Shown here one piece after another: positions 1 through 64,000 of a stretch of 64,000 bases of DNA; the stretch's first letter is position 1, and every line of letters begins with the position of its first letter. The DNA comes from Capnocytophaga sp. oral taxon 338 str. F0234 (lineage in GTDB: Bacteria > Bacteroidota > Bacteroidia > Flavobacteriales > Flavobacteriaceae). The stretch spans positions 310,905-374,904 of the forward strand of contig NZ_GL872413.1 of NCBI RefSeq assembly GCF_000192225.1, in the 5' to 3' direction. Below the pieces are notes generated by a model. The model was not told the origin of the DNA. It worked only from the letters and a program-made list of their open reading frames with translations, and ran no database searches. Both the position numbers and the translations under genes were made by a program.

Positions 1-261
1 CAGTTCCTCATAATGAGTAACCATACGTGAACGGATCTCTTCTAGCTTACGGTTGAGTTGGGTAGCTTCCTCTGTTTTACCTATTACCCTTCCGTACTTC
101 AAATCCCATTTCTGTGGAAGGATTTCAAGTTTGGTACTAAACTGAGCTACTTGATTGTCAATGGTAATACGTCCCATAATAGCAACTTTACCGTTCTTCT
201 TTGGGGCATTCTTTTTAAGGTAAAACAATACCTTAAAGGTTGAGCGTTTTACTTTTTTCAT
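1..261 (-). CDS. Tyrosine site-specific integrase, N-terminal part (runs off left edge)
   Basis: The first 87 codons of a gene reading leftward out of the window; its 3' part is not visible. The start is the ATG at 261 (MKKVKRSTFKVLFYLKK), and the reading frame is open to base 1. The sequence MGRITIDNQVAQFSTKLEI followed by a W-D-L-K stretch is the arm-type DNA-binding (SAM-like, phage_int_SAM_5 type) N-terminus of Bacteroidota tyrosine recombinases found on conjugative transposons and genomic islands. The catalytic R-H-R-Y residues would lie outside the window, so activity cannot be judged. A near-consensus -7 element (TACTTTCG, minus strand, 281-288) lies just upstream. It probably marks the end of an integrated element extending left. 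The family call is firm; the element type is inferred. Confidence 0.85.
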   Translation of the reverse strand, partial: MKKVKRSTFKVLFYLKKNAPKKNGKVAIMGRITIDNQVAQFSTKLEILPQKWDLKYGRVIGKTEEATQLNRKLEEIRSRMVTHYEEL

Positions 262-596
262 ACTCTAATTTTTTAATTTGCGAAAGTACTTTTTATCAAG
301 TTACTGTACAATATGAAAAAAGGTGTAAAACACTGAAATATAACCTACTAATAAAAATATTTTTTCAAGGTATTAGGTAACGATTTAGAAACCTAATTTT
401 GAAAAAGCCTGTCCAAAGCATCTAAGACTCTGTCTTCTCTTATCTTCCTATCAAAAAAATAATCCTCTTTGTATGAGCTAATTACATTATTTTTTGTAGT
501 TTTGCATTTTAAATTCTATTTTCTTAGAAAATAAAAAAACGTTCCACGTGGAACGTTTGAGTAACCAATAACAATTAAAAAATAATAAAGCAATTT
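262..596. other. Gene-free stretch between integrase and OmpH-like gene
   Basis: No coding sequence is seen. It holds the presumed integrase promoter near its left end and a perfect ParB-site palindrome (537-558) near its right end. It could also contain the attachment site of the element to the left, but with only one end visible no direct repeat can be identified. Confidence 0.6.
537..558. other. parS-like ParB binding site 1
   Basis: A perfect 22-bp palindrome centred on GTTCCACGTGGAAC (541-554). The core equals the known parS form of several bacteria (GTTCCACGTGGAAC in Myxococcus; TGTTTCACGTGAAACA in Bacillus) where ParB loads onto DNA. The outermost bases of this copy (C/G in place of T/A) differ from the other two copies in the window. 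It lies 39 bp past the stop of the OmpH-like gene, so a terminator role is possible as well. Confidence 0.75.
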
Positions 597-1103
597 CTAT
601 TTCTTTTCATTAAGTGCTTTTACTACTTCTGCAGTGATATCCTTATCACTTTTGCCATAATGTACACTTCCTCCATCATTGGCTCCAAGAATAAAGTCAT
701 AATTATGTTGCTTTCCATACTCCTTAATAAAGTTCTTTACTCTCTTAAGTAATGTATCCATTTTGGTACGACTTTCCTCCTGAATAGCTTGTTCTTCTGC
801 CATAAGTTGCTGTTGTAACATCTGGCTTTCCTGTGCTAATTCACTATATTTTTGCTGTGCGACAGCAGGTGCCAAGCTCTTAGCCTGTGCTTCAAAAGCT
901 TGTGCTTTTACTTGAAAAGCTTGAGAAATACTATCACGCTTGTGTTGATATTTATCAATCTTTCCTTTAAGAAGGGTTTCTAAATTTTTCTTTTCTTGAT
1001 AATCATCCAAAAGCTTACTATTATCTACAAAAGCAATTTTCTGACTCTGCTGGCAAGAAGCAAGACTCAATAAAAGACCAATACTTAGAATAATTTTGTT
1101 CAT
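597..1103 (-). CDS. OmpH/Skp-family periplasmic chaperone-like lipoprotein
   Basis: 168 residues. The N-terminus MNKIILSIGLLLSLASC is a lipoprotein signal peptide with an L-A-S-C lipobox, so the protein should be anchored to a membrane facing the periplasm. Next come IAFVDNSKLLDDY (the usual start of Skp/OmpH domains), a long charged and Gln/Ala-rich helical stretch (about residues 40-125) that would form the coiled-coil tentacles, and a C-terminal YDFILGANDGGSVHYG strand region typical of the family. Skp proteins hold unfolded outer-membrane proteins. The lipid anchor is common in Bacteroidota paralogues; the canonical soluble Skp is probably elsewhere. It stands alone, with gene-free DNA on both sides. 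Confidence 0.85.
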   Translation of the reverse strand: MNKIILSIGLLLSLASCQQSQKIAFVDNSKLLDDYQEKKNLETLLKGKIDKYQHKRDSISQAFQVKAQAFEAQAKSLAPAVAQQKYSELAQESQMLQQQLMAEEQAIQEESRTKMDTLLKRVKNFIKEYGKQHNYDFILGANDGGSVHYGKSDKDITAEVVKALNEKK

Positions 1104-1244
1104 AATAATACATTTTCAAAAAGTGGGACAAATGTACAAAATAAAATAATCACTCTATTTGTTTTTAACAAAACAAATAGAAAACAAACAGATATTTAAC
1201 TTTTTATTCTACTTAAAACCACTAAATATTTACTTTTTATCATT

Positions 1245-2057
1245 TTATTTCTTTATCTTTAACAGATAGATCAGCGATGAATATTCTCCTGTGCATATAG
1301 CAGAGAGATTAGAACAAAAACCTTGATAAAACCCTTTAAAAAAGTTCATTTTCCCCGATTTATATTTTTCAGAAAGTAAGCTCACATAGAAGGCATCAAA
1401 GAACATGGGTTTTATCTCTATAAGTTCAAACCCTTTCTCTTCAAAGAGCAACCGAATACTCTCCTTAGAAAAATGCCAGAGATGGCGAGGCACATCATAA
1501 GCTGCCCAATATTCTTTATAATATTGCGCATCTCTACTTCTATAATTCGGCACTGCAATAATCAACAATCCCTCCTGATTAAGGTGTTCTTTAAGAAAAT
1601 CTATTTCTTCCTTTAGGTTAGGAATATGTTCCAACACATGCCAAAGAGTAATTACTTCAAAAGTTTCTTCAACCCGATCTTGACTATTCTGTAGAAAAAT
1701 TCCCTTCTCCCCTGCCCTATCACGAGCTTTTACCTCAGGCTCTATTCCCATCACTTTCCACCCTCTCCCTTTAGCTACACGTAAAAAATCACCCGTACCC
1801 GCTCCTATATCTAAGAGTTTTCCTTTCGGTATATATTTTTCTATTAACTGCATTTTCCGTTGAAGTGTATATTTCTTCACCCATTGATAGAGTTTTTCAA
1901 AAAACCCTCTCTTTCCATCTGTATGGGAAATATAAGCGTTACTTTGGTAATATTTTTCTAAGTTCTTAGGAATAGGAGTAGTATAGTACAGTTGATAATA
2001 CTTATCATATATCAATGAAAATTCCTCTCCACTCACGCTATAATCTATTATGTTCAT
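1245..2057 (-). CDS. Class I SAM-dependent methyltransferase
   Basis: 270 residues, beginning MNIIDYSVSGEEFSLIYD. SAM-binding motif I is visible as LLDIGAGTGDFL (about residues 82-93), followed by an acidic end of strand 2 (MGIEPE) and LWHVLEHIPN, a typical Methyltransf_23 signature. The N-terminal 80 residues resemble those of Bacteroidota methyltransferases that act on small molecules, lipids or sugars, but the substrate cannot be read from sequence. The gene is monocistronic, with a parS palindrome just upstream of its start (2076-2103), where ParB binding might affect its promoter. Confidence 0.85.
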   Translation of the reverse strand: MNIIDYSVSGEEFSLIYDKYYQLYYTTPIPKNLEKYYQSNAYISHTDGKRGFFEKLYQWVKKYTLQRKMQLIEKYIPKGKLLDIGAGTGDFLRVAKGRGWKVMGIEPEVKARDRAGEKGIFLQNSQDRVEETFEVITLWHVLEHIPNLKEEIDFLKEHLNQEGLLIIAVPNYRSRDAQYYKEYWAAYDVPRHLWHFSKESIRLLFEEKGFELIEIKPMFFDAFYVSLLSEKYKSGKMNFFKGFYQGFCSNLSAICTGEYSSLIYLLKIKK

Positions 2058-2075
2058 ATTTCTTTATTAAAGTTC

Positions 2076-2103
2076 TTAAGATGTTCCACGTGGAACATCT
2101 TAA
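2076..2103. other. parS-like ParB binding site 2
   Basis: A perfect 28-bp palindrome whose central 16 bases are TGTTCCACGTGGAACA, the full parS consensus form. It lies 19 bp upstream of the methyltransferase start codon. Confidence 0.85.
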
Positions 2104-2313
2104 TTATTAATACACTTTTAAGCATTTCTCTTAATTATTCCTTATTTAATTTATTAATCATATTAATACCCTAAATAATAAGTTCTTTTCTTAATTTAAT
2201 ACATTTTCGCTTACACATGAAATTAGTTACATTTTTGTTCTATTTTAACATAATCCTCTACAAGCGCATAATTTTATTAAAAATCCTTATTTAAAAATAT
2301 TTTTTTACTCAAT

Positions 2314-2331
2314 ATGTTCCACGTGGAACAT
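2314..2331. other. parS-like ParB binding site 3
   Basis: A perfect 18-bp palindrome with the core TGTTCCACGTGGAACA (2315-2330), identical to the core of site 2 and 230 bp away. Tandem parS sites near one locus are typical of origin-proximal chromosome segregation regions. Confidence 0.85.
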
Positions 2332-2683
2332 CTTAACCGCCATTATTAATTACTGAATATTCTCTTAAATAATTTATTTCATAACCTATTACAATATACT
2401 TAATTTTATTTATTAATATCTTAAATAACAAATTCTCTTTTAATTCAATTCATTATCTTATAAAAAACAGCTATACTTCTTTAAATACCATAAAAATCAG
2501 CCTTCAGAAACAGGTTAAATTTTTATTTTTATTTCTTTTTAATATAAATCCTTATTAGTAGTATAGATCTCTTAAAAATACCTATTTAAAATCATTTTTT
2601 ATTCTTCAATCTTTATTTTTCACTTAATATATTATACGCGGAATACTAAGAATGTATAAATACTCAATATTGGCTACTAATCC

Positions 2684-3358
2684 TTATTTTTTATTACTTT
2701 GAAATTCTTTAAGGTAAAAAGGCTCAAAGTAGGCTATATTTTCAAAATGTTGTTGGTTATATTGTTTAAAAGCTAAAACTCCCATCTGCTTAGCTGAAGG
2801 AAATTTATTCTCCCAAAAATAAGCATTTTTATGCTTACAAATAGCTTGGAACTTAGTGATTCCATCTCCTAAAAAAATTGTTTTTCCCTCATTAAGGTAA
2901 GTATCAAACGTACTTTCTGTAAGAATTTCTGCCCTCTCCCCTACTATAGGAGAAAAATCATGATTATATACAGCAGTAAAGACTTCCATCCTACGAGCAT
3001 CTATCATAGGGATAATATATTTAATATCTGTAAATTCATACGTTACCCTTTCAGCTAAAATGCGCAAAGTAGGTAAGGCTATCAAAGGAATACCCCATCC
3101 ATAACATAAGCCTTTAGCAGTAGCAGTACCTATACGCAACCCCGTATAGGAGCCCGGTCCTGCACTAATGGCTATAGCACTTATCTGATGAGGGTCTACA
3201 GCACTCTCCTTGAGAACTCTTTCTATAAATACATGTAAGTTCTCTGAATGAGAGAAACTCTCAGTTTGTTCCTCCACCAAGCATACTAAATTACTATCTG
3301 TAAAAAGGGCTACAGAACAATTCTTTCCAGAGGTTTCTAAAGATAATATAGTAGGCAT
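2684..3358 (-). CDS. tsaB: tRNA threonylcarbamoyladenosine biosynthesis protein TsaB
   Basis: 224 residues from the ATG at 3358 (MPTILSLETSGKNCSVALF), the normal N-terminus of TsaB. A frame extension upstream to 3439 would add a stretch not found in the family. TsaB is the dimerisation partner of TsaD in making t6A at position 37 of ANN-decoding tRNAs. Its hallmark ISAGPGSYTGLRIG is present (about residues 65-78), as is the DARRMEVF strand (about 119). The fold is ASKHA/Kae1-like without the metal-binding histidines of TsaD. A TACCTTTG -7 element lies 79 bp upstream, inside the gap after the esterase gene. Family assignment is secure. Confidence 0.93.
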   Translation of the reverse strand: MPTILSLETSGKNCSVALFTDSNLVCLVEEQTESFSHSENLHVFIERVLKESAVDPHQISAIAISAGPGSYTGLRIGTATAKGLCYGWGIPLIALPTLRILAERVTYEFTDIKYIIPMIDARRMEVFTAVYNHDFSPIVGERAEILTESTFDTYLNEGKTIFLGDGITKFQAICKHKNAYFWENKFPSAKQMGVLAFKQYNQQHFENIAYFEPFYLKEFQSNKK

Positions 3359-3436
3359 AAGTAATCTCTTTTGGCTGACAAAAGTACAAAAAAACAGCAA
3401 GTTTGTAATAACTTGCTGTAAAAAATAAATCATTTG

Positions 3437-3444
3437 CAAAGGTA
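3437..3444 (-). promoter_or_regulatory. -7 promoter element for tsaB
   Basis: TACCTTTG on the minus strand matches the Bacteroidota -7 consensus TAnnTTTG. It would give tsaB its own promoter at the end of the upstream catabolic operon. Confidence 0.5.
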
Positions 3445-3445
3445 A

Positions 3446-4651
3446 TTATTTGTTTTCCAATACGTCATCAAAGAAAAGAAGCATTTGATGAGTATGGTAC
3501 TTTCCATATTTGTAGAAAGTTTCTTGTGTTTTAGCATCCGGTTTCCAATCAAGGAAAGCATGCGTAGCGCCTCCTACTTGTATATATTCCACACGCTGAC
3601 CTGCTTTCACTAAAGCATTCATATATTTCTTTACCTGTTCATCCTTAATCAGAGGATCCTCTGTTCCTCTAAGCAATAGCTGGGGAACTGCACGCTTGGA
3701 GACTTCAGGAATGCCATTGATAGGTGCTACTTCATTGCGGTATGGATAGTCCTTAAAACGATAAACGAGCGTTTCAGGAGCAAATACCCCATAGCTGGGA
3801 GCGACTGCCTTGATAGCCTTAGCAAGTTCACTTTTTACTTGGGCAATAGTTTTCCCTTTAGGCATATAAGTAGGTAAAAATTCATATATTCCTTGAGTTT
3901 TTCCAAAACCTCTGTCCCCTACTCTCTCTACAAAGTTAGCCACCGAAGCAGAAAGATGTCCACCTGCACTATCACCTGTTACACAGATACGAGTAGGATC
4001 GCCCCCATATTTAGTAGCATTTTCCATGATATGTAACAAAGCACCATACACATCTTCAATGAGTTGATGTAATTCAGTAGGCGTTTTGTCCCCATCCAAA
4101 TTACCTGTCCAACGATAATCTATGTTAAAGACTACATAACGACCACTATTGGCTAACTCACGAGCAAAACCACGCATCACTTCTTCTGTATTGGAACTCC
4201 AACCACCTCCGTGAATAATCACAATACAAGGGAGGTTCTGCTTACCCTTAGGCGAATACACATCATACTTGAGGGTCTTTACCCCTGGCTTAGCATAGAT
4301 GATATCTTGAGTTACATTTAGGTTTGCCTCTGCTTCTTTAGGAACAAAGCAAGCACCTATACTTAAGTCCTTATCTACTTTCACTTTAAAAGTAGGGGTT
4401 ACCGATTCGTAATACATGGCACCCCATTGTCCAGGGGTAGAAAAGTAGCCTGTGTCAAAGCTATAGTCATTCTCTGGAGTGGTTTGGATTGTAAGGACAG
4501 TGCCTACCTTGACCATGCCATCCTTAGGGAGCTTAGGACTAACAGTATAGGAACCATTACGAGCGGGATCAAGGGTTACCTTGAATTTCTTTTGTGCATA
4601 GACTCCCATTGAGAGGAGTGCTACTATGCTAAATAATAATAATCTTTTCAT
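3446..4651 (-). CDS. Secreted alpha/beta-hydrolase (BD-FAE/HGGG esterase type) with N-terminal InlB B-repeat-like domain
   Basis: 401 residues from the ATG at 4651, chosen because it begins a clear signal peptide (MKRLLLFSIVALLSMGVYAQ). Residues about 22-105 resemble the divergent InlB B-repeat (V-x-L-T-I-Q-T-T-P-E-N-x-Y-S-F-D). The hydrolase domain shows the oxyanion HGGG (147-150), the nucleophile elbow GDSAGG (S228), D332 and H364, a complete Ser-Asp-His triad. Such enzymes usually remove acetyl or feruloyl groups from plant polysaccharides or act on small esters. It is the last gene of the co-directional operon that begins with the TonB receptor, which supports a carbohydrate de-esterification role. 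The substrate is unknown. Confidence 0.85.
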   Translation of the reverse strand: MKRLLLFSIVALLSMGVYAQKKFKVTLDPARNGSYTVSPKLPKDGMVKVGTVLTIQTTPENDYSFDTGYFSTPGQWGAMYYESVTPTFKVKVDKDLSIGACFVPKEAEANLNVTQDIIYAKPGVKTLKYDVYSPKGKQNLPCIVIIHGGGWSSNTEEVMRGFARELANSGRYVVFNIDYRWTGNLDGDKTPTELHQLIEDVYGALLHIMENATKYGGDPTRICVTGDSAGGHLSASVANFVERVGDRGFGKTQGIYEFLPTYMPKGKTIAQVKSELAKAIKAVAPSYGVFAPETLVYRFKDYPYRNEVAPINGIPEVSKRAVPQLLLRGTEDPLIKDEQVKKYMNALVKAGQRVEYIQVGGATHAFLDWKPDAKTQETFYKYGKYHTHQMLLFFDDVLENK

Positions 4652-4788
4652 TTTTCTCTTATTTATATGTGATTTTAAGGTTTCTAAAAAGCCTATTAAG
4701 TAAAATCTTACTTTCTTCATTTCTAGAATATTGCTGAATATTTGCGAATAAAATAGATAGAGAGTACAGTTCCACACATAGTAGTAGC

Positions 4789-4863
4789 TTATTGGGCTAT
4801 AGCAGGGATAGTAGTCATAGAAAGCACAGAAATGACTAAAATTTGCTTTAAATTTGCTTTCAT
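4789..4863 (-). pseudogene. Orphan signal-peptide ORF of 24 codons (gene remnant?)
   Basis: An ATG at 4863 opens a 24-codon frame, beginning MKANLKQILVISVLSM and ending in an A-I-A-Q cleavage-like motif, directly followed by TAA (4789-4791). This is a complete Sec signal peptide with nothing behind it. The following 140 bp do not continue any recognisable protein. It sits in the gap between the nucleoside-hydrolase-like gene and the esterase. It is most simply the residue of a deleted secreted enzyme; a translated leader peptide for the esterase gene is the alternative. Confidence 0.45.
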
Positions 4864-4876
4864 ATACAATTTTCAT

Positions 4877-5905
4877 TTACTTATTGAAGAGTTGTAATTT
4901 CGCATAGAAATCTTCCAAAAGCAATCGGGTGTCCAATTGGTCATATACACGGATCTTTCTCCCTGAAGGATTCGCCTTGTAGGTGCCTTCGTTTGTAATC
5001 TGTGGGGCAGCTACTATGCGGTAAAGGCTAGAGGAGGGATCGGCTTCAAAGGAGGATTGCAGAGCAGTCAGTAGCACCAGTGGGTTATCTCCTTGTATGT
5101 AGGTCTCACCTATGTGCAGATCAAATCGTTGGGTACGCTCCATTACTCCTTCTATCTTTTGGGCTAAGAACTGACCTAACTTACCTTGGGACTTTACGCG
5201 AGTGGTCAGTTCAGCATAACTCATAAGCACTTGGCGATAAGCGTTTCTTGGTACTTGCCAGATCATCACTTCTGATTGGTTGAAAACGACCTGTGCCGCA
5301 GGGACAGAGATACCTAGATTGTATTCAACAGTGGAGTGATTTGGCGGTAGGTTGATGCCCTCATACTCGGAGCCTCCTATCCAAACCAAGGTGAATTTCT
5401 TGGCAATCTCAGGGCGCTTGAGCAGCGCAGAAGCTACATCGGTAAGGCCTGCCCCACTGACGATATACAGCGGGAGCTTGGTATCGGTACGCAGTGCCTC
5501 CTTGATGATAAAGTCGGTAGCCTCCGATTCGGTAGGGGTATGGGTGTTGGTAAGCCCTACATTGGAACCTGCCAAAACAGGAAATTTACCTTTCATACCC
5601 ATAAGAGTTACCAGTTCTTGGGCATTGCGCTGGGCATTCTGTGCTGTTACGGTGGAGTTATCAAAGGGGTCATTGGGTTTCAGGTGAGTACCTACCACTG
5701 CCTGTACTTCTGCTGAGGGGGAGAGTAGCTGGTGTACCAACTGAAAATAACCATCTGGATCGCCTGAAAAGTCATTCAGCACAATCACCCGCATACGCGG
5801 CTTGATTACCCTTTGTGCATCACGATAGTAAGTCTGTGATATAGCAACAGTACCCACCATTAAGGACATAGAAAGGGTAATGAGCTGTTTTATAATTACT
5901 TTCAT
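4877..5905 (-). CDS. Secreted nucleoside hydrolase-fold protein (IUNH-like)
   Basis: 342 residues with an N-terminal signal peptide ending G-T-V-A-I-S-Q. After it, RVIVLNDFSGDPDGYFQLVH occupies the place of the D-x-D-x-x-x-D-D calcium/ribose site of inosine-uridine nucleoside hydrolases, and GDNPLVLL matches the conserved C-terminal aspartate region. The motif differs from the classical DTDPGIDD, so the substrate may not be a nucleoside; related proteins occur in Bacteroidota sugar-utilisation loci. It follows a GH3 gene by 77 bp with a hairpin in between, and lies upstream of an esterase on the same strand. The family call is reasonable and the function open. Confidence 0.75.
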   Translation of the reverse strand: MKVIIKQLITLSMSLMVGTVAISQTYYRDAQRVIKPRMRVIVLNDFSGDPDGYFQLVHQLLSPSAEVQAVVGTHLKPNDPFDNSTVTAQNAQRNAQELVTLMGMKGKFPVLAGSNVGLTNTHTPTESEATDFIIKEALRTDTKLPLYIVSGAGLTDVASALLKRPEIAKKFTLVWIGGSEYEGINLPPNHSTVEYNLGISVPAAQVVFNQSEVMIWQVPRNAYRQVLMSYAELTTRVKSQGKLGQFLAQKIEGVMERTQRFDLHIGETYIQGDNPLVLLTALQSSFEADPSSSLYRIVAAPQITNEGTYKANPSGRKIRVYDQLDTRLLLEDFYAKLQLFNK

Positions 5906-5925
5906 CTTTAAAGTTTTGAGTTATT

Positions 5926-5967
5926 AGTGGTTAGTTTTTAGTCTATTACAACTAATCACTAACCACT
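5926..5967. repeat. Inverted repeat between GH3 gene and nucleoside-hydrolase-like gene
   Basis: A 10-bp perfect inverted repeat, AGTGGTTAGT at 5926-5935 and ACTAACCACT at 5958-5967, fills the 77-bp gap. It could be a partial terminator, an mRNA processing hairpin or a recombination scar within the operon. No T-run follows on the minus strand, so full termination is unlikely. Confidence 0.5.
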
Positions 5968-5982
5968 TTTCATTATTCACTT

Positions 5983-8295
5983 TTATCTTTTATACTTAGC
6001 CGTACGGGCATCCTTAATCACCCCTTTCCAGTTGAGTCCAAAACCAAAATCATATACATTGCCTTCACTGTCCTTGTGGCACTCCATGTCAAAAGGTACA
6101 TCCTCAAACTGTTGCTCTACCGTCTTCATATTGGCAGGCATCTGAGTAGGGAGCAAGGCAGAAGGCTCTACCTTACCAGAGAGAATTTCCAAAAGAGCTT
6201 GTTCGGAAGTACCGAAGTTAAGCAAGATACCATCTACCTGTTTTTCAAACTCATGGAATACCATAGGGCGAGAGGCAGTGATGGAAACCACTACTGGTTT
6301 TCCTTTCATCTTTTCTTTGGTTTCCAATATGTTATACAGGTCGGTAATATTGGAGGCATTGGCTGTTTTTCCCTTATAAGAACGGTCAGTTACTTGTGGA
6401 GCAATTACCTTATCTCCTGCGGCTATACTGTGCTCACGAGCATACTCAGCGGTATAGGTGTTGTACTGTAGGGAGATAGGAATATAACCATTTTCACCTG
6501 CTTTAAAGAGTTCGTCGTTGTAACCTGGGTGATTTTGAGTAGGGCTCTTAACAAAGACAATAGCAAGATCAGCCTTATTGGGATCATCAGTTACATTGAA
6601 ATACTTCTTCACATTCTCTATATTCACAGGATAAGCGATGTTGCCCTCAGTATATACCCCCCACCAGTTGCGTTGGGGTTCGTTATACACCTTAGGAATA
6701 TAGACGGTTTTCTTCTTGTCAATGGGCAATACATGTCCTTTGTTCTTGAGCATGATGATGGATTTGAGCTGGGCATCGTAACCTGCTTTCATGAACTCAG
6801 GATTTCCTACAATCTTAGCACTTTCCTCTGGGTTTAGGTATGGATTTTCAAACAGACCCAAGCGGAAGATGTTGCGCAATAGGCGTACAGCCGATTTCTC
6901 AAAACGTTCTCTCATATAGGCTTCACCATGTTCTTTCACCCCTATCTTATAGGCTTCTACCACAGGAGCTACCATGTTGTTACCACCAAATTGGTCTACT
7001 CCTGCCTCCAAAGCCTTGTAGTGAAGCTGTGGCAAGTCTAAGTCTTCTACCCCCCAAGGCTTACCAGCAAAGCCCCCTGGTGTGCTTGGTTCCTTGGCAA
7101 TGATGAGCCAGTCGGTACATACCACTCCGTCAAAGCCGTATTTGTTACGCAATAGGTCAGTTATGATATATTTGCTAAAGCCATTACCTACATTTTCATG
7201 GTTTTTAGTGTCTTGATTATAAGAAATAGTGTAATAAGGCATCACCGCAGAAGCGGATTTGGTCTTGCCATGGAGCTTAAAGGCACCTTCGGTAAAAGGT
7301 TTTTGGTGCATCTCAAAATTCTTACCTGGATATACAGCATACTTACCATAGGCAAAGTGGGCATCACGACCACCTTCGCCTGCTCCCCCACCTGGAAAGT
7401 GCTTACTCATAGCATTGACACTCTCATAACCCCAACCGTCTTTGATCTCAGCCTTACCTGTAGAGGTTTGGAAACCATCCACATAGGCACGTGCCATATC
7501 GGTAGTCAGCTCTGGAGACTCACCAAAGGTGAAGACCATGCGGTTCCAGCGAGGTTCCGTACCTAAGTCTATCTGAGGAGAAAGGGCGGTAGTAATCCCC
7601 ATAGCACGGTATTCCTTGGCAGCAATTTCACCAAATTTTTTCACTACAGCAGGATCAAAGGTGGCGGACATAGCCAGTCCATCAGGCCAAAGAGAGATAC
7701 TTCCTCCTGCTCCTGCATTATATTCAGCAGTTACCAAGGTGGTATGACGTGGATCGGAGGAGATATTCACAGGAATTCCCAAGGGTAATCCTTCGCTGGT
7801 GCGTTGTAAGTTGTTACTCCAAATGGCTGCATCTTTGGGAGAGGAAACAGTAGTGATGAGCACATGACGTACATGATCGCGATCCAAGAAGATTTTCTGT
7901 TGGTCAGTAAGGTCAGAAGGTTTGGCACCACTCTCAGCATAAGGCTTACCTGAATAAGTACTTTTGCGGTAGCCATCAGGGGGACCTGGTACAGCTTGGT
8001 GGTTACTATAGAGCATAAGCCCCGCAATTTCCTCTATGCTCATTTGTTTAGCAAGGTCTTTGGCACGTTCTTCTACGGGCAGGCGCCAGTCCTCGTACTT
8101 GTCTAACCTACCGTTCTTGTTCAGATCTTTGAACTTTTTACCTCCTACGGTAATGATTTTTACCCCTGAGGAGGTACTATAACCCAAGGTAGCTCCTTTT
8201 TTATTGGTAACATATTGAATATCGGAGTTCTGTGCTAATGCAGTAGTCATTCCTACACAGAAGCCTAAGGTTAAGAGAATATTCTTTGTTTTCAT
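5983..8295 (-). CDS. Glycoside hydrolase family 3 beta-glucosidase (periplasmic)
   Basis: 770 residues with a signal peptide (MKTKNILLTLGFCVGMTTALAQ). Residues about 57-70 carry an EF-hand-like calcium loop (DLNKNGRLDKYEDW), common in this GH3 subgroup. The GH3 N-terminal barrel shows KHFPGGG (298-304, substrate binding) and GFDGVVCTDW with the nucleophile Asp at 395; the C-terminal alpha/beta domain follows. No fibronectin type III-like end is evident, in contrast to the neighbouring GH3. Members hydrolyse terminal beta-glucosides or related beta-glycosides. It sits 19 bp downstream of the second GH3 gene and is probably co-transcribed with it. The exact linkage specificity is not predictable. 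Confidence 0.9.
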   Translation of the reverse strand: MKTKNILLTLGFCVGMTTALAQNSDIQYVTNKKGATLGYSTSSGVKIITVGGKKFKDLNKNGRLDKYEDWRLPVEERAKDLAKQMSIEEIAGLMLYSNHQAVPGPPDGYRKSTYSGKPYAESGAKPSDLTDQQKIFLDRDHVRHVLITTVSSPKDAAIWSNNLQRTSEGLPLGIPVNISSDPRHTTLVTAEYNAGAGGSISLWPDGLAMSATFDPAVVKKFGEIAAKEYRAMGITTALSPQIDLGTEPRWNRMVFTFGESPELTTDMARAYVDGFQTSTGKAEIKDGWGYESVNAMSKHFPGGGAGEGGRDAHFAYGKYAVYPGKNFEMHQKPFTEGAFKLHGKTKSASAVMPYYTISYNQDTKNHENVGNGFSKYIITDLLRNKYGFDGVVCTDWLIIAKEPSTPGGFAGKPWGVEDLDLPQLHYKALEAGVDQFGGNNMVAPVVEAYKIGVKEHGEAYMRERFEKSAVRLLRNIFRLGLFENPYLNPEESAKIVGNPEFMKAGYDAQLKSIIMLKNKGHVLPIDKKKTVYIPKVYNEPQRNWWGVYTEGNIAYPVNIENVKKYFNVTDDPNKADLAIVFVKSPTQNHPGYNDELFKAGENGYIPISLQYNTYTAEYAREHSIAAGDKVIAPQVTDRSYKGKTANASNITDLYNILETKEKMKGKPVVVSITASRPMVFHEFEKQVDGILLNFGTSEQALLEILSGKVEPSALLPTQMPANMKTVEQQFEDVPFDMECHKDSEGNVYDFGFGLNWKGVIKDARTAKYKR

Positions 8296-8314
8296 AACAG
8301 TAAATAATTTAAAT

Positions 8315-10675
8315 TTATGGTTTTAATTCTTTGAATTTCATAGTAGGATGTAGTACGTCATGTACTTTTCTGACTATTTTGCCTATCTTTAACATAGCAC
8401 TGCCTTTAATATCGCGGCTGGAAGCTCCTATATGGAAGACATAGTTACCTGCATCAGTAATCCAAGCCCTTTCTTTGGGGTTAAAGGATGCCAAGTCTTC
8501 TTTTTGGACAGTCATTACAAGAGTTTGGCTTTCCCCAGGGGCTAAGACATGGGTTTTAGCAAAGGCTTTAAGCTCTTGGGCTGGCTTATCTACTGCTCCC
8601 TTAGGTGCCATAACATACACCTGTACTACTTCCTTACCCGAAGCCTTGCCCGTATTGGTTACCTTTACACTCACCTCTATGGCATTTCCTTTGTCAGCCA
8701 CCGCAGGCTTGTCATAGTCAAAGGTAGTGTAAGAAAGTCCATACCCGAAGGGGTAAGAGACCTGTTTCTTGAAAGAGTCAAAATAGCGATATCCTACATA
8801 GATACCTTCTTCGTAAAGGGTGTAACCTATGTTCTTTTGGTCTTTGTATTTTTCTAACCCATCAGCAAAAACAGGCACATAAAGCCCATCAGCAGGGAAA
8901 TTTCCATAAGTGGATACATCTTTGTACCTAACAGGCCATGTCATAGGGAGCTTGCCTGAGGGAGAGAGCTTGCCTGAGAGGATTTCCGCTACAGAGTTAC
9001 CAAACTCCTGACCACATTGCCAAGGTACCAAAACAGCATCGGGGGTATGACTCCAGGAGGCGGTTTCAATAGCCCCTCCTATGTTGAGTACCACCACTAC
9101 CTTTTTACCTGCTTTGTGATAGATATCACATATTTTGAGAATCAGTTGTGTCTCAATATTATTTAGGTAGAATTCCTTTTCACTACGGTCAAAACCTTCT
9201 CCTATAAGGCGTGGGAATGTGATGACAGCCAAGTCATTATCCATAGCAGCTTTAGTAAGATCACTATTGGCAGGAAGCCTATCCTTAGGTAAGGGAACCG
9301 CTTCCCACCAATTGCGCTTGGTTTTGGCTATCTCCTCTTTTTCCTGACGGATATAGTTGGTATAGTAGTTAGTAACCGCACGATCTACTATATAACCTTG
9401 GTTTCGCATACCCTCAACCAAGGAAATGGTATAGGCACGATTTACATTTCCAGAGCCTGAACCTCCTGCGATAGGGTCATAACTAGCCACCCCATAGAGG
9501 GCTACTTTCTTAATATTAGCAGCAAGTGGAAGTACCCCTTTGTTTTCCAACAATACAGTTCCTTCAGCAGCGGCATTGCGGGTTACGATAGCATGTGCCT
9601 TGAGGTCTGGCTCATTGCTATAGGCATACCTCTTAAAGCGAGGAGTCTTAACGATCAGTTCCAAGATACGGCGTACATTGGTATCCAAGTATTTTATATC
9701 CAAGGTACCCTTCTTTACCGCTTCTTCAATAGTGGTTACATCCTCGTCTTTTCCTGGTTCTATTAGGTCATTGCCTGCTTTCATATTGGCTACACGATTG
9801 GTGCCTTTGTTGCGACGGATAGGATCCATACCCCCCATCCAGTCGGTCATCACAATCCCCTTAAAGCCCCATTCGTCGCGTAAAATGGTCGTTAGTAGGT
9901 CATAGCGCTCGCTGGTCATGGTACCATTAACCAAGTTGTAGGAGGACATCACTGTCCAAGGTTGTGCTTTTCTGATAGCAATTTCAAAGCCTTTTAGGTA
10001 CAATTCGCGGGCAGCACGAGGGCTCACCTGTGCATCGTTACCCAAGCGGGCGGTTTCTTGGTTATTGACTGCATAGTGCTTGATAGAGGTACCTACCCCT
10101 TGGCTTTGTATCCCATTGATATAGGCGGTGGCAATCTCCCCTATTAGTACAGGGTCTTCAGAATAGTACTCAAAGTTACGCCCATTCAGTGGGTCGCGAT
10201 GTAGGTTCACTCCAGGAGAGAGCATCACATCCACCCCATACTCTTTAGCTTCTTTCCCAATGGCTGCTCCTACCTTGGTAACCAAGTCGGTATTCCAAGA
10301 GCTGGAAAGGCAGGTGCCTATAGGAAAGTGGGTACAATAATACGTCTTGCTGTCATAAGGACGAGTAGGATCAATCCGTACCCCTGCAGGTCCATCGGAA
10401 AGTACGGCCGAGGTGATGCCTAAGCGTGGAATAGCCACGGTAGTACCTGCCGCACCAGGAACTAACTTAGAGAAAGAACCAAAGTTAGAGTTTGCTTTAT
10501 CGGTAACTCCTGCCATACCTGTTCCTACAACCAATAGAGCCTTTTCGTGTAGGGTCATTTCTTTAAGAACTTGGTCTATATTCTGGGCATTTAGCTTTAC
10601 TTGTGCAAGTGTCCCTTCAGTAATACCCAAAGAAAAAACAATTAAGGTTTTGATTATCAATAATTTATTTTTCAT
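8315..10675 (-). CDS. Glycoside hydrolase family 3 beta-glucosidase with C-terminal Fn3-like domain
   Basis: 786 residues with a signal peptide ending G-T-L-A-Q. It has the usual three-part GH3 layout: a barrel with VMLSPGVNLHRDPLNGRNFEY (split here for length: VMLSPGVNLHRDP, then LNGRNFEY), KHYAVNNQE (199-207) and WGFKGIVMTDW with nucleophile Asp 278; an alpha/beta sandwich; and an Fn3-like end with VTNTGKASGKEVVQVYV and the LAPGES turn. This architecture is that of broad beta-glucosidases (BglB/BglX types) acting on cello-oligosaccharides or plant glycosides. It lies 18 bp after the DUF1593 gene. The two adjacent GH3 enzymes belong to different subgroups and are not a recent duplication. 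Confidence 0.92.
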   Translation of the reverse strand: MKNKLLIIKTLIVFSLGITEGTLAQVKLNAQNIDQVLKEMTLHEKALLVVGTGMAGVTDKANSNFGSFSKLVPGAAGTTVAIPRLGITSAVLSDGPAGVRIDPTRPYDSKTYYCTHFPIGTCLSSSWNTDLVTKVGAAIGKEAKEYGVDVMLSPGVNLHRDPLNGRNFEYYSEDPVLIGEIATAYINGIQSQGVGTSIKHYAVNNQETARLGNDAQVSPRAARELYLKGFEIAIRKAQPWTVMSSYNLVNGTMTSERYDLLTTILRDEWGFKGIVMTDWMGGMDPIRRNKGTNRVANMKAGNDLIEPGKDEDVTTIEEAVKKGTLDIKYLDTNVRRILELIVKTPRFKRYAYSNEPDLKAHAIVTRNAAAEGTVLLENKGVLPLAANIKKVALYGVASYDPIAGGSGSGNVNRAYTISLVEGMRNQGYIVDRAVTNYYTNYIRQEKEEIAKTKRNWWEAVPLPKDRLPANSDLTKAAMDNDLAVITFPRLIGEGFDRSEKEFYLNNIETQLILKICDIYHKAGKKVVVVLNIGGAIETASWSHTPDAVLVPWQCGQEFGNSVAEILSGKLSPSGKLPMTWPVRYKDVSTYGNFPADGLYVPVFADGLEKYKDQKNIGYTLYEEGIYVGYRYFDSFKKQVSYPFGYGLSYTTFDYDKPAVADKGNAIEVSVKVTNTGKASGKEVVQVYVMAPKGAVDKPAQELKAFAKTHVLAPGESQTLVMTVQKEDLASFNPKERAWITDAGNYVFHIGASSRDIKGSAMLKIGKIVRKVHDVLHPTMKFKELKP

Positions 10676-10693
10676 AATTATAAGGATAAATAT

Positions 10694-12220
10694 TTATTTC
10701 ACGGTTAGTATTATTCTATGATATCGGGTAAGGGAAGGTGTTCCGTTATCGGTAGCTTCCAGAACTAAGTGAATAGTTTGTCCCTTTTGAGCATCTGTAG
10801 GAATAGTAATTATAGGACTATTAGTAGTAGCTTTTTCTATGGTTACTGTATTGGGATAGCTTCCTACCAGGAATTGTCGCCATTGTAGGGTAACTTTGTC
10901 CTTATCAGGGTCAGTTACCTTACAACTAAGAGTTACTCGCTCCCCAGCGTGAACGCTTTTCTCTTCTATTCCTTGTATAACAGGCTCATGATTAGCTTTC
11001 TTATAGTCATCAGTTACAGACCATGCCATACGGGCAGCAAAACCATTCTGCACAGCAGCAGTAAAATCCGGAAAGCCTACCTTTCCACGTACATAAGCGG
11101 GAATGTCTGCAGCTTTTACGTCCGAAGGTACTGCCATCTTAGCTCCCGTCCAACCGCCAAAGGTGGGATCCTCATCGGCACGTAAACCATTATCAATGAG
11201 GTTCAGGTAGCAGAAAGTATCCCCTTCCGAGATAAAAGTTCCCTTGGGTAATAGAGTAGGCATCCATAAGATATACCCTTTTTCCTTGAGCTTGTCCTTA
11301 CCCAATTCACTCACCCCAAAGAAGTCAAAGATATCGTCCTTGACCATCTGCTTGCCGTCACCCCATACGCGATATCGCTCACCAAAGAGTCCTTTGCTAC
11401 GTATGTATTGTTCTGTCCACTCGGGTGAATAGAACACCTTGTTTTCCTCCTTGACTCTTAAGGGGGCAAAGAAGGTCAGATCCACCTGCATCCCATTGGG
11501 ATTGAGTTCCTCTATCTCAGGCCAGAAAGGGTGAATATAGCGAGCATAGGTATCATCCTGATCCATCGAGAGGCATAAGACTACTTTCTTTGAAATACGT
11601 GCCTTGAGTTCCTTCCAGTAAGGTTGCTCACTATAAATTTCCTCAATGGATTTAAGAGCACGAGCAATGGTACTAGCTCCTCCCCATGCCTGAATGTATA
11701 GCGGACTGTCATCTTCATCAAGAATACACTGCTTGATGAGTTCTGAACCTGGAGTATCTTTAGAGAAATCCCCATCAAAGGCAACATTACCTTCTCGGAT
11801 TTTAGATAGCAAATACTCTGGAGTAGGATAATCGGGGTGATGTACCTTAAGGTTCTTATACACTTTGGCATAAGTCTCCACATTCTCATGAATAAAACGT
11901 TCCTTAGGTACATAGCGCCAAGAGGTCATGGGACGTGTCATACCTACACGCCCATATTCGCGGTTGGGTACATACCAAGTGGTTCCCTTCCCATCACCCT
12001 TCCAGTGGAATTGGCTACTGGCATAGATAAGGCCTTCCACCCGAAAGTCGGTACTGTACAATAAGAAGCGTATCAGGGAGTTGTTATCATCCAATTCAGG
12101 ATCAGCAGTAATAATGATACGTGGTTTCACCTTCTTATAGGAATGAGTTGTATGAGTGGGTTGTGCATAACCCACTAAGCATACTACCCATAATGCAATA
12201 ATTATTTTAAAAAATTTCAT
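10694..12220 (-). CDS. DUF1593 (nucleoside hydrolase-like, cellulose-binding Sde0182-type) secreted protein
   Basis: 508 residues with a signal peptide ending G-Y-A-Q. KPRIIITADPELDDNNSLIR is the DUF1593 start, a nucleoside-hydrolase-like fold whose D-P-E-L-D-D motif mirrors the metal site of nucleoside hydrolases; the YIQAWGGASTIARAL segment (about residue 170) is also characteristic. The C-terminal 90 residues form an Ig-like domain (VTLSCKVTDPDKDKVTLQW), as in the Sde0182 cellulose-binding family. It is the second gene of the catabolic operon, 44 bp after the TonB receptor. The natural substrate of DUF1593 proteins is not established; the company of GH3 enzymes argues for glycoside or N-glycoside cleavage. 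Confidence 0.85.
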   Translation of the reverse strand: MKFFKIIIALWVVCLVGYAQPTHTTHSYKKVKPRIIITADPELDDNNSLIRFLLYSTDFRVEGLIYASSQFHWKGDGKGTTWYVPNREYGRVGMTRPMTSWRYVPKERFIHENVETYAKVYKNLKVHHPDYPTPEYLLSKIREGNVAFDGDFSKDTPGSELIKQCILDEDDSPLYIQAWGGASTIARALKSIEEIYSEQPYWKELKARISKKVVLCLSMDQDDTYARYIHPFWPEIEELNPNGMQVDLTFFAPLRVKEENKVFYSPEWTEQYIRSKGLFGERYRVWGDGKQMVKDDIFDFFGVSELGKDKLKEKGYILWMPTLLPKGTFISEGDTFCYLNLIDNGLRADEDPTFGGWTGAKMAVPSDVKAADIPAYVRGKVGFPDFTAAVQNGFAARMAWSVTDDYKKANHEPVIQGIEEKSVHAGERVTLSCKVTDPDKDKVTLQWRQFLVGSYPNTVTIEKATTNSPIITIPTDAQKGQTIHLVLEATDNGTPSLTRYHRIILTVK

Positions 12221-12264
12221 GGTTTAGATTTTATTTGTAAATGCATCTAAAATTCTACTCAAAA

Positions 12265-14577
12265 TTAGAAATTAATAGTGGTAGATAGAGATACTTCAAA
12301 CGGACGTAAATAAGAACCAGACATAAGATAATCCTTATACTTGGAAGTATCGGTAACCAAATCCGCTGCCCCAATGGAACCAGTAGCCCCTGTTTGATTA
12401 AGGAAGTTAACTACATTAAGGGTAAAGAATATATTTTTGTTCAACATATAGTTTAAGTTAGCAAAAGATTCCCAATGTCCATTAAAATATAAAGTATTGG
12501 TCTTATTGATATATTGCTTACTGAAATAGCGGAAGTTAAGTCCTGCACGCCATTTTCCAAAACTATAGGATGGGTCTAGTTCAATAAGTACTTTGGACAT
12601 AGCGGTAACTACTTTGTTACTCACATCTGCTCCATCGGTAACTCCATCGGGGAAAGTAGCATAAATACTAAGTTTCTTATACTGAGGATTCTGTAAGGTA
12701 AGCAAACCATGTAAGGAGAAGTTTTCATAGGAAAGAACAAAATCAGTTGTCCAGCCTATGGTCTGCACATCATAAGTAATAGGTTGAGTTACACTTACTT
12801 CTTCTCCTGCAAACTTACCACCTACATTTTGAGTAAGAGTATGGTAGAAGGTAGCCCGTGACTTATAGTTAGTCTGTGAAATGGTAGAAACTTGAGAAAC
12901 AAGCTGTATCCAAGGATTATTATAAAAGATACCTAATCGTCCCATATTAATATTTACTGGATCTAAGGTAGGGAGTGCTGATCCGGCATAATCCTGAAGG
13001 TCAGGACGACGTTTTACATATACATATTCTCCAAGAAGCCCGAAGCCCTTAGCAAGTGTATAACGAATATTATAAGTAGCCGAAGGATTAAAGAAATTAT
13101 TAGAAAAGGAAGTGATTCCTCCATCACTACGAGCACCTATCCACCAGTTAGGTATACGGTCATTATTCTTGCCATCCTTAGTAAGTGCTGCTGTACCTCC
13201 ATAACCAAGAGATTCTAAGCGAAGCCCTAAGCTCATCCATAGCTTCTGAGTAATATTCCAATCATCACTAACAAAAAGGGCAAACTTAGTTTCATGTCCG
13301 TCATAATATTCTCCACTACCTGGGTTAAAGATATTTGCCATAGCAAGAGTACCATCTGCTCTTTTGGTATAGAGTTGTGCAGGATCTGCCTTTACCTCAT
13401 GTGCCATAATGGTATTCATCTGTTGTACACCTGCACGGTTATACCAGAGATTGGCTCCTATACGCCAGTTATGGCGACCCTCTTGGAGCTTTCCTTTCCA
13501 TACAGCACTGGTAATCCAATCACGCTCAAAACCAGGAACATACATAAAGAAACGGTTTTGTATCTTATCCCCTGTAAAAGCACTTCCATCAGCATAGAAA
13601 TACTGTCCAGGAACATTATTCACAATACCAGAAACAGCACTCATTGCCATACTTACATCTCCGAATTTAGCTTTACTAGTGATATCCAAATCAGTATCAT
13701 TGTCAAAAGTGTAATTCAAGCGGAAAGTAATTTGATGGTTCTTAGTAGTACCCCCATCTGTCCATTTCTTAGTTTTATGTTCACCGGTCATCACATCCAA
13801 GTAAGGAAACCAAGAGGCTTCATTACCATAATAAGCATCTGTACCGAACTTGAAACCATTATATTTTTTTACACTTCCATCTCCTTTATATATAAAAGGA
13901 GCATAGGCGGAACCTACGCTCATGTAATAACTATATTGGTAAAGTAAGCTGGCATAACCCTGTCCCTGAGCAAAGCGTTTGTCAAAGAGTGCCTTGTAAC
14001 TCTGCACACGCTTGGTAAGGTAAGCGGCTTGGAGCTTGTAAGTTCCAGGATCCCATATCTGATTAGAACTGAACATATACCCCCATCCATTACCAAGGCT
14101 ACCCGTAAGAGTAGCATCAAAGGATTGACGACCAAAGTTATTAAGCTGATAAGAGGCTGTTCCTTTGAATTCTTCAGTGGATTTCTTATGATGACTGTCC
14201 AAAATATAACCTACAGTACCATATTGTAGAGCCCCTTCGGTGAGGCTCAAGGGAGCTACCCTTCCAAAGGAAGTACCTCCAAACCAAGAATAATAAGGCA
14301 TATCAGGCCAGAAATTATAGGAAACAGGAAGTCCATCCTCAAAGATTGTTGTACTTAGGCTGGAGGGTAAGCCTACGTTAATTTGGCGAGGTTGGTCAGT
14401 ACTGGAAGCATTGAGTAGCATATTTCGGTGCCCTGCTTCCTTATTAGTTGTACTGTCTTTCTTTTGTTCTAAGGCACCCCCTAAGTCTTTCTGTTTAACT
14501 TGTAAGGAGTCCACTTCTTGCCCCATCATTGGCATAGAAGCCATAGCTGAGAGCACGATGATATAAATACGATTCAT
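12265..14577 (-). CDS. TonB-dependent outer-membrane receptor
   Basis: 770 residues. A signal peptide ends P-M-M-G-Q, and the protein ends in a beta-barrel C-terminus (P-F-E-V-S-L-S-T-T-I-N-F, terminal aromatic). The body consists of alternating amphipathic strands typical of a 22-strand barrel. The plug region (about 65-180) is present, but there is no carboxypeptidase-like leader domain, and no SusD partner lies beside it. It should import a ligand across the outer membrane with TonB energy. It heads the co-directional operon with DUF1593, GH3 and esterase genes, so an oligosaccharide or glycoside ligand is the likely cargo. A TACTTTTG -7 element lies 27 bp upstream. Confidence 0.87.
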   Translation of the reverse strand: MNRIYIIVLSAMASMPMMGQEVDSLQVKQKDLGGALEQKKDSTTNKEAGHRNMLLNASSTDQPRQINVGLPSSLSTTIFEDGLPVSYNFWPDMPYYSWFGGTSFGRVAPLSLTEGALQYGTVGYILDSHHKKSTEEFKGTASYQLNNFGRQSFDATLTGSLGNGWGYMFSSNQIWDPGTYKLQAAYLTKRVQSYKALFDKRFAQGQGYASLLYQYSYYMSVGSAYAPFIYKGDGSVKKYNGFKFGTDAYYGNEASWFPYLDVMTGEHKTKKWTDGGTTKNHQITFRLNYTFDNDTDLDITSKAKFGDVSMAMSAVSGIVNNVPGQYFYADGSAFTGDKIQNRFFMYVPGFERDWITSAVWKGKLQEGRHNWRIGANLWYNRAGVQQMNTIMAHEVKADPAQLYTKRADGTLAMANIFNPGSGEYYDGHETKFALFVSDDWNITQKLWMSLGLRLESLGYGGTAALTKDGKNNDRIPNWWIGARSDGGITSFSNNFFNPSATYNIRYTLAKGFGLLGEYVYVKRRPDLQDYAGSALPTLDPVNINMGRLGIFYNNPWIQLVSQVSTISQTNYKSRATFYHTLTQNVGGKFAGEEVSVTQPITYDVQTIGWTTDFVLSYENFSLHGLLTLQNPQYKKLSIYATFPDGVTDGADVSNKVVTAMSKVLIELDPSYSFGKWRAGLNFRYFSKQYINKTNTLYFNGHWESFANLNYMLNKNIFFTLNVVNFLNQTGATGSIGAADLVTDTSKYKDYLMSGSYLRPFEVSLSTTINF

Positions 14578-14603
14578 ACATTATGATTTTTATATTTCTG
14601 CCT

Positions 14604-14611
14604 CAAAAGTA
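14604..14611 (-). promoter_or_regulatory. -7 promoter element for the TonB receptor operon
   Basis: TACTTTTG on the minus strand fits TAnnTTTG and is suitably placed for transcription of the receptor and the downstream catabolic genes. A 34-bp AT palindrome lies 46 bp further upstream and may bind a regulator. Confidence 0.5.
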
Positions 14612-14656
14612 TAAATTTTTATAGAAATAGAGTAAGATAATTAACTTTTATTTATG

Positions 14657-14690
14657 ATATAAATATTTTTTATATAAAAAATATTTATAT
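14657..14690. repeat. 34-bp perfect AT-only palindrome
   Basis: Every base pairs in inverted order across 34 bp, built from ATATAAATATTTTTT and its complement. It is 80-113 bp upstream of the receptor start codon. Possible roles are an operator, a cruciform, or a DNA-unwinding element. Confidence 0.6.
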
Positions 14691-14736
14691 AAAACCCTCT
14701 ATTTTCTTAGTAAATATAGAGAAGTTAACATTAAAT

Positions 14737-14764
14737 ATAGTTTATAATAATATATATAAACTAT
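14737..14764. repeat. AT-rich inverted repeat (10-bp arms)
   Basis: ATAGTTTATA at 14737-14746 and TATAAACTAT at 14755-14764, with an 8-bp spacer. It lies 46 bp from the 34-bp palindrome, giving two palindromes in one short spacer. Confidence 0.5.
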
Positions 14765-14919
14765 TGATTTTTAATACTAAACAATCAGTATAAACCTTAG
14801 CTTTTCTATTTAAAAGAGAAAGTGCTTCCTTAAGCATAACTTCTACTATGTTATACATAATCTATGAGATAGTAAGTTTCACAAATTCTCTTTGGTAGAA
14901 TTAGCCATTTGAATATAAA

Positions 14920-14950
14920 AAAAGTTGGGATATTGGAAATCCCAACTTTT
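14920..14950 (-). terminator. Rho-independent terminator after lipA
   Basis: A 12-bp perfect stem (AAAAGTTGGGAT, 14920-14931, with ATCCCAACTTTT, 14939-14950) and a 7-base loop. In the minus direction the stem ends in a U-run, fitting termination of lipA 29 bp past its stop. Confidence 0.8.
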
Positions 14951-14978
14951 AAGAAAATTAAAAAAGAAAACTTATAAC

Positions 14979-15860
14979 TTATTCTACATGCTTGTATGCT
15001 TTGTAAGAAGAACGCACTAAGGCACTACTTTCAAAATGGCGGAAACCAAGGGTATCTCCTATTTCCTTATACTTTTGAAATTGGTCTGGGGTAACATATT
15101 TCCTTACAGGAAGGTGCTTTTTAGAAGGTTGCAGGTATTGCCCTATAGTAACTACATCTACTTTAGCCTCCTTCAAGTCATAGAGCGTTTCTATAACTTC
15201 TTCTTCTTCTTCTCCAAGACCCAACATAATGCCTGATTTGGTACGGTGAGCTCCATTTTCCTTTAAGTAACGAAGGACTCTAAGACTACGGTCATATTGA
15301 GCTTGAATGCGTACCTCACGAGTAAGCCTACGTACTGTTTCCATATTATGAGAAATTACCTCTGGAGCTACCGCAAGAATACGATTAAGATTGCGTTCTA
15401 CTCCTTGAAAATCAGGAATAAGTGTTTCCAAGGTAGTTTTAGGACTCATTCGCCGAATAGCCTTCACTGTCTCTGCCCAAATAATACTTCCCATATCCTT
15501 AAGATCATCCCTATCCACAGAAGTAATCACTGCATGAGAGATATTCATAAGTTTGATAGAACGAGCCACTTTTTCAGGCTCTTCCCAATCAATGGTCTCA
15601 GGACGTCCTGTTTTCACCCCACAAAAGCCACAAGAACGCGTACAGATATTTCCTAATATCATAAAAGTAGCCGTTCCATGTCCCCAACATTCTCCCATAT
15701 TAGGACAACTTCCAGAGGTACAAATAGTATTGAGTTGATACTTGTCCACCAAGCTACGCAATTCAGTATATTTCTTTCCTGTAGGAAGCTTCACCCTAAG
15801 CCATTGAGGTTTTGCTTGCTTTTCTGTCTCTACAGGAGCTGTAGTTGTTTCTGTCTCCAT
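14979..15860 (-). CDS. lipA: Lipoyl synthase LipA
   Basis: 293 residues from the ATG at 15860, chosen because an AAAGGAG ribosome site lies 7 bases upstream; a TTG 15 bases earlier overlaps that site. LipA inserts two sulfurs into octanoyl groups on lipoyl domains. The auxiliary-cluster cysteines appear in CTSGSCPNMGEC, the radical-SAM cysteines in CTRSCGFC, and the conserved C-terminal R-S-S-Y is present. Length is normal. It appears monocistronic, ending in a strong hairpin terminator, with a TAACTTTG -7 element upstream. The acidic/Thr-rich N-terminal extension (METETTTAPVETEK) is a mild peculiarity. Confidence 0.96.
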   Translation of the reverse strand: METETTTAPVETEKQAKPQWLRVKLPTGKKYTELRSLVDKYQLNTICTSGSCPNMGECWGHGTATFMILGNICTRSCGFCGVKTGRPETIDWEEPEKVARSIKLMNISHAVITSVDRDDLKDMGSIIWAETVKAIRRMSPKTTLETLIPDFQGVERNLNRILAVAPEVISHNMETVRRLTREVRIQAQYDRSLRVLRYLKENGAHRTKSGIMLGLGEEEEEVIETLYDLKEAKVDVVTIGQYLQPSKKHLPVRKYVTPDQFQKYKEIGDTLGFRHFESSALVRSSYKAYKHVE

Positions 15861-15883
15861 TTTATCTCCTTTCAAAATGAGTG

Positions 15884-15891
15884 CAAAGTTA
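15884..15891 (-). promoter_or_regulatory. -7 promoter element for lipA
   Basis: TAACTTTG on the minus strand, 24 bp upstream of the lipA ATG. It matches TAnnTTTG; no clear -33 TTTG is seen. Confidence 0.45.
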
Positions 15892-15977
15892 CTAATTTTT
15901 TTTGATAAAAATATTGTACCTTTTCGAGAAAATTGATTTTGATTCTCTGTAGAAAATTTAATGCTAAATAATTAAAA

Positions 15978-16457
15978 ATGAAGTATAAAACCCTTTGTAT
16001 ACTCTTACTAATTCCCATGTATATAATGGGACAAACTACCCTTAAAAAACTCCAACAAGCCGATAAAGAATACAAAAATGTTCATTATCAACAGATATTA
16101 GAACTCTTCAAAAATGAAAATCTCCAGCAGAATATAGAAACTCTTTATTAGGTAATACAGGCTCAGTGCGCCCTTATTGAAAAGGATTATAATGAGAATA
16201 TTGTTAAGTTTGACTATAATCGTCTGGTAAATCTTTGTGAGAATATAAACACTTATAAGGCTTATACATTATTACGTCCTTTCCAACTTGAATACTATAA
16301 GGTAATAGCTACCCATTATAAGGTAGATAAGCGCAAGGTTACAAAAAGTGAAAGAGAGTAGTTATACAATCAATTAAAAGCATACAAAAATCAATATCAC
16401 AATAAAAATATTCTCTATGATCAAGCTATAGAGGCAGCACTAAAGAATCTTCATTAG
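15978..16457 (+). pseudogene. Secreted protein gene with two in-frame amber stops
   Basis: From the ATG at 15978 one frame runs without a shift to the TAG at 16455-16457, interrupted only by TAG at 16149-16151 and TAG at 16359-16361. The N-terminus MKYKTLCILLLIPMYIMGQ is a signal peptide; the rest is Lys/Tyr/Asn-rich and helical (for example ALIEKDYNENIVKFDYNRL). Both internal stops could be Gln codons (CAG) changed by one C-to-T transition. I do not recognise the family. The remaining intact 57-residue product might still be made and exported. The gene converges on the DinB-like pseudogene, 2 bp away. Confidence 0.65.
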
Positions 16458-16459
16458 TA

Positions 16460-16924
16460 CTATAGATGATAATTCAAAGCAATAATCACTCCTAAGTGCA
16501 TTCCTTCGTGAGTATTATTAAAAAGAATTGCTTCCTCTATGGTATGTAGTGTATATCCAAAGGAAGTAGCATAGGTAGGATATTCTTTGAATAATCCCTT
16601 CATGTAATCTTTTTGAAGGCATTCCCCTGTATAGGTAAGCAACTCCTTAAGATTATCTATCTCCTGAGTGGTCGGAATATGTCCATCTGGATAAGTACCC
16701 TTCCTATAGGTATTAATTAATTCCTCCTTAACTAAGGTAGGTATTCCCGCCATTCTGTAGCATAGAAGTTACTCGGTAACCACACAATGGCTAATATTCC
16801 AAAGAATATTATTATGAAAACCTTCGGGGATGATTGCTAATTGCTCAGCAGTAACCTTTTCTAAATAAACTAAAAGCCTATTACGGATAGCTTTATGCAA
16901 ATCAAATATAGCATTATCTAACAT
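16460..16924 (-). pseudogene. DinB-like (YfiT/DinB superfamily) gene with one in-frame stop
   Basis: The frame starts at the ATG at 16924 (MLDNAIFDLHKAIRNRLLVY) and would give 154 codons, but TAA at 16769-16771 interrupts it. Flavobacterial DinB proteins usually read V-V-T-Q-Q-L-L-C-Y at this site; here the frame is V-V-T-E-stop-L-L-C-Y, so a Gln codon CAA has become TAA. Around the stop, NNILWNISHCVV and, later, FNNTHEGMHLGVIIAL carry the metal-ligand histidines of the four-helix DinB fold. The downstream 97-codon frame could be translated from an internal ATG (16753) but would lack the first helix and one ligand. Probably a decayed thiol- or metal-dependent hydrolase/transferase. Confidence 0.75.
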
Positions 16925-16939
16925 ATTGAATAGTTTAAG

Positions 16940-18151
16940 TTAATAATTGTATTTTGAAAAAATAAGGGAAGAACAATTTCCTCCAAAACCAAAAGAATTA
17001 GAAAGTACATGATTAATATTCTTTTTCTTCAGAACAGTTTGTGGACGTATAATGACCTCTTTCATTGGGGTTCTAAAATTAAGGTTAGGAAAAACAATTC
17101 CTTCCCTAATAGCCAAGATACTGAAAATAGCTTCCACTGCTGAAGCTACCGCCAAGGTATGTCCTGTAAAAGGTTTGGTAGAGCTAAAATCAGGCATTTT
17201 CTCTTGTGAAAATACACGAATCAATGCCCTACTCTCGGAAAGGTCATTGTTAATAGTTGCCGTACCATGAGCATTCACATAATCAATTTCTCGAGGAGAA
17301 AGACCACTAATCTTTAAAGCTTCTTGCATAGCTAAAAAAGCACCTTCTCCCTCCTTAGAGGAAGCCGTTTGATGATAAGCATCATTAGCATTTCCCCAAC
17401 CAGAAAGTTCTGCTAATATCTCATGTCCCTTATATAGAGCCTCCTTTTCTGACTCTAAAATAAGAAAAGCACCTGCCTCCCCTAAGTTAAGTCCTTTACG
17501 ATTCTCATCAAAAGGAGTGCAATCTTCATCGGAAAGAATCATAAGAGCATTGAATCCATTAATAGTGAATTTAGAAAGCGCATCTGCTCCTCCTACAGCA
17601 ACATACTTAGCCCTCCCTGTACGAATAAGATCAGCAGCAGTAATGATAGCATTCGCTGAAGAAGAACAAGCAGTACTGAGGCTTGTAACTAGCCCTTTTA
17701 TTCCAAAAAAATCTGCTATTTGTCCAGTTATTTCACCTATATTATGAGAGAAAATATATTTGCGAGAGGATACATCGGTAGTATATTGGTAAAAATACTT
17801 CTCAGTCATATCCATTCCTCCTACACTGGAAGCCATCACCATAGCTATATTAGAAAAATTATCTTTGGTCATTGGTATGCTTTCTAAAGCTTCTCTCAGA
17901 GCTAAAATACCTAAAAGAGAAGTACGTGAAAAATTATTATCTTCAGGCAAATGTAAAGATTCAATAAGGGAAGCATTTGTCTGCTTAATCTCCCCTACCC
18001 TAATATGATTTCTGTATATTGTATCTATATTTTCAATAGTAGAAAGCCCCGTATTTCCTTTAAGTAAAGACAAAAGATGCTCTTGTATATTCTTTCCAAT
18101 ACAAGAGCAAATACCCATTCCTGTAATTACAATCCTCTCAGATTTCATCAC
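16940..18151 (-). CDS. Beta-ketoacyl-ACP synthase, KAS II/FabF type (flexirubin/aryl-polyene-like pathway)
   Basis: 403 residues. The full condensing-enzyme triad is visible: C162 in STACSSSA, H295 in VNAHGTAT, and H331 in FTGHTLA; the C-terminal NSFGFGGNCSS loop is also intact. It overlaps the upstream acyl-carrier-protein gene by 4 bp (ATGA), so the two are translationally coupled. A dedicated ACP plus ketosynthase, with a PlsC-like acyltransferase divergently transcribed next door and another ketosynthase 8 kb away, points to a secondary polyketide/fatty-acid pathway such as flexirubin-type pigment or dialkylresorcinol formation, rather than bulk fatty-acid synthesis. Pathway assignment is inferred. 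Confidence 0.88.
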   Translation of the reverse strand: MMKSERIVITGMGICSCIGKNIQEHLLSLLKGNTGLSTIENIDTIYRNHIRVGEIKQTNASLIESLHLPEDNNFSRTSLLGILALREALESIPMTKDNFSNIAMVMASSVGGMDMTEKYFYQYTTDVSSRKYIFSHNIGEITGQIADFFGIKGLVTSLSTACSSSANAIITAADLIRTGRAKYVAVGGADALSKFTINGFNALMILSDEDCTPFDENRKGLNLGEAGAFLILESEKEALYKGHEILAELSGWGNANDAYHQTASSKEGEGAFLAMQEALKISGLSPREIDYVNAHGTATINNDLSESRALIRVFSQEKMPDFSSTKPFTGHTLAVASAVEAIFSILAIREGIVFPNLNFRTPMKEVIIRPQTVLKKKNINHVLSNSFGFGGNCSSLIFSKYNY

Positions 18152-18408
18152 TTAGTCCTATGCTTTTGAATATAATCCGCCATGGTTTGGATGGAATAAA
18201 AAATTTCTCTTCCTTCCTTAGGATCAGCAAGACGAATGCCATAATTTTTGTCTAAAAGCACAATAAGCTCTAAAGCATCAATAGAATCCAATCCTAATCC
18301 CTCATCTCCAAACAAAGGAGTATCTGCTTTGATATCTTCTGGAGTAATTTCCTCTAAATTAAGCACTTCTATTATCTTTTCTTTGAGTTCTTTAATAAGT
18401 GTATCCAT
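18148..18408 (-). CDS. Acyl carrier protein (specialised)
   Basis: 86 residues, acidic, with the phosphopantetheine attachment site in GLGLDSIDALEL (Ser of the D-S-I motif, about residue 42). The N-terminal MDTLIKELKEKIIEVLNLEE and the long loop before DSI resemble ACPs of aryl-polyene/flexirubin clusters rather than housekeeping AcpP (usually DSLD). It is directly coupled to the ketosynthase through a 4-bp overlap. A TATCTTTG -7 element lies 32 bp upstream. Confidence 0.9.
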   Translation of the reverse strand: MDTLIKELKEKIIEVLNLEEITPEDIKADTPLFGDEGLGLDSIDALELIVLLDKNYGIRLADPKEGREIFYSIQTMADYIQKHRTK

Positions 18409-18439
18409 TATTATTTAATTATCTACAATTTTTTTTCTG

Positions 18440-18447
18440 CAAAGATA
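18440..18447 (-). promoter_or_regulatory. -7 promoter element for the ACP-ketosynthase pair
   Basis: TATCTTTG on the minus strand, matching TAnnTTTG, in the 169-bp divergent spacer between the ACP and PlsC-like genes. Confidence 0.55.
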
Positions 18448-18549
18448 CAATTTTTTTCATAAAGTCAAATAACAAGAGAAAAATCACTGATGCTATTTTT
18501 GATTCATGAGAATCTACACTTAATATTAGTGCAGTTAATACTTATTTCT

Positions 18550-18557
18550 TATCTTTG
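18550..18557 (+). promoter_or_regulatory. -7 promoter element for the PlsC-like gene
   Basis: TATCTTTG 21 bp before the start codon on the plus strand. With the minus-strand element it makes a divergent promoter pair. Confidence 0.55.
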
Positions 18558-18577
18558 TCCCCACAATATGACAAGGA

Positions 18578-19327
18578 ATGAAAGTAATAAAATATCCCTT
18601 TTGGATACTCTGGAAAAGTTGGTTTTACCTTTTAGCAACTCTCCTTATTTTTTTATGGTTACCCTTATTACTTATTTTTACAGCTAAGCCACGTTGGTAT
18701 CATCTTTTCTATTGGGTAGCACGTAACTTATGGGCAATCCCCATCCTCTATGGAATGGGTTTTTTCCCAAGAATAAGGAGAGGATATGCCATTTCTAATA
18801 ACCGTCATAGTTATATGTTAGTTGCCAATCATACTAGTATGATGGATATTATGTTAATGTTCTATTGTAGTAAGAACCCATTTGTATTTGTAGGAAAAAA
18901 AGAACTTTCCAAATTACCACTATTTGGCTATTTTTATAAGCGTATAGCCATCATGGTTAACAGAAAAAGCCCACAAAGCAAGAAGGAGGTCTATACTCAA
19001 GCCATGCAACGTATTCAAAATGGGCTAAGTATATGTATCTTTCCTGAGGGAGGAGTTCCTGATGATGAGTGCATTATCCTTGACAAATTCAAGGATGGAG
19101 CTTTCCGCATTGCTATTGAGTGTCAAATTCCTATAGTACCTATGGTTTTTTATGATGCTAAAAAACGTTTTCCCTTTCACTTTTTTGCAGGAAGTATGGG
19201 ACGTATGCGAGTAGATATTCTACCTCCGGTTCCCACTGAGGGCAAATCTCTTACAGAAAAAGATCCTTTGCAAGAGGAAGTGAGAGCACTCATCTTGCAA
19301 AGGCTTACAGAAGTATATCCAAAATGA
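18578..19327 (+). CDS. 1-acyl-sn-glycerol-3-phosphate acyltransferase-like (PlsC family)
   Basis: 249 residues. Two N-terminal hydrophobic segments (about 5-35 and 45-60) should anchor it in the inner membrane. The acyltransferase motif NHTSMMD (H85, D90) and FPEGG (155-159) are present, with FVGKKELSKLP between them. Family members move an acyl chain from acyl-ACP or acyl-CoA to a hydroxyl group. It may be the phospholipid enzyme, but its divergence from an ACP-ketosynthase pair suggests acyl transfer in the pigment-type pathway. An AAGGA directly precedes the start. The gene converges with RNase R 46 bp further on. Confidence 0.88.
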   Translation: MKVIKYPFWILWKSWFYLLATLLIFLWLPLLLIFTAKPRWYHLFYWVARNLWAIPILYGMGFFPRIRRGYAISNNRHSYMLVANHTSMMDIMLMFYCSKNPFVFVGKKELSKLPLFGYFYKRIAIMVNRKSPQSKKEVYTQAMQRIQNGLSICIFPEGGVPDDECIILDKFKDGAFRIAIECQIPIVPMVFYDAKKRFPFHFFAGSMGRMRVDILPPVPTEGKSLTEKDPLQEEVRALILQRLTEVYPK

Positions 19328-19372
19328 CAACCTTCACTGAAACTCTCCTTCTTAGGTAACCTCTTTATCATT

Positions 19373-21430
19373 TTACTTTACCAATTCAAAATCCAAATAA
19401 CGCTTGACCAAATCAGTATTCTTTACACGTATCATTACTTCATCACCAAGAGTATAGCAATGCTTGCTTATTTCTCCTATGAGGGCATAGGCTTTTTCAT
19501 CAAATACATAATAATCATCTTTCATATCACGAGCACGTATCATTCCTTCACATTTGTTTTCAATGATCTCCACATAAATACCAAACTCGGTAACCCCTGA
19601 AACTACTCCTAAGAATTCTTGGTTCTTATGTTCTTCCATATATTTAATTTGCATATACTTAATAGAATCTCTTTCTGCTGAAGTAGCTAAGTTCTCCATC
19701 TGAGAGGAATGTTTACATTTTTCCTCATACACTACCTCATTAGCTGAGCTTTCTCCATCTAAATATCTTTGTAAAAGACGGTGTACCATCACATCAGGAT
19801 ACCTACGAATAGGAGAAGTAAAATGGGTGTAATCAGCAAATGCTAATCCATAATGCCCTATATTATGGGTAGAATAAGCCGCCTTACTCATACTGCGAAT
19901 AGCTAAAGTATCCACTAAGTTCTGTTCCTTCTTACCATGCACTTCTTCTAATAAATGATTGATAGAGTGAGCAATACTATCCTTACTCTGCATATTAAGT
20001 TTGTATCCAAAGCGAGAAATAATCCCCTGCATTTGTATCAGCTTTTCCTCATCAGGTTCATCATGCACACGGTATACAAATGTTTTCTTAAGTTTAGATG
20101 CATATTCTGCTACCTTTCGGTTAGCAAGTAACATGAACTCCTCAATGAGTTTGTTGGCTTCCTTACTCTCTTTGGTGTACACACCAATAGGATTATTATT
20201 TTCATCTAATAGGAATTTCACCTCCAACTTATCAAAAGAAATTGCTCCAGATTTCATCCGTTTGTCACGGAAAATTTCTGCTAAATAGTTCAGCGAAAGA
20301 ATAGCCTCCACTATAGGTTGAATTACTTTGTAACTTCCCTCTGGACGAATAGAAATCTCCTCTGGCATCATAAAATCTGTTAAAACCTCTCTGTAGGGAG
20401 TATCAAAAGCCTCAATCACTGCTTGAGCTTCCTCGTATGAAAAACGTGCATCAGAACGAATCACAGTACGTCCCAACCACACATTACGAATCTCAGCCCT
20501 TGGGGAGAGTTCAAAGATAGCCGAAAAAGTATATTTTTCCTCCTCAGGGCGCAGGGAACAAGCAAAATTAGAAAGCACCTCAGGAAGCATAGGTACCACT
20601 CTATCCACTAAATATACTGAAGTAGCACGCTTATAAGCTTCATCATCCAAAATAGTATTAGGTTGCACATAATAAGAAACATCGGCAATATGTACCCCTA
20701 CTTCATAATTACCGTTTTCTAACTTCTGGAAAGAAAGGGCATCATCAAAATCCTTAGCATCACGGGGATCAATAGTAAAAGTAAGCACCTCTCGCATATC
20801 TCTACGTCGGGCAATCTCCTCTTGCTTAATAGTAGTATCCAGCCCTTGTGCATATTTCTCTACTTCCTCAGGAAATTCATAAGGTAGTCCATATTCTGCC
20901 AAGATAGCATGCATTTCAGTATTATGCTCACCAGGCTTTCCAAGTATCTTTTCTATCACTCCATAAGGAGAATTAGCACGAGAAGTCCATTGGGTAATGC
21001 GTACCAATACCTTATCTCCATCTTTAGCACCATTACAATCATTTTTAGAAACAAAAATATCAGTATACATTCTCCGATCAGTAGGTACTACAAAAGCAAA
21101 GTTTTTCTGCATTTGTACAATTCCTACAAAAGTAGTACGTTTTCGTTCTATAATCTGAGTAATTTCTCCTTCGAGCTTATCCTTACGGCGAGGAAATACA
21201 TACACCTCTACTACATCTCCATGAAGAGCCTTATTCAATAAGTTATTAGGAATAAAAACATCTTGTGCTAAATCCTTACAAGTTACATACGCATTACCAT
21301 TTGATGACATATCCACAATGCCTTGATGATAGTAAGTAGCCTCATTAGCCTTATATTGCCCACGAGTAACCTCATTAATATGAGCTTGTTTGACAAGCTT
21401 TGCCAATGACATAATAATATCATTACGCAT
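19373..21430 (-). CDS. rnr: Ribonuclease R (3'-5' exoribonuclease), in-frame part
   Basis: 685 residues from the first ATG in the main frame. Cold-shock domains (about 35-170) are followed by the RNB catalytic domain with TIDPRDAKDFDDALSF (catalytic aspartates), DRVVPMLPEVLSNFACSL (DRxxPMLP signature) and HFTSPIRRYPDVMVHRLL, and then an S1 domain at the C-terminus. RNase R degrades structured RNA. The normal N-terminus, a Lys-rich tail and winged helix, is encoded upstream at 21431-21570 but in another frame, with the join at an A7 run. Position 21430 is therefore probably not the natural start. The promoter at 21628-21635 fits a start at 21570. The enzyme is likely still active from either start. 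Confidence 0.92.
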   Translation of the reverse strand: MRNDIIMSLAKLVKQAHINEVTRGQYKANEATYYHQGIVDMSSNGNAYVTCKDLAQDVFIPNNLLNKALHGDVVEVYVFPRRKDKLEGEITQIIERKRTTFVGIVQMQKNFAFVVPTDRRMYTDIFVSKNDCNGAKDGDKVLVRITQWTSRANSPYGVIEKILGKPGEHNTEMHAILAEYGLPYEFPEEVEKYAQGLDTTIKQEEIARRRDMREVLTFTIDPRDAKDFDDALSFQKLENGNYEVGVHIADVSYYVQPNTILDDEAYKRATSVYLVDRVVPMLPEVLSNFACSLRPEEEKYTFSAIFELSPRAEIRNVWLGRTVIRSDARFSYEEAQAVIEAFDTPYREVLTDFMMPEEISIRPEGSYKVIQPIVEAILSLNYLAEIFRDKRMKSGAISFDKLEVKFLLDENNNPIGVYTKESKEANKLIEEFMLLANRKVAEYASKLKKTFVYRVHDEPDEEKLIQMQGIISRFGYKLNMQSKDSIAHSINHLLEEVHGKKEQNLVDTLAIRSMSKAAYSTHNIGHYGLAFADYTHFTSPIRRYPDVMVHRLLQRYLDGESSANEVVYEEKCKHSSQMENLATSAERDSIKYMQIKYMEEHKNQEFLGVVSGVTEFGIYVEIIENKCEGMIRARDMKDDYYVFDEKAYALIGEISKHCYTLGDEVMIRVKNTDLVKRYLDFELVK

Positions 21431-21570
21431 TTCGGTAGAAGTTGCTTTAAGCTTCTCAGCAATTTGCTTCCACGAGAAACTTTTAGTACTATTTTTTTGA
21501 AGGATAGCAAGAATATCTCTACTAAAATCTTTATTTTTTTCTTTTTTTGTTTAAATTTTCTTCTACTCAT
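21431..21570 (-). other. rnr: 5' coding segment of rnr separated by a frameshift at poly-A runs
   Basis: An ATG at 21570 starts MSRRKFKQKKKK; the frame then goes astray. Adding one A in the run at 21534-21540 (or the similar run at 21542-21548) restores N-K-D-F-S-R-D-I-L-A-I-L-Q-K-N, a winged-helix segment with S-W-K-Q-I-A-E-K-L, that reads straight into the main rnr frame. Both runs are exactly seven A's on the coding strand. The possibilities are a sequencing/assembly error, a true mutation, or deliberate slippage (transcriptional, or ribosomal -1). Confidence 0.7.
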
Positions 21571-21627
21571 AAGGAAAATTTTAAATTATTTTAATTTGGT
21601 TTCTTAAGTTTATACTTAGAAAGTGTG

Positions 21628-21635
21628 CAAAGATA
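21628..21635 (-). promoter_or_regulatory. rnr: -7 promoter element for rnr
   Basis: TATCTTTG on the minus strand, 58 bp from the ATG at 21570. Its position supports the longer, frameshifted rnr start. Confidence 0.5.
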
Positions 21636-22142
21636 CAAAGAAATTGAAAAACTTCTTAGTTCAAAAGTTTTTCCACATAATTTATATATGAGAAATAAAT
21701 ATATTTTTTTAATTTGAAAATATGATGATGATAATACGGAGTGAATTTAGATAAAAAAATAACAGTATAAATTGCTTTTGTATGGTTTTAGGAGTTTATC
21801 ATAAGTTATTAACGGGTTTAGTGTATTCTAATTTATTGAAAAATAAAATAAAAAAGGATTATTCACTATTTTGTAAAAGTTGTTCTCATTTTTATTTTTA
21901 AATAAAAAACATATAAAGAAACTCACTAAAATCACCTTTTTATAGTTGATAACTTATAAGAAATTAATTTGTTTTTTATCTTCTATATCTTATATATACA
22001 AGAAAGAAAAACAAGCAAGTTTTTAATGTTTTTTTATAGTAAAATTATCAACAAAAATGGGATTATGAGTAATGTTTGATAATGAATGTTTTTATAAAGA
22101 AATAAACAACCTTGTTTATAACGAAAATTTTGCAAAGAAAGA

Positions 22143-22168
22143 GGCTACTGAAAAAAATCTCAGTAGCC
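22143..22168 (-). terminator. Hairpin terminator after the GH6 gene
   Basis: A 9-bp perfect stem (GGCTACTGA, 22143-22151, with TCAGTAGCC, 22160-22168) and an 8-base loop, 28 bp past the GH6 stop. In the minus direction it is followed by a T-rich stretch. Confidence 0.65.
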
Positions 22169-22195
22169 CTTGGTTTGTGAGAATAGTCTAAGTTA

Positions 22196-23284
22196 TTATT
22201 GTAATTCTTTAGGTACTTCTAATTCTTTAATGGACTTTACTCTTAGAGCATTTTCTACCAATGCCTTAGTATATTTAGGATAAGGTTTACCGGCAGCAGG
22301 AGCACCTGTACCACAATCTCCGTCAGATCCTCCTCCACCATTTATCCAAAGGTAAGCATCAGCATGAGCTCCTGTTGTATTTTTGGTGCTACGGGGACCC
22401 AATGCAGCTGCAAAGTTATTACATGAATTGTAAGGAGCTTTTGGGTTGGGATTTTTAGGACGGTTGATACCACTACGACCTGTATCTATTACATAGTGTT
22501 TGTTTTTTATTCCTAGTTGTTCCAAGCGAGCTACTAATTTTTCAGCTCCTTCTTGTTCCTCTTTCGTACCTCCTACCCCTGATACATTGAAGGCAAAACC
22601 GCGCATATGTTCTACCCCTCCTTCTATGATAGCATTTGCAGCTGCATTAGTAGGAAGTCCTGCACTTCCTGCATGAATATAAGTGGCTACATTTGGATTT
22701 TTCTGCTTAAGTGTTAGTCCTACATAATTGAGTAATTCGGCACGTTCTTTTCGCTCATTAGAACCTACTTTCCAATTACAATAGTTAATAGCGTCGGGTT
22801 CTACAATTACCACGGCTCTTCGGTTACCTATAATAGTACTTACGTGATTTATCCACTCTTTATAAGAAGCAGCATTAGGATGCCCCCCTTTTGAATAGAA
22901 ACCACAGTCACGGTGTGGAATTCCATAGATAACTATAATAGGTGTTTTTTGAGTTCTTTCAGCACCTTCTACTAAGTTTCTTAAGTACCTTTCATTTTTT
23001 TCTTTAGTAGGGCTGATACCATCATACCAAGCTCCACAAGGGGTACCATATATTTGATAGTAAAGTTTTTTGAGTTTGGGATTCTTTTCATTCTTTACTA
23101 CAGTAAGTCGAGAGGGTTCTGTATAGAAATCCCAATCATAAGCAACAGGTTTTTGCTTTTGAGGTTCTGGTTTTTGAGGATCTGGTTTTTTGGGTTCTGG
23201 CTTTTGAGGATTTTCCTCATTATTACTACTACAAGCACCTATCAAAGAAAAGATAAGTACTCCAAATAAGAGATATTTTTTCAT
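22196..23284 (-). CDS. Glycoside hydrolase family 6 (cellulase-like) lipoprotein
   Basis: 362 residues from the ATG at 23284; a TTG 27 bp further upstream lies within the promoter. A lipobox (L-I-G-A-C) follows the hydrophobic leader, then a Pro/Lys/Glu-rich linker built from repeated PEPQK-like units, then a GH6 domain: YGIPHRDCGFYSKGG (with the general-acid Asp of the RDC motif), VEPDAI, VIDTGRSG and DAYLWINGGGGSDGDC. GH6 enzymes cut beta-1,4-glucans by inversion. The usual W-x-K-P-P-G-E-S-D-G loop reads W-I-N-G-G-G-G-S-D-G here, so substrate binding may differ. GH6 is typical of actinobacteria and fungi and unusual in Bacteroidota. It has its own promoter and terminator. Confidence 0.87.
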   Translation of the reverse strand: MKKYLLFGVLIFSLIGACSSNNEENPQKPEPKKPDPQKPEPQKQKPVAYDWDFYTEPSRLTVVKNEKNPKLKKLYYQIYGTPCGAWYDGISPTKEKNERYLRNLVEGAERTQKTPIIVIYGIPHRDCGFYSKGGHPNAASYKEWINHVSTIIGNRRAVVIVEPDAINYCNWKVGSNERKERAELLNYVGLTLKQKNPNVATYIHAGSAGLPTNAAANAIIEGGVEHMRGFAFNVSGVGGTKEEQEGAEKLVARLEQLGIKNKHYVIDTGRSGINRPKNPNPKAPYNSCNNFAAALGPRSTKNTTGAHADAYLWINGGGGSDGDCGTGAPAAGKPYPKYTKALVENALRVKSIKELEVPKELQ

Positions 23285-23308
23285 AGGTAATTTTACTTTT
23301 AATTTTCG

Positions 23309-23337
23309 CAAAGGTATTAAAAATATTGGATATTCAA
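23309..23337 (-). promoter_or_regulatory. Promoter of the GH6 gene
   Basis: Minus strand: TTG at 23335-23337 (-33), 18 bp spacing, TACCTTTG at 23309-23316 (-7). The start codon is 25 bp downstream. Confidence 0.6.
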
Positions 23338-23502
23338 TGCTTGGAAAGTAGAAATATCAATTTAGCATGCTAATTTTATCATTTCTTCTTTTTAGATTAA
23401 TATTTTTAAACTAAAATTTAACAAAAAAATAAGTGTTAAAGTTGGTTGACTTTCATAAAAAAGTAGTTACTTTGCCACATAAAATTACTAAATAGTTTAC
23501 TA

Positions 23503-24006
23503 ATGAAAAAAATAATATTAGGAATTGCTTTTTTACTATTTTTCTTAGGCTGTTCTAAAAAAAGTGATGAAGTAATAACTCCACCGACAGCCACTACTTT
23601 AGAAGCATATCTTTTGAAAAATGGATATGATAAAAATAATGATGGTAAAATAGGAAAAGAAGACCAGTTAGAAGGGTTTACCGATTTGAATCTTTCAGGA
23701 AAGGGACTTACTGACCTTCAAGGTTTAGAAGTATTTACTCAATTAGAGACACTCAATGCTTCTGGGAATAACCTTACTGAGGTAACTTTAAAAAATAGAA
23801 ATTTAACCTCTTTTAATTTGAGTAATAATAAGCTTGTTAAGTTGGATATATCCAATCTTCCTCTTATTGGAAGGCTTCCTATGGATGTTTCAGGGAATCC
23901 TAACCTTACTTGTGTAAGTGTAGGAGGAAATAAACTTATCATAGAACAAAATATGAAAAAGCATAAAAAAGATGCTCAAACTCAGTTTAAATCAACATGT
24001 AATTAA
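23503..24006 (+). CDS. Lipoprotein with EF-hand-like loop and short leucine-rich repeats (copy 1)
   Basis: 167 residues. The lipoprotein signal MKKIILGIAFLLFFLGC is followed by an EF-hand-like calcium loop (DKNNDGKIGKEDQL, about 44-57) and about three leucine-rich repeats (DLNLSGKGLTDLQGL, LETLNASGNNL, SFNLSNNKLVKLDIS), ending in a Cys-containing cap (LTCVSVGG ... STC) whose two cysteines could pair. Presumably surface- or periplasm-exposed. It is followed after 2 bp by a paralogue with the same plan, so the two are an operon formed by duplication. The function is unknown; LRR lipoproteins often bind proteins or glycans. Confidence 0.8.
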   Translation: MKKIILGIAFLLFFLGCSKKSDEVITPPTATTLEAYLLKNGYDKNNDGKIGKEDQLEGFTDLNLSGKGLTDLQGLEVFTQLETLNASGNNLTEVTLKNRNLTSFNLSNNKLVKLDISNLPLIGRLPMDVSGNPNLTCVSVGGNKLIIEQNMKKHKKDAQTQFKSTCN

Positions 24007-24008
24007 TT

Positions 24009-24545
24009 ATGAAAAAGATATTTTTAGTAGTACTTACCTTAATGAGTGTAGTTTCATGTGATAAAACTACTGTAAACAATGTAGTGGATAATCCTGATTA
24101 TACCAAGCGTAAAAATAATAATAACAATAATAATACAACTCTTTCCTTGAAGGAATACCTTTTACCCTTATATGATGCTAATAGTAATGGTACTTTAGAG
24201 CGTTCTGAAATAGCAAGTCTTACTACTCTTGACGCAGCAGGAAAAGGACTTACTTCTTTAGAAGGATTGGAGGATTTAGTGAATCTTAAGCAAGCAAATT
24301 TCTCAGGGAATAATATTATGTCTGCAACGGTAAAGAATGTTATGCTTGAAGAGCTTGATTTGAGTAATAACAAATTAATAAGTTTGGATATCTCTCAGGC
24401 ACCCCGCTTAGTGGATAAGTTAAATGTAAAAGGAAATCAAAATCTTAATTGTGTAAAAATTACACAATTACAACTAACTAAGTTCTCAAGAGCAACTTCC
24501 TTGCAAAAGGATAGTCATACAAATCTTTCACCATCTTGTAGTTAA
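24009..24545 (+). CDS. Lipoprotein with EF-hand-like loop and short leucine-rich repeats (copy 2)
   Basis: 178 residues, a paralogue of the preceding gene. The signal peptide ends V-V-S-C (lipobox). An Asn tract (residues about 36-42), encoded by an AAT/AAC repeat that could vary in length, precedes the EF-hand-like DANSNGTLERSEI. The repeats are TTLDAAGKGLTSLEGL, LKQANFSGNNI and LEELDLSNNKLISLDIS, and the Cys cap is LNCVKI ... PSC. The two copies share architecture much more than sequence, so the duplication is not recent. The role is unknown. Confidence 0.78.
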   Translation: MKKIFLVVLTLMSVVSCDKTTVNNVVDNPDYTKRKNNNNNNNTTLSLKEYLLPLYDANSNGTLERSEIASLTTLDAAGKGLTSLEGLEDLVNLKQANFSGNNIMSATVKNVMLEELDLSNNKLISLDISQAPRLVDKLNVKGNQNLNCVKITQLQLTKFSRATSLQKDSHTNLSPSCS

Positions 24546-24595
24546 GCTAAAAATTAAAGTTTAGTTAAAAAATATTAGGGTTCGAGAAAAAGTCG

Positions 24596-24669
24596 TACCT
24601 TTGCATCGTTTCATAATATTGGAATTTATTGGTTAAAAAAGGAATTGCCTCTTGCGAGGCAATTTTTTT
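24596..24669 (+). ncRNA. Candidate small RNA of about 60 nt between promoter and terminator
   Basis: A TACCTTTG -7 element (24596-24603) stands alone after the lipoprotein genes. About 60 bp downstream is a strong rho-independent terminator (24643-24669), and no start codon with a worthwhile frame lies between. A transcript from about 24609 to 24669 would be a short RNA with an unstructured A/U-rich 5' half and a 3' stem. Alternatively the hairpin simply ends the lipoprotein operon and the promoter match is chance. Confidence 0.4.
24643..24669 (+). terminator. Rho-independent terminator
   Basis: A 9-bp perfect stem (AATTGCCTC, 24643-24651, and GAGGCAATT, 24656-24664), a TTGC loop and a T-run to 24669. 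Confidence 0.85.
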
Positions 24670-24786
24670 ATATCTATACTTCATTATTTTAGTTTATTAG
24701 TCTTTTATACTATAAGTATTTCTATTACTATATATTATGATTTAAAAAATTAGTAATTAATAAGTAAAGGCTAATCATTAATTTTG

Positions 24787-24794
24787 TATCTTTG
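24787..24794 (+). promoter_or_regulatory. -7 promoter element for the MscS-ketosynthase pair
   Basis: TATCTTTG, 21 bp before the MscS start codon, matching TAnnTTTG. Confidence 0.55.
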
Positions 24795-24815
24795 CCTTCT
24801 AATATTAGGTAAACT

Positions 24816-26549
24816 ATGAGAATACAGTTTTTTTTTCTTTTTAGTAGTTTTCTTTATTCATTAACTACTTTAGGGCAAGCTCAAGACAGTCTTTTACGGA
24901 TATTACAGAAACAAGTAAGAGAATTAAAGATACAACGTAGTCAGGATTCTTTGAAAGTAAATGTGCTTAGTGAGGAGTTAAAGTCCTTATTACTTTTGGA
25001 TACGCAGCACGCAGAAACCTCTAAAGATTCTCTTTATAAGAAACAACGTCAAGAAGAAATCAAGCGTATTTATTCTAAGGCTAACGGTGCTCCCATACGC
25101 TTGGATAATGACACTCTTTATACAATATATGTAAGTTTGGGATTTTATTCTCCCTTAGAGCGTTCTGAGTATATAGAGAAAAAATTACATAAATTAGTAG
25201 AACTCCCCGTATTTAAGCCAGATTCTTTAAAAATAAAACCTCATGATGACTTACTTATGATAACTTATCAAGGGGAATGGATACAAGCCATTAGTGAGGA
25301 AGATGCACTATTAGCTCATCTTACTAAGGAGGAATTGGCAAACTCCTTACGCGGGGACATACTTAGAGGAATAGACCAGTATAGAGAAGAGCATAGCATA
25401 CAGAAACGTCTCATGCGTATAGGAGAATTAGTCTTGCTTGTGATGGCAATTACTATTCTTTTCTATATACTTAATTTTCTTTTTAGAAAACTTAAGAAAT
25501 TATTACTTAAGCAATCCGTTTTTAAAACTGGAATAAAAGTAAGGAATTACCAAATACTTAATAAGGAGAAGATTAATTATATTCTTACCAGAATCATATC
25601 CTTGATAAAATTAATTATATTCTTTATAGTTATTTTTTCCAGTATTCCTATAGCTTTAAAGCTTTTCCCTTCTACCCAACTGTGGGCAGAGAAGTTATTA
25701 AATCTTCTTTTAGAACCCCTTACTGAAATAGGAAATGCTATAGTGAAATACTTACCTAATCTGGTAGTGATAGGAATCATTATTCTGATTGCTCGCATTA
25801 TCCTCCAGCTAATGCGTTATTTTCTGTATGAAATAGAGCGAGGAGCTCTCAAGATAAAAGGATTTTATAAGGAATGGGCAAAACCTACTTATAATATTGT
25901 ACGCATATTGTTCTTATGTTTTGTCTTTATAGTAATATTTCCATATTTACCAGGTTCAGGATCTTCTGCTTTTCAGGGAGTTTCTATTTTTTTAGGATTA
26001 CTCATTTCTTTAGGGTCTTCTTCTACTATTTCCAATGGAATAGCAGGGATATTTATTACTTATATGCGTGCTTTCCGAGAAAATGATTGGATAAAAGTAG
26101 GTGATCTTATTGGAATGGTAATTCATAAAGATAGTTTAGTAACTCGTCTTAGGACTATTAATAATGAGGAAGTTACAGTACCTAATTCTACGATACTTAC
26201 AAGCTCTACTATGAATTTTTCTTCTATAGGGCGTACCAATGGACTGGTAATTACCACTCAAGTAAAAGTTCGTTATGATGCTCGCTTGGAGGAGGTAGAT
26301 GCGACTCTTATTGCTGCAGCACAAGCTACCAAAGGGATTACAGATAGGATAACTCCTTATATCTATCATATATCCTTGAACGAACTTAATGCTACGTATG
26401 AGATTAATGCGCTTACCTTTGAACCACAGAATATGTATGTGATTAAGTCTGACCTTATTAAGAATATTTATAATGCTTTTCGTGAACGAAATATAGAGCT
26501 TACTTCTATTGAATTTGTAGAGATATCTGAAAAAACAACTCATAACTAA
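24816..26549 (+). CDS. MscS-family mechanosensitive ion channel
   Basis: 577 residues. A signal peptide (ending T-L-G-Q-A-Q) and a charged periplasmic domain with helical segments (25-195) precede several transmembrane helices (about 205-225, 260-285, 310-340, 355-375). The MscS core follows: the pore-lining region GSSSTISNGIAGIFITYMRAF, then the beta-domain RENDWIKVGDLIG ... TVPNSTIL. These channels release solutes on osmotic downshock. The pore helix is less Gly/Ala-patterned than in E. coli MscS. It is followed by a ketosynthase gene after 12 bp, an odd partner that probably shares the transcript. Confidence 0.92.
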   Translation: MRIQFFFLFSSFLYSLTTLGQAQDSLLRILQKQVRELKIQRSQDSLKVNVLSEELKSLLLLDTQHAETSKDSLYKKQRQEEIKRIYSKANGAPIRLDNDTLYTIYVSLGFYSPLERSEYIEKKLHKLVELPVFKPDSLKIKPHDDLLMITYQGEWIQAISEEDALLAHLTKEELANSLRGDILRGIDQYREEHSIQKRLMRIGELVLLVMAITILFYILNFLFRKLKKLLLKQSVFKTGIKVRNYQILNKEKINYILTRIISLIKLIIFFIVIFSSIPIALKLFPSTQLWAEKLLNLLLEPLTEIGNAIVKYLPNLVVIGIIILIARIILQLMRYFLYEIERGALKIKGFYKEWAKPTYNIVRILFLCFVFIVIFPYLPGSGSSAFQGVSIFLGLLISLGSSSTISNGIAGIFITYMRAFRENDWIKVGDLIGMVIHKDSLVTRLRTINNEEVTVPNSTILTSSTMNFSSIGRTNGLVITTQVKVRYDARLEEVDATLIAAAQATKGITDRITPYIYHISLNELNATYEINALTFEPQNMYVIKSDLIKNIYNAFRERNIELTSIEFVEISEKTTHN

Positions 26550-26561
26550 TTAGTAAATAAA

Positions 26562-27680
26562 GTGTCATTCATACATTCTTATAATTGTGTAACTCCGTTA
26601 GGAATTACTGTCCAAGATAGTGTAGAAGCATTATTAGAAGGACGTACAGGGATACAATTTTTTCATCATTTTGGTAGAATTTCGGATATATATTTAGCAA
26701 AAGTTTCTACTGAAAAGGTAGAAGAATATTTTCCTTATATAAGTTCTACAAAGAAATGGTCTTGGTTGGAGAAAATGCTCCTTTTAGCCATAGTTCCCAT
26801 TCTATCTACCATAAGAATTACAGAGAAGACAGCTTTTATTTTCTCCACTACTAAGGGAAACATTTCTCAATTAAATTCTCAAATGGAGAAAGGGAGCTTA
26901 CCATACCTTACAAAGATAGCAAAAAAGATAGCTTCTTTTATAGGAGTAAAAACAGAACCTATTATAGTGTCCAATGCTTGTGTATCGGGAGTTATGGCAC
27001 TTTCCTTAGCAGATAGGTTATTAAGAATGGGAATATATGAAAATGCACTTGTGGTAGCAGGAGATGAAATTTCAGAGTTTGTGCTCTCAGGGTTTCAGTC
27101 ATTTCAAGCCATTAGCTCCAAGCCCTGTTGTCCTTATGATAAGGAACGTGACGGTATCACACTTGGGGAGGCTACTGCGGCAGCATTTCTTACCATTGAA
27201 GAACAAGGGAAAAACATTCAGATAATAGGAAGTAGTTCTATTAATGATGCCAATCATATTTCAGGACCTTCACGTACAGGAGAAGGTTTATTCCTAAGTG
27301 TACAGAATGCTTTATGTGATGCCTACATAGAGGTATCACAGTTGGACTTGATTAATGCACATGGAACAGGTACATTATATAATGATGAAATGGAAGCCAT
27401 TGCTTTCTCCCGCTTGGGCTTGCAGGGAGTCCCCTTAAATAGTTATAAGGGGTATTTTGGGCATACCTTAGCCGCTGCAGGTCTGTTGGAAACCATTTTA
27501 AGTGTGGAATTAGCCCAACAAGGAACAATGATTAAAAGTGAAGGATTCAATACCTTAGGAGTTTCTTTTCCCTTGAATATCATAAGAAAAACACAAAAGA
27601 CTACAGTGAAGTATCTCCTTAAAACAGCTTCAGGATTTGGAGGAAGTAATACTGCTATAATAGTCAAAATAGGAGATTAG
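26562..27680 (+). CDS. Beta-ketoacyl synthase (second, flexirubin-type)
   Basis: 372 residues from a GTG start, 12 bp after the MscS gene. It retains the catalytic triad C140 (VSNACVSG), H267 (INAHGTGT) and H301 (GYFGHTLAAAG) and the C-terminal SGFGGSN loop, but is shorter than FabF (about 410) and lacks part of the N-terminal core. Such compact ketosynthases occur in flexirubin and aryl-polyene loci. Together with the ACP-ketosynthase pair and PlsC-like gene at 17-19 kb it suggests a scattered pathway. Its product is unknown. Confidence 0.82.
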   Translation: MSFIHSYNCVTPLGITVQDSVEALLEGRTGIQFFHHFGRISDIYLAKVSTEKVEEYFPYISSTKKWSWLEKMLLLAIVPILSTIRITEKTAFIFSTTKGNISQLNSQMEKGSLPYLTKIAKKIASFIGVKTEPIIVSNACVSGVMALSLADRLLRMGIYENALVVAGDEISEFVLSGFQSFQAISSKPCCPYDKERDGITLGEATAAAFLTIEEQGKNIQIIGSSSINDANHISGPSRTGEGLFLSVQNALCDAYIEVSQLDLINAHGTGTLYNDEMEAIAFSRLGLQGVPLNSYKGYFGHTLAAAGLLETILSVELAQQGTMIKSEGFNTLGVSFPLNIIRKTQKTTVKYLLKTASGFGGSNTAIIVKIGD

Positions 27681-27787
27681 TTTCTTAAAAATACATTGTT
27701 GAATTACAAAGGCATATTAATTTCTTAAAAAAACTTTCCACTTTAAAAAAAAAATACGAACTTTGCTCTTATTTTAAACATAAACAC

Positions 27788-29086
27788 ATGAAGAGAATTC
27801 TGCAAGTAAGCCTTCTATTGCTAAGTTTTACAGCAATAACAGTAAGTTGTAAAAAAGAGAAGAAACAAGCCCAACCCCCTGTGGAGGTACCTCCACCTCC
27901 CAAACCTACTTATGAATATGGGTTTAACTTGCTGGAATATAATGTAGTGAAAGATACACTTAAAACAGGAGATACCTTTGGAGCTATCCTTAATGATCAG
28001 CATATTTCTCCTCAAAAAGTGGCAGAGATAACAGAAAAATCTAAAGAATTACTTCGCCCAAAGGATTTTCGTGCAGGACAGCCATACGCACTCATATTTG
28101 ATAAAAAGATGCCCGATTCTCTGGCTTATTTTATCTATCAACCAAATCTGTTAAACTTTATAGAGGTGAGATTAAAGGACTCTATCTCAGTGAGGAAAAT
28201 TGAAAGAAAAGTAACTATTGTAGAACGTGAAGGAGGAGGGTATATTAAGAATAATCTTATTGAAGATGTAATGAAGTCAGGTATGTCCTTTTCGGCAGCT
28301 TATAAGCTTTCACAGATATTTGATTATACTATTGACTTTTTTCACCTACAGGAGGATGACAAGTTCAAGATCATTTATGATGAACGTTATGTGGACGATA
28401 CCATTAATGCCGGACTTGTACGAGTGAAAGCTGCTTTTTTTGAACATAAAGGGAAACCTTTCTATGCTTTTAATTTTGAAACAGATACTGTTAATCACAA
28501 ATGGGGATATTATGATGAGAATGGAAATATGATGAAGCGTATGTTTCTTAAATCTCCTTTAGACATTTTTCGTATTACTTCTCATTATGGAATGCGTTAT
28601 CATCCTATCCTACATCGGATGAAGGGACATTTTGGTACAGATTATGCAGCGCCTACAGGAACTCCTATTCGTGCCACTGCCAATGGAACAGTAACTCAGG
28701 CAGGGTATAGTTCAGGAAATGGAAATTATGTAAAAATCCGCCATGATAAAACGTATGAGACCCAATACTTACACATGTCCAAGATTATTGCACGAAGGGG
28801 ACAACATGTATCTCAAGGAGATATTATAGGACTGGTAGGAAGTACAGGGCTTGCTACAGGTCCTCATGTATGCTACCGTTTTTGGAAAAATGGAGTACAG
28901 ATAGACCCTCTTAAAGAAAGACTTCCTGAAGCCACCCCTATTGACGCTAAGCTTAAGCCCCGTTATCTTAAATTTGTAGAGCCTCTTAAAAAACAATTAG
29001 ATGCAGTACCCTATACTAATATACAAACTATTGAAATAGAGGATGCTAAGGATGGTGATATAGTGGACTCATTACAAACTAATTAG
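27788..29086 (+). CDS. M23 family peptidase (LytM-like) lipoprotein
   Basis: 432 residues. A lipobox (V-S-C) is followed by a proline-rich spacer (PPVEVPPPPKP), a domain with an N-terminal LysM/OapA-like look (about 50-130), and a C-terminal peptidase domain with GHFGTDYAAPTGTPI (H and D metal ligands), the YLHMSKI strand and GPHVCYRFW. The last motif usually reads H-x-H; here the second histidine is Cys. Cys can bind zinc, and this H-V-C-Y-R form is frequent in Bacteroidota, so activity on peptidoglycan cross-links is possible but not certain. It is 11 bp upstream of the cysN-like gene on the same strand. Confidence 0.87.
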   Translation: MKRILQVSLLLLSFTAITVSCKKEKKQAQPPVEVPPPPKPTYEYGFNLLEYNVVKDTLKTGDTFGAILNDQHISPQKVAEITEKSKELLRPKDFRAGQPYALIFDKKMPDSLAYFIYQPNLLNFIEVRLKDSISVRKIERKVTIVEREGGGYIKNNLIEDVMKSGMSFSAAYKLSQIFDYTIDFFHLQEDDKFKIIYDERYVDDTINAGLVRVKAAFFEHKGKPFYAFNFETDTVNHKWGYYDENGNMMKRMFLKSPLDIFRITSHYGMRYHPILHRMKGHFGTDYAAPTGTPIRATANGTVTQAGYSSGNGNYVKIRHDKTYETQYLHMSKIIARRGQHVSQGDIIGLVGSTGLATGPHVCYRFWKNGVQIDPLKERLPEATPIDAKLKPRYLKFVEPLKKQLDAVPYTNIQTIEIEDAKDGDIVDSLQTN

Positions 29087-29097
29087 AATTTTTAACA

Positions 29098-30336
29098 ATG
29101 AATATATTAAGATTTATCACTGCAGGTAGTGTAGATGATGGAAAAAGTACCCTTATTGGGCGCTTATTATATGATAGTAAGAGTATTTTAGCAGACCAAC
29201 TGGAGGCATTGGAACAACAGTCTAAAAATAAAAATGAAGATGGGGTTGATCTTGCTATCTTAACGGATGGCTTGCGCGCTGAGCGAGAACAAGGAATTAC
29301 CATTGATGTGGCTTATCGTTATTTTGCTACTGCTAAGCGTAAGTTTATTATTGCAGATGCTCCAGGACATGTACAGTATACTCGTAATATGATTACAGGA
29401 GCCTCTAATTCAGAGCTTATCATTATCCTTATTGATGCACGTAATGGAGTTACAGAGCAAACACGCAGGCACTCTATTATAGCTTCGTTATTGAATATTC
29501 CTCAGGTAGTAGTAGCCGTTAATAAAATGGATTTGGTGAATTATTCTCAGGAGGTATTTGCTAATATCAAAAAAGAATATGAAGCAATTGCTCAACGACT
29601 ATCACTAAAGAACGTTCATTATTTCCCTATTTCTGCCCTTATGGGAGATAATATTGTGAATACGACAAAGGCAATGCCATGGTACCATGGAACGTCATTA
29701 TTAGATTTTTTAGAAACTATAGAAATTAATAAAGATAGATACCAACAACCACGTTTTCAGGTACAATATGTAATTCGCCCTCAAACAGAAGCTTTGCATG
29801 ATTATCGAGGTTATGCAGGAGAGATAATTTCAGGTACTTACCGAAAAGGAGATATTATTGAAGTACAACCTGAGGGTATCCTCAGTAGGATAAGTAGGAT
29901 TGAGATGGCAGGAGTAGAAATCCAAGAAGCTGTAGCAGGAGAGGCGGTAGTGTTGCATATTGAAGATGATATTGATATTTCACGGGGAGATTATTTTACA
30001 AAAACGGATAGTCAACCACAAATAAGTCAAGATGTAGATGTGGTCGTATGTTGGATGGATAGGCGTGAATTGCGGGAGGGAAACAAATACCTCCTTCAGC
30101 AAAGGAGTCGCCTTACAAAGGTAATTATTAAAGAAATAGCCTATAAGATAGATGTAAATACGCTTGAACAAACCCCTCAGGTGGAAAGTGTGAAAATTAA
30201 TGAAATAGCTAAGATTCACATAAAGGCAGCAACCCCTTTGGTATATGATAATTTCAAAGAGAACCCACCTATGGGGAGTGCTATTTTAATTGATGAAACT
30301 AGCAATGCGACTGTAGGGGCTGTAATGATAGAATAA
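29098..30336 (+). CDS. cysN: Sulfate adenylyltransferase subunit 1 (CysN-like GTPase)
   Basis: 412 residues. An EF-Tu-type GTPase with G1 GSVDDGKS (about 10-17), G2 in EREQGITIDVAYR, G3 DAPGH and G4 NKMD, followed by two beta-barrel domains. CysN couples GTP hydrolysis to APS formation by CysD. CysD is normally encoded immediately upstream, but here the upstream neighbour is an M23 peptidase and the downstream one is glutamine synthetase. No APS-kinase domain is fused. The family call is firm; whether it works in sulfate assimilation depends on a cysD elsewhere. Confidence 0.9.
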   Translation: MNILRFITAGSVDDGKSTLIGRLLYDSKSILADQLEALEQQSKNKNEDGVDLAILTDGLRAEREQGITIDVAYRYFATAKRKFIIADAPGHVQYTRNMITGASNSELIIILIDARNGVTEQTRRHSIIASLLNIPQVVVAVNKMDLVNYSQEVFANIKKEYEAIAQRLSLKNVHYFPISALMGDNIVNTTKAMPWYHGTSLLDFLETIEINKDRYQQPRFQVQYVIRPQTEALHDYRGYAGEIISGTYRKGDIIEVQPEGILSRISRIEMAGVEIQEAVAGEAVVLHIEDDIDISRGDYFTKTDSQPQISQDVDVVVCWMDRRELREGNKYLLQQRSRLTKVIIKEIAYKIDVNTLEQTPQVESVKINEIAKIHIKAATPLVYDNFKENPPMGSAILIDETSNATVGAVMIE

Positions 30337-30382
30337 GTTTGCTCTTCCTACACTATTTTAATATAACTTATATGATATAAAT

Positions 30383-32557
30383 ATGTTACGATTCAATGCC
30401 TTAACTGAATTACAGAAAAAAAAGCCTATTGTTGTGGTTGAAAAAGGTAAGCGTTCGCAGTTGTTTGCCGCCCATGTATTTAATGAAGAGGCTATGCATC
30501 AGAGAATGACACTTGAAGTTTTTGAAAGTGTTATGCAAGCAATCCGTAAGGGAACTAAGATAGACCGAAAGATAGCAGACCAAGTAGCTATCGCTATGCG
30601 AGATTGGGCTATTGAGAAAGGAGCTACTCATTATACACATTGGTTTCAGCCTCTTACAGGAGGGACTGCAGAGAAGCATGATGCTTTCTTTGAGCCTATT
30701 ACACGTGATAAGGCAATGGAGCATTTCTCAGGAAATCAGTTGGTGCAGCAGGAATCGGATGCTTCTAGTTTTCCTAATGGAGGAATTCGCAATACTTTTG
30801 AGGCACGTGGTTACACCGCTTGGGATCCTTCCTCTCCTCCTTTTGTCTTTGGAACAGTACTTTGTATCCCTACTATTTTTATTGCCTATACAGGAGAGGC
30901 ATTAGATAACAAAACACCTCTGCTTAAGGCTCTTAGTGTTATAGATAAGGCAGCTACGGAAGTGGTACAGTATTTTGATAAGAATGTAAGTAAGGTAACG
31001 ACTACTTTAGGTTGTGAACAAGAATATTTTTTGATAGATAAAACCCTTGCCAGCACTCGTCCTGACTTACTTATTACAGGACGAACTCTCTTGGGACATA
31101 CGGCAGCTAAGGGACAACAGTTGGAAGATCACTATTTAGGAGCTATACCCTCTCGTGTATTAGCTTATATGCGTGACTTGGAACAAGAATGTCTTCTTCT
31201 GGGAATACCTGTAAAAACTCGTCATAATGAAGTAGCTCCTAATCAGTTCGAATTGGCTCCTATTTTTGGAGAAGCAAACCTTGCAGTAGACCAAAATGCA
31301 CTCCTTATGGAGCTTATGCGAAAGGTAGCAGAGCGCCATGACTTTCTCATTCTTTTTCATGAAAAACCTTTTGCGGGAGTGAATGGCTCTGGAAAGCATA
31401 ATAATTGGTCTCTGGTGACTAATACAGGGGTGAACTTGCTTTCCCCTGGTAGGACACCCTTGAGAAATCTACAATTTCTTACTTTTTTTCTATGTACAAT
31501 TAAGGCAGTGCATACTTATGAATCTCTATTAAGAGCGTCTATTGCCTCTGCTACAAATGATTATCGCTTGGGAGCTAATGAGGCACCTCCTGCTATTATG
31601 TCAGTATTCATAGGAGAACAGCTAACTAAAGTCCTTCAGGAATTAGAAAAAGCATCCGTGGAGGAAACTACTTCTAAAGAGAAAAATGTATTGAATGTAT
31701 TGGCAAATATACCAGATCTTCTGATAGATGCTACAGATAGAAACCGTACTTCTCCTTTTGCCTTTACTGGAAACAAATTTGAATTTCGTGCAGTAGGAGC
31801 CAAGGCTAATTGTGGTAAACCAATGATGGTACTCAGTACTATAGTTGCTAAGCAATTGATGGACTTCAAAAAAGAAGTGAATATTCTCCTGAAGAAAAAT
31901 GAAATAAAAAAAGAAGAAGCTATTCTAAAAATATTACGTGAATATGTGAAGGTTTCCAAGCCTATCCTTTTTGAAGGAGATGGGTATAGCAAGGCTTGGG
32001 AAAAGGAAGCACAGAAGCGGGGCTTAAGTAATCATAAAACAACTCCTGAGGCTCTCAAAGAAAATATTTCTGAGAAGGCAATAGTCCTTTTTCAGGAAAT
32101 GGGAGTACTTAGCCGTGTGGAGATAGAGGCTCGTTATGAGATTGCTTTGGAAGAATATGTGAAAACAGTACAGATTGAAGCACGTGTATTAGGAGATATT
32201 GCTCGTAATCATGTAGTACCCACAGCAGTACGCTATCAAAATATTCTTATAGAAAATGTACGAGGACTTAAGGAAGTCTTTGCAGAACATTATGAGGAAG
32301 TAGCCTTAGAACAAATGGATTTAATACGGCATATTTCAGAACATATTAAGGAAATTCATAGCAAAGTATCCCAAATGGTAGAAGCTCGTAAAAAGGTTAA
32401 CCTCCTTTCTTCTTTTGAGGAAAAAGCCAGAGGATATTGCTATGAAGTAAAACCTTTTTTTGACCAGATACGCTACCACTGTGATAAGCTTGAACTTATG
32501 GTAGATGATGAACTTTGGACACTTACTAAGTACAGGGAACTGCTTTCTGTAAATTAG
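30383..32557 (+). CDS. glnN: Glutamine synthetase type III
   Basis: 724 residues, the length of GSIII (about 700-730) rather than GSI (about 470). It has GSIII landmarks: THWFQPLTGGTAEKHDAF, GCEQEYFLI with the metal-binding Glu, TRHNEVAPNQFELAP, and GSGKHNNWS (His in the glutamate site). It makes glutamine from glutamate, ammonia and ATP in the cytoplasm, and is the common form in Bacteroidota. It starts 46 bp after the cysN-like gene. Confidence 0.95.
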   Translation: MLRFNALTELQKKKPIVVVEKGKRSQLFAAHVFNEEAMHQRMTLEVFESVMQAIRKGTKIDRKIADQVAIAMRDWAIEKGATHYTHWFQPLTGGTAEKHDAFFEPITRDKAMEHFSGNQLVQQESDASSFPNGGIRNTFEARGYTAWDPSSPPFVFGTVLCIPTIFIAYTGEALDNKTPLLKALSVIDKAATEVVQYFDKNVSKVTTTLGCEQEYFLIDKTLASTRPDLLITGRTLLGHTAAKGQQLEDHYLGAIPSRVLAYMRDLEQECLLLGIPVKTRHNEVAPNQFELAPIFGEANLAVDQNALLMELMRKVAERHDFLILFHEKPFAGVNGSGKHNNWSLVTNTGVNLLSPGRTPLRNLQFLTFFLCTIKAVHTYESLLRASIASATNDYRLGANEAPPAIMSVFIGEQLTKVLQELEKASVEETTSKEKNVLNVLANIPDLLIDATDRNRTSPFAFTGNKFEFRAVGAKANCGKPMMVLSTIVAKQLMDFKKEVNILLKKNEIKKEEAILKILREYVKVSKPILFEGDGYSKAWEKEAQKRGLSNHKTTPEALKENISEKAIVLFQEMGVLSRVEIEARYEIALEEYVKTVQIEARVLGDIARNHVVPTAVRYQNILIENVRGLKEVFAEHYEEVALEQMDLIRHISEHIKEIHSKVSQMVEARKKVNLLSSFEEKARGYCYEVKPFFDQIRYHCDKLELMVDDELWTLTKYRELLSVN

Positions 32558-32580
32558 GAAAGCAAGCAAATATTTTATTT

Positions 32581-32976
32581 ATGAAAGTTCTATGGTTTTT
32601 ATTTCTTTTTATCCCCTTCAATGTGATTTCACAATCACACTTAAGCACAAAGGAGGAGTTCAAAAATTTCTTATATCGTTTTAAGACGGATAAGGCTTTT
32701 CAAAGGAAACATACTTTCGGTAACTTAGAGTTTTTTAATGGCGTTTCCCCTTATGTGATGAGCCAAAAAGAGCGTAAGGTATTCTTAAATTTTGAGAGGG
32801 AATTTGCCCCTAATGCTCCATTTATAAGTGAAATAACCGAAGACGAAGAGAATTTCTATTATGAGCGTACAGATACCTTAGAGCGAACCCAGACACTCTA
32901 TATATTTAAAAAAACGGGAAAAGATTTTTCATTTGGTGCCTATACTCTATCTCGTATCAGAAAAGACTCTTATTAG
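32581..32976 (+). CDS. Secreted hypothetical protein
   Basis: 131 residues. A signal peptide (MKVLWFLFLFIPFNVISQ) is followed by a compact domain with alternating charged and aromatic residues (EEFKNFLYRFKTDKAFQRKH ends its first helix region) and no recognised motif. It may belong to a DUF4348-like family of periplasmic proteins, but I cannot be sure. It starts 23 bp after glnN and converges on the large lipoprotein gene. Confidence 0.6.
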   Translation: MKVLWFLFLFIPFNVISQSHLSTKEEFKNFLYRFKTDKAFQRKHTFGNLEFFNGVSPYVMSQKERKVFLNFEREFAPNAPFISEITEDEENFYYERTDTLERTQTLYIFKKTGKDFSFGAYTLSRIRKDSY

Positions 32977-32994
32977 AATAATTGTAATTTAAGA

Positions 32995-35325
32995 TCAAAA
33001 TTGACTTACTGAGAGTATGTTTTTTTCTTTAAGGAAAGTCAGTAATAATTTTCCATTTTCAGAGGTGATATCCGCTTGTGAGATAGAAAAAATGGGAAAA
33101 TAAGGAAGAAGATCTCCTTTGGAATTGAATATATATAGCTTATTATTCTGTGTATCAATAACGGAACAGAGAAACCTGTTTCCTACCCAATGTAGGGTAG
33201 GTCGGTCATATTCGGCAAAAGGAAGTTCTATTTTTTTCTTGTTGAGAAGAAGAATATTACCACTAAGAATAACAGGAATATCCTTAAGACAATCAAAGAA
33301 ATAAGGCATATTTATTCCTAAAGATTCTGAGCGAATTCCTCCATTTCCGTCTATGTAAAATTGTTTATTACTTCGAGTAGTAAAGGTAATAAAATCCTTA
33401 TATAAAGTAATAGGATTATTAGAAAAATCAAACTTTTGGCTTAAGGGAATGCGAGTCGTTCCATTACGATGGAGGATACTTAAGGTTCCTTCCTTTTCAG
33501 GGAAGACAATAAAATCTTTTCCTAAGATTCTTAAATGTTTAGGCGTTTCTCCAAGGCCATTAGGCACATGGGATTTTTCAAATCCTTTTATAGGATTTGC
33601 TTTCTTATCTAACAAATGAATTTGATTCTGAGAACAAACGACAAAGCGATAATCTTTCGTTCTTTCATAATCAAATATTTGCAAAGGAAGAATGGCTTCT
33701 TTATAGGAGATAGGAAAAGGGGCTACTTCCCTACCATTTCTATCAATTACCCAAAGAGAATGTTCGGTATTAAATGCCAATTGTAGGAAACCATTTTGAA
33801 ATAAATCCACTTGAAAAATCTCTCCCACAATGGGGGCATCAAGGCGTCTCTTCCAAAGAATTTTTCCATCATTACCTATCAAATATAGTTGATTATCAAT
33901 ATCCTGTATAACTACTTCACGCTTATTGGTACGATGGTTGGTAACGAATTTGGGTAGGGTGCGGGCTTCTTTGTCCAAGGTAATCTGGAACCTCTCTTCT
34001 ATACCCTCTTCCTGAGGAATTGCTAACTTTCCTTCACCTTCTCCGGTGGTTGTGGTAAAAGTTAATAAGTAAAATTCATCCTGAGGGCTGATTTGTAGTG
34101 ATGCATATCCATATTTCTGAGCTAAGGAAGGAAATTTTTCAACGAAAGAGGAATTCTTTTGGAGGTTTTCTATAGCAATGAAGGAAGTTTGACTACTGCT
34201 TTTCTGTTGCAGATTTTCAAAAGCTTTTCTCTCAGAGAGGGTTTGTTTCATTTGTATAGCATTGATAAGTCCCTCAAGAGTTTCTTTCTTTTGGGAAAAG
34301 ATGAGATTTTCCTCATTTTTGTAGATATACTTTGGTTGTAATTCCTTTCCAAATATAGAAAAAAAGGATTGAATATCAGAAAACTCTTCTATATTATAGA
34401 TAGATTCCCCTTGAAAAGAATCTGTTTTAAGGATGGTAAAGTAGCGTAAGGTCTCTGTAGGGTTTATACTCTGTAGTACAGCTAAGGAATCCCCTTGAAA
34501 GGAAAAAAAGGAAACAGAAGAGATATCCTGTTGAAAATCAAAATAAAATTCTGTAGGGATAAGCCCTTCTTCAAAGGAAAAATAGAAGATTTCCTGAAAG
34601 GTTTGTGGAATTATCCGGTATATATCAGAAGTTTTTTTCTTATTTTTTACAAGAGGCAATTGTGGGAGACTGTCCGCAGGACGGAGAGAAGATCCGCTCA
34701 TACGTAAGGTATTTTTCTCCAAGAAGAGATCCCAAGCTGTCCAAGAAGCCAAATTTTTCACCAAATTTTCAGGAAAAATACCCCCTATGAATTCTTTATT
34801 TTTCTTTTGAGCAAGAAACAAATTAGCGGGGACTTCTTGACTAATTGTTTTGGCAACTTTATGAAAATCAAGATATTTGCTTTCTATGCTTTTAGGAAAA
34901 GAAATATCCTTTAAAGAACTGATTAGTAACTGATTATTTTGAGTTATATAATACCACTTCTTATCTTCAATAGTTAAAGAATCTAATTTTTCAACGGAAA
35001 TGTTTTTCCAAGGACTTAAGCTATCCTTTTGGATAATGGAGGTACTAAGGTATACCCCATCATGGGTATAAGCTACCCATATATTATTATCCTGGGGAAG
35101 AGAATGTAATAAGTTTTGTACATTTTGATTGGGATAATACTTAAAATAATTTTTCCAAAAATCATTATTAATTAATTGGTTGACAAATTGGTCTTTATGA
35201 TGGATTTGGAATAGAAGAGAAGGTTCCTTGCTCAATAGATAATCCACAGGCTCAGGAGTTTTTTCTTTATGGGAACAACCTAAAAGAAAAAGAATAGATA
35301 TAAAAGAGAACCCAAGTAAGCGCAT
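32995..35325 (-). CDS. Large lipoprotein with C-terminal beta-propeller-like region
   Basis: 776 residues. The signal peptide MRLLGFSFISILFLLGC has a clear lipobox. The N-terminal half (about 25-440) resembles the DUF3352-type region of flavobacterial lipoproteins, with many short aromatic-rich strands. The C-terminal half (about 450-770) shows repeated units such as LYLIGNDGKILWKRRL, LWVIDRNGREV and LYIFNSKGDLLPYFP, the pattern of a PQQ/WD-like propeller. It could be a scaffold or ligand-binding protein on the outer-membrane inner leaflet. No enzymatic motif is seen. It is transcribed alone, against its neighbours. Confidence 0.7.
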   Translation of the reverse strand: MRLLGFSFISILFLLGCSHKEKTPEPVDYLLSKEPSLLFQIHHKDQFVNQLINNDFWKNYFKYYPNQNVQNLLHSLPQDNNIWVAYTHDGVYLSTSIIQKDSLSPWKNISVEKLDSLTIEDKKWYYITQNNQLLISSLKDISFPKSIESKYLDFHKVAKTISQEVPANLFLAQKKNKEFIGGIFPENLVKNLASWTAWDLFLEKNTLRMSGSSLRPADSLPQLPLVKNKKKTSDIYRIIPQTFQEIFYFSFEEGLIPTEFYFDFQQDISSVSFFSFQGDSLAVLQSINPTETLRYFTILKTDSFQGESIYNIEEFSDIQSFFSIFGKELQPKYIYKNEENLIFSQKKETLEGLINAIQMKQTLSERKAFENLQQKSSSQTSFIAIENLQKNSSFVEKFPSLAQKYGYASLQISPQDEFYLLTFTTTTGEGEGKLAIPQEEGIEERFQITLDKEARTLPKFVTNHRTNKREVVIQDIDNQLYLIGNDGKILWKRRLDAPIVGEIFQVDLFQNGFLQLAFNTEHSLWVIDRNGREVAPFPISYKEAILPLQIFDYERTKDYRFVVCSQNQIHLLDKKANPIKGFEKSHVPNGLGETPKHLRILGKDFIVFPEKEGTLSILHRNGTTRIPLSQKFDFSNNPITLYKDFITFTTRSNKQFYIDGNGGIRSESLGINMPYFFDCLKDIPVILSGNILLLNKKKIELPFAEYDRPTLHWVGNRFLCSVIDTQNNKLYIFNSKGDLLPYFPIFSISQADITSENGKLLLTFLKEKNILSVSQF

Positions 35326-35887
35326 GGTTAATAAATGGTTATAGAGTTAATGCCTCTGGTTATAAGAAAAATAGATAATTATACAAAAATAGTATATATT
35401 TCCATAGGTTGTTTGTCTTTATAGACAAAAATAAATTCAAATCTATAATTAATTAAAATACAAAGAAGATACTATGCTCATAATAAAGAGTAGGAATAGT
35501 TCTTATTTCATTTAATTATATCTATTTCCTCTGTAGCTTCTGGGCACAAAGGTACAATATACAAACAAAAACACCAAAAGAATAAAACAAAACTTTCACT
35601 CTCTCCTATGAACTTATCTTAGGATAAGGCATTCTCTTTTCAATATTTAATATTCTTCAAAATAATAGAGTTTTTTACTATTATAATTTATAGCATACGT
35701 AATTTTTAAGAATATGTTAAAAATCAATTCTTATATTGTTTAAAAAGATAATAGTTAGGATATTATAGTATTTTACCCACCCTGTAACTTTACAAAAATA
35801 TTAACGTTTTGGTTCGCAAATGATAGAACTAAATAACTATCTTTGCCCCAGAAAAGTATTTATTTTTATACTAACTAACACTTAACC
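35326..35887. other. Gene-free divergent spacer
   Basis: 562 bp between the divergent large lipoprotein and MarR/GbsR-like genes. It holds the regulator promoter at its right end; otherwise no gene, hairpin or repeat was recognised. Confidence 0.5.
35838..35845 (+). promoter_or_regulatory. -7 promoter element for the MarR/GbsR-MFS operon
   Basis: TATCTTTG, 43 bp before the regulator start; it matches TAnnTTTG. Confidence 0.5.
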
Positions 35888-36364
35888 ATGCAGACAGAGA
35901 AACTTGCTCTTATAGAGATGATGACAGAACTCTTTAGAAGAATACACCATCTTTCCCCTATGGCAGCTAAGATACTTTCAATACTGGCGATAGAGGGATG
36001 TTCTGAGGGGCTTACTTTCGAATCTCTTATAGAAAGGCTCCATGCTAGTAAAAGTAGTCTTTCTACAAATATCAAAACGCTGCTGGATAAGGGGTTGATT
36101 CATTATGAGGTAAAGGAAGGCAAACGAAGGAAATATTTCAAATCCTTTCCTTTTGATAAGCGCTTTGGGAAGTTCTTAGAACTGATTCGCTATGAGAAGA
36201 ATTTTACACTTAAGTTTATAGAATATACACAGAAACAACCCTTACAAGAGGATACATTTACTAAGAAAAAACTTAAGAAAACAGAAATACTTTTGGAATT
36301 TCTTACTACTATAGAGGGTATAACAGAAGAATTTTTACAGAAAATACAAGAAGAGAATAAGTGA
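35888..36364 (+). CDS. GbsR/MarR-family transcriptional regulator
   Basis: 158 residues with a winged-helix domain: SPMAAKILSILAIEG (helix 2), TFESLIERLHASKSSLSTNI (recognition helix) and GLIHYEVKEGKRRKYFKSFP (wing). The C-terminal third is helical and Lys/Glu-rich, suited to dimerisation. It overlaps the MFS transporter gene by 4 bp and is therefore most likely its local regulator, possibly repressing its own promoter at 35838 until a drug or metabolite binds. Confidence 0.87.
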   Translation: MQTEKLALIEMMTELFRRIHHLSPMAAKILSILAIEGCSEGLTFESLIERLHASKSSLSTNIKTLLDKGLIHYEVKEGKRRKYFKSFPFDKRFGKFLELIRYEKNFTLKFIEYTQKQPLQEDTFTKKKLKKTEILLEFLTTIEGITEEFLQKIQEENK

Positions 36365-37614
36365 AAAACTATAATACAGATATCTTTTTTATACTTATTT
36401 TGGGATTGCTTTCCATGCTCACTCCATTGGCAATAGATATGTATTTGCCATCATTTGGGAGTATAGCACAGGATTTGCATGTTTCCGAGGAGAGGATACA
36501 AACTACATTGGCTCTTTTTACCTTAGGCTTTGCCTTTGGGCAACTTCTTTGGGGTCCCCTTTCTGATAGTTATGGTCGTAAATCAACCATTTTAACAGGA
36601 GTACTCATTGCGGCAGTCATTTCTCTTATGCTTACACAAGTAGATGAGATCATACATTTCTATGTTTTACGTCTTTTACAAGGTTTCTTTGGTTCCGCTC
36701 CTGCAGTAGTGGTAGGAGCCTTACTTAGGGATATATTCAATAAGGCTGCTTTTTCTAAGATGATGTCCATGGTGATGATCGTAACGATGATAGCTCCCTT
36801 ACTAGCACCTATATTGGGTGGGTATTTGGCTGATTGGTTCCATTGGCATTCTATCTTCTACCTTTTATCGGGATTAGGATTGTTATGTGCTCTATTGGTA
36901 TGGCTTCGTATTGATGAAACACTTCCCAATGAGAGACGTATCTCTTTGGATTTAATAGGGGTATTACGTAATTATCGTTCTGTGGCAACTAACAGAAAGG
37001 TGATAGGATATATATTCACGAATGCTTTTTCCTATTCAGGAATGTTTTGTTTCCTTACCTCAGGTTCACTTGTCTATACTGGAGTGTATGGAGTAGCTCC
37101 TAAGAATTTTGGGTATTTTTTTATTCTGAATGTGGGTGTGATGATGCTTGCTACTTTTTTAGGTGGACGGTTTGTGACCAAAGTAGGAACAGAACGCATT
37201 CTCCGTATAGGGTTGTTTATACAGTTTATGGCAGGAATATGGCTGGCTATCTGTGGTGTCTTTCACTTAGGTCTGTGGGAAGTGGCTATAGGGGTAGCTC
37301 TCTATGTAGGAATGGTGTCCATTGTATCAAGTAATGCCAATGCTGCTGTTTTGGAAATATTCCCTCGTACGGCAGGGACTGCCAATTCATTAATAGGAAT
37401 GTTTCGCTTTGCTATAGGAGCAATCATTGGAGCAATATTAGCTTTATTTTCTGTGAAGACAGAACGTCCTATGTTATTTGCTATTACATTGAATATATTA
37501 GTAGCTATTACTTTTTATATAGCTTTTGTATGGAGAGAGCTCCACAAAGAACGTTTTAAAGGGGCTCTTAAAAAGGAAATAGATATTCCTATTATGGGAA
37601 CACAGCTTAAATAG
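36361..37614 (+). CDS. MFS drug efflux transporter, Bcr/CflA type
   Basis: 417 residues from a GTG start overlapping the regulator stop. It has about 12 transmembrane helices. The family signatures are LAIDMYLPSFGSIAQDL at the N-terminus (Bcr/CflA) and the loop 2-3 motif GPLSDSYGRKSTIL; LLQGFFGSAPAVVVGALLRD corresponds to the antiporter motif in helix 5. It exports drugs such as bicyclomycin or chloramphenicol, or sulfonamides, in relatives; the actual substrate is unknown. It forms an operon with the regulator. Confidence 0.9.
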   Translation: MKNYNTDIFFILILGLLSMLTPLAIDMYLPSFGSIAQDLHVSEERIQTTLALFTLGFAFGQLLWGPLSDSYGRKSTILTGVLIAAVISLMLTQVDEIIHFYVLRLLQGFFGSAPAVVVGALLRDIFNKAAFSKMMSMVMIVTMIAPLLAPILGGYLADWFHWHSIFYLLSGLGLLCALLVWLRIDETLPNERRISLDLIGVLRNYRSVATNRKVIGYIFTNAFSYSGMFCFLTSGSLVYTGVYGVAPKNFGYFFILNVGVMMLATFLGGRFVTKVGTERILRIGLFIQFMAGIWLAICGVFHLGLWEVAIGVALYVGMVSIVSSNANAAVLEIFPRTAGTANSLIGMFRFAIGAIIGAILALFSVKTERPMLFAITLNILVAITFYIAFVWRELHKERFKGALKKEIDIPIMGTQLK

Positions 37615-37845
37615 AAGTAAAAAAAAAAGAATTTAAAGAATTTTTATTGGTAACATAAAGCCTTATGCTTTTATCTTGTAAAATACCTCAAAGAGGATCC
37701 TTGAAGAGAGTTCAGGAATACTTTTCTAAGTTCAAGGAGGTATTAAATGTAGAGAAGGACAGAAAAATAATAATTATATGGTCAGGGACTAATCCCATGA
37801 AATAAGAAACTAAAAACGAACTATATTAAATAATAATATTTTTTT

Positions 37846-38958
37846 ATGAATAAATTTTTATTTTTGGCAAGTATTGCTACCCTTATGATAGGGTGTAAAA
37901 AAGGAAACCAGCAAGCAGGGGTTCAGATGGGTATGGAAAAGGAGAAAACATTACCTGTGATCACTGTAACAGAACAGAGTACTACCTCCAATCTTTCCTT
38001 TCCGGTGAATATAGAAGGGGTAGTTAATAGTCCTGTACAAGCAAAAATCTCTGGTTATATTACAAAGGTATTGGTAGATGAAGGGCAGGCAGTTCGTCAA
38101 GGACAACCTATGTTTCAGCTTGAAACACAAACTCTTAACCAATCTGCAGCTTCTGCTAAAGCACAGATAGAAGTAGCCCAAGTAGAGGTGAATAAGCTCA
38201 TTCCTCTGGTAGAAAAGAATATTGTGAGCAAAGTACAACTTGAAACAGCTCAAGCCAACTTACAACGCGCTAAGGCTGCATATAATGAGATCGCAAGCAA
38301 TATAGGCTTTGCAGTAGTAAAGGCTCCTGTAAGTGGGGTAGTAGGGGCTATTTCCTACCGTGAAGGAGCTTTGGTAACCGCTAATAATACAGTGCTTACT
38401 ACTGTTTCCGATGTAAAGGATGTATATGCTTATTTCTCTATGAATGAAAAAGACTATTTAGCTTATTTGGCACAAACCCAAGGGGCTACTGTAAAGGAGA
38501 AAATAGCTAACTTTCCAGAAGTGTCTCTGATATTGGCTAACGGACAGACCTATAACCAAAAAGGGAAGATACAAACAGTTACCGGTCAAATAGATCATAC
38601 CACTGGAGCCATTCAATTTCGTGCGACTTTCCCTAATCCTGATCGCTTGCTCACCAATGGGAATAGTGGAACTATTCTGATTCCGCAAACCTTCGATAAA
38701 TCCTTAGTGATTCCAGAAGTAGCTACTTTTGAGCAACAAGGAAAAGTATTTGCTTATAAAGTAGAAAACGGGACTATCAAGCAAACTGTGATTACTTTAA
38801 GAAGTCGTGCTAATAATTTGGTCGTAGTGAATAGTGGTCTTAAAGCAGGTGATGTAATCATCGTACAAGGGCTTAATGGGGTACGCACTGGCGACAAGGT
38901 AACTCCTCAACCCGTTTCTATGGATAGTATTGTCAAAGCTATTCAACCGATATTCTAA
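37846..38958 (+). CDS. RND efflux periplasmic adaptor (AcrA/MexA type), lipoprotein
   Basis: 370 residues with a lipobox (M-I-G-C) at residue 17. The family order is present: barrel/lipoyl half-motif PVQAKISGYITKVLVDEGQ, an alpha-hairpin (about 95-150, QSAASAKAQIEVAQVEVNKL), the second lipoyl half KAPVSGVVGAI, and the membrane-proximal domain. It should join an inner-membrane RND pump to an outer-membrane channel. Normally the permease and channel genes follow at once; here they are 13 kb and 4 kb away, at 52.0 and 43.2 kb, with other genes between. Confidence 0.92.
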   Translation: MNKFLFLASIATLMIGCKKGNQQAGVQMGMEKEKTLPVITVTEQSTTSNLSFPVNIEGVVNSPVQAKISGYITKVLVDEGQAVRQGQPMFQLETQTLNQSAASAKAQIEVAQVEVNKLIPLVEKNIVSKVQLETAQANLQRAKAAYNEIASNIGFAVVKAPVSGVVGAISYREGALVTANNTVLTTVSDVKDVYAYFSMNEKDYLAYLAQTQGATVKEKIANFPEVSLILANGQTYNQKGKIQTVTGQIDHTTGAIQFRATFPNPDRLLTNGNSGTILIPQTFDKSLVIPEVATFEQQGKVFAYKVENGTIKQTVITLRSRANNLVVVNSGLKAGDVIIVQGLNGVRTGDKVTPQPVSMDSIVKAIQPIF

Positions 38959-39025
38959 AAAATCTGTCTCTCAAGGAACCCTTTTCCAAGAAGAGGGTAG
39001 GGGGAAATGATAAAATCAAAGGATT

Positions 39026-40003
39026 ATGGATTCTTACAGAACTATTTTTGAGAACAATCGACAGTGGGTGGAGAAGAAGATTCTTTTACTTTTTACATTG
39101 TTTTCTCTGTCTCTCACGGCACAAGTTAAGGAAAACCAAGGCGGAGGTATAAGGGATTTAGGAAAAATTTCTCATAAAGGACAACCCCTTTGTATTGTTG
39201 ATGGAAAGAAATACACCAAGCTCAGAGATAAGTTCAAGAAGCTCCAACCAGAAGATATAGCTCACATAATGGTATTTTATCCAGAAAGGGCAAAAGGTCT
39301 TTTTGGGAGTAGAGCAAAAAATGGGGTGCTATATATCATCACTAAGGAAACTTTTCAGAAAGCAGAAGCACTTGCCAATAATCCACCCAATAGACAATTC
39401 AACCGAAAGGAGCGGCATTATGCAGAGATTTGGGAAATCTATCAAATGCAACAGCCTATAGTGGTTTCAGGGAAAGTTACTGATAAAGAGGGAAATCCCC
39501 TTGCTAATATTAGGGTATATAACAAAGATAGGAATACTGAGACTTATACAGACAGTTTAGGGAATTACACGATCAAAGCTGAACGCTGGGATATGCTGAT
39601 GGTTCATTGTTGTACTTCTTGCAAACTGATTACTGATGAAGAGAAAACTCAAGAAATTAATTTTGTGGGATCATTTGAAGGTACTTATAAAGAAGCAGAG
39701 AAAGCGTATATAGAAGAGATGATAAAGCGGATTCCTCCGAGTGCAATAGTGCAAATTTCAGAGGATCATTGTGCCACACCTCTCTTTGTGTTGGATGGTA
39801 TGGTTATGGACAAGAAGGAGTTCCGAGAGAAAACAAGTAGGTTAAAGATTTCAAAAGAGATTCATTACCTTACTCCAGCAGCAGCTACAGCTATTTGTGG
39901 TTCTGGAGCTATAGATGGGGTATTGGTAGTGGTGACTGAAAAAGCTAAGAGGAAATACGAAAAAAGACAAGCCCGTAAAGATCAGAAAAACAATAAGCTA
40001 TGA
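39026..40003 (+). CDS. Secreted protein with plug-like, carboxypeptidase-regulatory-like and second plug-like domains (copy A)
   Basis: 325 residues as drawn; a GTG at 39068 would give a neater signal peptide (VEKKILLLFTLFSLSLTAQ) and may be the real start. Residues 54-107 resemble the end of a SusC-type TonB receptor plug (V-D-G ... PEDIAHIMVFYPERAKGLFG, S-R-A-K-N-G-V-L-Y-I-I-T). Residues 147-190 are a CarboxypepD_reg-like domain (VSGKVTDKEGNPLANIRVY). Residues 252-306 form a second plug-like unit (VLDGMVMD ... AICGSGAIDGVLVVVTE). A C-C-x-S-C cluster sits between them. No beta-barrel follows, so it is not a receptor. It overlaps copy B by 4 bp. Confidence 0.75.
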   Translation: MDSYRTIFENNRQWVEKKILLLFTLFSLSLTAQVKENQGGGIRDLGKISHKGQPLCIVDGKKYTKLRDKFKKLQPEDIAHIMVFYPERAKGLFGSRAKNGVLYIITKETFQKAEALANNPPNRQFNRKERHYAEIWEIYQMQQPIVVSGKVTDKEGNPLANIRVYNKDRNTETYTDSLGNYTIKAERWDMLMVHCCTSCKLITDEEKTQEINFVGSFEGTYKEAEKAYIEEMIKRIPPSAIVQISEDHCATPLFVLDGMVMDKKEFREKTSRLKISKEIHYLTPAAATAICGSGAIDGVLVVVTEKAKRKYEKRQARKDQKNNKL

Positions 40004-40180
40004 ACAGACTTACTATATTTCTATTCTTTTTTACGCTTTCCACTATGGCACAACAGGTGCAAGATACGCTGGGAAAGGTAAAAACATCTGAAGAGGTGGC
40101 TAATACAAAGATTATTATTGGGCGCCCGAAAAATGCTCTAAAACATTATCCATTGTTTATTGTTGATGGAAAAAAATATA
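40000..40180 (+). repeat. Leader-coding repeat shared by the plug-like gene cluster
   Basis: Near-identical DNA begins four genes: 40000 (about 180 bp), 41450 (about 180 bp), 40512 (about 95 bp) and 42599 (about 55 bp). The shared core encodes the signal peptide. A second repeat pair covers 40344-40506 and 42438-42593. These are substrates for homologous recombination. Confidence 0.75.
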
Positions 40181-40506
40181 AAACAAAAAAACCTGAAGAA
40201 GATATAAAGATAGCTAATGAGGATATAGAAAATGTGGTTGTTTTCCTTCCTCCAGAGGCTAAAAAACGCTTTGATAGGCGTGCCAAATATGGAGTGGTCT
40301 ATATGATTTCTAAGGAAGGATTCCAAAAAGCGAAGGAGATTGCCAGTGAGATAGGCAAACGAAGATTGAACAAGAAAGAGCGCCAATATAGAGAAATCTG
40401 GGAAGTGTACCAATTTAACTTAGCTGAACTATCTAAATTGTCTGACCCTTCCAATCAGTTTGACCCAACCGAAGAACGTAACTCGTCAGAGAAGACTAAA
40501 AACTAA
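40000..40506 (+). CDS. Secreted single plug-like domain protein (copy B)
   Basis: 168 residues with the signal peptide TIFLFFFTLSTMAQ. It contains one plug-like unit: LFIVDGKKYK, then ANEDIENVVVFLPPEAKKRF and RAKYGVVYMISKE. After that comes the R-L-N-K-K-E-R-Q-Y-R-E-I-W-E-V-Y helix also found in copy A, and an Asp/Asn/Glu-rich tail. It lacks the regulatory-like and second plug units. The first 180 bp are nearly identical to the 5' part of the broken copy at 41450. It overlaps copy A by 4 bp (ATGA) and lies 5 bp before copy C. Confidence 0.72.
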   Translation: MNRLTIFLFFFTLSTMAQQVQDTLGKVKTSEEVANTKIIIGRPKNALKHYPLFIVDGKKYKTKKPEEDIKIANEDIENVVVFLPPEAKKRFDRRAKYGVVYMISKEGFQKAKEIASEIGKRRLNKKERQYREIWEVYQFNLAELSKLSDPSNQFDPTEERNSSEKTKN

Positions 40507-40511
40507 CAACT

Positions 40512-41453
40512 ATGCCCCGACTTGCTATATTTTTATTCTTTTTTACGCTTTCCACTATAGCGCAGCAAGTGCAAGATACGCTGGAAAAGGTAAAAACACC
40601 CGAAGAGGATCCTAATATAAATCATGATATAAGGTGTGTGATAGGTTTAAGCCCGCAGCCAGTGTTCTTTTTGGATGGAGAAATATTTGATAATACAAAG
40701 AAAGTAGATGAAGGGAAATCGTTTAAGGCGGAAGATGTAGCTGTGTATCATTTTAGACCGAAAATGTCAGTAAATTTCTTTGGAAAACAAGCAGTAGGTG
40801 GGGCGATATATATAGTAACAAAGGAAGCAGAGAAAAAAATAAAGGAAATACAGCATAAGAAGTTAGGAAAACTGACCCAAGAAGAATACAAATACTACCA
40901 AATAGCACAGATATTGAGAAAAAAGGAATTGCCTATAACAGTAACGGGTAGGGTTACTGATGACGAAGGTAATCCTATCGCTGGCTGTAGAATAGAAAAC
41001 AGAGAAAGAGACGCTGAGGTATATACCGATAGCTTGGGAGAATATGAGATAAAAGCTTGCCGTTGGGATGCTATACTAAGTGAATGTGTAGGGCAGTGCC
41101 GTGTTGTTGTAACCGATAACACAGAACAAACGATGGATTTTGTACGTCCTCCTCTTAAAAAACCTTCTATCAACTATACAACTGTGGGTCTGGTGACGGT
41201 AGGAGGTTCGCCTTGTGATAAGCTTTTTGCCCTTAATGGTAAGCCGATGAAGGATAAAAAGCAATTTCTCAGAAGGATAAAAAACAGTAAGGAGATAGAA
41301 GCCCGTGAGATAGAACAGCAAGAGGCTATAGCGCTTTATGGAACTCAAGGTCGTTTTGGTATTGTAACGGTCAGAGATGAAAAAGGGCGAAAACAAGATA
41401 AAATTTATACAAGAAAATTCAAAAGAAAAATGCGAAAAACACAACAATTATGA
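40512..41453 (+). CDS. Secreted plug-like/regulatory-like/plug-like protein (copy C)
   Basis: 313 residues, same plan as copy A. The signal peptide (IFLFFFTLSTIAQ) matches copy B almost exactly. First plug-like unit: FFLDGEIFD ... FKAEDVAVYHFRPKMSVNFF ... GGAIYIVTKE. Regulatory-like unit: ITVTGRVTDDEGNPIAGCRIE. A C-V-G-Q-C pair follows, then a second plug-like unit with FALNGKPMKD ... AIALYGTQGRFGIVTV. It ends Lys/Arg-rich. It overlaps the next copy by 4 bp, showing that the cluster was built by tandem duplication with coupled translation. Confidence 0.74.
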   Translation: MPRLAIFLFFFTLSTIAQQVQDTLEKVKTPEEDPNINHDIRCVIGLSPQPVFFLDGEIFDNTKKVDEGKSFKAEDVAVYHFRPKMSVNFFGKQAVGGAIYIVTKEAEKKIKEIQHKKLGKLTQEEYKYYQIAQILRKKELPITVTGRVTDDEGNPIAGCRIENRERDAEVYTDSLGEYEIKACRWDAILSECVGQCRVVVTDNTEQTMDFVRPPLKKPSINYTTVGLVTVGGSPCDKLFALNGKPMKDKKQFLRRIKNSKEIEAREIEQQEAIALYGTQGRFGIVTVRDEKGRKQDKIYTRKFKRKMRKTQQL

Positions 41454-41672
41454 CCCGATTTACTATATTTCTATTCTTTTTTACGCTTTCCACTATGGCG
41501 CAACAAGTACAAGATACACTGGGAAAGGTAAAAACATCTGAAGAGGTGGCTAATACAAAGATTATTATTGGGCGCCCGAAAAATGCTCTAAAACATTATC
41601 CATTGTTTATTGTTGATGGAAAAAGATATAAAAATAGATACTGAGGATATAGAACGTATGGTTGTTTCTTTT
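41450..41672 (+). pseudogene. Broken plug-like protein gene, 5' part (copy D)
   Basis: The first 180 bp nearly repeat copy B (signal peptide, V-K-T-S-E-E-V-A-N-T-K, L-F-I-V-D-G). A deletion of about 25 bp relative to copy B then shifts the frame, and a stop follows at 41639-41641. Homology fades near 41672, and its 3' part resumes about 670 bp further on after a methyltransferase gene. Confidence 0.75.
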
Positions 41673-41715
41673 TTCGAATTAGCATAAACTTATAACCTTA
41701 TAAACCCAAAGTAAC

Positions 41716-42282
41716 ATGTTAGATTTTTCATTCTTTACAACCTTTCAATTCGGCTGGCTTAACGCTTGGATACCCGCGTTTGGTATAGTGCTGATACAGT
41801 TTGTTTATATGGTCTTATTCCGCGAAGTGGGCAGGCGTGCGGTAGACACGTCGTGGTATACGTCCAAAGACAGGTTTTGGTCCAGGGTAAGTATGTTTCT
41901 TCAAATTGTGTTGCTTGTGCTTTCGGTCTTTGTCCCGTTTAAGTTGGGCACGCTATGGTTTGTTGTCGGTGCCACGATATTCGCCCTGTCATTAGCCGCC
42001 TTTATCTGGGCATTTCACAGCTATGGCATTGACCCAGCCGGAAAAACCATTAAGAGCGGCATCTATTGTTGGTCACGCAACCCCATGTACCTATTCTTTT
42101 TTACGGCAATGCTTGGAACATGCATTGCCTGCGCCTCGCTTTGGCTGCTCATCGTTACTGTTCCCTTCGGGATTGCGATGCACTTCACCATATTGGGCGA
42201 AGAGCGTTATTGCGAACAAACATACGGGAAAGAATATCTAGAATATAAAGCCAAAACGCCCCGATATCTGCTTTGGGAATGA
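41716..42282 (+). CDS. Isoprenylcysteine carboxyl methyltransferase (ICMT/PEMT)-family membrane protein
   Basis: 188 residues. About four or five transmembrane helices are seen (19-35, 60-75, 80-100, 120-150). The catalytic C-terminal region is clear: GIYCWSRNPMYLFFF, then EERYCEQTYGKEYLEYKAKT, which bind SAM and the lipid substrate in this superfamily. Bacterial members methylate small lipophilic or phospholipid-like molecules; the substrate is unknown. Its codons are visibly richer in G and C (for example GGC, GCC, ACG) than the surrounding genes, and it interrupts the copy D pseudogene. It is therefore probably a recent arrival. Confidence 0.85.
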   Translation: MLDFSFFTTFQFGWLNAWIPAFGIVLIQFVYMVLFREVGRRAVDTSWYTSKDRFWSRVSMFLQIVLLVLSVFVPFKLGTLWFVVGATIFALSLAAFIWAFHSYGIDPAGKTIKSGIYCWSRNPMYLFFFTAMLGTCIACASLWLLIVTVPFGIAMHFTILGEERYCEQTYGKEYLEYKAKTPRYLLWE

Positions 42283-42349
42283 GAAAGATTAACCAAAACT
42301 CATAAGTCATTAAGGATTGACAACAAATCTGTTACATTATAGATGCACT

Positions 42350-42593
42350 ACCACTTATTGGTAGGCATACTAAATATGGAGCCGTCTATATTATCTCTGA
42401 GGAAGAGTCCTAAAAAACAGCAGAAATGGCTAATGAAAAAGGCAAACGAAGATTGAACAAGAAAGAACGACGATATAGAGAAATCTGGGAAGTGTACCAA
42501 TTTTACTTAGCTGAACTATCTAAATTGTCTGACCCTTCCAATCAGTTTGATCCAACTGAAGAACACAACTCGTCAGAGAGGACTAAAAACTAA
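42350..42593 (+). pseudogene. Broken plug-like protein gene, 3' part (copy D)
   Basis: The translated remnant reads A-V-Y-I-I-S-E-E-E-S, a stop, and then K-G-K-R-R-L-N-K-K-E-R-R-Y-R-E-I-W-E-V-Y and the same Asp/Asn-rich end as copy B, closing at TAA 42591-42593. Its DNA is about 90% like 40344-40506 of copy B by eye. It is the missing half of the 41450 fragment. Confidence 0.75.
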
Positions 42594-42598
42594 CAACT

Positions 42599-43138
42599 AT
42601 GACCCGAATTACTATATTTCTATTCTTTTTTACGCTTTCCACTATGGCGCAAATCATCGTATCAGGAAGGGTTTTTGATGAGAAAAAGAAACCTTTCCCT
42701 ACGGCAATAGTATCCAATGGTAGAGAAAAGGTATATACCGATGCCCAAGGAAACTATACTATACAAGCAAAACTATTTGATATTCTCTATTTTGACGGAG
42801 AAACAAAGTTGAAAGGGCGTAAGATAAAGTATGAAGAATACTGTGTGGTAGAGAATACACCTCATCAAGAGTTTAATACAACACTCTATTCGATTCTCTG
42901 GCATAAGTGCGAAAGGGAAACAATTTGTACGTATGGGATTTCCTTTTATCTCAATGATAAAAAAATCACAACAGACAAAGAAGCATTCAAGGAGCATGTG
43001 CGCAACGGAGAGTTTTATACCTATGAGATACGCACTTGCAATGAACTTCCCGAAACTATAGAAAAGCTCTCTCGGTATACTGTCCTTGTCTATACTGAAG
43101 ATTACTATAACCAACATATCAAAGATAAACAAAAATAA
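42599..43138 (+). CDS. Secreted protein with carboxypeptidase-regulatory-like domain (copy E)
   Basis: 179 residues. The first 17 codons repeat the common leader (TIFLFFFTLSTMAQ), but the mature part begins at once with a regulatory-like unit (IIVSGRVFDEKKKPFPTAIV ... VYTDAQGNYTIQAK), followed by a Cys-containing region (HKCERETICTYG) and a weaker second plug-like end (FYLNDKKITTDKEAF ... YTVLVYTEDY). The leader appears to have been joined to a different body by recombination. It is the last gene of the plug-like block, 57 bp before the outer-membrane factor gene. Confidence 0.7.
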   Translation: MTRITIFLFFFTLSTMAQIIVSGRVFDEKKKPFPTAIVSNGREKVYTDAQGNYTIQAKLFDILYFDGETKLKGRKIKYEEYCVVENTPHQEFNTTLYSILWHKCERETICTYGISFYLNDKKITTDKEAFKEHVRNGEFYTYEIRTCNELPETIEKLSRYTVLVYTEDYYNQHIKDKQK

Positions 43139-43195
43139 TTAATATTATAAAACCTTATCGCTTATTATCTATTACTTATTACCTAAATTAAGATT

Positions 43196-44593
43196 ATGAA
43201 CAGAATCATTTATAAAGGTTTCGCAGCGGCTTTTGTAGCCCTTACCCTTACCGCTTGTGCAGGTCGCAAAACTTACGAGCGTCCCAATGTCGTAAATGAA
43301 AAACTTTTCCGTACGGATAATATCTCTACGGATAGTCTTAGTAGTGCCAATGTCTCTTGGCGCAATATCTTCACCGACCCGCTCTTGCAACAACACATCA
43401 GCAAGGCACTTTCTAATAATCTCGATGTGCGTGTAGCGATGCAAAATGTGGTTTCAGCACAAGCCTACCTCAAACAAAGTAAGGCAGCTTTTATTCCTAC
43501 CCTCTCGGTAGGAGCTAACTATACTCGTAGCACCTCTTCATTGAATGCCGGAGGTGGAGCTTCCGACCGTACTTACAACAATCTATTCGATATCACAGGT
43601 AACGCTTCGTGGGAAGCCGACATATGGGGCAAGCTATCCGCTCAAAAACGCGCTTCTTATGCTTCTTACCTCGCTACGGTAGAGGCACAAAAAGCAGTAC
43701 AGTCCGAAGTGGTAGCTACCTTAGCAACGGCTTATTACCAACTTTTGATGCTCGACGAACAGAAAAAAGTACTCGAACAAACTATTGAGTTTCGTACCAA
43801 AAGTTTAGAAACTACCAAACAACTCAAAAAAGCAGGTTCTACTACCGAAGTAGCAACCAAACAAATCGAAGCACTCGTATACAACGCACAGGCGCAACTC
43901 ATTACTATCAACAATAGCGTTTGGGCATTGGAGAACACCATCTGTGTACTCTTGGGGGAAGAGCCTCATACGATAGAGCGAAGCACGCTTGCTGAACAAC
44001 AATTCCCCACACAGTTTCATCAAGGGTATGCGGTAAGTCTGCTCGAAAATCGTCCTGATGTGGCACGTGCCGAACTGAACTTGCGCAACGCCTTTGAACT
44101 TACGAATGTAGCGCGTTCCAATTTCTATCCTACGCTTACTCTTTCCGCTCGTGGAGGTATCAGTAGTACCGAACTCGATACTTGGTTTTCTGCCAAATCA
44201 ATGTTTGCTAATTTTATAGCAGGATTGGCGCAACCTATCCTCAATCGCCGACAAATTCGCACCCAATACGAAGTGCAGAAAGCTGCTCAAGAAACCGCTT
44301 TGCTGAATTTCAAAAAAGCAATTCTTTCAGCGGGCAAAGAAGTATCCGATGCAATGCGTCAATTTAGTTCGCAAGACGAATTCATTCAACTCAAAACCCA
44401 AGAAATGAAAGCCTATCAAGATGCCACCGACTATTCCAAACAATTGTTCGATAGCGGTATGGTGAATTATTTAGAGGTCATTACAGCCGAAGTAAACCGT
44501 CTCAATGCCGAGCTTAGTGTAGCCAACGCACAGTTTACCCGTATGCAGTATGGCATTACCTTGTATAAAGCCCTTGGTGGCGGTTGGAGGTAG
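43196..44593 (+). CDS. RND efflux outer-membrane factor (TolC/OprM/NodT type) lipoprotein
   Basis: 465 residues with a lipobox (T-A-C) after MNRIIYKGFAAAFVALTL. Two OEP repeats are seen: one starting LLQQHISKALSNNLDVRVAM and one around LLENRPDVARAELNLRNAF. The barrel strands and periplasmic helices (QLKKAGSTTEVATKQIEALV) are typical, as is the C-terminal GGGWR. It forms the exit channel for an RND pump. Its codon use is more GC-rich than that of the adaptor (37846) and permease (52019), suggesting a different history. It is followed by a hairpin repeat. Confidence 0.92.
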   Translation: MNRIIYKGFAAAFVALTLTACAGRKTYERPNVVNEKLFRTDNISTDSLSSANVSWRNIFTDPLLQQHISKALSNNLDVRVAMQNVVSAQAYLKQSKAAFIPTLSVGANYTRSTSSLNAGGGASDRTYNNLFDITGNASWEADIWGKLSAQKRASYASYLATVEAQKAVQSEVVATLATAYYQLLMLDEQKKVLEQTIEFRTKSLETTKQLKKAGSTTEVATKQIEALVYNAQAQLITINNSVWALENTICVLLGEEPHTIERSTLAEQQFPTQFHQGYAVSLLENRPDVARAELNLRNAFELTNVARSNFYPTLTLSARGGISSTELDTWFSAKSMFANFIAGLAQPILNRRQIRTQYEVQKAAQETALLNFKKAILSAGKEVSDAMRQFSSQDEFIQLKTQEMKAYQDATDYSKQLFDSGMVNYLEVITAEVNRLNAELSVANAQFTRMQYGITLYKALGGGWR

Positions 44594-44613
44594 GGGCGAA
44601 TGGCAGTTCGCCC
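44594..44613. repeat. GC-rich hairpin repeat (copy 1)
   Basis: GGGCGAA (44594-44600) and TTCGCCC (44607-44613) with a 6-base loop, starting at the stop codon of the outer-membrane factor gene. It is related to the perfect palindrome at 45475-45492. Probably a REP/MITE-like element; it could also end transcription. Confidence 0.65.
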
Positions 44614-44709
44614 AACACTTTAGCAAAGTTTTAAACTTTGTCAAAGTCACTATTTGACTCGTCTGACCAGTCTGATTCATCTGACAAGTTTTATAAATAA
44701 CAAAACACT

Positions 44710-45450
44710 ATGACAACAAGAGAAAACATTCAAGAATTGAACGACCATTTACAGGCGTTCCCAAAGGCAGAAGACATCTTTACGAAAGACCAACAATGGC
44801 TCAGAAAGCATTTTCTGCCCCTGATGAGTATCGATTTGGCAGAAATCAACCCCGATTGGGCGGGACAAAAAGTGTATATGTTATGCCCTTTTGAGGCGAA
44901 TATAGGATATATGGGGGGAAACACTACCGAATATCACAATCAATACACTGCCCCTAACTGGATAACATTCAAACTCACCGATGATAACAAGTTTGAGTTC
45001 TTAGGGAACGAAGGATTTTTTGAAAGAACTAAATATCATAACTGGGATTTCAATTCCGAAGAAGAAAAGGAATTTCAAGAAATGCAGAAAGGCTACGAGA
45101 AAAGTAAAGCAAATTTCGAGAAATACGGTTCATTGGTGAGCTTACAGTTTCCTGAATATGATGGGAAACCTAACTTTACTAAATTTTTAGATATATTAGG
45201 AGGACATATAATAGGAGGAAATTGGGTAGGTACAATTAGTAGTAAAGAATATCCAAAGGCTTTTGATATGAAATTAGATTATGAAGATGAAGATTCTGAT
45301 AAATGGATTAAAATTTCCTATCAAGGAAACCCCTTTTACTTTGTAGCAAGTACTCCTAACTATAGTTGGTGTGATGGGCATATCGATGCTATCATTATGC
45401 TTTACGAGCCCGTAAGTCGTATCGTGCTATTCACTTTTGATTATTCATAA
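44710..45450 (+). CDS. Unrecognised protein, immunity-like duplicate (copy 1)
   Basis: 246 residues, acidic, no signal peptide. I do not recognise a named family. It shares its first 80 residues (FPKAEDIFTKDQQWLRKHFL) and last 20 (IMLYEPVSRIVLFTFDYS) almost exactly with the next gene, while residues about 140-215 differ strongly. Tandem cytoplasmic copies with conserved ends and a variable middle fit the pattern of immunity proteins for polymorphic toxins, also suggested by the SMI1/KNR4-like neighbours. That role is inference. Confidence 0.6.
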   Translation: MTTRENIQELNDHLQAFPKAEDIFTKDQQWLRKHFLPLMSIDLAEINPDWAGQKVYMLCPFEANIGYMGGNTTEYHNQYTAPNWITFKLTDDNKFEFLGNEGFFERTKYHNWDFNSEEEKEFQEMQKGYEKSKANFEKYGSLVSLQFPEYDGKPNFTKFLDILGGHIIGGNWVGTISSKEYPKAFDMKLDYEDEDSDKWIKISYQGNPFYFVASTPNYSWCDGHIDAIIMLYEPVSRIVLFTFDYS

Positions 45451-45474
45451 CATCGTTTTTGTGGTATGCGTAGG

Positions 45475-45492
45475 GGCGAATTGCAATTCGCC
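45475..45492. repeat. GC-rich hairpin repeat (copy 2)
   Basis: An 18-bp perfect palindrome, GGCGAATTGCAATTCGCC, preceded by TAGG. It lies between the duplicated 246-residue genes and matches copy 1 in its arms. Confidence 0.65.
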
Positions 45493-45523
45493 TTAAATTC
45501 ATAAACCTTAAATAATTATCATT

Positions 45524-46264
45524 ATGCAATCAAGAGAAAACATTCAAGAATTGAACGACCATTTGCAGGCGTTCCCAAAGGCAGAAGACATCTTTACGAA
45601 AGACCAACAATGGCTCAGAAAACATTTTCTGCCCTTGATGAGTATCGATTTGGCAGAAATCAACCCCGAATGGGCAGGGCAAAAGGTATATATGCTCAGT
45701 CCGTTTGAGCCTTACGAGGTTTATATAGGCTATAATACTACCGAATATCATAATGAATATACTGCTACGAATTGGTTAGCCTTTAAATTGACTGATGATA
45801 ATAAGTTTGAGTTTCTGGGAAAAGAAGGATTTTTTGAAAGAACAGCCATTCACGACTGGGATTTCAATTCCGAAGAAGAAAAGGAATTTCAAGAAATGCA
45901 GAAAGGCTACGAGAAAAGTAAAGCAAATTTTGAAAAATACGGTTCATTAATTAATTTATATTCTCCTGAATACGACGGAAAAATGAATAAAGTGAACTAC
46001 TTAAACAGATTGGGGGGAGATATATGGGACGGAAATTGGACTACAACTATTGAAAGTGATGAGTATCCGAAAGCATTTGATATGAAAATAGAAATAGGTA
46101 ATGACCTCCCTAACGATGGGATTAGTATAACCTATCAAGGAAATCCTTTCTATTTTATTGCAGAAACGGCAAGCTACGATTGGTACGGTGGCGGTATCGA
46201 TGCTATCATTATGCTTTACGAGCCTGTAAGCCGTATCGTGCTATTCACTTTTGATTATTCGTAA
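45524..46264 (+). CDS. Unrecognised protein, immunity-like duplicate (copy 2)
   Basis: 246 residues, the same length as the preceding gene and clearly its duplicate. The N-terminal third and the C-terminal 20 residues are nearly identical; the segment SLINLYSPEYDGKMNKVNYL and what follows to about 215 have diverged. No signal peptide. It is separated from copy 1 by the palindromic repeat, which may have been involved in the duplication. Confidence 0.6.
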   Translation: MQSRENIQELNDHLQAFPKAEDIFTKDQQWLRKHFLPLMSIDLAEINPEWAGQKVYMLSPFEPYEVYIGYNTTEYHNEYTATNWLAFKLTDDNKFEFLGKEGFFERTAIHDWDFNSEEEKEFQEMQKGYEKSKANFEKYGSLINLYSPEYDGKMNKVNYLNRLGGDIWDGNWTTTIESDEYPKAFDMKIEIGNDLPNDGISITYQGNPFYFIAETASYDWYGGGIDAIIMLYEPVSRIVLFTFDYS

Positions 46265-46333
46265 ATTGATTAAGCAATTTGAATATATTAACAATTTAAT
46301 TAAATCATTAATTGCCCGTGCGGCTCGTATCGA

Positions 46334-46873
46334 ATGAAGACACTCATTATAGTAACACACCCTCATATAGAGGATTCTCTCATCAACAAACGTTGGATTG
46401 AGGAGCTCGAGAAATACCCAAAGCAATATACCATACATCAGTTGTACAAAGTATACCCCGACGAACATATCGACGTCAGGAAGGAACAACAACTGATAGA
46501 GCAGTACGACCACATTGTATTTCAGTTTCCGCTCTATTGGTTTAGTATGCCCCCATTGTTAAAGAAATGGCAAGACGAAGTCCTTACCTACGGTTGGGCT
46601 TACGGGAGAAAAAGCGGTTATAAAGTAGGTGGCAAAAAGGTAACGCTTGCCATTTCGGCAGGTATTGATGAGCGTGAATATGCGCATAACGAAAAATATA
46701 AATACACCCTTAAGGAATTGTTGCGTCCTTTTGAACTCACATTCGAATACATTCACGCCGATTTTCGTCCGTTTTTTGCCTATTACGGCATCGAGATGAA
46801 CAGTACAACCAAATGGATAGAGAGAAGTGTACCATTATATAGGCAGTTTTTAGAAGAATTTGCTAAACAATAA
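46334..46873 (+). CDS. NAD(P)H-dependent quinone reductase / flavodoxin-fold oxidoreductase (KefF/MdaB-like)
   Basis: 179 residues, cytoplasmic. The family signature FQFPLYWFSMPPLLKKWQDE (about residues 59-78), followed by VLTYGWAYG, is the FMN/quinone site of KefF- and NQO-type enzymes. The N-terminal TLIIVTHPH starts the Rossmann-like flavodoxin fold. Such proteins carry out two-electron reduction of quinones or nitro compounds. It lies among immunity-like genes with no obvious functional link and its own spacing (69 bp upstream). Confidence 0.88.
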   Translation: MKTLIIVTHPHIEDSLINKRWIEELEKYPKQYTIHQLYKVYPDEHIDVRKEQQLIEQYDHIVFQFPLYWFSMPPLLKKWQDEVLTYGWAYGRKSGYKVGGKKVTLAISAGIDEREYAHNEKYKYTLKELLRPFELTFEYIHADFRPFFAYYGIEMNSTTKWIERSVPLYRQFLEEFAKQ

Positions 46874-47007
46874 TTAGTTTATATATCTTTTCAAAGTTTT
46901 AAATCTTAAAGTTTAACACTTCTGACGGCTAATTTAGACAGAAAATCAAGGCTTTTGGTACGTTTGTTGTGGCATTATTTCTTAACAAATCATAACCGAG
47001 ATTCATT

Positions 47008-47760
47008 ATGAATAAAAGAATTAAAGGACTTGCTATTGCAAGTTTACAGAACCACGAACATTACGGGTTCGTAACCGAAGTGAAATTGGCGTTAGAACAA
47101 GCCAATATTGAATCGCTCGCTACCCTTTTGGGTAAGTTTACGCCTTTGGTAGAGGAGGAAAACAAATCGCTTGAGGTGGTTGCCAAGAGTGAACACACGC
47201 ATCGCTTGAAAGAATTAGACCGCAATCGCGACAATATGTTTCGAGGGCTTTCGGCTTGCGTGAACGAAGCCTATTACAGTCCTACGAAAGAGGAACGCGA
47301 GGCGGCAGTGCTTATTAAGATATTGCTCAAAACCTATGGCAATATCATTTCCGAGAGTTTCGAGTCGCAACACAGCAAGACACAAAACCTCATTCAAGAC
47401 CTTCGCGCCGATAAGTATGCGGCAGCGGTTAAGAAGATTTCGTTAGCGCGATGGGTGAATTGGCTTGAAGAAGCCGAGAACACCTTTATGGAGCTTTACC
47501 GAACACGCCGCGATGAGCGGGCTTCTACTATCGCAGGGACTCGCGCACTCAGGCTCATTCGCAAAGACATCGATGTGGTATATCGCGAAATCATTATGCA
47601 TCTCAATGCTCTTGCTGTGATACAACCCACCGAAGCCCTTAATCAGCTTATTGCACGTATCAATATTCATATTGATAAGCTCGTAGCGCTGAAAGCAAGT
47701 AGGTCTACACGTGCCAAAAAGAATCCCAAAACGGCAAGCAACGGCACCAAAGAGAGTTAA
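47008..47760 (+). CDS. DUF6261 family protein
   Basis: 250 residues, all-helical in appearance, basic C-terminus (SRSTRAKKNPKTASNG). The pattern of residues 150-230 (RDERASTIAGTRALRLIRK, then long helices) matches the DUF6261 proteins often seen in multiple copies in Bacteroidota genomes. No enzymatic motif; the function is unknown. A large inverted-repeat structure follows within 26 bp. Confidence 0.72.
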   Translation: MNKRIKGLAIASLQNHEHYGFVTEVKLALEQANIESLATLLGKFTPLVEEENKSLEVVAKSEHTHRLKELDRNRDNMFRGLSACVNEAYYSPTKEEREAAVLIKILLKTYGNIISESFESQHSKTQNLIQDLRADKYAAAVKKISLARWVNWLEEAENTFMELYRTRRDERASTIAGTRALRLIRKDIDVVYREIIMHLNALAVIQPTEALNQLIARINIHIDKLVALKASRSTRAKKNPKTASNGTKES

Positions 47761-47785
47761 AAACAACTCATTTACACGTATCAAC

Positions 47786-47823
47786 GGTACGTAAATTATT
47801 CAACAAAGAGTAATTTACGTACC
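47786..47823. terminator. Strong inverted repeat after the DUF6261 gene
   Basis: A 13-bp perfect stem (GGTACGTAAATTA, 47786-47798, with TAATTTACGTACC, 47811-47823) and a 12-base loop. Outer arms CGTATC (47777-47782) and GATACG (47829-47834) extend it. Only a short T-run follows, so it may be a bidirectional terminator or a larger recombinational element. Confidence 0.6.
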
Positions 47824-47906
47824 TTTACGATACGTTGAGTAGTGTTTTGAGATGTGATTTGTTATCTTGATGATATATTAATGTATTATTTAGAACAATG
47901 TTTTAT

Positions 47907-48536
47907 ATGAAAAATATATTATTAATATTAGTTTTAAGTGTATTTTCTCTAAGTTATGCACAGAATAAAAATACTAAAAAAATGGAAAAACAAGTGTATA
48001 TAGTACACGGATATGGCGCCACACCCGATAATCATTGGTTTAAGTGGTTAGAAGAAGAATTAAAAAAGCATAAAATTAAAGCCTATCGTGTTGCAATGCC
48101 TTCTCCTGATAATCCAAACGTTGATGATTGGATAGCAACACTTAAAAAACAGGTGAATGTAACACCTCAAACAGTAATAGTAGCGCATAGCTTGGGTACG
48201 ATTACTACTCTGGATTTCCTATTGGAGAGCAAAAAAGAACCTAAAGGTATCGTACTCGTATCGGGATTTTATGAACCAGTGCCCAATTTCGAGAGCTTAA
48301 ACCCATTTGTAGAGAAGTTTTCAAGTTCCAAACATTTGCCAATGGTAGGTAAAGCAGTGGTTATTTCGGCTATAGATGATGATATAGTACCCACTCAGCT
48401 AAGTGATAATCTCTCTCGCTTGCTCAATTGTGAGTTTATTCGTCTTCCACAAGGGAAACACTTCCTCGACCGAGGAGGATATACTGAATTTCCATTAGTG
48501 AGAGATAAAGTATTAGATATCTTTAATGAGAAATAA
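47907..48536 (+). CDS. RBBP9/YdeN-family serine hydrolase, exported
   Basis: 209 residues from the ATG at 47907, which begins a neat signal peptide (MKNILLILVLSVFSLSYAQ); an ATG at 47898 would add three residues. The hydrolase part starts KQVYIVHGYGATPDNHW, has the nucleophile motif VAHSLGT, the acid in SAIDDDIVP and the C-terminal GKHFLDRGG histidine, the RBBP9/YdeN arrangement. Most family members are cytoplasmic, so the signal peptide is unusual. The substrate is unknown. It is 9 bp upstream of the SMI1/KNR4-like pair. Confidence 0.85.
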   Translation: MKNILLILVLSVFSLSYAQNKNTKKMEKQVYIVHGYGATPDNHWFKWLEEELKKHKIKAYRVAMPSPDNPNVDDWIATLKKQVNVTPQTVIVAHSLGTITTLDFLLESKKEPKGIVLVSGFYEPVPNFESLNPFVEKFSSSKHLPMVGKAVVISAIDDDIVPTQLSDNLSRLLNCEFIRLPQGKHFLDRGGYTEFPLVRDKVLDIFNEK

Positions 48537-48545
48537 CAACAAATT

Positions 48546-49091
48546 ATGCCCAACATCTTATTGCAACAATTAGAAAACGCACTTCCCACAGGAATGCAAA
48601 TCCCCGAAGAACTTCGCCAACTCTATCAGTGGATAGAAGGTAATGGCTATTATGAGGACAGAGACGATGGTGTACGTTACGGATATCTGTATCCTAAAAA
48701 TCCTTTTAGGAATACATACCTAGATGACGTAAACGTAGATATCGATATTGCTTTTTATATGGAAGAAGAAAACTTTCGTAAAGAACTCTTAACCATTTCT
48801 TTTGGTAAGAATGCCGACGATGCCGCCCAGCGTTTTTTGCAAATAGCCGAAAATATATATAATGGTTCTATGGTAGCTTTGTGGTTGGACTACAGAGGAA
48901 CAACCCAAATAGTCCGTTGTGTGAATACGGTTGAAGAGACAGGCAACTGGGAAGTGGTAAAAAAGCAATTGAATTTCAATAAAGTATCTATTCGCGCAAA
49001 AGGAATAGATATTTTTGTACCAATGGGCTCAGAGGATAATGGCTTAAATGATGATTTTGAAGGTTGGTATGATGCGATGATGTATGAATAA
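48546..49091 (+). CDS. SMI1/KNR4-like (SUKH) immunity protein, shortened copy
   Basis: 181 residues. The N-terminal 70 residues (IPEELRQLYQWIEGNGYYED) are the SUKH start and are almost the same as those of the next gene. The C-terminal part has lost about 40 residues relative to that copy (the segment around LRLLAIGYDEICWDEYYPLP is missing). SUKH proteins neutralise polymorphic toxins in the cytoplasm. The deletion may be functional divergence or decay. No toxin gene lies next to it. Confidence 0.75.
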   Translation: MPNILLQQLENALPTGMQIPEELRQLYQWIEGNGYYEDRDDGVRYGYLYPKNPFRNTYLDDVNVDIDIAFYMEEENFRKELLTISFGKNADDAAQRFLQIAENIYNGSMVALWLDYRGTTQIVRCVNTVEETGNWEVVKKQLNFNKVSIRAKGIDIFVPMGSEDNGLNDDFEGWYDAMMYE

Positions 49092-49103
49092 TCGTAAAGA
49101 AAA

Positions 49104-49775
49104 ATGAAAAATATTTTATTACAACAATTAGAAAATGCCCTCCCTGAGGGAATGCAAATCCCTGAGGAACTCCGCCAACTCTATCAGTGGATAGAGGACA
49201 ATGGTTATTATGAGGACAGAGATGGCGTGCGTTATGGCTATCTATATCCACAAGATAAGCTAAGAGATAGCTGGAAAGAGGACGAACGTGAAGGCGGTAC
49301 TGATATTTCGTTTTATGTGGCAAAACTCTCAGAACGTGAGGAGCTGTTAGAGATTTCTTTCGGGAAACATAAGGGGGAAACTGCACAGCGTTTGCTTTCC
49401 TTTGCACAGAGCGGAGGGGATGGTTCGGAATGTGCCCTATGGCTCGACGATGAAGGGCGTACCCAAATCGTGCATATCGGGTCGGGTTCAGGCTCTATGA
49501 TGACCTGTATATTGGTGAAAAACGCCTTGGATTTCTTGCGCCTTTTAGCCATTGGTTATGATGAAATTTGTTGGGACGAGTATTATCCACTCCCTCCTAA
49601 CAGTGATAAGAACGAAATGTTCGTCCACCCCAATACACAATACCAAGAGTGGGTGCAAAATACGTTTCATACCACTATCCCCGCAATAGGATTAGAAGTG
49701 GTAACCCCTCATAGTATGGACGATGAAGCAACCGATGACCCTTTTTTAAATTGGTTTTATGAGATGACAGAATAA
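49104..49775 (+). CDS. SMI1/KNR4-like (SUKH) immunity protein
   Basis: 223 residues with the full SUKH layout: IPEELRQLYQWIEDNGYYED near the start, a central ISFGKHKGETAQRLL, an ALWLDDEGRTQIVHIGSG strand and the FLRLLAIGYDEICWDEYYPL helix of this superfamily. It is a duplicate of the preceding gene, 12 bp apart. Cytoplasmic; its presumed partner toxin is not visible in the window. Confidence 0.8.
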   Translation: MKNILLQQLENALPEGMQIPEELRQLYQWIEDNGYYEDRDGVRYGYLYPQDKLRDSWKEDEREGGTDISFYVAKLSEREELLEISFGKHKGETAQRLLSFAQSGGDGSECALWLDDEGRTQIVHIGSGSGSMMTCILVKNALDFLRLLAIGYDEICWDEYYPLPPNSDKNEMFVHPNTQYQEWVQNTFHTTIPAIGLEVVTPHSMDDEATDDPFLNWFYEMTE

Positions 49776-49788
49776 TCATAAAAAGAAA

Positions 49789-50397
49789 ATGAACATCTAT
49801 TTATCAGAAATAGCTCCTTTTTGCACCACCGATGCAGAAAAAAGATTGTGGCAACGGCTTAAAAAGATACAAAAATTCCGTATCAAGCGCCATAGTGATA
49901 GTTTTCTGTTGGAATCGTTGTTGGATAGCTTCCATATAGAAGAGAAATATGAACCCATAATGTATTATTATGAGGAAATCATCAAGTTACCATTAGACGA
50001 AGAGTTTCCTCTATGGGATACTTTTTGGGATATTTTATCCGTTTTCTATAACAATCCGTTGTGTACAGAGGCGCAAAAACAGGCTATTTTTGCACGTTAT
50101 AAAGAGGTTACCCAATATACTTCTTCTTTTAAGGAGGCGCAAGATCTTTTTACTAACTTTTTTGCTAATATTCTTTCGTTGGAAGCGATAAAAGAACGCG
50201 AACAAGTACTAAAAAAAGCCGTAAAAGAGAATGATTTACTGCTTGAGTTTTCAATGCGTAATAGCTTGATACTCCGCGCTACAAGGGTAATTATTGTCAA
50301 CAATGGTAAAGACGTAGCTCTACAAGAACAGATGCAAAACCTTATACAAGAGCAAACGGTAGCTTTGCGCTCAGGAAAATTTGAAGAATATATATAG
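49789..50397 (+). CDS. Unrecognised cytoplasmic protein
   Basis: 202 residues, helical, without signal peptide or recognised motif (it contains repeated charged helices such as EREQVLKKAVKENDLLLEF). It stands between the SUKH pair and the zeta-toxin-like gene, 13 bp and 21 bp from its neighbours. It could be another immunity protein, but nothing in the sequence proves it. Confidence 0.5.
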   Translation: MNIYLSEIAPFCTTDAEKRLWQRLKKIQKFRIKRHSDSFLLESLLDSFHIEEKYEPIMYYYEEIIKLPLDEEFPLWDTFWDILSVFYNNPLCTEAQKQAIFARYKEVTQYTSSFKEAQDLFTNFFANILSLEAIKEREQVLKKAVKENDLLLEFSMRNSLILRATRVIIVNNGKDVALQEQMQNLIQEQTVALRSGKFEEYI

Positions 50398-50418
50398 CCA
50401 ATATATAAACACAACAGA

Positions 50419-51006
50419 ATGAGCAAAAAACTCTATATCATAGCAGGTTGTAATGGCGCGGGAAAAACCACCGCTTCCTTTACCATTTTGCCCGAAGTAC
50501 TCGACTGTAAAGAGTTTATCAATGCCGACGAGATAGCCAAGGGGCTATCGCCTTTCCAGCCCGAAAACGTAGCTATGCAAGCCGGTAGAATAATGCTCGC
50601 TCGTATGGACGAACTATTGCAAAAAGGAGAAACTTTTGCCTTTGAAACTACTTTGGCTACTAAAAGCTATAAGCAAAAAATAGAATGGGCACAAGCCAAT
50701 GGCTATGAGGTTACCCTGTTGTTCTTTTGGTTGGACTCACCCAATATGGCTAAAAAGCGGGTTGCCCAGCGAGTTGCTGAAGGAGGTCATAATATTCCCT
50801 TAGAAACCATTGAAAGAAGATATTATAACGGTATTGTAAATCTCTTTACTATCTATATCGATACGGTAGATATTTGTTATATATTTGATAATTCAGAGGG
50901 AGAACGTACTCCTATTGCAAAGAAATACAAAGGAGAGAAAGAAATAATTTATAATACAGACCTCTATAATCAAATGAAAAACAGCTATGAAAAAGAAAGA
51001 AGTTAA
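50419..51006 (+). CDS. Zeta-toxin-like P-loop kinase
   Basis: 195 residues. Walker A is GCNGAGKTT (about 10-18) and the Mg-binding N-A-D-E region (residues about 35-38) is zeta-like; FETTLATKSYKQ is the conserved E-T-T loop; RVAQRVAEGGHNIP carries the basic residues that contact the triphosphate. Zeta kinases phosphorylate UDP-N-acetylglucosamine and block cell-wall synthesis; other members of the fold are uridine kinase-like. A 50-residue gene overlaps its 3' end by 20 bp. The pair resembles the common Bacteroidota arrangement of a zeta-like kinase with a small downstream protein. Confidence 0.85.
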   Translation: MSKKLYIIAGCNGAGKTTASFTILPEVLDCKEFINADEIAKGLSPFQPENVAMQAGRIMLARMDELLQKGETFAFETTLATKSYKQKIEWAQANGYEVTLLFFWLDSPNMAKKRVAQRVAEGGHNIPLETIERRYYNGIVNLFTIYIDTVDICYIFDNSEGERTPIAKKYKGEKEIIYNTDLYNQMKNSYEKERS

Positions 51007-51139
51007 AAAAGATATATTAGAAGAAAAACTTTTAAAAGGTTTATCTCTTGCTTATGAGCGAATGATTGTCCAAAAACGCAAGAATAATCAAAAGATTGTG
51101 GTGCGCCGTGGGGGTAAAATCGTTACTATTAATCCGTAG
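50987..51139 (+). CDS. Small partner of zeta-toxin-like kinase (putative antitoxin)
   Basis: 50 residues, Lys-rich, overlapping the kinase gene by 20 bp. It begins MKKKEVKKDILEEKLLKG and ends V-V-R-R-G-G-K-I-V-T-I-N-P. Small proteins with an LxxAYERMI helix and an R-x-G-K-I-V-x-I-x-P tail often follow zeta-like kinases in Bacteroidota. The antitoxin role is inferred from position. A signal for independent initiation is not visible, so it depends on coupled translation. Confidence 0.65.
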   Translation: MKKKEVKKDILEEKLLKGLSLAYERMIVQKRKNNQKIVVRRGGKIVTINP

Positions 51140-51181
51140 AGAATGAAAGAGGAAATGTATTAGAATTTTAAATATATAATA

Positions 51182-51931
51182 ATGGAAGAAAATATTAAAA
51201 ATAAAGTAGTGATTATCACCGGTGCCAGCAGTGGACTTGGTCTGGCAACAGCTTTACTCTTAGCAAAGTACGGAGCAAAGGTAGTCTTGGCAGCTCGTCG
51301 AAGGGAACGTCTGGAAAAATTGGCTCAAACCATTAAAAACCAAGGTGGAGAAGCCCTCGTAATGGTTGCTGATGTAGCCGTACGCTCCGATGTGGAACAT
51401 ATTGTACGGGAAACGCTTAATGCTTATTCCCGTATAGATGTGCTTATCAATAATGCAGGCATTATGCCTCAAGCACCATTGGAAAAACTTAAAGTAGAGG
51501 AATGGGACAGAATGATTGATACTAACATTAAAGGAGTACTTTACGGCATTGCAGCAGTACTCCCTACGATGCAACAACAACACAGTGGACACATCATCAA
51601 CCTATCATCAGTGGCAGGCTTGCGTGTGGCAGCAGGGCGTGGTACGGTGTATAGTGGCACTAAGTTCGCTGTTAAAGCGATTAGTGAAGGTTTACGTATG
51701 GAGGTAGCTAAGGACAATATCCGTGTAACCACCCTCTACCCTGGTGCGGTGGAGAGCGAACTCAAGTATGGTAGCTCCGACCCTGAAGCCAGTGCTAATA
51801 TTCAGGCTTTCTATAAGGAATACGAGATCCCTGCCGATTCAGTTGCTCGTGCGATTGCTTATGCTATTGGCGAGCCTGAAGAGGTAGCCATCAATGAAAT
51901 CACTTTACGCCCTACCAAACAAGAATTTTAA
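51182..51931 (+). CDS. Short-chain dehydrogenase/reductase (SDR), YdfG-like
   Basis: 249 residues. The Rossmann motif is TGASSGLGLA (13-22), the NAG motif is NNAGIMPQ, and the catalytic tetrad is S-S-V-A-G (Ser), Y-S-G-T-K (Tyr-x-x-x-Lys) with Asn upstream in the DTNIKG helix. Classical SDR of the NADP-preferring YdfG type (arginines after beta-2: AARRRERLE). The substrate is unknown. It ends 87 bp upstream of the RND permease gene. Confidence 0.9.
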   Translation: MEENIKNKVVIITGASSGLGLATALLLAKYGAKVVLAARRRERLEKLAQTIKNQGGEALVMVADVAVRSDVEHIVRETLNAYSRIDVLINNAGIMPQAPLEKLKVEEWDRMIDTNIKGVLYGIAAVLPTMQQQHSGHIINLSSVAGLRVAAGRGTVYSGTKFAVKAISEGLRMEVAKDNIRVTTLYPGAVESELKYGSSDPEASANIQAFYKEYEIPADSVARAIAYAIGEPEEVAINEITLRPTKQEF

Positions 51932-52018
51932 ATATCTATTTCTTTCTATAATCATCCTTTTGCTGGAGGAGAGTTTATACAAATAACGACTTTTTTAATA
52001 ATGAATAATTAATTTTAT

Positions 52019-55000
52019 ATGATAAAGAATTTTATTAACAGACCGGTATTATCAACGGTAATTTCTATCTTGATAGTCATCTTAGGGATCTTAGGAATTA
52101 TTTCTTTACCTATTTCCCAATACCCTGAAATTGCGCCACCTACAGTACAAGTAAGTGCCAGCTACGGAGGTGCCAATGCTGAAACGGTACTTAAGGCGGT
52201 GGTGATTCCTTTGGAAGAACAGATCAACGGGGTGGAAAATATGGACTATATTACTTCTTCCGCTTCCAATAGTGGTAGGGCAAGTATCACCGTATATTTT
52301 AAACATGGTACCAATGCCGATAATGCAGCGGTAATGGTGCAGAACCGAGTATCCTATGCTAATGCAATTCTTCCTGCTGAGGTAAAACAAGCAGGGGTAA
52401 CCGTGGAGAAACGCACATCTGGAAATCTTATGTTCCTTTCCTTCTTCTCCGAAAATCCAGAGTTGGATGATGTATTTTTGCAAAACTATTTGAGTATTAA
52501 CGTAATCCCTGCTCTTAAGCGTATCAATGGAGTAGGAGATGCCGATGTGTTTGGTGCCAAAACTTATTCCATGCGCGTATGGTTGGATCCTCAAAAACTC
52601 CAAGCCTATAAGCTGAACCCTACGGAAGTTACTGCAGCGATCTCTGCTCAAAGTTTGGAAGCTGCTGCGGGTACTTTGGGGCAAAATAGTGGGGGATCCT
52701 ATGAATATGTGATCAAGTATAAAGGGAAATATAACCAAGTCTCTGAGTATGAGAATGTAGTTATTAAGGCTTTGGATGGCGGACGGGTACTTCGGTTAAA
52801 GGATGTTGCCAAGGTAGAGCTTGATGCTCTTACTTTCTCCAGCTTTGCTGAGAGTAAAGGGCGCCCTGCCGTTTCTATGGGGATTTCCCAGACTCCTGGC
52901 GCCAATGCTCATGAGGTGGTACAGAATATTGACAAATACCTTAAATCTATTGAGAAAACCCTCCCTGAAGGAATTACTTATTCTATCAACTTTAATGTAA
53001 ATACTTTCTTGGATGCTGCGATTTCTAAAGTGGTTTCTACTCTTTTGGAAGCCTTCCTTTTGGTGTTCCTTGTGGTGTATGTTTTCTTACAGGATTTTCG
53101 TTCCACACTGATTCCTGCCATAGCCGTACCAGTCTCTATTGTGGGTACCTTCTTCTTCTTGAATCTCTTTGGTTATTCTATCAATATGCTTACTTTGTTT
53201 GCTTTGGTATTGGCTATTGGTATTGTGGTAGATGATGCCATTGTGGTGGTCGAGGCTGTCCATGCCAAGATGGAACAGACTCATGAGAAGGCAAAGCCAG
53301 CGACTATTTCAGCGATGAATGAAATAACAGGAGCTATTATCTCCATTACCTTGGTGATGGCGGCAGTATTCGTGCCTGTAACTTTTATCAGTGGTACCAC
53401 AGGGGTATTCTATAAGCAGTTTGGGATTACCTTGATTGTGGCAATTATTATTTCAGCTATTAATGCGCTTACCCTGAGTCCAGTATTGTGTTCTCTCTTT
53501 CTTAAGCCTCATGGAGATAAGGAATATGAGAAAAAATCTTGGATAGGTAAGTTTTTTCACAAGTTCAACATTGCCTTCAATACCGCTACGCTCAAGTACG
53601 GACAGACTTTTACTTTCTTCCTTCGTCATAAGTGGATTACCTTAGTGCTTTTTGCGATAGCAGGAGGAGGAATTTATTATGCTAATAAGAACCTACAATC
53701 GGGCTTTGTACCCAGTGAAGACCAAGGATTTGTGATGATGAATGTGGAACTTATTCCAGGAGCTTCTATGGAGCGTACTGCCAATGTGCTGAGAGAAGCC
53801 AGCAAAACCCTTAGTGATATTCCCGGAGTTGCCAACTTTACCTATATTACGGGGAATGGGATGCTCTCTGGGTCAGGTAGTAATAATGGTATGGGCTTCT
53901 TTACCCTCAAACCTTTCGAGGAGCGTGCCAAACATCCTGATCAAAGTATTCAAGCTATTATAGGCAAAGCCTTTGCAAGTGTTGCTCATATTAAGGATGC
54001 ACGATTTCTCTTCTTCCAACCACCTTCTGTAGCAGGATTCGGTATAAGTAATGGAGTCTCTCTTGTGTTACTTAATAAGTCCGGTGATGAGATTAGTCAG
54101 GTGAGTAAAACTACTCAACAGTTCATGGACGCTCTTATGAAACGACCTGAGATACAATATGTTCAGACATCCTTTAACACTAATTATCCACAGTATCAAA
54201 TGGATATTAATGTAGAGCGAGCTATGCAATCAGGAATTTCGGTAAGTTCTATTCTCTCCACCTTACAGAATTACATTGGAGGCTTTTATGCTACTGACTT
54301 TACCCTTTATGGGAAGCAGTACCGTGTAATGGTGCAATCTTTACCAGAATCACGTAAGGATATAAATAGCCTTAATGGGCTCTTTGTGAGAGCAGGAAAT
54401 GGTGAGATGGCTCCTATTTCAGAATTTGTAACATTGAATCGAGTATTTGGTCCTCAATCTTTGAGTCGTTATAACCTCTTTACTTCTGTTTCTATTTCAG
54501 CAAATAGCAATCCTGGTTACAGTACAGGAGATGCTGTAAAAGCTGTAGAAGAAGTTGCTGCTCAAACCCTTAATTCTAACTATGGTATAGATTATACAGG
54601 GCTTACTCGTGAGGAGCAGAACGCAGGAACACAAACTATTATCATCTTCATGCTCAGCTTGATATTTACTTATTTTATTCTTTCTGCTCAGTATGAAAGT
54701 TATCTTTTACCACTTTCAGTACTCATGTCCTTACCTTTTGGGATCTTTGGTGCCTTCTTAGGACAATGGCTCTTTGGTTTGGAGAATAATATTTACTTCC
54801 AAATATCACTCATTATGTTGATAGGACTCTTGGCGAAGAATGCGATTTTGATAGTGGAGTTTGCTGTACAGAGGCGACGACATGGGGAAAGCCTTTCTAA
54901 AGCGGCGATTAATGCAGCAATGGCACGTTTACGTCCTATTTTAATGACCTCTTTTGCCTTTATTGTAGGATTGATGCCTTTGGTATTTGCCACTGGAGTT

Positions 55001-55177
55001 GGTTCATCAGGGAACCGTTCTGTCGCTACAGGAGCTGCTGCAGGACAGCTTATTGGGACTTTCTTTGGATTGGTAGTCATCCCTGTACTCTTTGTGATCT
55101 TCCAACACTTACAAGAACGCATTAGCGGTACTGAGCAAAAAGAGGAAATCTTTGTCTCTCCTACCAATAATTATTAG
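52019..55177 (+). CDS. RND efflux permease (AcrB/MexB, HAE1 type)
   Basis: 1052 residues, normal length. Twelve transmembrane helices flank two large periplasmic loops. Transmembrane helix 4 contains ALVLAIGIVVDDAIVVVEAV with the paired proton-relay Asp residues, and the helix 10-12 half shows LIGLLAKNAILIVEFAVQ. FSTFAESKGRPAVSMGIS-like segments and GFVPSEDQGF belong to the porter domain. The pump would expel drugs or detergents through the adaptor (37846) and outer-membrane factor (43196), which are separated from it by 13 and 7.4 kb. A terminator hairpin follows 23 bp downstream. Confidence 0.95.
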   Translation: MIKNFINRPVLSTVISILIVILGILGIISLPISQYPEIAPPTVQVSASYGGANAETVLKAVVIPLEEQINGVENMDYITSSASNSGRASITVYFKHGTNADNAAVMVQNRVSYANAILPAEVKQAGVTVEKRTSGNLMFLSFFSENPELDDVFLQNYLSINVIPALKRINGVGDADVFGAKTYSMRVWLDPQKLQAYKLNPTEVTAAISAQSLEAAAGTLGQNSGGSYEYVIKYKGKYNQVSEYENVVIKALDGGRVLRLKDVAKVELDALTFSSFAESKGRPAVSMGISQTPGANAHEVVQNIDKYLKSIEKTLPEGITYSINFNVNTFLDAAISKVVSTLLEAFLLVFLVVYVFLQDFRSTLIPAIAVPVSIVGTFFFLNLFGYSINMLTLFALVLAIGIVVDDAIVVVEAVHAKMEQTHEKAKPATISAMNEITGAIISITLVMAAVFVPVTFISGTTGVFYKQFGITLIVAIIISAINALTLSPVLCSLFLKPHGDKEYEKKSWIGKFFHKFNIAFNTATLKYGQTFTFFLRHKWITLVLFAIAGGGIYYANKNLQSGFVPSEDQGFVMMNVELIPGASMERTANVLREASKTLSDIPGVANFTYITGNGMLSGSGSNNGMGFFTLKPFEERAKHPDQSIQAIIGKAFASVAHIKDARFLFFQPPSVAGFGISNGVSLVLLNKSGDEISQVSKTTQQFMDALMKRPEIQYVQTSFNTNYPQYQMDINVERAMQSGISVSSILSTLQNYIGGFYATDFTLYGKQYRVMVQSLPESRKDINSLNGLFVRAGNGEMAPISEFVTLNRVFGPQSLSRYNLFTSVSISANSNPGYSTGDAVKAVEEVAAQTLNSNYGIDYTGLTREEQNAGTQTIIIFMLSLIFTYFILSAQYESYLLPLSVLMSLPFGIFGAFLGQWLFGLENNIYFQISLIMLIGLLAKNAILIVEFAVQRRRHGESLSKAAINAAMARLRPILMTSFAFIVGLMPLVFATGVGSSGNRSVATGAAAGQLIGTFFGLVVIPVLFVIFQHLQERISGTEQKEEIFVSPTNNY

Positions 55178-55200
55178 TAGGGAGTTCTATACTCATGAAA

Positions 55201-55234
55201 AGAAGGTGTTTAAAGAGTCTTTTGAACACCTTCT
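55201..55234 (+). terminator. Rho-independent terminator after RND permease
   Basis: A 10-bp perfect stem (AGAAGGTGTT, 55201-55210, with AACACCTTCT, 55225-55234), then TTATTTT. Further pairing inside the loop is possible. Confidence 0.8.
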
Positions 55235-55377
55235 TTATTTTCCTTGATAATTATAAGGGGAAATTTTTTTATTCTGCTATAGCAGATATAGCAAATAAAT
55301 TTAACAGATAGACCTTTATGAAATTATAAAAAGTGTTATATATATTATAAAAAACATATTTATTTCTTCAAAATATT

Positions 55378-55405
55378 TTTGATAGCGAAAAAAGTTATAT
55401 ATTTG
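55378..55405 (+). promoter_or_regulatory. Promoter of the OmpA gene
   Basis: TTTG at 55378-55381 (-33), a 16-bp spacer, and TATATTTG at 55398-55405 (-7): a good match to the Bacteroidota consensus. Transcription should start near 55411, leaving a leader of about 30 nt before the ATG. Confidence 0.7.
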
Positions 55406-55442
55406 CGCCGAATTAAATAAAGAATTAGAAAAAGAATTTTTT

Positions 55443-56618
55443 ATGAAAAAGAATATTTTAACTCTCGCAGCTATATTTACAGCTGCAGTAAGTGCTAACG
55501 CACAAGAAACACTAAGCAACAGCAAATTTTTTGACAACTGGCAAGTAGGTGTGAAAGCTGGTGGATTCTCTTACACTACTCAAGAGGCTTTCCTTAAAAA
55601 TACCCGTGCCACTTTTGGAGCTGAGATTGGCAAACAAATCTCCCCTGTTTTCCGTCTTGGATTAGAAGGGATGGCTTATGTACGTCCTAACTTAGTTGAT
55701 GATGATCCTAAGTATGGTAATTTTATTGACCAAACTAATGTAAGTTTAGTTGGTACTGTGAATTTAAGTAATCTTTTTGCAGGATACAAAGAGGCTCCTC
55801 GCTTCTTCGAAGTAGAAGGTTTTGCTGGATTAGGTTGGATGCACCAATACATACAAAACATTATTCCAGGGGTAAATACACGTGAAAATAGCATTACTAA
55901 TGGAATGAGTGCTCAGTTTGGTTCTAATTTGTTATTCAACTTAGGTCAAAGCAAAGCATGGGGTATTAAGCTAAGCCCTGCTATTGTTTATGCAGTAGAT
56001 ACACCAGCTAAAAATTCTATAAATAGTTTGAATAGTTCAGCCTCTTTTACTCAGCTTACCGCTGGCGTAGTATATCGCTTTAAAGGAAGTAATGGAGCAC
56101 ATCACTTTACTAGACCTTCTAACAGAGAAGAATTAGAAGCACTTAACAAACAATTAGCGGGGTTACGTAGTGACCTAAGAGGAAAAGAAGATCAACTCTC
56201 TGAAAGTCAAAGACGAATTGCTCAGTTAGAAAGAGATTTGGAAGAAGCTCGTAACAAAAAACCTCAGGTGATTGAAAAAACAATTACTACTAGTAAGAAA
56301 ACTTTAGAATCTGTAGTTACTTATCGTGTAGGTAGAACTAATATTGAACCATCTCAGTTACCTAACGTAGAACGTATCGCTACTTACCTTAAAAAATATC
56401 CTAATAGTAAGGTAGTTATCAAAGGATATGCTTCTCCAGAAGGTAATTTAGAGAAAAATCAGAAATTAGCTGCTGATCGTGCTCAGTCTGTTAAGAAAAT
56501 CTTGGTTTCTCGTTACAAAATTGCTGCTGACCGTATTCAAGCTGAAGGAAATGGTATCGGTGATATGTTTAGCGAACCAGATTGGAACCGTGTAAGTATT
56601 TCTACTATCGTAGAATAA
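55443..56618 (+). CDS. OmpA-family outer-membrane protein
   Basis: 391 residues. The signal peptide (ending V-S-A-N-A-Q) is followed by an eight-stranded beta-barrel region (25-205, with WQVGVKAGGFSY), a coiled coil rich in Glu/Arg/Leu (about 225-275: EELEALNKQLAGLRSDLRGK), and the OmpA C-terminal peptidoglycan-binding domain (VIKGYASPEGNLEKNQKLAA, ADRAQSVKKIL, then DPDWNR-like SEPDWNRVSI). It links outer membrane and cell wall and is expected to be abundant, which its strong promoter supports. Monocistronic, ending in a large terminator. Confidence 0.92.
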   Translation: MKKNILTLAAIFTAAVSANAQETLSNSKFFDNWQVGVKAGGFSYTTQEAFLKNTRATFGAEIGKQISPVFRLGLEGMAYVRPNLVDDDPKYGNFIDQTNVSLVGTVNLSNLFAGYKEAPRFFEVEGFAGLGWMHQYIQNIIPGVNTRENSITNGMSAQFGSNLLFNLGQSKAWGIKLSPAIVYAVDTPAKNSINSLNSSASFTQLTAGVVYRFKGSNGAHHFTRPSNREELEALNKQLAGLRSDLRGKEDQLSESQRRIAQLERDLEEARNKKPQVIEKTITTSKKTLESVVTYRVGRTNIEPSQLPNVERIATYLKKYPNSKVVIKGYASPEGNLEKNQKLAADRAQSVKKILVSRYKIAADRIQAEGNGIGDMFSEPDWNRVSISTIVE

Positions 56619-56639
56619 TTTGTATAAAGATAAATTGGA

Positions 56640-56672
56640 ATGCGGGGTGCGCATGTGCACCCCGCATTTTTT
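56640..56672 (+). terminator. Rho-independent terminator after ompA-like gene
   Basis: An 11-bp perfect GC-rich stem (ATGCGGGGTGC, 56640-56650, with GCACCCCGCAT, 56657-56667) and a T-run. The strongest hairpin in the window. Confidence 0.92.
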
Positions 56673-56720
56673 ATATATACTTTAACCTATAATAATATAT
56701 CATAAGTACAGAAAAAATAG

Positions 56721-56728
56721 TACTTTTG
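56721..56728 (+). promoter_or_regulatory. -7 promoter element for sufB
   Basis: TACTTTTG, 89 bp before the sufB start, matches TAnnTTTG. The leader would be about 80 nt. Confidence 0.5.
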
Positions 56729-56816
56729 TCCCTTAATAAGAATAAGTATAAAGAAAGTGAGTTAAAAGATTTAACAATCTTTTATTCAATATGTTGAATC
56801 TGAAATATATTGTAGA

Positions 56817-58286
56817 ATGGCAAAATATACAGAAGAAGAACTCAAGGAAGAATTAGAAAATAGTGAATACAAGTATGGTTTCTATACTGATATTGAGTCC
56901 GACACTTTTCCTAAAGGACTTAATGAAGAGGTTGTTGTTGCACTCTCTAAGAAGAAAAATGAACCTCAATGGATGACCGATTGGCGTGTGGAGGCTTTTC
57001 GAATTTGGAAAGCAATGCCTGAGCCTCCCCATTGGGCAAATTTAAAGTTTGAAACTCCAGATTTTCAAGATATTGCCTATTATTCCGCCCCTAAACAAAA
57101 ACCTAAACTCAACAGTTTGAACGAAGTAGACCCTAAACTCTTGGAAACTTTCAATAAGTTGGGTATTTCTCTTGAGGAGCAAAAGCGACTTTCCGGAGTG
57201 GAAGAAAAGCCTACTGTAGCGATGGATGTGGTTATGGACTCTGTTTCAGTAGCCACTACTTTCCAGAGAACATTAGCAGAGAAGGGGGTTATTTTCTGTT
57301 CTATTTCGGAAGCAATCCAAAAGCATCCAGACCTTGTTCGCAAATATTTGGGAACAGTAGTACCTAAGACGGATAATTTCTATGCAGCATTGAATTCGGC
57401 AGTTTTCACTGACGGCTCTTTTTGTTATGTGCCTAAAGGGGTACGTTGTCCAATGGAGCTTTCTACTTACTTTCGCATCAACCAAGCAGGTACAGGACAG
57501 TTTGAGCGTACCCTCCTCATTGTGGATGAGGGAGCTTATGTGTCCTACTTAGAAGGTTGTACTGCACCTAAGCGTGATGAAAACCAGCTCCATGCAGCTG
57601 TAGTAGAACTTATCGCTATGGAAGGAGGAGAAATCAAGTATTCTACTGTACAAAATTGGTTTCCTGGAGATAAGGATGGAAGTGGAGGTGTATATAATTT
57701 CGTAACCAAGCGTGCATTAGCTGAAAAGAATGCGAAAATCTCTTGGACACAGGTAGAGACAGGTTCTGCCATTACCTGGAAGTACCCTTCTGTAGTACTC
57801 AAGGGCGACAATGCCATAGGAGAGTTTTACTCTATTGCAGTAACTAACCATTTTCAACAAGCTGATACGGGTACTAAGATGATTCATATAGGGAATAATA
57901 CCAAATCCACGATCATTTCTAAAGGAATTTCAGCGGGAAAATCACAGAATAGTTACCGTGGCTTGGTAAAGGTAGTACCTTCTGCTAAGAATGCACGTAA
58001 TTTCTCTCAGTGTGACTCCTTACTTATGGGAAATAAGTGTGGTGCACATACTTTCCCTTACATAGAAGCAAAGAATCCTACTGCTCAGATAGAACATGAG
58101 GCGACTACTTCAAAAATAGGGGAGGATCAGATATTCTATTGTAACCAGAGAGGGATAGATACCGAAAAAGCTATTTCATTGATAGTAAATGGTTTTGGTA
58201 AAGAAGTGCTCAATAAGCTTCCCATGGAGTTTGCCGTAGAAGCTCAAAAACTATTAGAGATTTCTTTGGAGGGTAGTGTGGGGTAA
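56817..58286 (+). CDS. sufB: Fe-S cluster assembly protein SufB
   Basis: 489 residues, normal length. Visible landmarks are [63 protein letters not shown] with a conserved Cys, and [18 protein letters not shown] toward the C-terminus. SufB is the scaffold of the SufBCD complex on which Fe-S clusters are built in the cytoplasm. In Flavobacteriaceae sufC, sufD and sufS normally follow directly; here they are absent to the right edge of the window, replaced by accessory genes. Confidence 0.95.
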
Positions 58287-58329
58287 GACTAAATGATAAA
58301 TGCTAACACCTAAAACTTAACCCCCTAAA

Positions 58330-58580
58330 ATGAAATTATTTAAACAAAAAACATGGTAGTTTGAAATCTCAGGAATGGAAGGACAAGTAAAGCTATTTGG
58401 AGTGAATATTTTTGATTATAAGTGGAAAGAAACAGGAGAATGGGTAAAAGTAATAGACCCTCTTTATCATGTTGAAAAATCTTTTTTCTTTACAAAGTAG
58501 TGATAGAGGATGAAGAGCACAGTTTTGTAGCAGGTGAGTTTAGCAATATGATATGAGGATTTTATTTGTTGAAGTATTAA
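58330..58580 (+). pseudogene. Decayed small gene after sufB
   Basis: The frame from the ATG at 58330 reads M-K-L-F-K-Q-K-T-W, a stop, then F-E-I-S-G-M-E-G-Q-V-K-L-F-G-V and D-Y-K-W-K-E-T-G-E-W-V-K-V-I-D-P-L-Y-H. After a frameshift near 58490 it continues V-I-E-D-E-E-H-S-F-V-A-G-E-F-S-N-M-I, another stop (TGA where Trp is expected) and G-F-Y. About 80 codons in all. It resembles small secreted or cytoplasmic proteins of Bacteroidota accessory regions; I do not know its function. Confidence 0.65.
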
Positions 58581-58581
58581 T

Positions 58582-59274
58582 ATGGATAACATTAAAAAAC
58601 TGTACCATTTAGACCCTAAGGATAGCAAAGGCTTCTCAGAAGAACAGCTATTAGAAGCTGAAAAGCGCTTGAACATCACCTTGCCTGAGGAGTTCCGAGC
58701 GTATTACTTACAGTTAGGAGCAACCAAAAGTGTAAACCAATCCTATAACTCGTTGGCAACACCTCAGCAATTGTATTTTGCAGGGGATTACTTGTGCTTT
58801 TGTGAAGAAAACCAAGGAGTGGTAATGTGGGCAATTCGCAAAGAAGATTTAAACAACCCTAACCCGCCTGTTTGGGGTAATTACGGCTCCGAAACTGACC
58901 CCGATTGGATACAAGAGACCCAAAACCTCTCCGACTTTTGGCTCTACCTCGCCATTTACAATGGTGTAATGGGAGGCTTGCCTTACAACGCCAATGCAAT
59001 GGGCGGTTGGGATATGGAAAACTTTGAAGTACCCGAGCAAGTTGTTGCCCATATAGAAAAACAATATACTGAACTTACCTCCCTCAGTTGGAAAGGGCAA
59101 CGCACCTTTACCGATGAAGATTTTAAGCTTGTGATAACACTTTCTATACACCGAGATACTGGAAAACCTACAGCTATCTTTATAGGGACTACCCAAAAAG
59201 CTCTTTTTGATAAACTATTAAATGATTTAGAAAGTTATGGCTTGCAATGGGATTACACTTCGTATGATGATTAA
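58582..59274 (+). CDS. SMI1/KNR4-like (SUKH) immunity protein
   Basis: 230 residues. The SUKH start is visible: KGFSEEQLLEAEKRLNITLP followed by E-E-F-R-A-Y-Y-L-Q-L-G. Later elements, such as GDYLCFCEENQGVVMWAIRK and DPDWIQETQNLSDFWLYLAI, are characteristic of this superfamily. Cytoplasmic. It is a different branch from the pair at 48.5-49.8 kb. It begins 1 bp after the decayed gene behind sufB. The partner toxin is not seen. Confidence 0.82.
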   Translation: MDNIKKLYHLDPKDSKGFSEEQLLEAEKRLNITLPEEFRAYYLQLGATKSVNQSYNSLATPQQLYFAGDYLCFCEENQGVVMWAIRKEDLNNPNPPVWGNYGSETDPDWIQETQNLSDFWLYLAIYNGVMGGLPYNANAMGGWDMENFEVPEQVVAHIEKQYTELTSLSWKGQRTFTDEDFKLVITLSIHRDTGKPTAIFIGTTQKALFDKLLNDLESYGLQWDYTSYDD

Positions 59275-59285
59275 AATTAACGAAA

Positions 59286-59810
59286 ATGAAAAACCTTAGA
59301 AAAGAACTACGCCCCGATTTCACAACTGCTGAAAAACTCTACCCTCTTGTATTAAAACGTCTACAAGACTATGAAGCCTTTTATGATGCCCAAAGTGAAG
59401 ACACTCCCGAAGAAGTGTTTGAAAAAGAATACAAGGCGATGGAGCAATACCTCAGTGAGCTCACTGGTAAAGACCTTTCCAATATTTGGCTATGGGAATG
59501 GTGGGAAGGCAATGGTATTGAAGCTTTTGCCTTTGATTTGGCAATGCCCGACCCTGTAAAACACAACAACCTTACTCGTGAAGACATCGCTGCTTTTGTA
59601 CGTATCATTATAGACAATGAATTTGAGTGCGAAAACGATTTTCAACGGGAGTTTATGCCTTATATGTTTTATAGCGATGGCTACTTCTTTCAGTTTTTAG
59701 AACTCAACTGTCCGCACTTTGACCCTACTGTGTTCAATACCACAAAAGATAAAGAGGGTAAGTATCACCAGCCTACTGTTGAGGAGGTAATGAATCAGAT
59801 ATGGAAATAA
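59286..59810 (+). CDS. Unrecognised protein next to SUKH gene (immunity-like)
   Basis: 174 residues, acidic and rich in aromatic residues (NIWLWEWWEGNGIEAFAFDL). No signal peptide, no motif I can name; it may belong to one of the uncharacterised immunity families. It starts 11 bp after the SUKH gene and probably shares its transcript. Confidence 0.55.
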   Translation: MKNLRKELRPDFTTAEKLYPLVLKRLQDYEAFYDAQSEDTPEEVFEKEYKAMEQYLSELTGKDLSNIWLWEWWEGNGIEAFAFDLAMPDPVKHNNLTREDIAAFVRIIIDNEFECENDFQREFMPYMFYSDGYFFQFLELNCPHFDPTVFNTTKDKEGKYHQPTVEEVMNQIWK

Positions 59811-59834
59811 CCTAACACTTAAATATCTAAACAA

Positions 59835-60620
59835 ATGGAACCAAATCGTATTAAAGGAAAAATCGCTTTTATCTCAGGTGCTAGCAGTGGTATAGGTAAA
59901 GCAGTAGCCGAAAAGTTGGCACAAATGGGTGTCAACCTCATTCTCTGCGCCCGTCGGGCTGAGGTATTGGCAGAACTGAAAGCCCAACTTGAAAAAGAAC
60001 ACGCTGTGGAGGTTATAATCTTAGCTTTCGACGTGAGAAACTACCAAGAGGTGGCGAAAAATATCCAGTCCTTACCCGAAAAATGGCAACAAATAGATAT
60101 ACTCATCAACAATGCGGGCTTGGCAATAGGGTTGCAGCCCCTCCATACCTATGCTATAGAAGATGCTGACCAGATGATTGACACCAATATCAAAGGCTTT
60201 ACCTATATTGCCAACAGTGTGATTCCGCTGATGCTTGCCACCGATAAGGTGGGCACCATCGTGAACATTGGGTCGGTAGCGGGGGAAATAGCCTACCCAA
60301 ATGGCAGTATCTATTGTGCGACCAAGTTTGCCGTAAGAGCCCTTAGCGATGCAATGCGTATAGAGCTAATGGACAAAAAGCTCAAGGTAACAACCGTAAA
60401 ACCAGGGTTGGTAGAAACCAACTTCAGCAAAGTACGTTTCAAGGGAGATACCGAGAAAGCCAATAATGTCTACAAAGGTATCACGCCCCTATATGCAGAA
60501 GATATCGCCGATACTATTGCCTATATTGTCAATCTACCCGATAAAGTGCAGATTACCGATATTACTGTAACACCACTGCACCAAGCGGACGCCTTGCATG
60601 TGTATAAGTTTGGTAATTAA
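59835..60620 (+). CDS. Short-chain dehydrogenase/reductase (SDR), second copy
   Basis: 261 residues. SGASSGIGKA (15-24) takes the TGxxxGxG position with Ser for Thr; then CARRAEVL (NADP-type), NNAGLAIG, the Ser of GSVAGEIA, and Y-C-A-T-K as the catalytic Tyr-Lys. It resembles YdfG-type 3-hydroxy acid dehydrogenases and is only moderately similar to the SDR at 51182. Together with the immunity genes it forms an accessory block that has displaced the rest of the suf operon. Confidence 0.88.
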   Translation: MEPNRIKGKIAFISGASSGIGKAVAEKLAQMGVNLILCARRAEVLAELKAQLEKEHAVEVIILAFDVRNYQEVAKNIQSLPEKWQQIDILINNAGLAIGLQPLHTYAIEDADQMIDTNIKGFTYIANSVIPLMLATDKVGTIVNIGSVAGEIAYPNGSIYCATKFAVRALSDAMRIELMDKKLKVTTVKPGLVETNFSKVRFKGDTEKANNVYKGITPLYAEDIADTIAYIVNLPDKVQITDITVTPLHQADALHVYKFGN

Positions 60621-60861
60621 AGAACTTATCCAGATCCTCACTTACTTCGCTCTCGCGGACTTCTCCAAAGGAGAGGGGAAAATACATAAAAGAGAACAAC
60701 TATAGCTGTACAAACTTTAACGAGGTCGAAAATACTTGGATAACTTGTAAGGGAGTGAATGTATTCTTGTTTGATTTCTAACGACTGATAACTAAGGGCT
60801 AACGACTTTATTTTGCATAATTCAAAATAATATCGGAACTTTGCACCCTTAAGATAAAGAT

Positions 60862-62448
60862 ATGCTAAATACAAATCAATACTTTACATTACAGCAAGCC
60901 TCATTGTGGGCAACGGAATATATGGGGAAGAATGTTACTTCCTCAAATATCTCCTATTTAGTGCAATATGGTAAAGTAAAGAAATTTGAAAACAATGGCA
61001 TCACTCAAATCGCTAAAGAGGAACTTAAAGCCTATTACGATGCTTTGGGTGGAAATCGCGCCTCACAGTGGAAAGAGAAATTAGGTGATGACCTCAACTG
61101 GAGCCTGTCGTTTGAGCAGTATAAAGAAGCAGAAACTACCAAGCACGTACACCGATTGCACCCTTATAAAGGGAAGTTTATTCCGCAGTTAGTAGAATAC
61201 TTTTTAGATGGGCATACTGATGCTTTCAAAAAAGAAGTCTTTTTTAAAGCAGGTGATATAGTCCTCGACCCTTTTTCAGGCAGTGGTACTACTATGGTGC
61301 AAGCCTCAGAACTGGGTATGCACGCTATAGGAGTAGATGTGTCGGCTTTCAATGTGCTCATAGGCAATGCTAAGGTAGGACATTATGATTTGGTAGATGT
61401 GTATGATGAAACGCACCGCATTACCCAAGCTTTAAAGGAGTTTTTAGCAGAAAAACACATACTTGCTTTTGACGCTGAACTTACCGAAGCGCTCAATAAT
61501 TTCAATAAAGAGTTCTTCCCCGTACCCGACTATAAATATCGCCTACAACGCAAAGAGATAGACGGCAAAGTATATGGTGCTGAGAAAGAGCAACTGTTTT
61601 TACCTATTTATCAGAGTCTCATAGAAAAGTACCACATTCAGCTAAAACAAGCTAAAGCCGATACATTTTTAGACAAATGGTATATACAACACGTACGCGA
61701 GGAGATAGATTTTGTGTTTAACCTTATTAAACAGGTAGCTAATCCCGCTACCAAGCGTATAATTACTCTTATATTGAGTCGTACTATTCGCAGTTGTCGT
61801 GCTACCACTCACGCCGATTTAGCAACTTTGATAGAGCCAGTAACTACCACTTATTATTGTGCTAAACACGGCAAGGTGTGCAAACCACTTTTTTCTATAT
61901 TGAAATGGTGGGAAACCTACACTAAAGACACTATCAAACGTTTGCAACAATTTAAAGAATTGCGTACTAATACCTACCAAAAATGTTTACAAGACGACAG
62001 TCGTACTATTGACATCTTTGAGGCATTAGAGCATAAGAGCCCTGAGTTTGCTGCTTTGGCAAGAAAGCAGAAGATAAAAGGTATTTTCTCATCACCTCCT
62101 TATGTAGGGCTGATTGATTATCACGAGCAACACGCTTATGCTTACGACCTTTTTGGTTTTGAGCGCAATGACGATAAAGAGATAGGTCCCCTTTACAAAG
62201 GACAAGGGCAGGAAGCCAAACGTATGTATGTAGCAGGTATTGCTGAGGTGCTTACCAATAGCAAACGTTTTTTAGCCGATGATTACGATGTATTTTTAGT
62301 AGCCAACGACAAATATGGCTTATACCCCGAAATAGCTGAGCGAGCAGGAATGCGCATTGTAAACCAATACAAACGCCCTGTTCTCAACCGCACCGAGAAA
62401 GACAAAAACGCGTATGCTGAGATTATATTTCATTTAAAAGGAAAATAG
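60862..62448 (+). CDS. SPPY-type DNA methyltransferase with N-terminal helix-turn-helix-like region
   Basis: 528 residues. Residues 1-60 look like a helix-turn-helix (TLQQASLWATEYMG ... NISYLVQYGKVKKF). RLHPYKGKFIP (98-108) is the motif X region. Motif I is DPFSGSGTT (136-144) for SAM. The catalytic motif IV is SPPY (411-414), usually N4-cytosine but sometimes N6-adenine. Between motif I and IV lies a 270-residue insert with a Cys/His-containing piece (YYCAKHGKVCKPLF) that may be the target recognition domain. The order I before IV sets it apart from beta-class enzymes. It precedes an AIPR gene by 4 bp. Confidence 0.88.
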   Translation: MLNTNQYFTLQQASLWATEYMGKNVTSSNISYLVQYGKVKKFENNGITQIAKEELKAYYDALGGNRASQWKEKLGDDLNWSLSFEQYKEAETTKHVHRLHPYKGKFIPQLVEYFLDGHTDAFKKEVFFKAGDIVLDPFSGSGTTMVQASELGMHAIGVDVSAFNVLIGNAKVGHYDLVDVYDETHRITQALKEFLAEKHILAFDAELTEALNNFNKEFFPVPDYKYRLQRKEIDGKVYGAEKEQLFLPIYQSLIEKYHIQLKQAKADTFLDKWYIQHVREEIDFVFNLIKQVANPATKRIITLILSRTIRSCRATTHADLATLIEPVTTTYYCAKHGKVCKPLFSILKWWETYTKDTIKRLQQFKELRTNTYQKCLQDDSRTIDIFEALEHKSPEFAALARKQKIKGIFSSPPYVGLIDYHEQHAYAYDLFGFERNDDKEIGPLYKGQGQEAKRMYVAGIAEVLTNSKRFLADDYDVFLVANDKYGLYPEIAERAGMRIVNQYKRPVLNRTEKDKNAYAEIIFHLKGK

Positions 62449-62452
62449 AAAA

Positions 62453-64000
62453 GTGAAGACAATACTCGAAAGATATATAGATAAATTCATAGATAATAAC
62501 TTCGATAAAGGTGAAAGAAAAAAAGAAGATTATCTAAAATTTGAATGGTTTGTTAATTCTCTACATTGTTGGGAGTATTCGAGCCAATCATATAATTCAA
62601 AGCAGAAAATAGGAAAAGAAATATCCTTGGGTTCTGCTCAAGGAGGTGATGCATTCTTTTTATTGATTGACAATAAAATATACTCATTAGAAGATAACAT
62701 ACAAGAAGTAAAAGGAGCCATTGAGAGCAATAATAATAAGATAGAATTTCATCTTATTCAAACAAAAAAGAGCCATAAAGCTAGTTTGGGAGATTTTAAA
62801 AATTTTGTAGAAATTCCAATAAAAGTGATAAAAGGAGAGGGAATATCTCCTAAAGATGGAAATTTAATGAGGTTAGTTAATTTTATTAGAGACATAAAAG
62901 AAAACCCAGAGTTAGAGGCCTCTTTTGTTCTTACTTTTTATACACAAAAGGATGAGAATGACATTGAAAGTATAAGAAAAGATTGGAATACTGAGATTAC
63001 TTATATTAGAAATCAGTATGCCAATTATGGCTCTGTAAAAGTACATTTAGAGGGTTCTAAAAAGCTTAATGAGTTATATGAACAATTTAATTCTAATCAA
63101 TATAAACTAATAATTCCAAGAGATAATTGCAAATATGAGAACAATTACTTAATAGGTTTTGTAAATGCTAAAGAATTGCTTGATAGTATAGCACCTATAC
63201 AAGAAAGTGGAATTAGAGCTTTGTATCCTGATGTTTTTAAAAATAATATTAGACTTTATTTAGGTCATACTGAAGTAAATAAAAATATTGAAAAAACACT
63301 TATTGAAGAACCTAATAAATTTCATTTATATAACAATGGACTAACAATTACAACAAAGGAGATAAAAAATGGAGTTGATAATTATATTATCTCTCCTGTG
63401 AATATTGTAAATGGATGCCAAACTGCAAATAGTATTTACAATACTTTTAAAAGTAATCAGTCTAATATAGGATTAGTTAAAATACCTGTTAAAATTATTA
63501 TCGCAAATGATGAAGAGTATGAAAAGATAACAATCAGAACAAATAGTCAAAATGGTATTTCAGAAAAAGATCTATTATCAATTAAAAATATTCAAAAAGA
63601 CTTGGAGGACTTTTTACAAAAAAATAAGTTTCAAGCAAAATCTTTCTTGTATAAAAGACAAAATTCTATTGATTGTATTTCAAATGATGTTGATTATATT
63701 GTGAATATCAATGATATTCTAAGAGCTTTCTTTTCTTCTGTATTATATCTTCCACATAAGGTTTCGGGGTATTTTGATATTACTACAAGTAAATTAATTG
63801 ATATTATATTTGAAGATAGGTTTATAAAACTCTATCAAATAATAGTATCTCTATATAAAGTTTTAGAAGATCATATTCAACTCAATTATATTGAGTATAA
63901 AAAATTAAGATTTCATATTTTATACCTTCTATATAAGTTTATAAACAGAGATACAGACATTGATTCTATTGAAAAGTATTTTATTAAGGACAAAAATAAA
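62453..64000 (+). CDS. AIPR-family protein with PD-(D/E)xK-like N-terminus (runs off right edge)
   Basis: At least 516 residues from a GTG at 62453, with AAAGGA 12 bases upstream; the frame is open to the window end. The AIPR (abortive infection phage resistance, PF10592-like) domain is seen in KFHLYNNGLTIT (289-300) and IVNGCQTANSIY (318-329). The N-terminal 110 residues show GGDAFFLLID (D66) and FHLIQTKKS (Q103-T-K105), the D ... Q-x-K pattern of Mrr-type nucleases. It starts 4 bp after the methyltransferase stop, so the two are co-expressed. Much more AT-rich than the methyltransferase gene. Probably the restricting partner of a modification system. Confidence 0.82.
   Translation, partial: MKTILERYIDKFIDNNFDKGERKKEDYLKFEWFVNSLHCWEYSSQSYNSKQKIGKEISLGSAQGGDAFFLLIDNKIYSLEDNIQEVKGAIESNNNKIEFHLIQTKKSHKASLGDFKNFVEIPIKVIKGEGISPKDGNLMRLVNFIRDIKENPELEASFVLTFYTQKDENDIESIRKDWNTEITYIRNQYANYGSVKVHLEGSKKLNELYEQFNSNQYKLIIPRDNCKYENNYLIGFVNAKELLDSIAPIQESGIRALYPDVFKNNIRLYLGHTEVNKNIEKTLIEEPNKFHLYNNGLTITTKEIKNGVDNYIISPVNIVNGCQTANSIYNTFKSNQSNIGLVKIPVKIIIANDEEYEKITIRTNSQNGISEKDLLSIKNIQKDLEDFLQKNKFQAKSFLYKRQNSIDCISNDVDYIVNINDILRAFFSSVLYLPHKVSGYFDITTSKLIDIIFEDRFIKLYQIIVSLYKVLEDHIQLNYIEYKKLRFHILYLLYKFINRDTDIDSIEKYFIKDKNK

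Follow-up and report, generated by a model that had tools for sequence, protein, structure and literature searches.

We found that positions 39026-43138 of the window, by which we mean the whole 64,000-nucleotide stretch of Capnocytophaga DNA analysed, hold a tandem row of predicted secreted proteins that have no barrel and are akin to SusC receptors at their periplasmic end. An initial annotation had proposed a barrel-less, plug-like tandem family here, and this was borne out: no barrel family appeared among the Pfam and NCBIfam matches of copies A, B, C and E, and in a search of the own genome A retrieved C (E 2e-34) and B (1.4e-23), values which show that the kinship is not due to chance and place the three copies in a single family. 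Signal peptides, read by eye, are present in A, B, C and E, in agreement with the secretion proposed at the same time. The ORFs of the family encode 168-325 aa and are co-directional with the MFP and OMF genes that flank them. The features are the following.

37846..38958, + strand: MFP (HlyD/AcrA-type) gene, the upstream flank (Pfam HlyD_D23, 3.3e-15)
39026..39079, + strand: start of a beta-carbonic anhydrase gene, 18 codons, fused in frame to A, the remainder deleted
39026..40003, + strand: copy A, with signal peptide, half-plug 1, helical linker, NTE-like regulatory domain and half-plug 2
39179..39361 (approximate), + strand: half-plug 1 of A (A-type profile against SusC plugs; VIA matches)
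39455..39664 (approximate), + strand: NTE-like (CarboxypepD_reg) domain of A (PF13715, 9hfj)
39608..39622, + strand: CCTSC of A, read from the sequence (Cys 178, 179 and 182 in the 308-residue form)
39767..39946 (approximate), + strand: half-plug 2 of A (hhalign to SusC plug; TIGR04057)
40000..40506, + strand: copy B, with signal peptide and a single half-plug, overlapping the stop of A at its start
40512..41453, + strand: copy C, with half-plug, regulatory domain and half-plug (CVGQC at residues 192-196)
41450..41644, + strand: copy D, a truncated, broken copy of B (93.9% DNA identity over 198 nt)
41716..42282, + strand: PEMT-type phospholipid methyltransferase gene within the remains of D (PF04191, 7.3e-12)
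42358..42594, + strand: B-like 3' remnant of D with an internal stop codon (87% DNA identity to the 3' part of B)
42599..43138, + strand: copy E, with signal peptide, NTE-like domain and divergent half-plug
43196..44593, + strand: OMF (TolC/OprM-type) gene, the downstream flank (PF02321, 1.2e-41)
52019..55177, + strand: RND pump gene (ACR_tran, 1040.8 bits)

The alignment of the D remnant to B extends over 42358-42651 (294 nt at 87%) and so reaches into the start of E. The methyltransferase gene has a GC content of 0.464 against 0.333-0.382 in the family copies; that of the OMF gene is likewise high (0.450). Over its first 54 nt, A is identical at 47/54 positions to the can gene of L041, a Pro_CA match at 2.9e-50, and at 46/54 to that of L040.

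By profile, and partly by fold, the family has in common with SusC/RagA (TIGR04056; PF13715, PF07715 and PF00593) an NTE-like Ig domain and the C-terminal half of the plug, and it differs in lacking the barrel and the plug N-half and in carrying an extra half-plug ahead of the NTE-like domain. Copy A matched TIGR04056 over three stretches (E 2e-20, 72.8 bits; cut-off 368), and the stretches placed on the 981-position model (A 141-206, C 1-42 and E 3-48, two of A's three being unplaced) are all periplasmic; no NCBIfam match of A, B, C or E rose above any cut-off, including the TIGR04057 SusC signature in A (1.3e-5, at 282-304 of the 325-aa ORF). As judged from profile alignments, the 'plug' units are the C-terminal half of the plug domain only. 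PF07715 was matched by A at model positions 46-107 alone (E 0.11, far under the cut-off), and hhalign of the A-type profile to SusC aligned the regulatory domain and half-plug 2 (99.1%) while skipping the plug N-half, so that no complete plug domain was found. Clearer half-plugs of the genus cover PF07715 40-107 and 53-107, and the A-type profile retrieves the SusC plugs 8aa4 (7.1e-10) and 5t3r (1e-9). The earlier term 'plug-like' holds for the relationship to SusC, and for the plug it applies to the C-half alone; the proposed order of plug-like, regulatory and plug-like units in A and C, and the single unit in B, stand as half-plugs.

The NTE (CarboxypepD_reg-like) domain was recognised by hhalign and VIA, all Pfam scores being under the cut-off, narrowly so for A (PF13715, 1.8e-7, 31.6 bits; cut-off 32.2), and B is without it. 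Copy E had been described as a regulatory unit; it does have this domain, but also a divergent half-plug (hhalign of A-type versus E-type 99.8%, columns 127-287), against which it counts that the E-type alignment to the SusC profile spans the regulatory domain only. Of the recurring Cys pairs noted before, CCTSC in A and CVGQC in C are real, but they occur in 3/9 and 1/9 full-length proteins respectively; 9/9 have a Cys in the regulatory domain and another just ahead of half-plug 2.

Predicted structures point the same way, the A model being poor overall (pLDDT 66, pTM 0.41) and the AF2 model of E reaching pLDDT 74.6 and pTM 0.67. VIA matched half-plug 1 of the A model to the BT1763 plug (6z9a_B, Z 4.1, rmsd 2.6, 63 aligned, 35% identity) and to 6zlt_B (Z 4.0), and aligned the A model to the SusC NTE 9hfj (Z 6.6, rmsd 3.2, 71 aligned); the E model matched 9hfj at Z 12.8 (rmsd 2.5, 78 aligned, first domain only). 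The fold is, at least in part, not unrelated to that of SusC; an unrelated fold was what the initial annotation had named as refuting its view. Foldseek with the A model gave nothing at E <= 0.001, its top rows being the receptor Cir and SusC chains. Among the matches listed, half-plug 2 of A and the half-plug of E are uncovered by VIA rows, which carries no weight as evidence.

The E model also resembles 9n2d chain E, a candidate BamP in the extended BAM of F. johnsoniae (Z 9.1, rmsd 3.1, 80 aligned, with many Ig/TTR-type rows at the same level), and the BamP model NF053692 picks up the regulatory domains of A (5.2e-4) and E (0.02). These proteins might thus be BAM-associated accessory proteins, analogous to BamP, whose NTE-like domain would influence OMP insertion, a reading which we regard as improbable: NF053692 scores 19.5 bits for A and 14.3 for E, where the cut-off is 230, and a distinct BamP-like gene of full length is present in the own genome (C1:1192744-1193487, 75.3 bits), likewise below that cut-off, as are all matches in the 20 genomes. 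BamP is secreted too, and the N-terminal stretch of its model weakly matches the regulatory domain, but the proteins here have half-plugs, and binding to BamA POTRA 4/5 and a linker threaded into the barrel are BamP's own traits. An assignment of A or E to BamP itself was rejected at the family cut-off of 230.

Binding of TonB through a TonB box, as first suggested, is unsupported. The box pattern was absent in 10/10 A/B/C-type rows and present in 1/11 E rows, close to the C-terminus; this is a weak test, because the same pattern was found in only 4/8 SusC controls. The SusC part that carries the box is skipped in the A-type profile alignment. PMC7782687 describes that the SusC NTE precedes the TonB box, that its deletion abolishes growth on levan, and that a role in TonB specificity is suggested. 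A decoy or competitor for TonB, perhaps working through the NTE-like domain, could be imagined on these grounds; with no TonB box found by the weak pattern in A, B, C or E of the window, we consider it very unlikely.

With A as query, the own genome yielded nine matches at E <= 0.001; the barrel-less ones all lie at this locus, and the other four are receptors with frames of >1000 residues, to which A is at most 35% identical. A-type counterparts are intact in five other species, giving open frames with a signal peptide in 6 species; those in G011, G007 and G012 have shorter C-termini, and the one apparent stop in each of the three is due to an alignment overrun, their ORFs being open. The pN/pS of the first full-length gene is 0.21-0.60 in 15/15 pairs. 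On these three counts, identity, pN/pS and intact counterparts, recent fragmentation of SusC receptors, which the initial annotation had named as the alternative, was rejected.

Functionless decay of receptor fragments could be read from copy D, which is broken and interrupted, and from the pN/pS of A, which exceeds that of both flanking genes in 15/15 pairs and so implies weaker constraint than on the flanks. The open frames in six species, the pN/pS range and the low identity to own receptors oppose it, as does the order of half-plug then regulatory domain, which is not that of SusC and recurs in another genus (L115, L117); we judge decay to be quite improbable.

The modules themselves recombine, since 3/9 full-length genes (G011_1, G007_1 and G012_1, two of them near-identical) are chimaeras of an A-type first module and a C-type second module. 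Their first modules are 53-79% identical to the three A-types, whereas their second modules share 78-85% identity with G013_2 and G011_2 and just 43-46% with the A-types; synonymous sites concur with mixed module ancestry. Nearest relatives also differ along the locus, A lying closest to G018 and G013, and the MFP gene to G007 and G012. The pS of A is lower than that of MFP in 14/15 pairs and than that of OMF in 11/15, which, with A-type and chimaeric genes mixed and MFP near saturation, is a sign of discordant histories only. Second full-length genes are outside the pN/pS table, B and E-types outside the module comparison, and copy C of the window outside the synonymous-site table. A phage or plasmid origin was tried and rejected: when A was compared by tblastn, 6 phage records matched over 22% of the query and 18 plasmid records over 56% at most, all of them partial matches that stay under 80% coverage.

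Among 20 genus genomes, 6 carry A-type genes, flanked in 6/6 cases by the MFP gene and the OMF gene of the same RND efflux cluster, and the MFP gene gives one match per genome in 20/20 (E <= 1e-60). Here the RND gene lies 7.4 kb from the OMF gene and is 83% identical to that of G018, which directly follows OMF. E-like genes of G008 also sit outside the efflux cluster.

The gap between OMF and RND holds two SMI1/KNR4-like genes and one zeta-toxin-like gene. SMI1/KNR4 (SUKH) genes can be immunity genes. The family might accordingly consist of laterally exchanged immunity proteins that neutralise an incoming toxin directly in the periplasm by mimicking a part of SusC which that toxin uses, leaving the receptor untouched, for which patchy presence, tandem arrays, module shuffling and the discordant histories also speak. 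There is no linked toxin, however, and the SMI1/KNR4-like genes do not follow the cassette: in the carriers G018 and G011 the stretch from OMF to RND is free of them, and two look-alikes (by eye) follow the OMF gene of G010, a non-carrier. This explanation seems to us unlikely.

Beyond this locus, barrel-less half-plugs are, by profile and by eye, recurrent across the phylum: in M56, vWA and DUF4139 proteins, and next to an ECF sigma gene. Within the genus, Pfam Plug rises above its cut-off in L042, L043, L045 and L097. The full A/C architecture is, in the genomes sampled, confined to this genus, the large-sample searches having scored the best 8 (family) or best 6 (phylum) candidates per genome. 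At 1e-12, 2/299 family genomes matched, the own genome and G047 (a DUF4139 protein); at 1e-10, 8/395 phylum genomes did, among them a 182-residue frame in G565, and a match across all three domains was seen in the own genome only. Of 148 phylum genomes, 5 carry the two-half-plug form at 1e-17, the own genome not among them, so that this form is not called common; in the genus search with it the own genome has 4 matches, unplaced, among the matches listed. A scan of named genomes, limited to close relatives, gave just C. sputigena NCTC11653, the counterpart of G018, and Prevotella L067, which was rejected as a family member, being an ordinary SusC. In L115 and L117, from another genus of the same family, proteins of ~400 aa have the order half-plug then regulatory domain as in A, with an unnamed C-terminal domain in place of half-plug 2, and are single genes in the stretch read; for L115 Pfam shows the regulatory domain only, the half-plug being recognised by the A-type profile and by eye. 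In line with the view that no such system had been described, we found no earlier description of the tandem family in the open-licence literature, but half-plugs without barrels are not peculiar to this locus.

The half-plug stands at the C-terminus of M56-type proteins in L097 (M56 2.3e-9 together with Plug) and, by an HExxH-type motif read by eye, in L100 and L101, and L121, a secreted protein with two half-plugs, is encoded in a row of genes that includes an ECF sigma gene and a probable anti-sigma gene. These contexts fit signalling as well: half-plugs would be envelope-sensing interaction modules, and the set here periplasmic adaptors that sense or tune the efflux genes. Against this, A, B, C and E have no Pfam M56 match at E <= 1, no M56 or sigma family is found among the neighbour genes scanned, and the closest regulator seen, encoded two genes upstream of MFP, is MarR-like (6.8e-6, just below the cut-off); shuffling, and the lack of A-types in 14/20 genomes, would be unusual for adaptors. 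The two-half-plug and M56/BlaR1 proteins of the genus likewise have half-plugs without a barrel, but those scanned are without the NTE-like domain and, where surroundings were read, lie outside the efflux cluster. We hold the signalling reading to be doubtful.

The mechanism we propose, tentatively and by analogy, is that these periplasmic proteins jam SusC-type transporters from below, as Llp of phage T5 does on FhuA. The mature proteins would stay soluble in the periplasm, given the signal peptide, the lack by eye of a lipobox Cys immediately after it in A, B, C and E, and the lack of a T9SS sorting-domain model among the NCBIfam matches. Half-plug and NTE-like modules may recognise SusC-type transporters at their periplasmic face, or whatever handles that face, and an occupied site would hold the transporter shut or jammed. 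A jammed transporter would not admit toxic cargo (bacteriocin, phage or drug) that uses SusC-type receptors, and the pump of the same cluster would export what had entered; co-transcription with the efflux genes is assumed. Module shuffling would fit a set directed at different receptors. According to PMC9586334, Llp attaches to the plug of FhuA from the periplasmic side and blocks phage T5, and resistance is also described towards phage phi80, colicin M and albomycin. The likeness to the T5 Llp/Cor exclusion lipoproteins would lie in the proposed gate-closing or exclusion role only, that of a small periplasmic jammer of a TonB-dependent transporter; Llp and Cor are phage-encoded lipoproteins, unlike A, B, C and E.

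For jamming we counted the SusC kinship, the 6/6 efflux linkage, pN/pS, shuffling, the Llp precedent and the SMI1/KNR4-like and zeta-toxin-like neighbours. Against it we counted the TonB box not found in a weak test, the M56 and ECF sigma contexts, the G008 genes outside the cluster, the SMI1/KNR4-like genes not tracking the cassette, the poor A model, the A pN/pS above its flanks, and the isolated full FepA plug, found by Usher 2001 (cited after PMC11658791) to behave like an unfolded protein.

More broadly, and with low probability, the plug C-half may be an autonomous, mobile periplasmic interaction domain within a modular toolkit of the Bacteroidota, from which the shuffled Capnocytophaga cassette would supply gate-closers that are receptor-specific and coupled to efflux. 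Should half-plugs be able to fold and bind alone, a transporter domain would be a reusable periplasmic module. If gates are indeed closed in this way, the shuffling would be a sign of an arms race centred on SusC-type receptors, and closing of import gates together with export by the pump would tie permeability to efflux in Bacteroidota. Even without a gate role, barrel-less 'plug domain' proteins can be maintained genes rather than truncated receptors.

Between the MFP and OMF genes of an RND efflux cluster, the window carries a row of related open reading frames and an enclosed methyltransferase gene, all on the forward strand:

37846-38958, MFP gene, upstream flank of the row
39026-40003, forward strand, copy A
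40000-40506, forward strand, copy B
40512-41453, forward strand, copy C
from 41450, forward strand, D, a broken copy of B
41716-42282, forward strand, PEMT/ICMT-type methyltransferase gene (GC 0.464), inside D
42599-43138, forward strand, copy E
43196-44593, OMF gene, downstream flank of the row
44710-51931, stretch between OMF and RND, with two SMI1/KNR4-like genes, a zeta-toxin-like gene, DUF6261, serine hydrolase, flavodoxin-type and short-chain dehydrogenase genes, and two copies of a nameless 246-aa family

B begins before A ends, and D before C ends; these overlaps of start and stop, together with the shared strand of the copies between MFP and OMF, suggest that the row forms one operon. 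OMF and RND lie 7.4 kb apart in the window, unlike in the genus-mates G018 and G011, where RND directly follows OMF. Counterparts of A (A-type genes) were found in 6 of 20 genus genomes (the window's own, G018, G013, G011, G007 and G012) and are located between MFP and OMF in all six carriers, accompanied there by a carbonic anhydrase gene in G007 and G012. At the MFP loci of the 14 non-carriers, judged by eye, the next gene is OMF in eight, RND in three and something else in two. In one non-carrier, G008, OMF is preceded by a flavodoxin-type gene and an E-like one, and further E-like genes lie at two other loci; consequently, E-type genes are not tied exclusively to the efflux cluster.

Proteins A and C are made of a half-plug, corresponding to the C-terminal half of the SusC plug, a regulatory domain and a second half-plug. 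In a profile-profile comparison, ten A-, B- and C-type proteins were set against the N-termini of eight SusC proteins from the genus; it paired the regulatory domain with the SusC NTE and the second plug-like unit with the C-terminal portion of the SusC plug, passing over most of the SusC stretch between them. Among solved structures, the A-type profile matched the SusC plugs 8aa4 (7.1e-10) and 5t3r (1e-9). In the AlphaFold model of A (pLDDT 66, pTM 0.41) both half-plugs have a strand, helix, strand order; modelled residues 126-201 resembled the SusC NTE 9hfj (Z 6.6, rmsd 3.2, 71 aligned) and residues 25-95 the BT1763 plug 6z9a_B (Z 4.1, rmsd 2.6, 63 aligned), modest Z values that depend on the sequence evidence beside them. 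The model of E is better (pLDDT 74.6, pTM 0.67), and its predicted first domain resembled the NTE (Z 12.8, rmsd 2.5, 78 aligned). The second half of E is linked to half-plug 2 by a match between A-type and E-type profiles (99.8%); by itself it gave no profile alignment with SusC, and the structure search scarcely probed that half.

The possibility that A-type genes are recent fragments of receptors was rejected. All 18 Plug matches in the window's genome at E up to 0.1 fall within open frames of at least 715 residues, A shares 30-35% identity with the receptors that it matches there, and the first full-length gene has a pN/pS of 0.21-0.60 in all 15 pairs of six genomes from six different species. 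In every pair this value exceeds those of MFP (0.08-0.27) and OMF (0.08-0.23).

When the nine full-length proteins were cut just ahead of the regulatory domain and their first and second modules compared apart, each module came in two kinds, A and C, with copy C of the window standing apart from both (20-31% identity in the first module, 34-45% in the second). An A-kind first module is joined to a C-kind second module in G011_1, G007_1 and G012_1; since the last two are 96-98% identical, three chimaeric genes need not equal three events. The first module of G011_1 is 79% identical to that of G018_A, and the second 82% to G013_2 versus 46% to G018_A. Synonymous differences are consistent with this split, being 0.33 and 0.58 in the first and second modules for G018/G011_1, and 0.70 and 0.32 for G013_2/G011_1. 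Over the 54 nt that encode the signal peptide, copies B, C, D and E agree at 46-53 positions, which fits duplication or conversion via the 5' ends.

The two-half-plug form was found at 1e-17 in 5 of 148 genomes of the phylum. Searching the genus with three two-half-plug proteins gave, among the matches listed, more frames, some 177-192 and others 456-560 residues long; three of the longer ones were judged M56-type, one being confirmed by Pfam. One two-half-plug protein of the genus (L045:1269-1814) weakly matches the N-terminal domain of TssR (1.9e-4, below cut-off), a possible link between half-plugs and type VI secretion parts. Outside the genus, half-plugs occur in two proteins that look M56-like by eye (L118, L120), and NTE plus half-plug in a DUF4139 protein (L069) and a vWA/YfbK-type protein (L116). 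The front part of the latter, at L116:387-3585 together with its neighbour, has a stretch resembling a TonB box by eye in addition to NTE and half-plug; the neighbour ends in units that look half-plug-like by eye, with no Pfam match. Also outside the genus, at L121:541-2022, an ECF sigma gene, what by eye is probably an anti-sigma gene, and the gene of a secreted two-half-plug protein follow one another. Proteins of 400 residues in two genomes of one other genus (L115:1480-2679, L117:835-2058) run from half-plug through regulatory domain to a nameless C-terminal part.

The proposed mechanism draws on several described systems. The part of the BtuB plug reported to resist TonB pulling comprises residues 73-136 (PMC5413942); by our linear mapping via PF07715, the half-plug would roughly correspond to it. 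In SusC the NTE lies ahead of the TonB box, and its deletion is reported to abolish growth on levan (PMC7782687). A precedent for jamming a transporter by way of its plug is Llp, described as a small periplasmic protein (PMC9586334). Secreted YjbI of Caulobacter, reported to affect the AcrAB-NodT efflux pump as well as TonB-dependent receptors, offers a parallel for a secreted protein connecting import with efflux (PMC12864828). By analogy with these cases, we infer that A, C and E, which are predicted to be secreted, would act from the periplasm on SusC-type transporters.

The 5' end of A (39026-39079) comes from a beta-carbonic anhydrase gene, whose 18 opening codons it retains; that gene is whole at the same place in G007 and G012. 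PF00484 had no match in the window's genome (2.55 Mb, 29 contigs) and exactly one in each of the other 19 of the 20 genus genomes. The remnant in A and this missing match suggest that the deletion giving A its long N-terminus probably also took the genome's only beta-carbonic anhydrase, the search covering the beta class and an assembly gap being possible. C. ochracea has been described as CO2-requiring (PMC3035226), and loss of the beta-carbonic anhydrase may be relevant to the need for CO2 of the window's organism.
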